Both the position numbers and the translations under genes were made by a program. This document shows, in pieces, positions 1 to 33,614 of a DNA stretch of 33,614 bases. This DNA comes from Tepidiphilus sp. J10. Its GTDB lineage: Bacteria; Pseudomonadota; Gammaproteobacteria; Burkholderiales; Thiobacillaceae. The notes beneath the pieces were generated by a model. The model was not told the DNA's origin, made no database searches, and saw only the letters and a list, made by a program, of their open reading frames with translations. How positions within the stretch are numbered: the stretch's first letter is position 1; each line of letters opens with the position of its first letter. The stretch spans positions 1 through 33,614 of the forward strand of contig CAMDHJ010000019.1 of assembly GCA_945897865.1 (NCBI GenBank), written 5' to 3'.

Positions 1-1116
1 CAAGATGGCGCCTATCTGGCGGAATTCCTGCTCGACAAAGGCTATGAAGTACACGGCATCAAACGCCGCACCTCGCTGTTCAACACCGACCGCATCGACC
101 ATCTCTACCAAGACCCACACGAAACCGGGCGCAAATTCATCCTGCACCATGGCGACCTCACCGACAGTTCCAGCCTGATTCGCATCATTCAACAAGTGCA
201 GCCGGACGAAATCTACAACCTCGCCGCGCAATCCCACGTCGCCGTCAGCTTCGAAGAACCCGAATACACCGCCAACTCCGACGCCCTCGGCTCTCTGCGC
301 ATCCTGGAAGCCATCCGCATTCTCGGCTTGGAAAAGAAAACCCGCTTCTACCAGGCCAGTACCAGCGAACTGTTCGGTCTGGTGCAGGAAATCCCGCAGA
401 AGGAAACCACCCCGTTCTACCCGCGCAGCCCCTACGCCTGCGCTAAGTTGTACGCCTACTGGATCACCGTCAACTACCGCGAAGCGTATGGCATGTATGC
501 CTGCAACGGCATCCTGTTCAACCACGAAAGCCCGATTCGTGGCGAAACCTTCGTCACCCGCAAGATCACCCGCGCCCTGGCGCGCATCAAACTCGGCCTG
601 CAAGACTGCCTGTTCCTCGGCAACATGGATTCCAAACGCGACTGGGGACACGCCAAGGATTACATCGAAATGCAATGGTTGATGCTGCAACAGGACCAGC
701 CGGAAGACTTCGTCATCGCCACCGGCGTGCAATATTCAGTCAGGGACTTCGTCAACGCCGCCGCCAAGGAACTTGGCATGCAGCTCCGCTGGGAAGGTGA
801 AGGCGTTGATGAGAAAGCCTATCTGGTTTCAGGGGGAAAGGGGCAAGGGGCAAGTAACACCCCCGAAGCCAACAACATGACCCCTGAACCTTGCACCTTG
901 AAACCCATTGTTGCTGTCGACCCGCGTTATTTCCGCCCCACCGAAGTCGAAACCCTGCTCGGCGACCCTGCCAAAGCCAAAGCCAAACTCGGCTGGACAC
1001 CAAAGATCAGCTTCGATGAACTGGTTGCCGAAATGGTGCGCGAAGACCTGAAATCCGCTGAACGCGACGAACTGGTCAAAAAGCACGGCTACAAAGCCAT
1101 GGATTACAACGAGTAA
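1..1116 (+). CDS. gmd: GDP-mannose 4,6-dehydratase, 5' partial
   Basis: Converts GDP-D-mannose to GDP-4-keto-6-deoxy-D-mannose in the cytoplasm, the first step to GDP-L-fucose. The frame is open from base 1, beginning [11 protein letters not shown], which in the family directly follows the N-terminal GITG nucleotide-binding motif, so only about ten residues are missing. The extended-SDR signatures are present: ASTSELFG with the catalytic Thr/Ser-Glu, the YACAK Tyr-Lys pair, the [16 protein letters not shown] substrate loop, and [18 protein letters not shown] near the C-terminus. Odd: just before that last motif is a Gly/Pro/Asn-rich stretch (about residues 275-302) encoded by repeat-like DNA, longer than the E. 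coli loop. The stop lies 5 bases before fcl, so the two are probably one operon. Confidence 0.96.
825..905. repeat. repeat-like in-frame insert inside gmd
   Basis: An 81-base segment (27 codons) starts GGTTTCAGGG (825-834) and ends CCTTGAAACC (896-905), an imperfect terminal inverted repeat matching at 8 of 10 or better. Inside are direct repeats GGGGCAA/GGGGCAA and CCTTGCACCTTG. It encodes a low-complexity Gly/Asn/Pro stretch just before the conserved DPRYFRP motif, and the frame is kept. Gmd loops vary in length here, so this may be a small palindromic element tolerated in a surface loop or simply loop divergence. Confidence 0.4.
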
Positions 1117-1121
1117 GGCGC

Positions 1122-2093
1122 ATGCACTCCACTGCAAAAATCTATATCGCCGGCCATCGCGGCCTGGTCGGTTCCGCGCTGCTGCGCAACCTGCAAGCAA
1201 AGGGTTACGGCAACCTCCTCACTTGCAGCCACGCCGAACTCGACCTCACCAACCAGATAGCCGTCGAATCCTTCTTCTCCCTGGAAAAGCCGGACTACGT
1301 ATTCATCGCCGCAGCCAAAGTCGGCGGCATCCTCGACAACAACGAATACCCGGCGGAGTTCATCCGTGACAACCTCGCCATCCAGACCAATCTCATCCAC
1401 GCCGCGAACCAAAACAACGTAAAGCGGCTGTTGTTCCTTGGCTCAAGTTGCATCTACCCCAAGCTCTGCCCGCAGCCCATGAAGGAGGAATACCTCCTCA
1501 CTAGCCCGCTCGAAGCGACCAACCGCCCCTACGCTCTGGCCAAGATCGCCGGCGTAGAAATGTGTTGGAGCTACAACCGGCAATACGGTACCCAATACCT
1601 CGCCGTCATGCCCACTAACCTGTACGGTCCCGGCGACAACTATCACCCAGAAAATAGCCACGTAATTCCAGCCCTCATTCGCAAGTTTCACGAAGCCAAA
1701 CAAAACAACGCCGCAGCCGTCACCGTCTGGGGCACCGGCACACACAAGCGCGAATTCCTCTATAGCGAAGACATGGCTGATGCCTGCGTTTTTTTCATGA
1801 ATTTGCCGGACGAATGGTTCAGCACCCTGCTGGGTAGCGACGAAGCCAAGATCGGCGTGTTCATGCTACCCGTTGTCAACATTGGCGTTGGCGAAGACCT
1901 CAGCATCAAGGAACTCGCGGATACTGTGCAAATCGTGGTCGGTTTCAGCGGCGAGATCGTTTTCGACACCAGCAAACCTGACGACACCCCACGCAAGCTC
2001 ATGGACGTTTCTCGACTGCACAACCTTGGTTGGTTAGCCAACACCAATTTCAGGGCAGGTTTGGCGCACGCCTATGCGGACTTTCTCGCATGA
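1122..2093 (+). CDS. fcl: GDP-L-fucose synthase (epimerase/reductase)
   Basis: Bifunctional 3,5-epimerase/4-reductase turning GDP-4-keto-6-deoxymannose into GDP-L-fucose with NADPH; 323 residues, the normal length. An N-terminal [10 protein letters not shown] Rossmann motif lies near residue 12. [19 protein letters not shown] carries the family Ser/Cys region, and [10 protein letters not shown] holds the catalytic Tyr-x3-Lys. [28 protein letters not shown] is a hallmark of this enzyme. An AAGG ribosome site lies 4 bases before the ATG. The gene follows gmd directly, and its stop overlaps the start of the next gene (ATGA). Also known as wcaG. Confidence 0.97.
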
Positions 2094-3028
2094 ATGACAA
2101 CGTCCTGGTTTTTGCCGCCAAGGATGGACTGGGCAACCGACTGCGCGCCTTGGTTGGTTTTCGCGCCTTGGCCGACTTCCTGCAGATCCCGATGTTGGTG
2201 CATTGGTCCAGGGATGGTGGATGCGATGCAGAATTCACAGATTTGTTCGAGATTACAGGCTGGGAAGACGTAAAGCTGATTGATGCCGAAGAGGCTGCGG
2301 CCCGCAAAGCGAGCCATCCCGAACGGTACTACTATTCATCAGTCTGGTTTACTGAAATCTGGCAACAATATGCACAGACGCTTTGCACTCTTGAGGCGTT
2401 TTCGCATGTTGCTATCAAGTATCTGCGTACGTTGAGGCCTCACCAGGAATTGCGCTCCCGCATTGATGCATTTGCGCAAGCGCATAATCTTGACCAGTGC
2501 ACAGGCTTGCATATTCGCATGACCGACAATGTGCATGCTTATGACTGGTGGATCAAAAACGACCCCCACTTCGTGCCAGAAAAGGTGTCACGCCTGAATG
2601 GGTTTGAGACAGTCATTCGAGAATTGGCGTCGCAAAACAAAGGTGTTTTCCTTTGCACGGACAATCAGGAAATCTCGCGTCGGTTGCGGATAGATTTTCC
2701 AGATATTGTCATGTACCAGAAAGCATTCGATGAACAAGGTTTTGTGCATCATGTGCGCACCTATTACGACAAGCAAGGCAGGGGGCTTCAGCTGCTCGGT
2801 CGCATCAAATCGATGCTTGGCATCCAAGCACCTACGAGCTGGCGGACTACAGAAGTCACCGATGCGCTCATCGAGATGCAGCTACTTTCCCGTTGCCAAA
2901 GCGTCATCGGTACTTACTACAGTAGTTTCAGCCAGGTAAGTGCGCTACTTGGCGGTATCCCGCTGTATCGTATGGAAGGTGTAAAAGCCAGCGAAGACAT
3001 GTTTATTCGTGCATTAAATTCGCGTTGA
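2090..3028 (+). CDS. fucosyltransferase-like glycosyltransferase
   Basis: Probably transfers fucose from GDP-fucose made by the two upstream genes. The 312-residue protein opens with [14 protein letters not shown] (residues 11-24), the GxGNxL type nucleotide-binding start of GT-B fucosyltransferases. GLHIRMTDN contains the HxRxxD motif (H141, R143, D146) shared by alpha-1,2 and alpha-1,6 fucosyltransferases and NodZ. The C-terminal [21 protein letters not shown] matches the last conserved motif of that superfamily. I chose the ATG at 2090 because it overlaps the fcl stop (ATGA) and begins with a clean core; an in-frame start at 2030 would lie deep inside fcl. Linkage and acceptor cannot be read from the sequence. 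Confidence 0.8.
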
Positions 3029-3089
3029 CTCAAAAGTACTCAATTCTTGGCAAAACGATAGTGGTGAATTTTTTCTACATGGCCTGATC

Positions 3090-4160
3090 GTGAAGGATAC
3101 GAAGAAATACGCATACATAGATGCCATGCGAGGATTGGCCATACTCTTGGTTATTCTGGTACACACCTCGATATCGATTGCCGATAAAACGCCTGTCGTA
3201 ATGAATGCTGCATTGGGTCAGTTTGGCGTGCAATTGTTTTTCGTTTCTAGTGCGTTGACACTTTGCCTGTCATACGAACAGAGACTCGATGAAAAACATC
3301 GGCTCTTGGCATTCCTAGTACGCCGTTGGTTCAGAATCGCGCCGCTCTACCTAATCGGTATTCTCTTGTATTTTTTGGTAAGCGCTTATCGAGAGGTTTA
3401 TCTCGGGTATTGCTGCGATTTTAACCAAAACTATACACTCCAGAATATTCTTTCCAATGTTCTGCTGTTGCATGGATTGATTCCACAGGCCAACAACAAC
3501 GTGGTTCCCGGTGGCTGGTCGATCGGCACGGAAGTGTTGTTTTACCTGAGTTTTCCAATTCTATACTGGTGGTTGGATAGCACGCGCAGCATTCTGCTGG
3601 CTTGGGTTGGTCATGTTATTGTCCTGCTTTGCCTAGTTCTGTCTGGTTTGCTTTATGTAAGCAACAATAGTTTTACCTATTTCAACATTCTGGTTCAGCT
3701 GCCCGTTTTCCTGAGTGGATTCTTGTTGTATCGCCTGCGCAATAACATCCAGTATCGTTTACAAACTATTGGATTGTTCGTATGTTTGTTTGCGTTTTTT
3801 TCGCTCTGGTATTACTGGCGCTTTCAACCCGTCCGCTTCCTTTTGCTACCGGCCACCAGCGGTTTGCTGTTCTGTTTTGTTGGACTGCACTTGGCGAAAC
3901 TGAAACGCATTCCTCAGATCATCATCGAAATCGGCCGCAGAAGTTACTCCATGTATATATTCCATTTTCTTGCTAGCTGGCATCTGGCGCCTTTGCTCGA
4001 CAAGGGGTTTACCGGAATATTTGGGGGCAACCTGTCCCTCCTTATAAATTTCGGCGTCAGTACATTACTGACCTTTTGGCTCGCGGGCTACAGTTACAAA
4101 TATCTGGAAAAACCTTTTGTTGTCCAAGGCAACCGGATTATTGAGAAACACTTTCAATAA
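3090..4160 (+). CDS. acyltransferase-3 family membrane O-acyltransferase
   Basis: Integral inner-membrane protein of 356 residues that probably acetylates or acylates a sugar hydroxyl of the polysaccharide, like OafA. The N-terminus YIDAMRGLAILLVILVHTS carries the family Arg (R14) and His (H25). This is followed by FGVQLFFVSSALTL and VRRWFRIAPLYLIG, both acyltransferase-3 signatures, and about ten hydrophobic helices. It lacks the extra SGNH domain of some OafA proteins. The start is GTG at 3090, since the nearest upstream ATG (3079) runs into a stop after two codons. It lies 61 bases after the fucosyltransferase. Acceptor and acyl group are not determinable. Confidence 0.88.
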   Translation: MKDTKKYAYIDAMRGLAILLVILVHTSISIADKTPVVMNAALGQFGVQLFFVSSALTLCLSYEQRLDEKHRLLAFLVRRWFRIAPLYLIGILLYFLVSAYREVYLGYCCDFNQNYTLQNILSNVLLLHGLIPQANNNVVPGGWSIGTEVLFYLSFPILYWWLDSTRSILLAWVGHVIVLLCLVLSGLLYVSNNSFTYFNILVQLPVFLSGFLLYRLRNNIQYRLQTIGLFVCLFAFFSLWYYWRFQPVRFLLLPATSGLLFCFVGLHLAKLKRIPQIIIEIGRRSYSMYIFHFLASWHLAPLLDKGFTGIFGGNLSLLINFGVSTLLTFWLAGYSYKYLEKPFVVQGNRIIEKHFQ

Positions 4161-4189
4161 TAAATAACGTAAACAAACAAGGTTTCGAA

Positions 4190-5140
4190 GTGCTAATTCA
4201 AAACAAACTACGAAAAATATTTGATCCAGAAATCCGCGCCAAAAATATTCGCGCACTGCGCCAAGCGCTGCTTGGCCAATATTGGAATTTGACGCACCCT
4301 ATACAACCCGATCCTGTATTTGTCCTTGGCTGTTCCCGCTCTGGTACCACTGTCACCTATGAAACTCTTGCTGCCGCATCTCAATTCCTCAGCTTAGGTG
4401 TTGAAATACCCGAGTTCTGGAATGGCCTATATGGCCCGCTTAACAACGGTTGGCTCTCAGAAGCTGCAGGGGCTGAGCAGGCTCGACCGGAACACAGGGC
4501 CGCAGCGCTGCGATTCTTCTATCAACGGCTTGGAAATGGATTGGTGCTGGATAAAACCTGTATCAACACGTTGCGCGTTCCTTATCTGAACGCGCTGTTT
4601 CCAAACGCCCGCTATGTGTTCATTCAACGCGACGGCCGCGACAACATCAGTTCGATGATTGATGGTTGGCGTCTGGGGCGTACAGATGGCGCATTCCATC
4701 TCACGCAATTCTTCGGCCCTTTTCCAGAGCCTGTGGCGATCAACAATGGCGAATTCAAGGAGTGGCATTTCTTCTTGCCGCCCGGCTGGCGGGATTACAA
4801 CCAAGCTAGCTTGGAAGAGGTATGCGCCTATCAGTGGATATCCGCCAATCGCTTGGCGCTTGAGGGCAAGCGACTGATACCTGAAGAGCGTTGGATTCAG
4901 CTAAGTTACGAAGACCTGTTCGAACGGCCGGTTGAGATGTTCAAGGATGCGTTTGAGCAATTGGATATCCCCTTTGAAGGAGCGCTACGCGAGCGTTGCG
5001 CCCACCTTGTCCCCACTAGTATCGTCAAGGGCAAGCCCAAAAAACAGAAATGGAAGGATCACAACCCGGAAGCCATCGAGCGCATCGTGCCGATGATCAA
5101 GCCGATGATGGAGCAGTTGGGTTATGACCTTAGCAATTAA
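4190..5140 (+). CDS. PAPS-dependent sulfotransferase
   Basis: Predicted to move sulfate from 3'-phosphoadenylylsulfate onto the glycan or a lipid-linked precursor. PVFVLGCSRSGTTVTYETLA (G47-T54) is the 5'-phosphosulfate-binding loop. RYVFIQRDGRDNISSM (R147 to S154) matches the 3'-phosphate-binding strand-helix with Arg and Ser. The 316-residue length fits the Sulfotransfer_1/3 group. The start is GTG at 4190 with an AAGG site 8 bases upstream. No membrane helix is evident, so it should act in the cytoplasm. The next gene but one is a sulfatase-superfamily protein, but see that entry: it lacks the normal sulfatase nucleophile. Confidence 0.87.
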   Translation: MLIQNKLRKIFDPEIRAKNIRALRQALLGQYWNLTHPIQPDPVFVLGCSRSGTTVTYETLAAASQFLSLGVEIPEFWNGLYGPLNNGWLSEAAGAEQARPEHRAAALRFFYQRLGNGLVLDKTCINTLRVPYLNALFPNARYVFIQRDGRDNISSMIDGWRLGRTDGAFHLTQFFGPFPEPVAINNGEFKEWHFFLPPGWRDYNQASLEEVCAYQWISANRLALEGKRLIPEERWIQLSYEDLFERPVEMFKDAFEQLDIPFEGALRERCAHLVPTSIVKGKPKKQKWKDHNPEAIERIVPMIKPMMEQLGYDLSN

Positions 5141-5153
5141 TGTAAAAGTACCC

Positions 5154-5226
5154 TTAGGAGCGACTTCCGCCACGAAAGTCGTTGAATTGGCGCCGAGCGT
5201 TATCGCAACTGAAGCCGCTTTTGAAG
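5154..5226. repeat. degenerate REP-type palindromic element
   Basis: Between the sulfotransferase and GT2 genes, TTAGGAGCGACTTCCGCC (5154-5171) and ATCGCAACTGAAGCCGC (5202-5218) form imperfect inverted arms. They match the consensus TGTAGGAGCGG...CCGC seen intact at 24425-24504. The first arm continues CACGAAAGTCGTT, the usual tail of such elements. Mutations have broken perfect pairing, so this is an old copy. Confidence 0.6.
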
Positions 5227-5233
5227 TGAGTTT

Positions 5234-6130
5234 ATGAATCCAATGCCACTCGTTTCCGTCGTCATACCGGCCTACAACTCAGCCTGGTGCATTCGCCGGG
5301 CAGTGGATAGCGTGCTGGCGCAGGATTTTCGCGACTTCGAGTTGATCGTAGTTGACGATGGCAGTCTGGACGATACTGCAGCCATCCTCGCTGGTTATGG
5401 TGATGCCATTCAAGTAATCAGCAAGCCGAATGGCGGTCTGTCCAGTGCGCGCAATGCCGGAATTTCCTCCGCGCAGGGGGCGTTTGTGGCTTTTCTAGAT
5501 GCCGATGATTGGTGGATATCCGCGAAACTGACGCGCCAGGTTGCGCTGATGGCGGCTCGTCCGGAATTGCTGTTCTGTTCCACCGCCAGCGCCGTGCAAA
5601 CACCTGCGGGGGAGCGGTTGGCCGACTGGCGCTGCGGTGTGGGGATAGCATCCACGCTGGAGTCCATTTTTTCAGCTAACGCTTATGTCGCGGGCAGCGG
5701 TTCTGCTGTTCTGGCAAAGCGCGAAGCGTTCTCTCTGGCTGGTGGTTTTGATGAAAGCCTGCGCAGCCTGGAAGATATCGACATGTGGATGCGGCTGGCA
5801 GCATTGGGTGGCTTTGCCTGCATCGACGAAGTTCTGGTATGTATTGAAAAGAGCGCGGCCAGTATGAGCGGCAATCTGACTGTGATGCGTTCTGCAGCTA
5901 TTCAGGTCATGCGCAAGAACCGCAGCCTACTGCCCTCGAATCTGCGCGGTGGATTCTGGCGCAAAGCCTACGCTAGTATGCTGACCGATTATGCCAAGTG
6001 GGCTTATAGGAAAGGCCAGACTTCGCAGGCGCTTACTGATCTATTGCATGCGTTATCGCTGGCACCAATGCAACATGGCCGGTTAATAATCAGCTTGCTA
6101 GTTGCTGTTATTACAAAACAAAAGCTCTAA
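5234..6130 (+). CDS. family 2 glycosyltransferase
   Basis: Inverting GT-A sugar transferase of 298 residues, cytoplasmic or peripheral. It opens PLVSVVIPAYNSAWCIRRAV, with the nucleotide-binding DDGS at 41-44 and the DADD metal motif at 89-92. SLEDIDMWMRLA around residue 178 is the ED(x)DMW acceptor/base motif of GT2 enzymes. There is no membrane segment. The ATG overlaps the stop of a short frame derived from the preceding palindrome. Donor and linkage are unknown; by position it belongs to the fucose/sulfate cluster. Confidence 0.9.
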   Translation: MNPMPLVSVVIPAYNSAWCIRRAVDSVLAQDFRDFELIVVDDGSLDDTAAILAGYGDAIQVISKPNGGLSSARNAGISSAQGAFVAFLDADDWWISAKLTRQVALMAARPELLFCSTASAVQTPAGERLADWRCGVGIASTLESIFSANAYVAGSGSAVLAKREAFSLAGGFDESLRSLEDIDMWMRLAALGGFACIDEVLVCIEKSAASMSGNLTVMRSAAIQVMRKNRSLLPSNLRGGFWRKAYASMLTDYAKWAYRKGQTSQALTDLLHALSLAPMQHGRLIISLLVAVITKQKL

Positions 6131-6162
6131 ATTAGAAAACCATGAAAATCTTTAGATTCTTT

Positions 6163-6237
6163 CTACGCGCTGCTTCAACCGCGAAGTCGGCAGTGAGATT
6201 GATGAAACCTTCGATCGCTGCTGAAGCTGCTCCTGCG
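6163..6237. repeat. degenerate REP-type palindromic element
   Basis: Arms CTACGCGCTGCTTCAACCGC (6163-6182) and ATCGCTGCTGAAGCTGCTCC (6214-6233) are imperfect inverted copies. The second matches the reverse of the TGTAGGAGCGGC...GCCGCGA consensus, and the 'CCGCGAAG' tail after the first arm matches the copy at 24425. It fills the gap between the GT2 gene and the sulfatase-like gene. Confidence 0.55.
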
Positions 6238-6265
6238 CTGGCTGCTACTAAATTTCTACGCTGCC

Positions 6266-8347
6266 ATGGATGATCTGAGTTTTCTGTCTCTAGCAATCCA
6301 GGCTAGCAATGTGGTAGGGCTGGTGGCTTTCGTATTTGCTTTGTTACTGCTGGCGAAGTCTTTGATTGACTTCAGCCAGACCGGGCCGGTGCGGCGGGAG
6401 GTGCTTACGCATCATCGGGTTTATTTGGTATTCAGCTTGGCCCGGCTAACCCTGGCGGCTTTTCTCATCGCCAACCTGCTCGCATTTCCCGGTGTGCTGG
6501 CCTATCTATTGGGCTTATCCATTTTTGGTCTGGCCTATTCCAAGATGGCGGTTGGTGTGGCTGCCGTTTTATCGCTAAGCGTGCTGTCATTCTTTCAATT
6601 CTGCCGCGTGCTACATGACTCGCCGGGTGTGATTGTTGCCTCGTCTCACTACGCTATTCATCGTTTCTACCCACTTTGGGCGCTGCTTTCGCCAAATCGA
6701 CTTGCGGGGTCCGGCTTTCTGTTGGTCGGTGTTTATTCTCTGTGGTTGGCCGTGGGGGTTGCTGCGCTGCTGGGACAAGGCGCTGTTTACTCAGCACTCG
6801 GTATTGCCATCCTTCATAGCTTGGTGTGGTTGCTTTATCGAGTCTTCATCAAAGACAGTGAACCCTTGCCTGTCAAGAAAGCGTTACCAGGCGAGCGGAC
6901 CAATTTGTTGATGATCGGCTCCGACACCCTGCGCGCGGATCGTTTGGGCCACGCCGGCTATCGGCGTTCACTGACGCCTAATCTGGACCGTCTGGCCGAG
7001 CAGGGAGCCAATCTCACGCATTGCTATGTGCCCTGTGCGCGCACCGCTCCCAGCCTGCTTTCCCTGATGACAGGAACCTGGCCGCATACCCATGGCGTGC
7101 GCGACAACTTTGTTACTGACGAACAGACCAGGATACGACTGCCAACTCTGCCGGGCTTACTGGCTGATGCGGGCTACAACACGGCGGTTCTCAGTGACTG
7201 GGCTGGCTCGGATATGGGTAAGTTTGACCTTGGTTTTGACGAACAGGATTTGCCGGGCGACCAGTGGAATATCCGTTTCTTCATGCGCCAGGGGCCCAAG
7301 GACATCCGGCTGTTTCTGTCTCTGTTTTTTTCCAACCGCATCGGCAAATTCTTCCTGGAGGAAATCTATTACCTGGGCGGTGTCCCGCTAACTAGGCAGT
7401 TGGGCTTGCGCGCCAGGCAGATTCTGGAGGAGTTGGCTTCAGAAGCGCAGCCCTTCTTTCTGAATGTGTTCATGGCCAGCACGCATCCGCCCTTCTCCAG
7501 TGAATATCCGTATTACACGATGTATGCTGACCCCAACTATCGCGGCCCTTCTAAGTTTGCTATGGCCAAGCTGACCGACCCGTTCGAGATCATTCGCCGC
7601 CAGGGCGAACCGCGCGAGGAGTTCGATCTGGAGCAAATTCTCGATCTCTACGATGGTTGCGTGAAAAGCTTTGATGATGAGTTGGGCCGAATTCTTGAAT
7701 ACCTGCAAGCCAGTGGTCTGGCAGAAAACACCTTGGTGGTGGTCTACAGCGACCACGGCATGGAATTCTTCGAACATGAAACCTGGGGGCAGGGCAATTC
7801 GGCCATTGGCGACTTTTCGGCACGGGTGCCGGTGGTGATAGCCGGTCCATCCATGAAAGCGAGTACCTGTTTGGATGGCGTCACCCGCAGTGTCGATCTG
7901 GCACCCAGCCTTCTGGAGCTGCTGGGACTGACCGTTCCCCCTGAAATGGAAGGGATCTCACTTGCCGCAGCTTTGAAGGGCGGCGAACAGCCAGAATTAC
8001 CGGCTTTCTACGAAACCGGCATCTGGTTAACCGAGGTACCGGGCATGCCGGTGGGCCACCTTAGTTATCCAAACTTGCTGGACATGCTTGAAATACCTGA
8101 TCCGAGTAGCGGAACGATGGCGATCAAGCCGGAATACCAGGCTCGGATCATTGCCGCCAAAGACCGCATGATACGGAGCGGACGCTGGAAGCTGGTTTAT
8201 CAACCGCTGGTCGATGGAAAACTCTTAAGGCTTTACGACCTGGAAAACGACCCGACTTGCCACGAGGATGTTGCGGCGGCAAAGCCGGAGGTTACTGCCC
8301 GGCTTTGGGGCTTGCTCAAGGATTGGATGGCGAAGGATCTGCTTTAG
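6266..8347 (+). CDS. membrane sulfatase-superfamily transferase/hydrolase with Thr nucleophile
   Basis: 693 residues: about five hydrophobic helices in residues 10-190, then an alkaline-phosphatase/sulfatase catalytic domain from about 210. Metal ligands are visible as LMIGSDTLRADRLG (D220) and VVYSDHGMEFFEHETWGQG (D496, H497), with THPPF near 407. The nucleophile segment reads CARTAPSLLSLMTG, so T260 falls where sulfatases have the Cys/Ser that becomes formylglycine and the CxPxR Arg is absent. Known relatives with membrane helices and a Thr nucleophile are phosphoethanolamine and phosphoglycerol transferases (EptA, LtaS). A transferase of a phospho-substituent, or a phosphodiesterase, is therefore more likely than a true sulfatase. 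The C-terminus overlaps the opposing TPR gene by 32 bases. Confidence 0.82.
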   Translation: MDDLSFLSLAIQASNVVGLVAFVFALLLLAKSLIDFSQTGPVRREVLTHHRVYLVFSLARLTLAAFLIANLLAFPGVLAYLLGLSIFGLAYSKMAVGVAAVLSLSVLSFFQFCRVLHDSPGVIVASSHYAIHRFYPLWALLSPNRLAGSGFLLVGVYSLWLAVGVAALLGQGAVYSALGIAILHSLVWLLYRVFIKDSEPLPVKKALPGERTNLLMIGSDTLRADRLGHAGYRRSLTPNLDRLAEQGANLTHCYVPCARTAPSLLSLMTGTWPHTHGVRDNFVTDEQTRIRLPTLPGLLADAGYNTAVLSDWAGSDMGKFDLGFDEQDLPGDQWNIRFFMRQGPKDIRLFLSLFFSNRIGKFFLEEIYYLGGVPLTRQLGLRARQILEELASEAQPFFLNVFMASTHPPFSSEYPYYTMYADPNYRGPSKFAMAKLTDPFEIIRRQGEPREEFDLEQILDLYDGCVKSFDDELGRILEYLQASGLAENTLVVVYSDHGMEFFEHETWGQGNSAIGDFSARVPVVIAGPSMKASTCLDGVTRSVDLAPSLLELLGLTVPPEMEGISLAAALKGGEQPELPAFYETGIWLTEVPGMPVGHLSYPNLLDMLEIPDPSSGTMAIKPEYQARIIAAKDRMIRSGRWKLVYQPLVDGKLLRLYDLENDPTCHEDVAAAKPEVTARLWGLLKDWMAKDLL

Positions 8348-9098
8348 TAGCTGGGGTGTCGGGACAGAAACGGCACCAAGGATTCTTAGGTGACCCAATT
8401 GGTTCGGAAATTTGCTGTTCACTTTGGTTTTTAGTCTGCGAAGATTGCGTTGTCTCAATAACCTTTTGGGGTTCTGGCAATGTGGGCGTAGCGGGTTCAG
8501 GCGTTGTGGAATCTTTAGCAGGGATTGGTTGTTCTTTTATTTCGGCTTTTGGTGTTGATTTGACCTTTTCATAAGGAGTGGGATACGGAAGTTTTCCACC
8601 TGCTCGATTATATTGACGTTGTAAAGGCTTTGAGTCGGGAATCCAGCGCAGGCCCTCGGTAGCTATTTCAAGTGCTTTCTTTTTGTTTTTTAAACCAAAA
8701 TATATGTTAGCCATTTCAGAATAGGCTTGCTGGTGTCTTGGATTTAATTCCAGTGTTTTTCCAAAAGATGATATGGCGCCAATTGGGTTGTTTTTTAGCT
8801 TCATGGCCAGCCCAATCTGGAAGTGAGCATTGGGAGCCCAAGGATTGTTTGCGCCAGAATGTGACAAATTGTAATTGCACCCACCTATAGCTTCGCCCAG
8901 GTTATATTTTAATGCTGCCTTGTTATTCATGACTGAATAGGCACGATTGATAAAACGCACACAATCACATTCGTGGTTGCTGATGCCCATGCTGTTGCAT
9001 AGCTGCATTTCTTGTGGCGTTTTAGCGAAATCACTCCATGCTGGGCTTGCAATAAAAATAAAAATGGCGGAAAGGGCTAGATGCAATTTATTTTTCAT
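8316..9098 (-). CDS. exported TPR protein with Pro-rich tail and CxxC motif
   Basis: 260 residues. A signal peptide (MKNKLHLALSAIFIFIASPAWS) ends near residue 22, so it is periplasmic or secreted. The mature start has clustered cysteines (LCNSMGISNHECDCVRF). About residues 85-165 form two or three tetratricopeptide repeats (NAHFQIGLAMKLKNNPIGAISSFGKTLELNPRHQQAY and following). A Pro/Glu/Thr/Gln-rich linker spans about 165-238, and the tail contains NPWCRFCPDTP with a CxxC pair (C242, C245). The start overlaps the GT4 stop by 11 bases, suggesting co-transcription. The function is not recognised; it could scaffold a periplasmic polysaccharide complex. AT-richer than its neighbours. Confidence 0.75.
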   Translation of the reverse strand: MKNKLHLALSAIFIFIASPAWSDFAKTPQEMQLCNSMGISNHECDCVRFINRAYSVMNNKAALKYNLGEAIGGCNYNLSHSGANNPWAPNAHFQIGLAMKLKNNPIGAISSFGKTLELNPRHQQAYSEMANIYFGLKNKKKALEIATEGLRWIPDSKPLQRQYNRAGGKLPYPTPYEKVKSTPKAEIKEQPIPAKDSTTPEPATPTLPEPQKVIETTQSSQTKNQSEQQISEPIGSPKNPWCRFCPDTPATKADPSPSNP

Positions 9099-10257
9099 TT
9101 TTACTCACCAGACGTCGGGTTTTAAAGGCGACCTGATCCCAGGAAAACTCATTCAATGCACGGTTATAACCAGCGAGCCCAATTATTTTGGACAAGGCAG
9201 AATCCCCAAGCAAACGAACTAGGGCAGACGCGACATGTTCTGTTCGGTTTCCATCTACTCGAAAGCCTGTTTTTCCATCTACTACCGCAGCTTCTGTACC
9301 ACCAGCTTGCCCCGCAATGGCTGGTTTGCCGCAGGCGGCCGCCTCCAGAAACACCATGCCAAAGCCTTCCGTATCGCCGTTGATTTCGCGGTTGGGCATA
9401 ACAAAAACATTGCAAGCGTTGTACCAGCGCGGCAGATCTTCCGGGCTGACGTGACCGAGAAGATGTAGGCGCTCGAATACACCCAATTCTTTGGCCAATT
9501 CAGACAAGTAGTCCCAATCTTCACCAATCCCAATGAGTGCGTAATGAACGTCGATGCCCTGTTTTGCCAATTCCGGCAGCGAGCGAATGACTTGGTCAAA
9601 ACCTTTGCGGCGCACTAGACGACCCACCGACAAAATCAGTGTCTGCCCGGTTTGCAGGCCGATAGATTGTTTGAGGTCTTCAGATGGCAGATCAGGGCGG
9701 AAGCGTTCGGTCTCCACGCCCGGGTAAATCAAAGTGATGGTTTCGCGCCGCACACCAAGCTTCACCATTTCTTCCAGCGTGTATTCGCTGTTGGCGATGT
9801 TGGCATCGGCATGGCGGTAGACCCAGAGCATGGTGCGGAATTTACTCCCGCGCCCCCAGGTGGAGAGCTCTTCGCCGTGGCAGTAGACCACCAGCGGCTT
9901 ACGCAATAGGCGCGCCATGATCCAGGCCACCAGACCTTCAGGTAGTGCGCGGGCGCCGTGAACTGCGTCGAACTTGTTGTTGAACGCTACCAGCAGAGAT
10001 TGCCCCAGCATTTTCACATACATGCCTAGTGATTCAGGTTTCAGCCACCAGACCCGCTTCAGCCCAACTCGATGAATGGAGTTGGGGTGAGTTCGGTCAA
10101 TGGCGGCTGCGTTGGGCACATCGGCGGTAATAATATGCAGGCCCCTGTCCCCCATTCGGCGATAAACGGCGTCGTACCAGACCGTAGTGCCGCCCTTGGT
10201 GGGTAGGAACAGTTCGGAGATGACCAGCAAGCGGGACGGTGGCAGCGCAGGTTTCAC
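9088..10257 (-). CDS. family 4 glycosyltransferase
   Basis: Retaining GT-B glycosyltransferase of 389 residues. The N-terminus RLLVISELFLPTKGGTTVWYDAV is the glycine-rich acceptor-side start. LVVYCHGEEL lies at about 122-131, and ILSVGRLVRRKGFDQVI near 208 is the GT4 linker motif. EGFGMVFLE (E297 to E305) is the E-x7-E donor-binding motif. No transmembrane helix, so it is a peripheral cytoplasmic enzyme. It overlaps the start of the TPR gene downstream and overlaps the deacetylase-fold gene upstream by 4 bases, so these read as one minus-strand operon. Donor sugar unknown. Confidence 0.92.
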   Translation of the reverse strand: MKPALPPSRLLVISELFLPTKGGTTVWYDAVYRRMGDRGLHIITADVPNAAAIDRTHPNSIHRVGLKRVWWLKPESLGMYVKMLGQSLLVAFNNKFDAVHGARALPEGLVAWIMARLLRKPLVVYCHGEELSTWGRGSKFRTMLWVYRHADANIANSEYTLEEMVKLGVRRETITLIYPGVETERFRPDLPSEDLKQSIGLQTGQTLILSVGRLVRRKGFDQVIRSLPELAKQGIDVHYALIGIGEDWDYLSELAKELGVFERLHLLGHVSPEDLPRWYNACNVFVMPNREINGDTEGFGMVFLEAAACGKPAIAGQAGGTEAAVVDGKTGFRVDGNRTEHVASALVRLLGDSALSKIIGLAGYNRALNEFSWDQVAFKTRRLVSKNEK

Positions 10258-11543
10258 GGGCGGAGATCAGAACGAGCAAACAAGTTGAGCAGAGGGAGCA
10301 GACCGGTCAGGCGCGCTACTTTGCCAAAACGTGGCAGGGTGGCAATACGCCGAAGCCAGATGGTAAACCGGCATCGAGGGTCTTGCTCGATCCAGTTTGC
10401 ATCTCCGGTTCTGATTGCGTTCCCGAGTTCAGCCGGGGTAGCGAAACGCAGATTTGGAAAGTCGCGTAGCGCACGGGTATAGAGATCATCCAGCGCAGCC
10501 AATGCGGCAGTCGGTTCGCCGCCGGCTTCGGTCAGAAAATTGCTGCGATGGGTTTCCAGCAAGCAGGGGCGGCCCAGTATGGTTTTACGCGCCAGTGCGG
10601 AAAGAGCTTGTTCCGGCCGATGTCCAAATACCGGCTCGAAGTAATCGTCGCGCACCAGGTAAATCACATCGCCCGAGCCTCGGTTGCCATTCAGCATGGT
10701 CTTATCCTGGCACCCCGGTTTTCCGTCAGCATCCCGACACGTCAGCCTGCACCCCGGGGTAATAACCACCTCCACACCCTGGTTCGCCCAAGCCGTTTCA
10801 ACCCGGGAATCCCAAACAAAAGTAGGTGGCACCACCACTAAATCTGTAGGCGCTAAAGGTGAGCGAGCAGCATCAGCGTAAATCTTGCTTAAAGGCGCTC
10901 CCACGCCCACAAACAGCGACTTGAACAACCCTACCTCCTCAGCAACGGCTGCTTGAACATCCTCAAGCGAATGCGGCTTCGAAGGGAGATTGGCGGCATT
11001 GGTCCAGCGGCTTTGCAGGTGCGATGGAAGCTGTTCTGTGAGTTCGGATTTTTTTAGCCAAGTGCGTACTTCAGTCTGCACACTTGCGGCTTCCCTTAAA
11101 GCATCCGGCCAGAAATGCATCATGCCGTGCAGTTGCGGAGCGAAGACACCTTTCGCCTGTCCAGCGCGGATGGAATTCAGAACAGGAAGCTGTTCAGCAT
11201 CCGCCAACGTCACCTTGCCAGCCATTTCTGGTCTCGGAATAGCCAGAATAATCGCCAGCGTCATGCATGCCGGACGACCGGTGACGTCATGATAACGATT
11301 AAGACAGACTGCTAGTTTAGACAGCGCCTCTGCCTGCGTAAGAGGTCCAGCGCCCCAGTCATCGCTTTCAATGATCAAAATTGGCGCTTTGAAGGCGGGT
11401 TCATGCCATAGGGTAAGAAGACGATCACGGAAGGCGATCAAAAGACCCGCGACAAGCGCCAGCCAGGCGAACAGTATTGTGAATAACAATGTCATGTCAT
11501 GGGCGCAGTTGATATGGGCCATTTGTCCATTTGATATGTACAA
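10254..11543 (-). CDS. membrane-anchored deacetylase-fold protein
   Basis: 429 residues, with an N-terminal membrane segment (MTLLFTILFAWLALVAGLLIAF). The following domain looks like the NodB/glycoside-deacetylase barrel: APILIIESDDWGAGPL supplies an Asp-Asp metal pair, GVFAPQLHGMMHFWP an H-x3-H type pair, and GRPCLLETHRSNF a late His. It may deacetylate or hydrolyse the glycan; I do not recognise a characterised homologue. Start is uncertain: TTG at 11543 has a GAGG site 4 bases upstream, while ATG at 11495 begins right at the membrane helix but has no clear ribosome site. Its 3' end overlaps the GT4 gene by 4 bases. Confidence 0.72.
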   Translation of the reverse strand: MYISNGQMAHINCAHDMTLLFTILFAWLALVAGLLIAFRDRLLTLWHEPAFKAPILIIESDDWGAGPLTQAEALSKLAVCLNRYHDVTGRPACMTLAIILAIPRPEMAGKVTLADAEQLPVLNSIRAGQAKGVFAPQLHGMMHFWPDALREAASVQTEVRTWLKKSELTEQLPSHLQSRWTNAANLPSKPHSLEDVQAAVAEEVGLFKSLFVGVGAPLSKIYADAARSPLAPTDLVVVPPTFVWDSRVETAWANQGVEVVITPGCRLTCRDADGKPGCQDKTMLNGNRGSGDVIYLVRDDYFEPVFGHRPEQALSALARKTILGRPCLLETHRSNFLTEAGGEPTAALAALDDLYTRALRDFPNLRFATPAELGNAIRTGDANWIEQDPRCRFTIWLRRIATLPRFGKVARLTGLLPLLNLFARSDLRP

Positions 11544-11565
11544 GTAACCTCATGCTGAAAATATT

Positions 11566-12387
11566 TCAGTCCGTCTGCGGGTTATAGGCGCCAAAGCAAG
11601 CCCGAAAAAGTACCTGTAATACCGACAGGTTCCCTTTGAAACTGCTGATCTTTGTCGGCACCTCTCCTTTTGGATAACGCCGAATGGTCGGTAATTCCAG
11701 GCAACGATAGCCAAGCTTTGGCGCGCGATAAGAAAGATAGGCAAGCAACTCGTAAGTCATGAATTCATCTCGGAAGGGGGCTATCTTTGGATCAAGCAAC
11801 ATTTTCCGGCTATAGGCACGAAAGCCTTGGGTGGTGTCGGTCCAGCCAAAACCAGAAAACAGGCTCAGCATGGGTGCATGAATAAACCGGATGGCGAAAT
11901 CTCGTGACATCGGCGTGTTTTCCGCCATTCCACCCGCAATAAAACGGGAAGCTTGCACAAAATCCACACCTTCTTTCATAGATTTAATGAATCGCGGGAT
12001 TGCTTCCGGGTCATCCTTGTCGTTGCCGTCAATGGTGACGATTCCCTCATAGCCTTGGTCGAGCGCAAATGCGTATGCGCAACGTAGTTGGGCGCTCAGT
12101 TTGCCTGGGCCGGTCTTGAATAAAAGCCAGCGCACGTCTTTCTTTCGCAGAGCTTCCAGTTCCAGCGAGCCATCGGTAGTGCCGCCATCAATAATGAGAA
12201 TGTCGGCAATGCCGTTTATGTTAACGGCAGCCATTCTAGAAAGCAGGTTCTTGATTCGTTCCCCCTCATTAATGACCGGAATCACAACGCACCACGGATG
12301 TTTTCGGCCTAGCCACAGGGATGTCTCAAAGGTGGGTACTTGCCAAGTTGCTCGATCTTCAGGGGCTATATCAGGAGTCATCGTCAT
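11566..12387 (-). CDS. polyprenyl-phosphate sugar GT2 (DPM1/ArnC-like)
   Basis: Probably transfers a sugar from a nucleotide donor to undecaprenyl phosphate at the cytoplasmic face of the membrane. In 273 residues: WCVVIPVINEGERI at 32-45, LIIDGGTTDGS at about 64-74, IVTIDGNDKDDPEAI at 116-130 with the metal Asp cluster, and the acceptor segment SRFIAGG...GWTDTTQGFRAYSRKML, which is characteristic of dolichyl-phosphate-mannose-synthase-type enzymes. No C-terminal helices, unlike ArnC, which resembles soluble DPM1. It lies 17 bases after an ArnE/F-like carrier subunit, a pairing that suggests a lipid-linked sugar made here and flipped there. Confidence 0.85.
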   Translation of the reverse strand: MTMTPDIAPEDRATWQVPTFETSLWLGRKHPWCVVIPVINEGERIKNLLSRMAAVNINGIADILIIDGGTTDGSLELEALRKKDVRWLLFKTGPGKLSAQLRCAYAFALDQGYEGIVTIDGNDKDDPEAIPRFIKSMKEGVDFVQASRFIAGGMAENTPMSRDFAIRFIHAPMLSLFSGFGWTDTTQGFRAYSRKMLLDPKIAPFRDEFMTYELLAYLSYRAPKLGYRCLELPTIRRYPKGEVPTKISSFKGNLSVLQVLFRACFGAYNPQTD

Positions 12388-12404
12388 TTTCTTTGTTTAA
12401 TACT

Positions 12405-12761
12405 TCAGGCCACTCGGGCGGTAATCAGGGCGACACCAGCTATCACCAGCACAATTCCTGCCCCTGTTGTCCAATAAAAATGTTCACGAAAAATCAGCAC
12501 CGAAAACAGGGCAACAGTAGCCACTGCTCCGGCGGTTAGCACCGGATGTGCCACATTGAGTGGTAAACGTGCCAAGGCTGCGGCGTAAAGCAGAAATGCC
12601 GCGCCATACAATCCCAGACCCAACCAGAATGGCCAATTACTCAATGCCGCCATGGGTTCGCTGAGAGAAGGAAATTTTCGAGGTGGCATCATGGCAATCT
12701 TGACCAATACACTGGCTGAAGCATTCGCGGCAATGCCGAGAATCAGAATGAGCCACTTCAT
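12405..12761 (-). CDS. 4-TM SMR/EamA carrier subunit (ArnE/ArnF-like)
   Basis: A 118-residue protein with four hydrophobic helices, starting MKWLILILGIAANASASVLVKIAM, typical of the DMT/SMR superfamily and of ArnE/ArnF, which move undecaprenyl-phosphate-aminoarabinose across the inner membrane. The conserved membrane-embedded Glu14 of drug exporters is absent from helix 1 (Ala-Asn there), favouring a lipid-sugar role over drug efflux. Its ATG overlaps the isomerase stop (ATGA) and it precedes the polyprenyl-phosphate GT2 by 17 bases. As a single short unit it should act as a dimer. Confidence 0.82.
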   Translation of the reverse strand: MKWLILILGIAANASASVLVKIAMMPPRKFPSLSEPMAALSNWPFWLGLGLYGAAFLLYAAALARLPLNVAHPVLTAGAVATVALFSVLIFREHFYWTTGAGIVLVIAGVALITARVA

Positions 12762-13594
12762 ACGCTCCCCCCAATTGCGTTATTGCGATAGTGCTGAATC
12801 GCCACGTTCAGTGCGCGCTCAATCGAAACTTCATGCGGTTCATTCCTGGTAGCGAGCATCTCGATGGTAACCACATGATCTGGCAGATATTTCGCAAGCG
12901 CCGCAAACACCTTGCCGTGGTCAGTTTCTCCGTCACCTAAAGGCAGCAGTTCAGGTTCACTGGCGTGAACATGTCCAATGAGAATCGAACTGTCTTGCAG
13001 CACAGCGGCGGCGTCTTCGCCATTGATGGTGAGCGCTCCTGTGTCCAACTGCATTCTTACCGCCGGGTGCGCGACCCGCTCCACCACCTGTAAGGTTTCA
13101 GCACTGGTAGTCATGAAGTTGGCGCCGTAGCAAGTTGGGTTAGGTTCCAGGCAGATCAATACTCCGTAAGAATGAGCGATATCCCCTAAGCGTCGAAAAA
13201 AAGACACAGCCACATTCATAACTTCCTGATCGCTCAACCCGCTGCGATCTCGATTCTTGGGCGAGCCAAAGACAATTCGTTTGGCACCCAGACCTGCACC
13301 GATGCGACACACAGCAGCAAGATGCAGCAACATCGCATCCTGAATTTCTGGTGTACCGAAAACGTTCAAGCCTGTTGTACCGAACAACAGCGCCTGCATG
13401 CCGGTGATTTCAATGCCACGCTCAGACCACCAACGCCTGACACGAGCAATATCTTCGTCTGTTGCTTTGGCTGGATCAGGGAAATACTTACCCGGAACAA
13501 CATCAGTCGCATCAACACCAAAGCGCTGAAGTAGCCCGACTATCGCCTCATCTTCATCGACATCCCAGGCAATGTTGGAGATAGCTAGTCTCAT
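12758..13594 (-). CDS. sugar phosphate isomerase/epimerase-like TIM barrel
   Basis: 278 residues of the xylose-isomerase-like TIM-barrel superfamily, cytoplasmic. Metal-ligand candidates sit on the expected strands: LICLEPNPTCYGANF (Glu), VRMQLDTGAL (Asp), GHVHASEPELLP (His, Glu) and VVTIEML (Glu). The N-terminus MRLAISNIAWDVDEDEAIVGLL is the usual first strand and helix. It may isomerise or epimerise the sugar attached by the downstream GT2, but the substrate cannot be read. It overlaps both neighbours by 4 bases (ATGA), so the four genes 14385 to 11566 form a tight, translationally coupled unit. Confidence 0.85.
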   Translation of the reverse strand: MRLAISNIAWDVDEDEAIVGLLQRFGVDATDVVPGKYFPDPAKATDEDIARVRRWWSERGIEITGMQALLFGTTGLNVFGTPEIQDAMLLHLAAVCRIGAGLGAKRIVFGSPKNRDRSGLSDQEVMNVAVSFFRRLGDIAHSYGVLICLEPNPTCYGANFMTTSAETLQVVERVAHPAVRMQLDTGALTINGEDAAAVLQDSSILIGHVHASEPELLPLGDGETDHGKVFAALAKYLPDHVVTIEMLATRNEPHEVSIERALNVAIQHYRNNAIGGSV

Positions 13595-14385
13595 GAGCTC
13601 ATCCCCGTCGTTGGCTTGATTGTAAGCGGCTCCGACTGTGCGTAGGCCCTAATGGCTTGAAGGGTTTCTCGTTCACTGTATTGGTAATTCCCCGAAGTGC
13701 CAAATACTTCGGCGTGGCAGGTTCGCATGTCGTAGGTTGCAGGTGGATTGGCGAGATCCTGCTCGAAAGCCTTGCCAAAGCCTTTCTTTGAAACATCCGC
13801 CACGCTAATTGGCTCTGCCGACAAGTGCACCAATTTCAAACCGGCGTTGAGCGCGGTTTGAATGTCGTACCAGAGATTGACCATCGGATAAAACTGAAAA
13901 ACACCGCGACTATCAATAGCATGGAGATTGTTATCATTCAAGAAGTCGAAGATCACGTTCTTACGTAGACCGGGGCCGACAAGCCCAGACAGACGGACGA
14001 TGAGATGGTTGGGAAAGTGTCTCTCAACGAATTTCTCCAGCAAACGTCGGTTCAATCCATAGGCATGCAGCCCGGCCTCATCGACAGTCGTTTCTTCATC
14101 AACGCCTATCGGGGTTTTAAATACATCAACTGTGCTGATCAGGATAAAGGTATTGCATTGAATGGTTTTTAGGTGCGCGATCAGACCTTCAATTTTCTGA
14201 CGATCCGCCTCTGGCTCTCGATTGGCAATCCATTTTTGAGCAGGCGCGCCAGCAGAGACAACGGTATCAAACGATTGACCCTCGATATCATTGATATTGG
14301 TTGAGCGATAAAGTGATTCAAAGGCGGCCTGTTTGATGAGTGTGCCTCCTACAAAGCCGGAGAATCCAATCAGTGCATTTGACAT
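13591..14385 (-). CDS. NAD(P)-dependent SDR-type sugar epimerase/reductase
   Basis: 264 residues with a Rossmann start (ALIGFSGFVGGTL, G7-x2-G10-x2-G13) and the extended-SDR layout. FILISTVDVF (S84/T85) is the catalytic Ser/Thr strand, and HAYGLNRRLLEKF holds the Tyr (Y109). Odd: the partner Lys of Y-x3-K is replaced by Arg (R113), which would alter or abolish the usual proton relay unless R114 or another residue compensates. It heads the four-gene module with the isomerase, carrier and GT2. A role in making the module's sugar is inferred from position. dTDP-4-dehydrorhamnose-reductase-like enzymes are the nearest functional class I can name. Confidence 0.75.
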   Translation of the reverse strand: MSNALIGFSGFVGGTLIKQAAFESLYRSTNINDIEGQSFDTVVSAGAPAQKWIANREPEADRQKIEGLIAHLKTIQCNTFILISTVDVFKTPIGVDEETTVDEAGLHAYGLNRRLLEKFVERHFPNHLIVRLSGLVGPGLRKNVIFDFLNDNNLHAIDSRGVFQFYPMVNLWYDIQTALNAGLKLVHLSAEPISVADVSKKGFGKAFEQDLANPPATYDMRTCHAEVFGTSGNYQYSERETLQAIRAYAQSEPLTIKPTTGMSS

Positions 14386-14469
14386 ATGTATATACCTTCC
14401 ATATAAATAATATCATGAATTGGGTTGATGAATTCTATTGCACATAAGCCACATTTATTAAATAGGTAA

Positions 14470-16074
14470 TTATTTAATTGTGTGCAACGGAATGGAGTTG
14501 ATAATGCTTTGAGTTCTTAAGGTATATGCACCCATACGAACCTCGTGGGGGTACTTTTTCAATATAAAATCAAACACATAAGGTAGTCGATCAGACATTG
14601 GCTTGTCATCTATCTTGATTGACCAATTGGGGGTGTCGAAAACCAAAGCGCTGGGATTGATTAGTGATAGCTCATTAATAATATTAGATTGATAATTGTT
14701 GGATGAATAAATGGCATAACTAAATTTTGTGCAAAGTGGGAGGCGGGCAAGGAGTGGAATTACACCCTCATTTGTCCATCCAAATGCGCAGCTCGGCTTT
14801 GATAATGCCATTGCCTCGGAGATTTTCTTAATATCACCAGAAACTATGTTAATGTCACGCTTGGAATACCTGGCATTGTCGACAAAAGCATTGAACAAAG
14901 AAAGTCTTGGGGGCGAGTAAATGTGATAGTAATGCAGGGTGGTAAGACTTAAAATAAATGCGGGGAAAATGAAAACCAATAACGGGCTAATTTGTTTTAA
15001 TTGGGGTTGGCTGAATGACGTGTCTTTAGGGGATGGGTGAAAAAACCTGGAGCCGCCATAGATTAATAAAACAATCAACGGCCAAAGGCCCCAAGTGGAT
15101 CTTGGGAGCCCCGGTCTATTAAATATCGTTTTGATCAAAATAATCTCTATAACTATCAGTAGTGCAACAACAATAATTAGAGGGCTTTTATTTTTAATTA
15201 GGTCATCTTTGACTGCATATAGAACCAAAGGGATTAAAGCCACGAGAGCAAAGGGGAGCATAAATGGCGCTGTGGAGATGGGGTGTAGATTATAATCTTG
15301 CCATATTTCACTGCCGTTTCTTATCCAATGCAGAATATTAGATAAAACGTCAAAAATCGACCCTGCAAGTTTTGAGTATTCCATGATTACAAGCATTGCA
15401 ATTGCCGTCACAATGGACAATGCGGCGTCAAATTTAAAATTCCGATGAAGTAAGCTAAATGCAAAAGCTGTATAAGACAAAAGCGCCATAATGCCACGGT
15501 CATAAGACCAGTAAATTCCAAATGTACTTGCCATTGTAATCAATGCTACATAACTGACACGCGCTTTATCGTTAAGGCACTGTTCATAAGAAACCAATGA
15601 CCACAAAGTCAAAATCAAAAACAAATCACGAGGCCCAATGAATGCGTGATGCAAGTCTACTGCAGATTCAAATTGTCTTGATGCTAACAATATGAATATG
15701 ATGGGGATTGCTATCCAAGCCGTGTATTCTTTAGGCTTGCTTGCCATGCGCCAGCACAAATCAAGAAAAAAAGACCACGTGACGATTACGATTAATGAGT
15801 TAATTACACGAGTGCCAACAATTACCCGGTCGTCGCCATAGACAAATTTTGCCAGGAGAGATGGGATAAAATCCATTCCGCCGTGAATTATCAGCGGGAA
15901 TGATGCATTCCCGGCATAATAAGCTGCCATGTGCCAAACTAGGCCAACATACTCTCCTTCATGAAAGGTATCCGTTACGGAGTGACCAACATCTACTTGG
16001 GAGACGACAAATATTGAAAACAATAAAAAAAATAGAAAAGGTGACGCAAATGTGCTCGAAATTAAATGTCTCAT
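14470..16074 (-). CDS. polytopic GT-C-like membrane protein
   Basis: About 534 residues. Roughly eleven or twelve hydrophobic helices up to residue 385 are followed by a C-terminal extracytoplasmic domain of about 150 residues. The first loop after helix 1 carries DTFHEGEYVG, an acidic motif placed like the catalytic Asp/Glu of GT-C glycosyltransferases, which use polyprenyl-phosphate sugars. The tail ends with SALVFDTPNWSIKID and YVFDFILKKYPHEVRMGAYTL, resembling periplasmic domains of that fold. I start it at the ATG at 16074; an upstream frame to 16116 would read into the ISL3 end. Strikingly AT-rich, suggesting separate acquisition. Specific function unknown. Confidence 0.7.
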   Translation of the reverse strand: MRHLISSTFASPFLFFLLFSIFVVSQVDVGHSVTDTFHEGEYVGLVWHMAAYYAGNASFPLIIHGGMDFIPSLLAKFVYGDDRVIVGTRVINSLIVIVTWSFFLDLCWRMASKPKEYTAWIAIPIIFILLASRQFESAVDLHHAFIGPRDLFLILTLWSLVSYEQCLNDKARVSYVALITMASTFGIYWSYDRGIMALLSYTAFAFSLLHRNFKFDAALSIVTAIAMLVIMEYSKLAGSIFDVLSNILHWIRNGSEIWQDYNLHPISTAPFMLPFALVALIPLVLYAVKDDLIKNKSPLIIVVALLIVIEIILIKTIFNRPGLPRSTWGLWPLIVLLIYGGSRFFHPSPKDTSFSQPQLKQISPLLVFIFPAFILSLTTLHYYHIYSPPRLSLFNAFVDNARYSKRDINIVSGDIKKISEAMALSKPSCAFGWTNEGVIPLLARLPLCTKFSYAIYSSNNYQSNIINELSLINPSALVFDTPNWSIKIDDKPMSDRLPYVFDFILKKYPHEVRMGAYTLRTQSIINSIPLHTIK

Positions 16075-16080
16075 AATAGT

Positions 16081-17082
16081 GGCTGTTGGTGAAATCGAGT
16101 GGGTAAAGCTGTTCATGCGGGCAACCTGCGATCCAGTTTTCCGCAGAGGAAATAGGCCAAGTTGATGAAGTTCTGGATGTTTCGGTATCCGCAGGCGCGG
16201 CGTTTGGCGAGCTGGATTTTGTTTGTGATCCCTTCCAATAGGCCGTTGGTCAGGTGCGTCTTGGTTAAGCGGACGATGCTGGTCCAGTGCGACTTAACCG
16301 TCTTGGCGAACTGCATGAAAGACTGGATGCCGGAACGCTGGACTTCCTCGGACCAGGCCGTGAGGTGGGCTTCCGCACTAGCGGTGTTTGACATCGCCCA
16401 GAGGTCGTTGAACAGCGCCTTGAGCCGATACGCCTCGCCCAGCGTCTGGTAGTCATCTATGAGTTTGACCAACTCCAGTCGTCGCTTGTCCGACAGTCGG
16501 TCCCAGTCCTTAAGAAAGGTGTATTTATGCCCTTTCAAGGCGTCGTGCTCGCGCCGTGCCAGCTTTCGCACAGTGTCCATCGCTTCGTTGAGTAGCTTGA
16601 CCACATGAAAGCAGTCAAAGGTGATTTTGCCTTCGGGATCGCGTTAGCCATGCCGGCCATGAAAGCGGGCGACATGTCCATGCTTGCCTCGACGACACGT
16701 AGCATCTCAGCCAAACGCTTGACGGGCATCTCCCGCTCGATCAAAGCCATCGCCAGGGCTTAGAAAAGCAGCGTGAAGCCGCTCCCGGGTCGCGCCCAGG
16801 GCACAGGCACCGTGTCGTGTACCGGGCAGGCATGGCCGTTGGCGTCGGCAAACCGGCTGCCGCGCGCAAAGCCGCTGGTCATGTGAAGTTCCTCCCCGCC
16901 TTTCGTTCCCGGCTTGAATTCAACGCCGTCCACTTGCCACGGTGTGTGCAGGTCCAGCGCCATGCCAAAGAGTTGTTCACTGTTCATGAAGATGTGCTCA
17001 AGTCGGATTCATTTTCCACGAAATTGAGCCAACTTCCCGCAGCGCTGGCAACGTCTTTACCAACTGGATTTCACCAAAAGCC
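16081..17082. mobile_element. degenerate ISL3-family insertion sequence
   Basis: Terminal inverted repeats are 16081-16108 (beginning GGCTGTTGGTGAAATC) and the reverse complement of 17055-17082 (beginning GGCTTTTGGTGAAATC), identical at 25 of 28 positions. They enclose a broken ISL3-type transposase on the minus strand. The 1,002 bases are shorter than typical ISL3 elements because of an internal deletion. The flanking octamers (16073-16080 and 17083-17090) do not match, so no target duplication remains and the surroundings were probably rearranged after insertion. Confidence 0.85.
16113..16987 (-). pseudogene. ISL3-family transposase pseudogene
   Basis: The N-terminal part reads MNSEQLFGMALDLHTPWQVD and continues to HDTVPVPWARPGSGFTLLF. 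The central zinc-finger/HTH section between 'HDTV' and 'VPWARPGSG' is missing, an internal deletion near 16800. A TAA at 16760-16762 stands where the family has Glu before ALAMALIERE. A one-base loss in the A-run near 16627 (GCAAAATCACC) shifts the frame, after which FDCFHVVKLLNEAMD and the C-terminal half continue to the stop at 16113. Three independent lesions mean this transposase is inactive. The C-terminal DDE-domain part (GHKYTFLKDWDRLS..., NGLLEGITNKIQLAKRRACGY) is well preserved. Confidence 0.88.
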
Positions 17083-17222
17083 CAAAAATCTCGCCCGGGT
17101 GCCTGACCAGAATCAATCCTAAAAAGACTGGAGGCTGTTTGCATAGCTCCATCCAAATGAAATATTGGGATTTCAATTGAGCGGGCTAGTGCTGCTAGGT
17201 TGAAAAAATAAAGTAGCGTCAA
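17083..17222 (-). pseudogene. 5' stub of a membrane-protein gene cut by ISL3
   Basis: On the minus strand from about 17222 (TTG) the frame reads LTLLYFFNLAALARSIEIPI, then FHLDGAMQTASSLFRIDSGQ and APGRDFWAF, before entering the ISL3 terminal repeat. A hydrophobic first helix followed by a DGA...SGQ..GRDF loop resembles the start of polytopic GT-C-like proteins in glycan loci. The gene beyond the element (14470-16074) has its own complete N-terminus, so this stub is not its missing start; the rest of the stub's gene appears lost. The start codon is uncertain. The next 75 bases (17223-17297) hold nothing recognisable. Confidence 0.5.
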
Positions 17223-17297
17223 AATAATAGATGAATAACATAGGTAGAGTGTGGATATAATTCAAATTGAAGGGTATTAAACATATATATTCTATTG

Positions 17298-18437
17298 CTA
17301 GGTAAATGTGCTTTCGAATTTTTCTGATTCTAGTTTTTCAAGGACGTCATAAATATTGTCAATCTTCCCACCCAGTACGGAATAACAACCAGGCAGCTCA
17401 AGGTGTCTTTCAAACAAAATTGGCCGCCCATCATCCCCTTCGTTCTTCACCAGAACAGTTTTGACCTCGAATAACGATTCGACATACTTGGCCTCAAGCA
17501 CTGCGGGGAGATAGCGCCCAACATCTCTCACCATCCGATCAACGCGTGTTGCGTGGTCGTAGTCGTTTAATCTCTTGTAGGGGTCAATGCCTTGCTTGTC
17601 TTGCCAATGCAAGTGCGGGGTGTACCGAACATGTGAAAGCGTATGTAGTCCGCGTGCTGGGAACGGCATCATTGAGAAAAACGGTCCATCCATCACCGTA
17701 ATACCCAGGCCTTGAAGAGCAGATGGCGCCTGCATCAGGGCCATTTCAGTGATTTCCTGTTTAAGGCCAATTCGAGTGCCGGGAAAATCTCCCTTGAATT
17801 GATTGATTCCACTATAGGTGCAGTTGAACACGTAGCGGCAAGTAATCAATTTCTCAGCGTCGCGATCGGATTGGGCCGTAACCCGCAATGTTTCATTGTG
17901 TCCATTAGAGATCTCAGTAACGCGCGTTTCAAAGCGTATCTGTACACCACACTCATTTAGTTCACGCTCAGCCCAACCCGCTAGCTTCGTGGCATCAAAA
18001 GCATATTCTTCAACGAGAAACACATCTTCAATCAGGCGCGGTTCAAATAACGCTCTCAGCGCTGGCTCGGCGGGTTGAATCTTGGCGCCAATCTCACGGC
18101 AGAAACGTTCAAACTGCTTGGCGGTGACCTTTGAATTACGGCGTGCGATGGCGTAAAGCTTGGTGAAGTCTTGCTTTACCGCATCTGGCCAGTCACGCAC
18201 GAATTTGGGCAAATTGACCCGGCTTCGATACGCTGTCGTAAAGCTGCGAGGATAGTGATAGCCGTTATGTACGCGCGCCTGATTGTTATAGGAAGCTCGT
18301 GTAAGAAGCGCGGGTTCGCGTTCTATCAAGAGGATGCGTTTAAATCCACGCTGCTTGGCCAAGTAAATGGCGATAGAGGCACCGTAAAAACCGCCTCCGA
18401 TAATGACGGCATCTTGATATACATCTGTGCCCGACAT
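17298..18437 (-). CDS. FAD-dependent oxidoreductase (DAO family)
   Basis: 379 residues. DAVIIGGGFYGASIAIYLAK (residues 9-28) is the GxGxxG FAD-binding start, followed by ILLIEREPALLTRAS with the ribose-binding Glu. The late ILFERHLELPGCYSVLGGKI segment matches the second FAD contact of amino-acid-oxidase-like proteins. Substrate unknown. The ATG at 18437 is preferred because it overlaps the GtrB-like stop (TGATG); a TTG one codon earlier is also possible. This tight coupling to a polyprenyl-phosphate GT2 suggests it oxidises a sugar or lipid-linked intermediate rather than taking part in general amino acid catabolism. Confidence 0.82.
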   Translation of the reverse strand: MSGTDVYQDAVIIGGGFYGASIAIYLAKQRGFKRILLIEREPALLTRASYNNQARVHNGYHYPRSFTTAYRSRVNLPKFVRDWPDAVKQDFTKLYAIARRNSKVTAKQFERFCREIGAKIQPAEPALRALFEPRLIEDVFLVEEYAFDATKLAGWAERELNECGVQIRFETRVTEISNGHNETLRVTAQSDRDAEKLITCRYVFNCTYSGINQFKGDFPGTRIGLKQEITEMALMQAPSALQGLGITVMDGPFFSMMPFPARGLHTLSHVRYTPHLHWQDKQGIDPYKRLNDYDHATRVDRMVRDVGRYLPAVLEAKYVESLFEVKTVLVKNEGDDGRPILFERHLELPGCYSVLGGKIDNIYDVLEKLESEKFESTFT

Positions 18438-19456
18438 CAAGCGGCTTGTTCCTGGTAGGTGATTGGCGCTGGTACTGACGCGACTTCCTCGATATTCAGC
18501 TTCTCACGCCGGGTCATTCGGGCGCTGGTGAACTCTTGCCCGACATGATAAAGCGGGCCTTCATTTGAGAGACTGGCCATGTTCAGGATGTATTCGCCGA
18601 GTACGAGGAGAACCAGCGAGATCAGGAAAAACATGCCAGATTGCTGGAGAGACATGCTGACCCAGCCAGGTGCGACATCTTCTTTCAATATGCCGATGGC
18701 AACGACGTAGAACGAATAAATGAGATTGGCGACTGCGCCGAACATGGATAGCGAGGTGACCAAACGCATCGGCGCCCTGGTTGTTGAAACCAGCATACGC
18801 ATGCCCCGGTCGATACTTTCACCCAGCCGCTTGTTATGCGAAATTTTTGGCGCTGCGCTGTAGTTGAGGTTGACGCGGGCGAATCCACCCGTGGCAGGAA
18901 GATGGCGATAGGTCATCGCTGGCTGGGGATGCTGAAGTATAAAGTTGACGACACTCTTGCTCAGAACACGGTACTGAGGCGCCTCAATGGCTAGATGGAT
19001 GCCGTTGAAACGCTTGTAGAGCGCATTGAAAACAATATAAGCGCCTCGGTAAGCAAGGCTTTGGGCTACTTTTTGCGCATTGGTGGCAAACACGACATCG
19101 GCGCCACTGACCGCCTTATCCAGCATTTCCGGTAAAAAGTCGATGTCGTCAGCCATGGGGTCAATTACAGCGACGAAGTCACCCAGTGCGTTTTCCAAGC
19201 CAACCCACGAGGCCGTGTCGGCATCGACTTCCTTGGTGAGGGCGTACACCTGCAAATTGGCTGGCCCATTCTCACCAGTCAGATTTTTGAGAACGGAAAC
19301 GCTGTCGTCATCCGAGGCGTTGTCTACGAGGATCAATTCGTAATCGCTGACAAGATTGGAAATTCCGAGTGCAGCGTTTGATAGCAATTCCTCAATATGG
19401 CTAGACTGGTTTCGCACCACAAATACAACGGACAGAAAAATCGGGAAAAATGCCAT
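18437..19456 (-). CDS. GtrB/ArnC-like membrane-bound GT2
   Basis: 339 residues. A GT2 catalytic domain (LSVVFVVRNQSSHIEEL, then LILVDNASDDDS and FVAVIDPMADDID) is followed by two transmembrane helices (about 230-252 and 268-292), the GtrB/DPM arrangement for transfer to undecaprenyl phosphate at the membrane. The canonical DxD region reads DPMADD rather than D(A/S)D, a mild deviation. A GGAGG ribosome site lies 5 bases before the ATG. It is the first gene of a pair with the FAD oxidoreductase, overlapping it by one base. The lipid-linked sugar could be used by the GT-C-like protein at 14470. Confidence 0.85.
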   Translation of the reverse strand: MAFFPIFLSVVFVVRNQSSHIEELLSNAALGISNLVSDYELILVDNASDDDSVSVLKNLTGENGPANLQVYALTKEVDADTASWVGLENALGDFVAVIDPMADDIDFLPEMLDKAVSGADVVFATNAQKVAQSLAYRGAYIVFNALYKRFNGIHLAIEAPQYRVLSKSVVNFILQHPQPAMTYRHLPATGGFARVNLNYSAAPKISHNKRLGESIDRGMRMLVSTTRAPMRLVTSLSMFGAVANLIYSFYVVAIGILKEDVAPGWVSMSLQQSGMFFLISLVLLVLGEYILNMASLSNEGPLYHVGQEFTSARMTRREKLNIEEVASVPAPITYQEQAA

Positions 19457-19574
19457 TCAACCTCCCATAAGCGCTATTAAATTTAGAAAATCATATGGCT
19501 ACATTCTATTTACAAAAGACATACTAAGGAATCTCTGAGCTTGGATGGTGACCTTCGGATTCAGGATGAAGGCT

Positions 19575-20549
19575 CTAGTTTGCTTGACTCAACGCGCTTC
19601 GCACGCGTTCAAGATTCTTGAAGAATAGTTCTTTGATGGCGAAATGTGTCGCTTTCACTTGGTCATCGGTGTAATTGAATGAATAAGAATCTGGAAGGGG
19701 GGAACTGCCTCCCTTGACTTGAACCAAGTGGTTGTAGGCCCTTTGTTCAAAGGTCGCCACCTTGTCCATCAGTTCACGATTTTTGGCGATCCAATCCTCA
19801 ATGAATTCAAGCTTATAGGCACGCTTATCCAAGCACAGTAAACCGGCGTTGGCATCAGTGGGTAATGGATTTTTCTTTTCAAACCCGATGACTTCGTAGC
19901 GGGAATTTCTTTTGGGAATATATTGTTCGATGCTGAACAGGCTATTCCGGTCTTCTGGGGCTTCTGCCCATTCCATGATTTCCAACGGTGGAGCGAAGAA
20001 CAGCACATCACAATCTAGAACCATGGTCTTGCTGGCATTTGAAAGCAGATTGAAATCGAACAAGCGCAGCGCAAAGATGTGCATGTTGTATTTGATGCCC
20101 CGATGATCTGAAGTCTCCTTGGGTGAGAATCGATAATCGCGGCAATTTGGCAGGTGTTTTATTGTTTCGCGTATCAATTCGTCCGCTTCGGTTTTGCGAA
20201 CCACTCGGACATTAATCAGATGTTGCTTCAGGGTGGCGATATCCTGTTCCGTGAGACTTCCATCCTCGTGCAAGACCACGAAATATTTCCTGCCGGAGTG
20301 ATGAAGCAAACTTTTTACACACCATAGGGTCATTCCAACATGACGATGGCCTAAAAGGACATGCACTTCGAAATGTGGGCTGTCCTGGCCGGTGATATAT
20401 GGACGTGTTTGCAAAACCAACTGATCATATTTATTGCGCGTAGCCTCTTCTTTTCGTCGGGTCAGCCATTGACTAAGACGCCAAGGAAGTCGCTTCTCTG
20501 CCAAGAGTGAATATGTTTTTTTTACCAAGTTTTGTGAATTGGATGCCAT
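19575..20549 (-). CDS. GT-A fold glycosyltransferase-like protein with DxD
   Basis: About 324 residues. A GT-A-like core: HFEVHVLLGHRHVGMTLWCV opens the first strand, and KTMVLDCDVLFFAPP contains the D179-C-D181 metal motif followed by hydrophobics, as in GT8-type enzymes. NAGLLCLDKRAY is the usual strand after it. No membrane helix. I start at the ATG at 20549; a TTG four codons upstream would put the AAGGA site directly against the start, whereas it lies 12 bases from the ATG. It stands alone, with 118 bases of non-coding DNA to the next gene. Donor and acceptor unknown. Confidence 0.68.
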   Translation of the reverse strand: MASNSQNLVKKTYSLLAEKRLPWRLSQWLTRRKEEATRNKYDQLVLQTRPYITGQDSPHFEVHVLLGHRHVGMTLWCVKSLLHHSGRKYFVVLHEDGSLTEQDIATLKQHLINVRVVRKTEADELIRETIKHLPNCRDYRFSPKETSDHRGIKYNMHIFALRLFDFNLLSNASKTMVLDCDVLFFAPPLEIMEWAEAPEDRNSLFSIEQYIPKRNSRYEVIGFEKKNPLPTDANAGLLCLDKRAYKLEFIEDWIAKNRELMDKVATFEQRAYNHLVQVKGGSSPLPDSYSFNYTDDQVKATHFAIKELFFKNLERVRSALSQAN

Positions 20550-20639
20550 TTTTTCGATCAATCCTTTTGGGGAATCAGGTGGTTAGCAGTAGAGCAACAC
20601 TATGGCGTTCATGGACGGTTATTCATTATTTGCTCATGC

Positions 20640-21329
20640 TCAAAGTAGTTGGGCCTGTACTAGCGCCCTCTGGACGATACCCGCCACTTCTAGTGCGCCA
20701 GATCGGTTCAGGTGTACGGCATCATGCCCATCAAGGGACAGCATGAACCAGGCGCGGGCGCGACTTTCGCCAAGTTGTTCCAAGGCTTGGCTGCTTGCCT
20801 TAGTCAGATCAATTAGCGGTACATCATTGATTGATGCGATCTTTCGCATTGCCACCGGGTAATTTCCATGAGTATCGACCAGATGGCCTTGCTCGAATTT
20901 ATAGCGTGCAACAGGCGTCACCAGAACGGGTTGTGCCCCCATCTCACGGGATTCGCTAATGAATTGTTGAAGTAGCATGCTGTAGTCCGCGAAAGGCTCT
21001 GTGTGGCGAGTTGTGTCAGGTAGGGCATCTATATGTCCGAACTGAATCAGCAGTAAATCTCCTGCGACGAGCTTGCTGCGCACCCCAGGCCAGTGGCGTT
21101 CTGCGAATCGGCGCGTGCTACTGCCTTGTACTGCATAGTTGAGTACCTTGGCGCGTGTATGCAGAATTTGACGCAATTCTTGCCCCCAGCCAGACATTGG
21201 TGAGTTGGAAGCCGGAAAGTCTGCGACGGTGGAGTCGCCAATAAGCACTACACGTCGCTGGCTGGTTGCTGATGTATGACACCCTGAAAGCAACCAGAAG
21301 AGTGCCGCGAGAAAGTTTCGCCGGCGCAT
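20640..21329 (-). CDS. SGNH/GDSL esterase lipoprotein
   Basis: 229 residues. MRRRNFLAALFWLLSGC is a lipoprotein signal ending in a lipobox Cys (C17), so it is an exported lipid-anchored enzyme. VVLIGDSTVADF carries the nucleophile S33, GWG and NYAVQGSS follow, FGHID supplies the oxyanion/GxND-like block, and DAVHLN gives D203 and H206. This pattern matches rhamnogalacturonan-acetylesterase-type (CE12) SGNH hydrolases. It probably removes O-acetyl groups from a polysaccharide in the periplasm or at the outer membrane. It starts 2 bases after the stop of an acyltransferase-3 gene, so acylase and de-acylase are co-expressed. Confidence 0.85.
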   Translation of the reverse strand: MRRRNFLAALFWLLSGCHTSATSQRRVVLIGDSTVADFPASNSPMSGWGQELRQILHTRAKVLNYAVQGSSTRRFAERHWPGVRSKLVAGDLLLIQFGHIDALPDTTRHTEPFADYSMLLQQFISESREMGAQPVLVTPVARYKFEQGHLVDTHGNYPVAMRKIASINDVPLIDLTKASSQALEQLGESRARAWFMLSLDGHDAVHLNRSGALEVAGIVQRALVQAQLL

Positions 21330-21331
21330 TG

Positions 21332-22444
21332 CTAGTGTCCAGCTGAAGTTACTGCCACGTCCTCAGGACGATGCTGAGAGCGACTTTTCAGGGCATTTAC
21401 AATCGGTAGTTCGACGTAAATGCCTATCAGAGCTGTTGCTATCAGTGCGACACCAACCGCGAGCGTGAAGACCACCGCTTCCGGCAATGCGTGGTAAAGA
21501 CCTGCCTTCAGAAGTGCCATGTAGGTCAGATTAATAAACAGGATGTGACCAAGATAGATCGAGTACGACACTGATCCCAGGCGGGCGAGCCATATGGGTG
21601 TGCGTATTGCTTTGCCGTTTTCGAGCGCCACCAGTGTTGCAAGCACTGCTGCAGAGGCTAAACCCAGCACAATCCGCCCCGCCTCTGAATGACGGTCGAA
21701 TGGTCCATACACTTCAAAAATCACGGCCGCAAAAAAAGCGATCAATGCAGCGACAAGGGTAGTGTGTGACGTACGCATAAAATGTCGCCGGGCTGCCGCG
21801 CCTACCAGAACCCCGAACAGGAATTGCAGACAGTGTGCGTTGTTGAGGTGAAGTGGTAGCTTGAATTGCACAATGTCTAGCGCATGGGCGAGGACATAGA
21901 TTCCCCATGCAATAAATAATCCGGTACCAATTCGTACATTAATTAGTAAGAGACAAAAAGCGACATAGAAAACAATCTCATACTGAAGCGACCAAGCTAC
22001 ACCGACATACTTGGGTTCTCCTTCGCCCATTAGCAGAAAAAGCGTGCCGGCGATGTCCGCTGAACTGATTTCCCAACCAGGGCCTTTGCCTGTTGCAAGG
22101 CGAGCAGCCGTTGTAACTGCGATTACGAGTAGCAGGATTGCCCAGTAAATCGGGTAGATACGCGAAAAACGCCGCCATAAATAACGTGGTAAGCGTTCAA
22201 CGCGACCAATGTCCGAATAATGTACGTAGGTGATGATGAAGCCACTGAGGACGAAGAAAAAATCGACGCCGACATAGCCGAAATCAAATATCCGATTAAG
22301 TCCAATATGGCCGGAGAAATGTTCAACTCGCATCAGGTTGGCTGCATGCAACAGCACGACAGCAAATGCGGCTAATGCGCGAGCTGCCTCGATAGAGGCC
22401 ATCTTTGGTGCGTTCTGGCGCAAGGGAGCTGAGGTAATGTGCAT
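21332..22444 (-). CDS. acyltransferase-3 family membrane O-acyltransferase
   Basis: 370 residues with about ten helices. SIEAARALAAFAVVLLHAANL carries the Arg (R22) and His (H33) of the family, and FGYVGVDFFFVLSGFIITYV and LWRRFSRIYPIYWAILL are standard acyltransferase-3 blocks. It probably O-acetylates a glycan at the inner membrane. The start is uncertain between ATG 22444 and ATG 22402 (MASIEAAR), as neither has a good ribosome site. Downstream it is followed within 2 bases by the SGNH lipoprotein. It is distinct in sequence from the acyltransferase at 3090 and so probably modifies a different position or glycan. Confidence 0.9.
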   Translation of the reverse strand: MHITSAPLRQNAPKMASIEAARALAAFAVVLLHAANLMRVEHFSGHIGLNRIFDFGYVGVDFFFVLSGFIITYVHYSDIGRVERLPRYLWRRFSRIYPIYWAILLLVIAVTTAARLATGKGPGWEISSADIAGTLFLLMGEGEPKYVGVAWSLQYEIVFYVAFCLLLINVRIGTGLFIAWGIYVLAHALDIVQFKLPLHLNNAHCLQFLFGVLVGAAARRHFMRTSHTTLVAALIAFFAAVIFEVYGPFDRHSEAGRIVLGLASAAVLATLVALENGKAIRTPIWLARLGSVSYSIYLGHILFINLTYMALLKAGLYHALPEAVVFTLAVGVALIATALIGIYVELPIVNALKSRSQHRPEDVAVTSAGH

Positions 22445-22478
22445 AAGTACAGATTATGTGAGCCAGGAATTAAAGAAA

Positions 22479-23492
22479 CTAATTGCCAAGCATCGTTTTT
22501 ACTTCCAATGGCGTCATGCTCTTTCCATTCAATTCCCGCATGAACCACTCGAAATAACCGCGTGTCTTGTCAAGGAAGCGGCTTAAGTCTGCTTCATTGC
22601 GAACGTAAGGCGTGTAGCCAGGGTGTACCGACGGAGAGTGAAAGCTGAAGACGAAGATGCGTTGGCCTTCATCCAGCATGGTGCGGGTCATGCGTTGCAT
22701 CTCTGACAGGGTGTAGTCCTCTGGCGACAAGCGGATGCGTTCGAAGGCGCGCAGGCGGGAGGTGATGCCGGGGAGACGCGCCCAGCTCAGTTTGGGGTGG
22801 GTAATCAGGCGATAGAACGGAGTGCCGGCGTTTTTCAGCCAGCCGGCGTAGCAGCCTCCTCCTGGTAGGCCGAGCAACTTGCGCTCACGGCCGAACCAGA
22901 ATGGTTCTGCGGTATAGCCTGAGTAATCTGGGCCGCTATCGCTGCTGTAGTCGATGGGGGGGGCGATGCTGATGTCGACTTCGTAGCCGAGTTCTTCCAG
23001 GATGGCGGCGCTGTTGGGGCCGTTGCCGTAGCGCCCAGCAAGGTAGGTCAGTGGGCGTTTGCCGAAATTTTGTTCGATGGTGTCGGTAAGCTGGCGCACT
23101 TTTTCGTATTCAAGCTGGCGTGGCAGGTTGCCAGGGTAGGTGTTGGCGCGCGTGAGTTGTTCGGTCAACGGGGGCGATACCCAGGGGTGCAGGTGGGTGC
23201 CGATCAGGGCGCGGCCATCATCCTGATAGCGGCGCAGGGTTTCGTAGCCCAGCGGTTGGCTGGCAATGGGGTAATCGATGACGTAGTTGGGAACGATGCC
23301 GTAGGCGTCAAATAGCTCTTGCGCACGACCGATATGGCGCATGTGTTCGACGCCGATTTCCGTGCGCGAATGTTCGCGGTTCCAGTCGAATTCTTCTTCG
23401 GTGTGGATGACCACCGACAGGATGGGGCGTGTATCGGCGGGAACCGCAATCTGTTGCGCGTTGGGGAAGAGGTCAGAGATCGAGGGCGACAT
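22479..23492 (-). CDS. WalW-like polysaccharide deacetylase family protein
   Basis: 337 residues of the glycoside hydrolase/deacetylase barrel. VVIHTEEEFDWNREH replaces the usual TFDD start with Glu-rich metal-ligand candidates, GTHLHPWVSPPL supplies H-x-H, and VFSFHSPSVHPGYTPYV is the C-terminal His block. These are characteristic of proteins annotated WalW in LPS loci. No signal peptide is evident. Its start overlaps the GNAT-like gene's end by 20 bases, so the two are coupled. It may act on a cytoplasmic or lipid-linked sugar. A deacetylase reaction is inferred from the fold only. Confidence 0.8.
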   Translation of the reverse strand: MSPSISDLFPNAQQIAVPADTRPILSVVIHTEEEFDWNREHSRTEIGVEHMRHIGRAQELFDAYGIVPNYVIDYPIASQPLGYETLRRYQDDGRALIGTHLHPWVSPPLTEQLTRANTYPGNLPRQLEYEKVRQLTDTIEQNFGKRPLTYLAGRYGNGPNSAAILEELGYEVDISIAPPIDYSSDSGPDYSGYTAEPFWFGRERKLLGLPGGGCYAGWLKNAGTPFYRLITHPKLSWARLPGITSRLRAFERIRLSPEDYTLSEMQRMTRTMLDEGQRIFVFSFHSPSVHPGYTPYVRNEADLSRFLDKTRGYFEWFMRELNGKSMTPLEVKTMLGN

Positions 23493-24336
23493 ATTCTGAA
23501 TAGAGATTCTGGATGTCGGCTTCGCCCAGTGTGTCGCTGCGGAATACTCGGTGGCGGTAGCCTTTCAGTTCGGTGTGCGGCCAGGCGGGTTTGCTCGCTA
23601 GCAGGCGCGTTTCCACCCGCGTGGTTGCCATCCCGGAGAGCAGGAAGTGGCAGCCGAGAACGGGCAGGTAGCGCAGGAAGGTATCCGGGTTGGTGAAGCC
23701 GATGATTTCGGCGCTGGGCAGGTTTTTCAGGGTGGCGCGTTTGTAGATGACCAAACTGCGGTCGTTGCCTTTGCCGACGGCAAGGAATTTAAGCCAGGGA
23801 AAATGTTTGTGATCCTGGTAAACCTTGCGTGACGCAGCATCCAGCTTCTGTTCGATATGGGATGGATTGCTGACGATGCCTGCGCCGTTTAGGCGCTGAT
23901 GCGGCGCCGGCAGGTTGAACAGCACGGTACGTGCTTCGTTCATGGGTGTGAATTTGAGGAATTTGAGTGACTGCTCCACCACGGCGGTGGGTGACAGGTC
24001 GGTAAAGTGGAATCCAGGTTGTGAGATCACCGCCATTGCCAGGCGCATGCTTTGGGTACGGTAGGCGTCGAGCACCATCCAGCTGGTGATGTTGCAGAAC
24101 TGTTCGAGTTTGCCGCGAACTGGGTAGGCGGCGTAGATGGCGCCGATGCCGCCGGCGATTTCTCCGGCTTCGTCACGGATCAAGAAGCCGTTGTTGGGCT
24201 TGTCCACGCCCCAGTTCTGGCGAAAGGCTTCCGCCCAGATATCGGCTGGGTGGCTGGGGTTGAGGTGTTTGTGCAAAAAGGCGCAGAACGCCGGCAGATC
24301 CTCGTCGCGGATGGGTTCGAGTTTGGGCAGGGCCAT
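23473..24336 (-). CDS. GNAT-like N-acyltransferase protein
   Basis: 287 residues. The first half resembles the acyl-CoA N-acyltransferase fold: LEPIRDEDLPAFCAFLHKHL, GFLIRDEAGEIAGGIGAIYA, then CNITSWMVLDAYRTQSMRLAMAVI at the position of the CoA-binding loop, though without a clean Q/RxxGxG/A. The second half (KVYQDHKHFPWLKFLAVG onward) lacks a recognised domain, perhaps a second degenerate copy. It overlaps the WalW-like deacetylase by 20 bases, suggesting N-deacylation and N-acylation of the same amino sugar. It is the 5' gene of the minus-strand run and diverges from the E1 gene. Confidence 0.62.
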   Translation of the reverse strand: MALPKLEPIRDEDLPAFCAFLHKHLNPSHPADIWAEAFRQNWGVDKPNNGFLIRDEAGEIAGGIGAIYAAYPVRGKLEQFCNITSWMVLDAYRTQSMRLAMAVISQPGFHFTDLSPTAVVEQSLKFLKFTPMNEARTVLFNLPAPHQRLNGAGIVSNPSHIEQKLDAASRKVYQDHKHFPWLKFLAVGKGNDRSLVIYKRATLKNLPSAEIIGFTNPDTFLRYLPVLGCHFLLSGMATTRVETRLLASKPAWPHTELKGYRHRVFRSDTLGEADIQNLYSEYVALDL

Positions 24337-24424
24337 ATTGGTATTTTGTGAGTGCGTGGGAGCGGCAAGACGTTAGCACAAAGGGCAAGAAAACTGGGTT
24401 AAGCTCGCGACCCAAGAATTCAGG

Positions 24425-24504
24425 TGTAGGAGCGGTCTTTGGCCGCGAAGGGGTGCGACAGGCGTTGGAGCGTACGATTTTGCGTCTGAAGACCGCTCCT
24501 ACGA
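24425..24504. repeat. intact REP-type palindrome
   Basis: GTAGGAGCGGTCTT (24426-24439) and AAGACCGCTCCTAC (24489-24502) are perfect 14-base inverted repeats 49 bases apart. The left arm folds on itself as GCGG-TCTTTGG-CCGC, followed by GAAG. This is the TGTAGGAGCGGN...CCGCGA type of repetitive extragenic palindrome known from several Gram-negative groups. It lies in the divergent gap between the GNAT-like and E1 genes. Two worn relatives lie at 5154-5226 and 6163-6237. Confidence 0.85.
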
Positions 24505-24570
24505 TGTTGTTTTCTCGCGGTTGATGCGGTTCTTTCGATCTACGGATTTTTAATTTCTTGCGATAGCCCC

Positions 24571-26577
24571 ATGTCCAGCTTCCCTATTCCCGGCTTCGAT
24601 CGTGACGCTCATGGCAACCCGATCATCGGCCTGACTCCGGATGCGCTCTATGCCTATGGCCATCTGATCCGCTCCAGCGAGCTTTTGGTGCTTGATCAGT
24701 TTTCGCGTGGTCTGGTCTCCGGTACGACCCATACCTGCCTGGGCCAGGAAATCTGTGCGATGGCGGTGGTGCGGGCGCTGACGCATCCAGAAGATGCGGC
24801 ATTGTCGAATCACCGAAATCATGGTCATTTTCTGGCTTATTCCGGTGAGTTCGTCGGCCTGGTGGCGGAGATCATGGGCCGCGCCGATGGGGCTTGCGGC
24901 GGCCGCGGCGGCAGTCAGCATCTGGTTTGGCGCTACTTTCATTCGAATGGTGTACAAGGCGGCATGACCGGCATCGGCGCTGGCTTGGCTCTGGCGCGCA
25001 AGTTGCATGGCAGTGGTGCGGTGGTTGCCGCGATGATTGGCGATGGCACGCTGGGCCAGGGTTTGTTGTACGAGGCGATGAATCTGGCTTCGGTGTGGTC
25101 GGTGCCTTTCCTGGTGGTGGTGGAGAACAACGGCATCTCGCAAACCACGGAGCCGCATCAAAACCTGGGCGGCGATATTCAGGCGCGCGGCGTGGCTTTT
25201 GGTTTGCAGACCTGGCGGGTGGACGATGCTTCTGCCGATTTCTTCGAGCAAGTCGCGGCAGCGGTGCAGCAGGTGCGCGACACCCAACGGCCAGGCTTTC
25301 TGGTCATTGATACGCGTCGCATGGGGCCACACTCCAAGGGGGACGATCTGCGCGATGAGGCGGTGGTTGCTGCCATCCGCGAACGAGACCCGCTGGCCGC
25401 GATGGGGCGCCGCCTCTCGGATGCGGCGCGGGTTGAAATCGAAGCGCGCAATGCCGCTTTTATCGAGCAGGTGAGGGAGGCCGCCAATGCCTCACCGGAA
25501 GCGATTTGTGACGATGCGCCGGAACATATTTTTGACCGTGCCGGCGAGCTGGAAGGCCCGGCGCCCAGCTATCCGACGGTGGCCGCGAAAACCAGCGTGC
25601 GCCTGTGCATCAATGCCGCGTTGAATCATCTGTTGGCGACTTACCCGGAAACCATCGTGCTGGGTGAAGACCTGCACGATCCTTATGGTGGCGCTTTCAA
25701 GGTCACCCAGGGCTTGAGCACCGCTTATCCCGGACGCGTGATTTCCACGCCGATTTCCGAAGCCGGCATTACCGGTGCCGCCATCGGCCTGGCGATGGAC
25801 GGTTTCCGCCCGATTCTGGAAATCATGTTCGCGGACTTTCTCTCGCTGTGCATGGATCAGCTTTACAACCATGCGGTGAAGTTTCCCGGCGTATTCCCGG
25901 AAGTGACGGTGCCGTTGATTCTGCGCACACCTTCCGGCGGCCGTCGCGGTTACGGCCCCACGCATAGCCAGAGCCCGGAGAACATCTTTACCGCGATACC
26001 GGGTTTGACCGTTCTATACGGTAGCCACCGTCACGATGTTGCCCGGTTGCTGGTCGATGCGTCTCGCCGCTGGCCTTATCCGACGTTGTTTCTGGAACAC
26101 AAGCTGCTGTACGGTGAAACGCAGGATGCCGGCGGCTACGAAATGCTCACGCCCGATCCGGATGACCTCGCCGCCCATCTTTTCCCGACACTGATCCGCC
26201 GCTGCCCGGACGCTGACCTGACGATTGTGGCCTATGGCGGCATGTTGCCGGTGGTGGAAGAAGCGGCGCAGCGCCTGGCAGACGAGGAAGAGTTGATGGT
26301 GGATATCGTCGTGCCCTCGCTGCTTTCTCCGCTGCCGCGCCGTACCTTGCTGGTGCATCTGATGAGTAGCGAGAAGGTGGTGATCGCCGAGGAATCGCAC
26401 CATGAATTCGGCATTGGCGCGGAAATCGCAGCCTGCCTGCTGGAAGCCGGTTATCAAGGCCAGGCTTTCCGTATCGGCACGCCGCCGGTGCCCATCGCAT
26501 CCGCGCGCAGCTTGGAGCGCCAGATCTTGCCGGACGCCGATAAGCTGATCGAAGACATTCTGGATAACCTGTACTGA
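24571..26577 (+). CDS. 2-oxoacid dehydrogenase E1, alpha and beta fused
   Basis: 668 residues. Residues 25-300 are an E1-alpha: HRNHGHFLAYSG, then GGRGGSQHLVWR, then the thiamine-diphosphate motif AAMIGDGTLGQGLLYEAMN...VVVENN. Residues 340-668 are an E1-beta: TIVLGEDLHDPYGGAFKVT, STPISEAGITGAAIGLAMDG, YGPTHSQSPENIF and the transketolase C-terminal part VAYGGMLPVVEEAA. It decarboxylates a 2-oxo acid and reductively acylates lipoyl-E2. The alpha-beta fusion resembles branched-chain/acetoin-type E1 more than AceE. It starts an E1-E2-ACP run with an 8-base gap to E2. There is no E3 gene in the window, so a housekeeping dihydrolipoamide dehydrogenase would be needed. Substrate unknown. Confidence 0.9.
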   Translation: MSSFPIPGFDRDAHGNPIIGLTPDALYAYGHLIRSSELLVLDQFSRGLVSGTTHTCLGQEICAMAVVRALTHPEDAALSNHRNHGHFLAYSGEFVGLVAEIMGRADGACGGRGGSQHLVWRYFHSNGVQGGMTGIGAGLALARKLHGSGAVVAAMIGDGTLGQGLLYEAMNLASVWSVPFLVVVENNGISQTTEPHQNLGGDIQARGVAFGLQTWRVDDASADFFEQVAAAVQQVRDTQRPGFLVIDTRRMGPHSKGDDLRDEAVVAAIRERDPLAAMGRRLSDAARVEIEARNAAFIEQVREAANASPEAICDDAPEHIFDRAGELEGPAPSYPTVAAKTSVRLCINAALNHLLATYPETIVLGEDLHDPYGGAFKVTQGLSTAYPGRVISTPISEAGITGAAIGLAMDGFRPILEIMFADFLSLCMDQLYNHAVKFPGVFPEVTVPLILRTPSGGRRGYGPTHSQSPENIFTAIPGLTVLYGSHRHDVARLLVDASRRWPYPTLFLEHKLLYGETQDAGGYEMLTPDPDDLAAHLFPTLIRRCPDADLTIVAYGGMLPVVEEAAQRLADEEELMVDIVVPSLLSPLPRRTLLVHLMSSEKVVIAEESHHEFGIGAEIAACLLEAGYQGQAFRIGTPPVPIASARSLERQILPDADKLIEDILDNLY

Positions 26578-26585
26578 GGAACACT

Positions 26586-27692
26586 ATGGCTCACGCCCTG
26601 CACGCCCCGCGCGTCAACAATAACGACGACATCGTCCAGGTCATCGCCTTTCGTGTCGGCGTTGGCGATTTCGTCAAGCAAGGCGACATCGTTCTCGATG
26701 TGGAAACCGACAAGGCAATCGTCGAAGTCGCTGCTGAGAAGGAAGGTTACGTGTTGAAGCTGATGTGCGAGATCGACGACAAGGTCGCTGTTGGCTCTAT
26801 CCTGCTCTGGCAGGGGGAAAGCGCCGACGAACCCGTGCCGGAGATCGAGGTTGCGACCGTAGCCTCCGGCGGTGGCAATGCTCGCCCCACTGCCAAGGCG
26901 CGTGCCTTGCTGAAGGAACTCAGCCTGGACGCCAGTGTGATTCCCGCTGCGGGCGACCGTTTGACGCTTGCCGATGTGGAATCCTATATGGCTGCGCATG
27001 GCATCAAGCGTCGCGACCACACGCCCGCCGTCGCCGTTTCAGCGCAGGAAAGCCTGCCGGATGTGCCGGGCGAGTTGCGCGATCTCAATGCCGAAGAGCG
27101 TGGCATGCTGATTACGGTGTCCTGGCATCGTGACCATGCCGCCGCGACCTATCTGGAAGTGGAATACGACCCCAAAGCCTGGGAAGACCACGCCGCCGCC
27201 TATGCCAGCGCCAACAAATTGATGCTGTCGCCGCTGCTGCCGCTGCTGGCTTATCGCCTGGTGCAACTGGTCAAGGCCAGCCCCCGACTTAACGCCACGG
27301 TGGTGAACGGCAAGCGCTTCGAATACCAACCGGTGAACCTGGGCTTTACCGTGCAGGCCGGCGAAACGCTGTATCTGACGGTGGTACGCGATGCCGCGTC
27401 ACTTGAGACCAAACAATTCATCGAGAACCTGGGCGAAGTGCAACGTCACGCCCTGCAGCGCAAGCTTTCGCGCGATGAAACCACCGGTGCGACAATCGCC
27501 TTTTCCAGCATGGCGCGCTGGAACGTCAGCCGCCACATCCCCATTCTGCCGCCCTATTGCTCGCTGATGATCGCCCACGCCGCACCCAAAGGCAGTGGTC
27601 GCGCCGTGTTGGGCGCCAGCTACGATCACCGCGTACTGTCTGGCTTTGACGTCGCCCGTTTGTTGATGGAACTGGCCAAGCCACCCGTCTGA
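26586..27692 (+). CDS. lipoyl E2 acyltransferase of 2-oxoacid dehydrogenase
   Basis: 368 residues. A lipoyl domain spans 1-80 with DVETDKAIVEV and lipoylated K43. A short peripheral-subunit-binding-like segment (RPTAKARALLKELSLDASVI and LADVESYMAAH) lies at about 98-140, and the catalytic domain at 150-368 ends ASYDHRVLSGFDVARLL. Here the DHRxxDG signature reads DHRVLSG, with His348 kept but Ser352 in place of Asp. E2 normally passes the acyl group from lipoyl to CoA. With an ACP gene 22 bases downstream, transfer to a carrier-protein phosphopantetheine arm is a possible variation. A GGA site lies 5 bases before the ATG, overlapping the E1 stop. Confidence 0.9.
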   Translation: MAHALHAPRVNNNDDIVQVIAFRVGVGDFVKQGDIVLDVETDKAIVEVAAEKEGYVLKLMCEIDDKVAVGSILLWQGESADEPVPEIEVATVASGGGNARPTAKARALLKELSLDASVIPAAGDRLTLADVESYMAAHGIKRRDHTPAVAVSAQESLPDVPGELRDLNAEERGMLITVSWHRDHAAATYLEVEYDPKAWEDHAAAYASANKLMLSPLLPLLAYRLVQLVKASPRLNATVVNGKRFEYQPVNLGFTVQAGETLYLTVVRDAASLETKQFIENLGEVQRHALQRKLSRDETTGATIAFSSMARWNVSRHIPILPPYCSLMIAHAAPKGSGRAVLGASYDHRVLSGFDVARLLMELAKPPV

Positions 27693-27714
27693 TAACTCAA
27701 CCAAGGAAATCTGA

Positions 27715-27981
27715 ATGAATCTCGACCGTGATGCAATTAAAGCCGCCGTGCGCGCCAAAGTCATCGAACTGGCGAAAAATCTCGGCATGGACGCCAGCGA
27801 CATTGGCGACGACGACATCATTCCCGCCACCGGCTATGTCGATTCTGCTGCCATCCTGGAACTGGTGGTCTGGTACGAAGACGCCTACCAGATGCCGCTG
27901 AAGCAGGAAGAAATCAACATCGACAATCTCGGCTCCATCAATTCAATGACCGAGTTTGTGCTCAAGCGCAAGGGCGGCTGA
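27715..27981 (+). CDS. dedicated acyl carrier protein
   Basis: 88 residues, acidic, four-helix ACP. GYVDSAAILELVVWYED contains the phosphopantetheine-attachment Ser44 in a D-S-A context (canonical D-S-L), and GSINSMTEFVLKRK is helix IV. The size and sequence differ from the fatty-acid ACP and resemble DltC-type or stand-alone carrier proteins. A strong AAGGA site sits 8 bases before the ATG. It lies just after E1 and E2 and before the MBOAT, so it probably holds the acyl group that the membrane machinery transfers. Holo-form needs a phosphopantetheinyl transferase encoded elsewhere. Confidence 0.9.
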   Translation: MNLDRDAIKAAVRAKVIELAKNLGMDASDIGDDDIIPATGYVDSAAILELVVWYEDAYQMPLKQEEINIDNLGSINSMTEFVLKRKGG

Positions 27982-28261
27982 ACTGCATTGCACAGGCCTT
28001 ATCCGTTTTAGCGATTTGGTGTGTCAACCCGATATTTCATAAAGGCTTGCGTGCCCTCGCTGGTCCCTTGTCCACACCGGAAAGTATCGCTTAGTCGGAC
28101 GTATGAATAACTACGCTACTTCTTCGCGAAATTCCCATTGCAAACAAAGTCCGACAGGCTCCTGGCTCGCAACCTGGGCATCTCATCGCCTATATTCACC
28201 CGGGGGCAGGGGAAAAAGAGGGAGCAGGATCAAGCTCTGGGGAAATCTGACATAAGCGAAC
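27982..28261. other. non-coding gap before MBOAT
   Basis: 280 bases without a convincing gene. AGTCGGAC (28093-28100) and GTCCGAC (28149-28155) are short inverted arms 48 bases apart, and a purine-rich stretch GGGGGCAGGGGAAAAAGAGGG lies at about 28201-28221. A promoter for the MBOAT gene may be here, but I see no clear -35/-10 pair or terminator. Confidence 0.35.
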
Positions 28262-29815
28262 ATGTTATTTAACTCAGTTGAATTCCTGTTTGTTTTTCTT
28301 CCTGCGCTGCTATTTGTGTTTTTTCTGCTGGGAAGATACAGCCATCGCCTTGCAGCTACGTGGCTGACAGCAAGTTCGTTGTTCTTCTATGCGTGGTGGA
28401 ACCCGGCCTATGTAGGCCTGTTGCTCGCGTCCATTGTTTTCAACTATCTGGTTGGCTACGGCTTGGCACGTGGTAACGACATCGGGTCGCCCCGGCGCAA
28501 GCGGTTGCTGATGCTCGGGATCGTCTGCGATTTGGCTCTTCTGGGCTATTTCAAGTACGCAAACTTTTTCATCGACAGCTTCAACGCCACGCTCGGTACT
28601 AGCTGGGGCTTTGCGGAGATCATCCTGCCGCTGGGCATCTCGTTCTTCACTTTTACTCAGATCGCCTTCCTGGTGGATGCGGCGCGGGGTGAAGCGAAAG
28701 AATTCGACTTTATCCACTACAGCCTGTTCGTTACCTATTTCCCGCATTTAATTGCCGGACCAGTGCTGCATCACAAGGAGATGATGCCCCAGTTCGGGCA
28801 GGCAACGACTTACCTCTTCAGTTATGAATTCTTCACTGTCGGCCTGACGATGTTTGCTTTGGGTCTGTTCAAGAAAGTGGTGCTGGCTGATGGCGTTGCG
28901 CCTTATGCCGCTCCTGTGTTCATGGCCGCAGAGTCAGGCGATGTACTGACGTTTTTTCAGGCTTGGGGTGGGGCTCTGGCCTATACGCTTCAGCTTTACT
29001 TTGATTTTTCCGGCTACTCCGACATGGCTATCGGGCTGTCCTACATGATCGGTGTGCGTCTGCCGCTCAATTTCAACTCACCTTACAAGGCAGTCAGCAT
29101 CGCCGATTTCTGGCGGCGTTGGCATATGACCCTTTCCCGTTTCCTGCGCGACTATCTCTACGTTCCTTTGGGCGGTAACCGGAAGGGGCCTGCCCGCCGC
29201 TATTTGAACCTGATGGCGACGATGTTGTTGGGTGGGTTGTGGCACGGGGCGGGATGGACTTTTGTCATCTGGGGCGGGCTGCATGGACTGTATCTTGTTG
29301 TGCATCAGGCTTGGCAAGCTTTTCGCAAATGGTTGGGCCACGATCTAACCAATACATCGGCGGCGGGGCGGGTGCTCGGGGTGGGGTTGACCTTCCTGGC
29401 GGTGGTAGTGGGCTGGGTGTTTTTCCGGGCCCAGAGTTTGGACGGGGCACTGGTTATCCTGAGCGGCATGGCCGGCTTGAATGGTGTGGCCTTGCCAGAA
29501 GCCTTGGCCACACGGGCTGGTCAGGTCGCTCCATTGCTGGGCAAGATGGGCGTGGTCTTCACGCCTGGTGGCGGCAGAGATTTCGTGATGAATTACATCT
29601 GGGTTCTGGTGCTGTTGCCGGTAGTGTTTCTCGCACCCAACACCCAGCAGATCATGGGGCGTTTCAAGCCGGCGCTGGATCATCGTGACGAAAACGCCAT
29701 CACACGCTTGGCCTGGTCGGCCGGACGGGGTTGGGCTGTGGTGATGGCTATTGTTCTGGCCTGCGGATTGCTGTCGCTGACGCGGCCGAGTGAATTTCTG
29801 TATTTTCAGTTCTGA
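28262..29815 (+). CDS. MBOAT family O-acyltransferase (AlgI/DltB-like)
   Basis: 517 residues with about ten helices. It begins MLFNSVEFLFVFLPALLFVF as AlgI-type proteins do. DFWRRWHMTLSRFLRDYLYVPLGGNRKG and LGGLWHGAGWTFVIWGGLHGLYL are the MBOAT core, the latter holding the catalytic His (WHGAGW). It moves an acyl group from a cytoplasmic carrier across the membrane to a polysaccharide acceptor together with an SGNH partner. Its TGA overlaps the ATG of the next gene (29815). The ACP immediately upstream is a likely acyl donor, as DltC is for DltB. Confidence 0.95.
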   Translation: MLFNSVEFLFVFLPALLFVFFLLGRYSHRLAATWLTASSLFFYAWWNPAYVGLLLASIVFNYLVGYGLARGNDIGSPRRKRLLMLGIVCDLALLGYFKYANFFIDSFNATLGTSWGFAEIILPLGISFFTFTQIAFLVDAARGEAKEFDFIHYSLFVTYFPHLIAGPVLHHKEMMPQFGQATTYLFSYEFFTVGLTMFALGLFKKVVLADGVAPYAAPVFMAAESGDVLTFFQAWGGALAYTLQLYFDFSGYSDMAIGLSYMIGVRLPLNFNSPYKAVSIADFWRRWHMTLSRFLRDYLYVPLGGNRKGPARRYLNLMATMLLGGLWHGAGWTFVIWGGLHGLYLVVHQAWQAFRKWLGHDLTNTSAAGRVLGVGLTFLAVVVGWVFFRAQSLDGALVILSGMAGLNGVALPEALATRAGQVAPLLGKMGVVFTPGGGRDFVMNYIWVLVLLPVVFLAPNTQQIMGRFKPALDHRDENAITRLAWSAGRGWAVVMAIVLACGLLSLTRPSEFLYFQF

Positions 29816-31101
29816 TGCAATTTCAGAATATGCGGCGCTATCTTCCCCTCTGGCTTGTTGTGACCAGCACCCTGTTGCTGGCGGTCGCAGGGTTCAACGT
29901 AATCGTGGACCCCTATGGCCTGTTCAGGGTAGTCGATGCGCCGAGTTTTAACGCAATCAAGCCCAAGGCGGGTGTCCATGGGGCGACGGTGAAGGCGTAT
30001 CAGGTGCTGCGTGTGAGACCGCACGGTCTTATATTGGGTAATTCACGAGCTGAAGTCGGCTTTGATCCGCAACACACTGCCTGGCCGGCCAAATCGTATC
30101 CGGTGTTCAACTTGGCGTTACCGGGGACTGGGACCAAGACCTCACTGCGATATCTGCAGCATGTGTTGGAAAGTGACGCAAGTGGTAGAGCGGGCAAGCC
30201 CGAGGTTGTGGTTTTGGGTATGGATTTAATGGATTTTCTGGTTGATGCAAGGGAGCCGATCCGAGCAAAAGCGATTGTTGTTGAGGGGGGTAGATTGCTG
30301 GTTAATTCCGATGGTTCGCGCAATCCCAGGCGGTTTCTGCAGCAGGTGCGCGACTACGGTGAGGCGACCTTCACTCTGGGAGCCTTTCTGGATTCATTGC
30401 AAACCATTGGCAGCCAGCGGAACCCGTATTCAGCCGATCTGACTCCGCTGGGTTTCAACCCGATGCGGGATTACCTGAAGATCACGGCAGACGAAGGCTA
30501 TTGGGCGGTGTTCCGACAGAGAGACGTCGAGAACATCAAGGCTTACCTTCGCCGGCCGAAGGACATTTTCGATGCGACAGGACGTTCATCGCCGGCACTG
30601 GACGATCTTCGTCAGGTTCTACGCCTCTGCCGGCAGCATGGCATTGTGCTGCAATTGGTCATCTATCCGTACCACGCCCACTTGCTGGAAATTATCCGCA
30701 TCACTGGGCACTGGCCAGCCTTTGAGGACTGGAAGCGAGCCGTCGTGAACATCGTTGCCGATGACGCACTCACGGCTGGCGGGGCATCTATACCTCTCTG
30801 GGATTTCAGCGGGTTCAACGAGTTGACCAGCGAGGCCGTACCATCCAAGTCCGACCGTCAGACCAAGATGCGATGGTACTGGGAGGCCGGACACTTCAAG
30901 CGAGAATTAGGCGACTTGATTCTGGCACGTCTTTTTGGACATAAGGAAGTTACGACTGGCTTTGGGGTTTTGCTTGGTACATCAAATATTGAGCAGCAGA
31001 TCGCTGCTCTACAAGCGCAGGAAGTTGATTACAGACGAGTTTTTTCTTCGGAGATCGAGGAGTTAGAGCGCGTTGCTGAAGCTCTCCAGGCTCGAAGATA
31101 G
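29815..31101 (+). CDS. SGNH-like membrane partner of MBOAT (DltD/AlgJ-like)
   Basis: 428 residues. An N-terminal membrane anchor (residues 8-30, PLWLVVTSTLLLAVAGFNVIV) precedes an extracytoplasmic domain. VDPYGLFRV is the conserved loop after the helix. GLILGNSRAEVGFDP carries the Ser nucleophile in a GNSR block, and WYWEAGHFKRELGDLIL holds the late His with Glu/Asp neighbours. The last 50 residues are Glu/Gln-rich and probably coiled. The MBOAT plus SGNH pairing is the rule in alginate, Dlt and Pat systems, where the partner completes acyl transfer to the glycan. It overlaps the MBOAT gene by one base. Confidence 0.8.
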   Translation: MQFQNMRRYLPLWLVVTSTLLLAVAGFNVIVDPYGLFRVVDAPSFNAIKPKAGVHGATVKAYQVLRVRPHGLILGNSRAEVGFDPQHTAWPAKSYPVFNLALPGTGTKTSLRYLQHVLESDASGRAGKPEVVVLGMDLMDFLVDAREPIRAKAIVVEGGRLLVNSDGSRNPRRFLQQVRDYGEATFTLGAFLDSLQTIGSQRNPYSADLTPLGFNPMRDYLKITADEGYWAVFRQRDVENIKAYLRRPKDIFDATGRSSPALDDLRQVLRLCRQHGIVLQLVIYPYHAHLLEIIRITGHWPAFEDWKRAVVNIVADDALTAGGASIPLWDFSGFNELTSEAVPSKSDRQTKMRWYWEAGHFKRELGDLILARLFGHKEVTTGFGVLLGTSNIEQQIAALQAQEVDYRRVFSSEIEELERVAEALQARR

Positions 31102-31757
31102 CTGTTTATGGATCAAACCAAGCAGCCTGTTGGAGTGCGCCGTGCAAAGGCGTTGATTTTCAGCGGTTGCTAATCCCAGCAGCCACTGACGTTTGGTCAT
31201 GCAAGGAGGCCTGCGAGGTTGGAATCAAGGGGGCGCCAGAGCCGGCATCCCGGATTCCAGCCGCACAAGCGGTGTCCCGGATTCAAGTCGTATCATGATG
31301 CGGCTTCCATCCAGGCTACGCGGTCCGGATTGCGACCTCGCGCAAAACATCCTTTCCACATCAGTTTGAATCGCAGCCGTCATGGATGAAACGAAGTAGT
31401 TGCAGCCTCTGGTGTAGTAGCTTCTTAAAGAAGCTTTGCGACCATGTAGGCCGTAACTTGAGTGAACGCTGAGCAGGCCTCGAACAAGCGGATGTGGCTA
31501 CCGACCCGACTCTGACACGGGGAAGGCTGCCACTGCGAGGGAAGAGAGCGAAAAACATACCAAGCAGATCCTCGAACTGGTGGCGATGGCAAGTAGTGAG
31601 GAGGAAGACAGACGCAACACGGGAAGCGACCCAAGTCGCTTTGTTCTGACTTTGGTTTTCATGCCAGCATGCCAAGCCGCATATGGAGTAACTGCGTAAC
31701 TGCAGAAGCGGCCCGGATTCGAAGATAATCAGCTAACTTGTTCCGCCCGGAGGCGTC
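31102..31757. other. 656-base region without a convincing gene, with repeats
   Basis: The nonamer CCCGGATTC occurs three times (31249-31257, 31276-31284, 31712-31720), the first two within a phrase resembling the non-coding flank of IS21-type elements. A near-perfect palindrome GCTTCTT-A-AAGAAGC lies at 31420-31434. AGCGAC-CCAA-GTCGCT (31625-31640) followed by a T-rich stretch is terminator-like. Open frames here (such as 31361-31675, minus) have no recognisable protein character. It looks like decayed mobile DNA. Confidence 0.4.
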
Positions 31758-32090
31758 ATGAAAACCACTAGCAGCCTGCTTGCATTGTGTCTGTTTGTCT
31801 CTGTCGCGCCTTCCTATGCGGACGACTGGGGTGGTTCAGACAAGGCGAAGCATTTCGCGCTCAGTACGGTATTCGGCACGCTGTCGGCGATGCATTACGA
31901 AAGCAAATGGAAGGCTTTTGGGGTCGCGATGATTCCAGGCCTGCTCAAGGAAATCCATGATGAAAGCCAGGCCGGCAATCATTTCAGTGGCAAGGATCTA
32001 GCCGCCGACGCTTTGGGGGCCGCAGTTGGTGTTCATATTGGCCACTGGATCGTCACACGTCGCGGAATCGGTTACCAGGCGGCGTTCTAA
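31758..32090 (+). CDS. YfiM-like small exported protein
   Basis: 110 residues. A signal peptide (MKTTSSLLALCLFVSVAPSYA) is cleaved near residue 21, with no lipobox Cys. The mature part DDWGGSDKAKHFALSTVFGT, then LLKEIHDESQAGNHFSGKDL and AADALGAAVGV, matches the YfiM/DUF2279-type pattern (SDKxxHF, KExxD, NxFSxKDLxAD, GAxxG) of predicted periplasmic or outer-membrane-associated proteins. Function unknown in the family. A strong GGAGG site lies 5 bases before the ATG. Probably unrelated to the glycan cluster, so this may mark its edge. Confidence 0.8.
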   Translation: MKTTSSLLALCLFVSVAPSYADDWGGSDKAKHFALSTVFGTLSAMHYESKWKAFGVAMIPGLLKEIHDESQAGNHFSGKDLAADALGAAVGVHIGHWIVTRRGIGYQAAF

Positions 32091-32114
32091 TCCAGGGCGA
32101 ATTCAGGGCCTGAC

Positions 32115-32362
32115 GCGAATGGCACTTACATAAGCATTCCGATACCTGCTCCCCCCTTTGCAAAAGGGGGCTGGGGCAGCCAGAGACTTGGCCGCCATTT
32201 TTTGGCGGCTTAGTCGGTTGGCTGGTAGTCCTATCAGGGATTTATGAGACATCCGCATAGGCCAGCGCCGTCAAAATCCCCCTCAATCCCCTTTACAAAG
32301 GGGGAAGCAAACCCGTCTAGCGGCCTGGGGCTGTCGGCTACGTTTAAGCAAGTGGCACTCCA
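32115..32362. repeat. MITE-like palindromic element
   Basis: About 248 bases without coding potential. Outer ends GGCACTTACATAAGC (32121-32135) and TTTAAGCAAGTGGCAC (32343-32358) are imperfect inverted repeats. Inside, CCCCCCTTTGCAAAAGGGGG (32151-32170) and AATCCCCTTTACAAAGGGGG (32294-32313 approximately) form a second inverted pair, each itself a palindrome. A central hairpin GCCGCC-ATTTTTT-GGCGGC lies at 32191-32209. Nested palindromes flanked by IS-like ends suggest a non-autonomous element. It may also terminate transcription from both sides. Confidence 0.6.
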
Positions 32363-32390
32363 GCCTTAAGCCTTAAGCTTTAACCTGCAA

Positions 32391-33483
32391 TCAGATCCCT
32401 TTCCCGCCTGTCCGCATCCCGCGCCGCCTCTGTTGCCGCCAGATCACCATCGCCAGCAAGCCGAGCGCCGGCAGGTACAGCCATTCCTTGGCCGGACGGT
32501 CGGTCGGCAATTGCACGGCGGTGATTGCGAAACCGGGTTCGAGGCCCAGACGTTCGGCGGTGGAGCCGAAGCGCACTGTGGCGATCTGTACGTCATCGCC
32601 AAAAGTCAGCAGACCTAGGCCGGCCTGGGCCAGACGAGCCTGGGCGGATTCTGCCTTGGGGCCGAGCGGCAACAGTACGCCTTTGTTGATGTCGCGGCCT
32701 TCCAGATCAAGGCCGCTGACTTGCAGGCGCAAGCTGGATTGTGCCGGCGCTTCAGTAGCCAGTTGTAGGATCTGGCTGGCGGGGGCGGTTTGCCAGGGCG
32801 GCATCAACGTGTCCAACCAGAAGCCGGGACGGAACAGACTGAAGGCAATCAGCAACAGCAACAGCGTTTCATGGACGCGATTGCGGGCGAGAAACCAGCC
32901 CTGGGTGGCGGCGGCGAACAGCAGGCTGGCGAGTATCGCGCCGGTGACGGTGAAGGCCAGTTGCCACAGGCTTTCGATGCCGATCAGCAGCAACTGGGTG
33001 TTGAAGATGAACATGAACGGCAGGATGACAGTGCGCACGCTGTAGCCGAAGGCGGTGACACCGGCGCGGATAGGGTCGCAACGGGCGATGCCGGCTGCCG
33101 CATAGGAGGCGAGCCCGACCGGCGGCGTGACATCGGCCATCAGGCCGAAATAGAACACGAACAGGTGCACCGCGATCAGCGGCACCAGCAGGCCGTTCTG
33201 GGCGCCGAGTTCGACGATGACCGGCGCCATCAGCGTCGAGACCACGATGTAGTTGGCGGTGGTGGGCAGGCCCATGCCGAGGATCAGGCTGATCACCGCC
33301 ACCATGATCAGCATCAGCATCAGGTTGCCGCCGGAGACCAGCTCGACCAGATCGGTCATCACCAGGCCGATGCCGGTCAGCGTTACCGCGCCGACGATGA
33401 TGCCGGCTGTCGCGGTGGCGATGCCGATGGCGATCATGTTGCGGGCGCCGGTGGTGAGGCCGGAAACCAGTGTCACTGCCGGA
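32391..33483 (-). pseudogene. TRAP transporter fused permease (4TM/12TM), 5' truncated
   Basis: About 364 codons of the C-terminal part of a TAXI-type TRAP fused permease. AGIIVGAVTLTGIGL and ISLILGMGLPTTANYIVVSTLMAP are family hallmarks, followed by LMADVTPPVGLASYAAAGIA and SVRTVILPFMFIFN. The tail from about residue 230 (FRPGFWLDTLMPPW ... FGSTAERLGLEPG ... EWLYLPALGLL) matches the DUF3394-type C-terminus. The rest of the gene would lie beyond 33484, where IS21-type DNA begins. The gene is therefore interrupted and the uptake system it served is probably non-functional, unless the insertion is not fixed. Confidence 0.85.
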
Positions 33484-33614
33484 TGTAATTTGATACAGCA
33501 TGCCGATTGAAAACTGATACACCGAACGAGGACGATCAGGGCTTTTTCGGAGCCTTGATGATCAGTGACGAGGTGTATGTGGAAATCAAAGTTTTGAGAA
33601 AGCAGGGACTGAGC
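33484..33614 (+). mobile_element. IS21-family element, left end, runs off window
   Basis: Begins TGTAATTTGATACA at the point where TRAP coding sequence stops. TGATACA recurs at 33491-33497 and 33515-33521, a 24-base spacing typical of IS21-family multiple transposase-binding repeats, and the istA start follows. The right end and the target duplication lie outside the window. Confidence 0.8.
33558..33614 (+). CDS. istA: IS21 transposase IstA, 3' truncated by window end
   Basis: Nineteen codons from an ATG read MISDEVYVEIKVLRKQGLS, which is the N-terminus of IS21-type IstA: the beginning of its helix-turn-helix, normally continuing xRxIAxxLGxSRxTVRRYL. It lies about 74 bases inside the element end, the usual distance. 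The frame is open to the end of the window, so whether the transposase is intact cannot be judged. Confidence 0.8.
   Translation, partial: MISDEVYVEIKVLRKQGLS

Follow-up and report, generated by a model that had tools for sequence, protein, structure and literature searches.

Gene content of the locus

The window, the whole stretch of 33,614 nucleotides of Tepidiphilus sp. J10 analysed here, shows five consecutive plus-strand genes encoding a fused E1, an E2, an acyl carrier protein (ACP), an MBOAT and an SGNH-like protein (Table 1). Their coordinates and strand agree between the ORF list and the initial annotation, and the ORF coordinates bear out the stated spacing, with gaps of 8 and 22 bases and an overlap of one base between the last two genes. 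However, they do not form the single operon, from E1 to the SGNH-like gene, that had been proposed, but two modules: the ACP and MBOAT genes are 280 bp apart, and this gap contains a dispersed repeat of about 125 bp that matches 12 places of the own genome, counting this copy. A promoter and terminator scan of the gap found no such site. Upstream of E1, and divergent from it, a gene pair encoding a GNAT-like and a deacetylase-like protein starts at a distance of 234 bp; the two genes share 20 bases. The initial annotation is silent on both the 280-bp gap and this pair.

The ORFs read were those of at least 70 aa in positions 20000-33614 and of at least 150 aa in positions 1-20000. Among them there is no E3 and no adenylating ligase (AMP-ligase), as already described, and no PLP decarboxylase; the ten ORFs run against NCBIfam include no AMP-ligase either. 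Two E3-like genes are located elsewhere in the own genome, with 381 and 272 bits, both under the cut-off of 408.8.

Table 1. Genes and sequence features of the cassette and the adjacent module, in window positions
Feature	Position	Strand	Length	Basis
CE4/polysaccharide-deacetylase-like protein, putative sugar de-N-acetylase	22479..23492	-	337 aa	
GNAT-fold acyltransferase (putative), proposed acyl-ACP user	23473..24336	-	287 aa	
GNAT/E1 divergent intergenic region	24337..24570			read directly from sequence
REP-like inverted repeat between GNAT and E1	about 24430-24505			read directly
Fused 2-oxoacid dehydrogenase E1 alpha-beta, ThDP enzyme	24571..26577	+	668 aa	Pfam
E2 acyltransferase, one lipoyl domain and catalytic domain	26586..27692	+	368 aa	Pfam, alignments
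Stand-alone acyl carrier protein (ACP)	27715..27981	+	88 aa	sub-cut-off Pfam PP-binding
Dispersed repeat in the ACP-MBOAT gap, border of the two modules	28026..28153			own-genome matches
MBOAT O-acyltransferase, PatA/AlgI type, separate module	28262..29815	+	517 aa	Pfam, motif
SGNH-like MBOAT partner (putative), separate module	29815..31101	+	428 aa	position, 1-base overlap

Features of the encoded proteins

E1 shows the Pfam domains E1_dh, Transket_pyr and Transketolase_C, and E2 the domains Biotin_lipoyl and 2-oxoacid_dh. HxxxDG is the motif of the E2 active site. By alignment, E2 contains Lys43 (26712-26714), which we take to be the lipoyl lysine, His348 (27627-27629), presumably the catalytic histidine, and Ser352 (27639-27641), presumably at the position of the usual HxxxDG aspartate. 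The features of a canonical complex are present, a ThDP E1 and a lipoyl E2 with lipoyl lysine and catalytic histidine, but HxxxDG is absent. Its counterpart is HRVLSG in the window and congeners, HRLLSG in L076, HRLLAG in L064 and HRFING in L133, L137 and L140, and none of the three E2 lineages retains the aspartate, which is replaced by Ser, Ala or Asn. E2 searches found matches in two of 398 genomes of the phylum (the own genome and G320), in one of 369 genomes of the class (the own, profile search), in one of 48 genomes of the order of G320 (G320 itself) and in none of the plasmids. In the E1 tree, the six cassette sequences included group as a single clade (100/100), apart from 16 other E1 alpha-beta rows; the tree omits the fragmentary E1s of L064 and L160 and the cut E1 of L137. 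The 16 comparison loci, which belong to the order, show 28-34% identity; six are fused and ten have a stop inside the match, and therefore probably consist of separate alpha and beta genes. They were rejected as kin of the cassette, having no detected ACP and branching separately in the tree.

The ACP matches Pfam PP-binding weakly (19.8 bits, cut-off 20.8), and PF00550 at 1e-4 missed two ACPs, that of the window and that of L095. Its best PDB sequence match is a D-alanyl carrier protein (E 1.1e-4). In NCBIfam it matches, far under cut-off in both cases, an ornithine-lipid ACP (ACP_for_OlsHI, E 5.5e-8) and a cispentacin ACP. The putative phosphopantetheine serine is Ser44 (27844-27846) in GYVDSAAILELV, and Asp43-Ser44 is invariant across the ten aligned sequences. 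An ornithine-lipid route, considered from the NCBIfam match, was rejected since this match is far under cut-off, and since neither "acyl carrier protein" nor "pyruvate dehydrogenase" appears in the main text of the OlsH/OlsI paper; it is retained only as part of the aminolipid alternative below.

The GNAT of the window has no Pfam match, and its homologue in L133 matches PF00583 at E 0.0038, under cut-off. The Foldseek matches of its structure model (pLDDT 61.6) are proteins of GNAT fold, namely an N-myristoyltransferase, 2i00 and Eis2, with E from 2.3e-5 and TM-scores of about 0.3. The deacetylase-like protein matches Pfam Polysacc_deac_1 only at E 0.14, and the best Foldseek matches of its AlphaFold model (pLDDT 58.8) are polysaccharide deacetylases and ChbG, with E from 5.9e-6. 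Both models are of low confidence, and the GNAT and deacetylase assignments based on them are putative. A phage search with the GNAT gave no match.

The MBOAT matches its Pfam family at E 2.4e-37 and TIGR04091 with 180 bits (cut-off 375), and its best PDB sequence match is a Dlt protein. Its C-terminus, FLYFQF (29795-29812), fits FxYxxF, given in the available part of the PatA description as the motif by which PatA takes acetyl from acetyl-CoA, and so points to a predicted use of acetyl-CoA. DltB, according to the part of its description available, works with a separate DltX, unlike this MBOAT, which carries its own C-terminal Tyr motif. The SGNH-like gene shows no meaningful family match in Pfam or PDB sequence searches; its label is putative and comes from the position behind MBOAT, and a homologue is located directly 3' of MBOAT in L060 and L098. 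We take it to have the role of AlgX/AlgJ. As in the PatA/AlgI module, the MBOAT ends in FxYxxF; its putative SGNH-like partner overlaps it by one base and lacks a family match. Most probably the pair is a module of its own, for O-acetylation of the ordinary kind.

Distribution of the cassette and of the GNAT relatives

Among congeners, the conserved unit consists of a CE4-like de-N-acetylase gene and GNAT, divergent from E1-E2-ACP, and is complete in nine of 12 regions. The genome scan found the complete block also in L074, and in L078 and L079 as far as the contig extends. There are three exceptions: G686 has E1-E2, with another gene and no GNAT in the 1.5 kb upstream; G685 has E2 without an ACP behind it, and L078, on another contig of the same assembly, has the deacetylase-GNAT-E1-E2 start; G675 shows only a broken E2 remnant. 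E2 is absent from 10 of 23 congeneric genomes, some of them incomplete. In several congeners the cassette borders on glycosyltransferase or GDP-fucose genes, and in L023 and L024 it lies amid housekeeping genes and outside a glycan locus. MBOAT was not found beside the cassette in most congeners and shares its contig in two of nine complete loci. In G671 an MBOAT and SGNH pair is convergent, about 2.9 kb from ACP, and in G687 MBOAT is about 16 kb from ACP. MBOAT homologues of at least 60% identity were found in three of 13 E2-bearing congeneric genomes, own included, and, with the weaker MBOATs (46-47%) added, in five of 13 E2-bearing versus three of 10 E2-less genomes; the genome scan found MBOAT of at least 60% identity in one of 15 loci, several of them short. 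Conservation of ACP and E1/E2 beside MBOAT, on which the initial annotation made its reading depend, is thus found for the E1-E2-ACP unit but not for MBOAT.

The GNAT search gave 51 places: 38 lie inside the 36 regions examined, the own window and G015 were handled separately, and the remaining 11, all among the weakest, are outside the 36-region count. A stand-alone ACP is near GNAT in 17 of 36 loci, versus 0/20 random windows and 0/16 other-E1 loci, and a de-N-acetylase-like gene is at most 400 bp from GNAT in 13 of 36, versus 0/36 control loci; both counts are favoured by the use of the test loci themselves as the source of the ACP profile and of some deacetylase queries, and many rows are related MAGs. 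No ACP was detected in the other 19 loci, some of which (L139, L142, L147 and L149) have GNAT with a deacetylase only; ACP is thus no strict companion of the GNAT family, and acyl-CoA may be the donor for some of its members.

E1/E2 accompany ACP, GNAT and a de-N-acetylase in two lineages beyond the congeners, once with the unrelated PIG-L type. L133, L137 and L140 show E1-E2-methyltransferase-ACP-GNAT-deacetylase on one strand, with deacetylase-like homologues (49-50%) adjoining ACP-GNAT. In G320, the end of one contig contains a PIG-L de-N-acetylase gene, GNAT and the E1 start, and the start of another contains E1-E2-ACP-methyltransferase. In each of the three E1/E2 lineages ACP follows E2, with the methyltransferase in between in one. 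Other GNAT loci contain other genes in the E1/E2 place. An FkbH-type gene and ACP are near GNAT in L095, L134, L135, L143 and L144, and an FkbH-type gene without detected ACP in L131 and L159; FkbH-type genes make acyl-ACP in known pathways. An exosortase-A-type ligase, a PLP decarboxylase and ACP are near GNAT in Aureimonas, Rhizobium and L132, and the Sinorhizobium locus shows the same type of set with a shortened ligase frame. L096 has an NRPS and ACP near GNAT. Glycosyltransferases are near GNAT in Sinorhizobium, Aureimonas and Paludibaculum, and L095 apparently belongs to a flagellar gene region. At the level of gene content, the predicted loader of the GNAT/ACP set is exchanged between E1/E2, FkbH and ligase plus decarboxylase. 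The GNATs accompanied by E1/E2 are spread over three positions in the GNAT tree, which, with one E1 clade, suggests that the loading module was reused.

Proposed function and alternative explanations

The de-N-acetylase, GNAT, E1, E2 and ACP genes are rather probably a five-gene sugar N-acylation cassette, with catalytic steps, substrate and acceptor predicted from gene content. E1 would decarboxylate a 2-oxo acid with ThDP and load the resulting acyl group onto E2 at its lipoyl arm, from which it would move, directly or via CoA, to the phosphopantetheine arm of ACP; E3 would be borrowed from housekeeping complexes. The de-N-acetylase would free the amine of a cytoplasmic amino sugar, nucleotide- or lipid-linked, and GNAT would move the acyl group from ACP onto it. 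With E1/E2 doing the work of FkbH or of a ligase and decarboxylase, the acyl thioester would be formed by oxidation, without ATP. More tentatively, 2-oxoacid dehydrogenases whose E2 lacks the HxxxDG aspartate may load a dedicated ACP directly and ATP-free, as an exchangeable loader for swapping N-acyl groups of surface sugars.

Acylation of surface polymers via a carrier protein is known with a ligase as the loader, in Dlt. The Dlt system (DltABCD, DltX) follows the same logic, in that a stand-alone carrier protein is charged so that a surface polymer can be acylated, but here there is no ligase DltA and the acceptor enzyme is most likely a cytoplasmic GNAT. The exosortase-A sets of Aureimonas pAU20a, Rhizobium T1473 and Sinorhizobium pSymB also have a homologous GNAT (31-34% identity), with a stand-alone ACP and glycosyltransferases in its vicinity; there, a ligase and a decarboxylase presumably charge ACP, whereas here both are absent and E1/E2 are found instead. 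The FkbH/ACP glyceryl-ACP modules of tetronate antibiotics share a dedicated stand-alone ACP with a dedicated charging enzyme, and in sister GNAT loci FkbH-type genes are found where the cassette has E1/E2, but the donor of these modules is 1,3-bisphosphoglycerate and not a 2-oxo acid. Pyruvate and branched-chain 2-oxoacid dehydrogenase complexes have the same E1 and lipoyl E2 architecture, lipoyl lysine and catalytic histidine; they differ from the cassette, which has no adjacent E3, an altered HxxxDG and ACP as the usual neighbour. The pairing of a GNAT and a deacetylase has a precedent in HfsK/HfsH of the Caulobacter holdfast, a GNAT-fold acyltransferase and a polysaccharide deacetylase in one pathway, likened here by role; the part of their description available names no ACP or loading module.

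The initial annotation proposed that E1/E2 charge ACP in place of a ligase and that MBOAT and SGNH export the acyl group onto the polysaccharide like DltB/DltD. Its loading step is supported by gene context, as E1-E2-ACP is conserved without a ligase and the partner of GNAT relatives is ligase plus decarboxylase or FkbH; its link to MBOAT is not. The gene order of the window, the reality of the E1-E2-ACP unit, the Dlt proteins as best PDB sequence matches of ACP and MBOAT, the MBOAT or MBOAT/SGNH genes of G687 and G671, and MBOAT in four of 36 GNAT loci and in L131 are in line with the export reading. Nevertheless, the few E2-bearing congeners with MBOAT, the convergent arrangement in G671, the repeat in the gap, the FLYFQF end and the presence of GNAT and deacetylase, without MBOAT, after ACP in L133, L137 and L140 make it very unlikely, and MBOAT was rejected as the best reading of the acceptor enzyme. 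The E2s of known complexes use CoA. GNATs transfer acyl groups from acyl-CoA, according to the available part of PMC4964394, and E1/E2 could be an ordinary acyl-CoA maker, with GNAT using acyl-CoA and ACP either having another role or receiving its acyl group from CoA through an additional enzyme. The GNAT-deacetylase pairs without nearby ACP and the E2 of G685 agree with this explanation, which is nevertheless unlikely, although with an appreciable chance, given ACP behind E2 in all three lineages and the GNAT relatives near ACPs with FkbH-type genes.

It is improbable that the product is an N-acylated small molecule or aminolipid and no glycan. The sub-cut-off NCBIfam matches of ACP, the NRPS adjoining GNAT in L096 and the housekeeping surroundings of L023 and L024 suggest such a product, but the de-N-acetylase-like genes found with GNAT belong to two unrelated families, and the glycosyltransferase and GDP-fucose genes near cassette or GNAT and the apparent flagellar region of L095 argue for a glycan. 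In avilamycin biosynthesis, the available descriptions present the pyruvate-dehydrogenase-like AviB1/AviB2 as two-carbon transferring, and Pau11/Pau12 are proposed for paulomycin; by this precedent E1 might place a two-carbon unit onto a keto sugar, with no acyl thioester. This is highly improbable, as a lipoyl E2 and ACP accompany E1 in all three lineages, and the Avi and Pau descriptions, in the parts available, name alpha and beta subunits only.

Sugar N-acylation is the preferred function of the cassette. If a dehydrogenase is the loader, it would add a further route to acyl-ACP and link surface decoration to 2-oxo-acid pools and redox state. No description of the loader/ACP/GNAT/de-N-acetylase set was found in the open-licence PMC literature searched by title or abstract. 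The recurrence of this set gives a testable function to GNAT-like hypothetical proteins; among the matches listed, the relatives in Aureimonas and, where annotated, Sinorhizobium records are annotated as hypothetical protein.

Gene content and distribution of the cassette

The initial annotation listed five plus-strand genes, encoding a fused 2-oxoacid dehydrogenase alpha-beta (E1), a lipoyl acyltransferase (E2), a stand-alone acyl carrier protein (ACP), an MBOAT and an SGNH partner; all are present as open reading frames exactly as claimed, and the spacings it gives (8 bases, 22 bases and an overlap of 1 base) are right. Pfam supports E1, E2 and MBOAT, with the ACP slightly below the cut-off. 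The 280 bp between ACP and MBOAT, unmentioned there, contain a dispersed repeat; it is about 125 bp long, and its own genome yields 12 matches to it, itself included. Since it recurs at eleven other places (71-92% identity, some copies covering only part of its length), the ACP half and the MBOAT half are parted by a dispersed repeat. A scan of this gap for promoters and terminators found neither, which carries no weight either way. Beyond the cassette and the MBOAT, the glycan locus shows several acyl-modifying enzymes.

E2 is present in 13 of 23 genomes of the genus. Twelve congener regions were read: nine show the whole block, a deacetylase-GNAT pair divergent from E1-E2-ACP, and three, from MAG-like assemblies with a completeness of 77-84%, deviate. 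G686 contains E1 and a contig-cut E2, and the 1.5 kb upstream of E1 hold another gene and no GNAT; G685 contains E2 without ACP behind, and in G675 E2 survives only as a broken remnant and ACP is missing. L078, a contig region assigned by title to the assembly of G685, shows deacetylase, GNAT, E1 and the start of E2. In the nine named congener loci and the window, E1 and E2 are about 8-65 bases apart, and E2 and ACP about 19-115. A genome scan gave 15 loci, all labelled MAG and many of them contigs already among the congener regions; the labels of five name Tepidiphilus, Hydrogenophilales, Gallionellaceae or Thiobacillaceae, while those of the others are less precise. Its new loci include L074 and L079, with the block present as far as the contig extends, and L076 (64%), with E1-E2-ACP and the upstream side cut. 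In a tree with 16 other E1s from the order, six cassette E1s group together as a single clade (100/100). The genomic setting of the cassette differs among congeners. GDP-fucose genes homologous to those of the window lie nearby in L057 and L058, and glycosyltransferases in L022 and L060 (named by Pfam) and in L055 (named by homology with a gene of the window); in L023 and L024 the neighbours are, by reading, housekeeping genes only. The prenyltransferase fusion and SDR beside the L059 cassette resemble a polyprenyl-phosphate-arabinose pathway.

Coordinates of features in the window and in other loci
Feature	Locus	Position	Remark
Deacetylase	window	22479-23492 (-)
GNAT	window	23473-24336 (-)
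E1-E2-ACP	window	24571-27981 (+)
E1-E2-ACP with MBOAT-SGNH	window	24571-31101 (+)
Dispersed repeat	window	28026-28153
REP-like inverted repeat	window	24430-24505	taggagcggtctt ... aagaccgctccta; amid divergent GNAT and E1 genes
Low-GC (41%) stretch	window	14-16 kb
Likely ISL3-type transposase remnant	window	16113-16604	by reading translation; adjoins low-GC stretch
Acyltransferase_3 (AT3) gene	window	21332-22444	Pfam
Adjoining GDSL esterase-like gene	window	20640-21329	Pfam
Second AT3-like gene	window	3090-4160	translation only
HAD-UbiA prenyltransferase fusion and SDR	L059	14582-19799	Pfam; adjoin cassette
E1 and E2	L062 (G686)	1-1559
E2	L061 (G685)	1149-2000
E2 remnant	L063 (G675)	305-862
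SGNH homologue	L060 (G671)	5059-6313	two-frame match (5059-5988, 5990-6313); may be frameshifted or misassembled
ACP to GNAT	L095 (G015)	11085-15603
GNAT homologue	L099 (Sinorhizobium meliloti pSymB)	8953-9840	annotated hypothetical protein
GNAT homologue	L100 (Aureimonas plasmid)	8980-9849	annotated hypothetical protein
Protein of about 318 aa	L152	7115-8071	between ACP and GNAT; no Pfam hit
Protein of about 318 aa	L158	7096-8049	between ACP and GNAT
Protein with C-terminal PIG-L domain (Pfam)	L160 (G320)	6543-8105	directly before GNAT and E1; N-terminal part methyltransferase-like by reading

GNAT relatives and neighbouring ACP genes

The GNAT is found in six of 300 genomes of the order, outside the genus only in G015 and G099. 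The one-contig genome G015 shows ACP, an FkbH-like gene, a MaoC/SDR fusion (Pfam) and GNAT consecutively, adjoining flagellar genes (FkbH and flagellar named by reading translations), and this cassette possibly serves flagellin glycan acylation. Excerpts of PMC7874193 describe Aeromonas flagellin islands, some with genes for ACP, oxoacyl-ACP reductase and AMP-dependent synthetase, and excerpts of PMC7489565 describe tetronate pathways in which FkbH-like enzymes and stand-alone ACPs make glyceryl-ACP. G099 shows an NRPS, a PPTase-like gene (both by reading translations) and an ACP whose end lies 21 bases ahead of the GNAT. Plasmids gave 32 GNAT records, 27 of them Sinorhizobium. In Aureimonas an acyl-CoA ligase, a PLP decarboxylase and an acyl carrier protein are annotated, the first two as "exosortase A system-associated"; homologues of the three are consecutive in the unannotated Rhizobium T1473. 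In S. meliloti R14 the decarboxylase and a phosphopantetheine-binding protein are annotated, and the ligase, absent from the listed features, is seen only as a shortened frame. The L099 and L100 GNAT homologues lie near exosortase-A-type genes and ACP. In Paludibaculum a HAD-IIIC (FkbH-type) gene adjoins the GNAT, and the surroundings include a deacetylase, glycosyltransferases and an MBOAT; an ACP sought at this locus was not detected.

Of 398 genomes from the phylum, 37 gave a GNAT match in a profile search. ACP occurs in 17/36 GNAT regions, against 0/20 random windows (two genomes) and 0/16 loci of other E1s, a comparison that is imperfect because the ACP profile was refined on the test loci. 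An independent PF00550 count, at a threshold that missed the ACPs of the window and L095, gave between 1 and 11 matches in each of seven genomes; in G402, G404 and G416, five of 15 matches are within 4 kb of the GNAT place. The GNAT regions also contain FkbH-type matches (six of 36: L134, L135, L143, L144, L153, L159), E1/E2 (four, L160 holding only the E1 start), ligase plus decarboxylase (two: L132, L166) and MBOAT matches (four: L143, L144, L153, L154). In the GNAT tree, where long branches leave details unsure, E1/E2-associated GNATs occupy three separate positions; the E1/E2 label must change three times, twice because well supported branches require it, and a change may also be a loss. 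In our reading, the loading module has been recombined with different GNATs.

E1/E2 in other lineages and de-N-acetylases

L133, L137 and L140, from one genus of another family, show E1, E2, a methyltransferase (named by Pfam in L133), ACP, GNAT and deacetylase in the same direction, at 37-42% (E1; contig-cut in L137) and 27-28% (E2) identity. One G320 contig ends with a PIG-L de-N-acetylase, GNAT and E1 start, and another begins inside E1, followed by E2, ACP and a methyltransferase; we infer that they adjoin. PIG-L and CE4-like enzymes belong to families that are not related, and the presence of both beside the GNAT speaks for deacetylation followed by reacylation. De-N-acetylase-like genes are within 400 bp of GNAT in 13/36 loci, and anywhere in the locus in 15/36, against 0/36 controls, in a search with six queries, some from the test loci themselves. 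The protein of L152 and L158 is related to one in L162 and is perhaps a further deacetylase type.

Proposed route and acceptor of the acyl group

The initial annotation proposed that the dehydrogenase loads the ACP and that the MBOAT then exports the acyl group onto a polysaccharide. The former idea gained comparative support; the MBOAT link is unsupported. MBOAT homologues (E 1e-40 or better) occur in eight of 23 congeneric genomes, 5/13 with E2 and 3/10 without, and reach at least 60% identity in three of the 13 E2-bearing genomes: the window's own, G671 and G687. Their position varies: in G671 the MBOAT is convergent, with 2.9 kb from ACP to the SGNH gene, and in G687 it lies about 16 kb from ACP on the deacetylase side, where an SGNH homologue was not detected. 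The window MBOAT ends in FLYFQF. According to excerpts of PMC12148441, the C-terminal FxYxxF of PatA, a motif common to other bacterial MBOATs, takes acetyl from acetyl-CoA, whereas DltB works with the carrier protein DltC and a separate DltX. The MBOAT and its SGNH partner thus most resemble a conventional O-acetylation module.

On balance, the block probably acts in sugar N-acylation: E1/E2 would make the acyl group, the ACP would carry it and the GNAT would place it on a de-N-acetylated sugar. That E1/E2 makes acyl-CoA used directly by the GNAT seems unlikely; the E1-E2 of G686, without adjacent GNAT, slightly raises this route and slightly weakens the ACP route. The canonical E2 motif is HxxxDG. 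In alignment, the lipoyl lysine and catalytic His are retained and the Asp is replaced by Ser, Ala or Asn in the three lineages; as a guess, this might reflect ACP rather than CoA as acceptor. E3 would probably be shared with other complexes of the genome. A literature search of open-licence PMC papers listed no title or abstract describing a set of E1/E2, ACP and GNAT. In two E1/E2 lineages the presence of a methyltransferase suggests that the acyl group is modified further; none adjoins the window's cassette.
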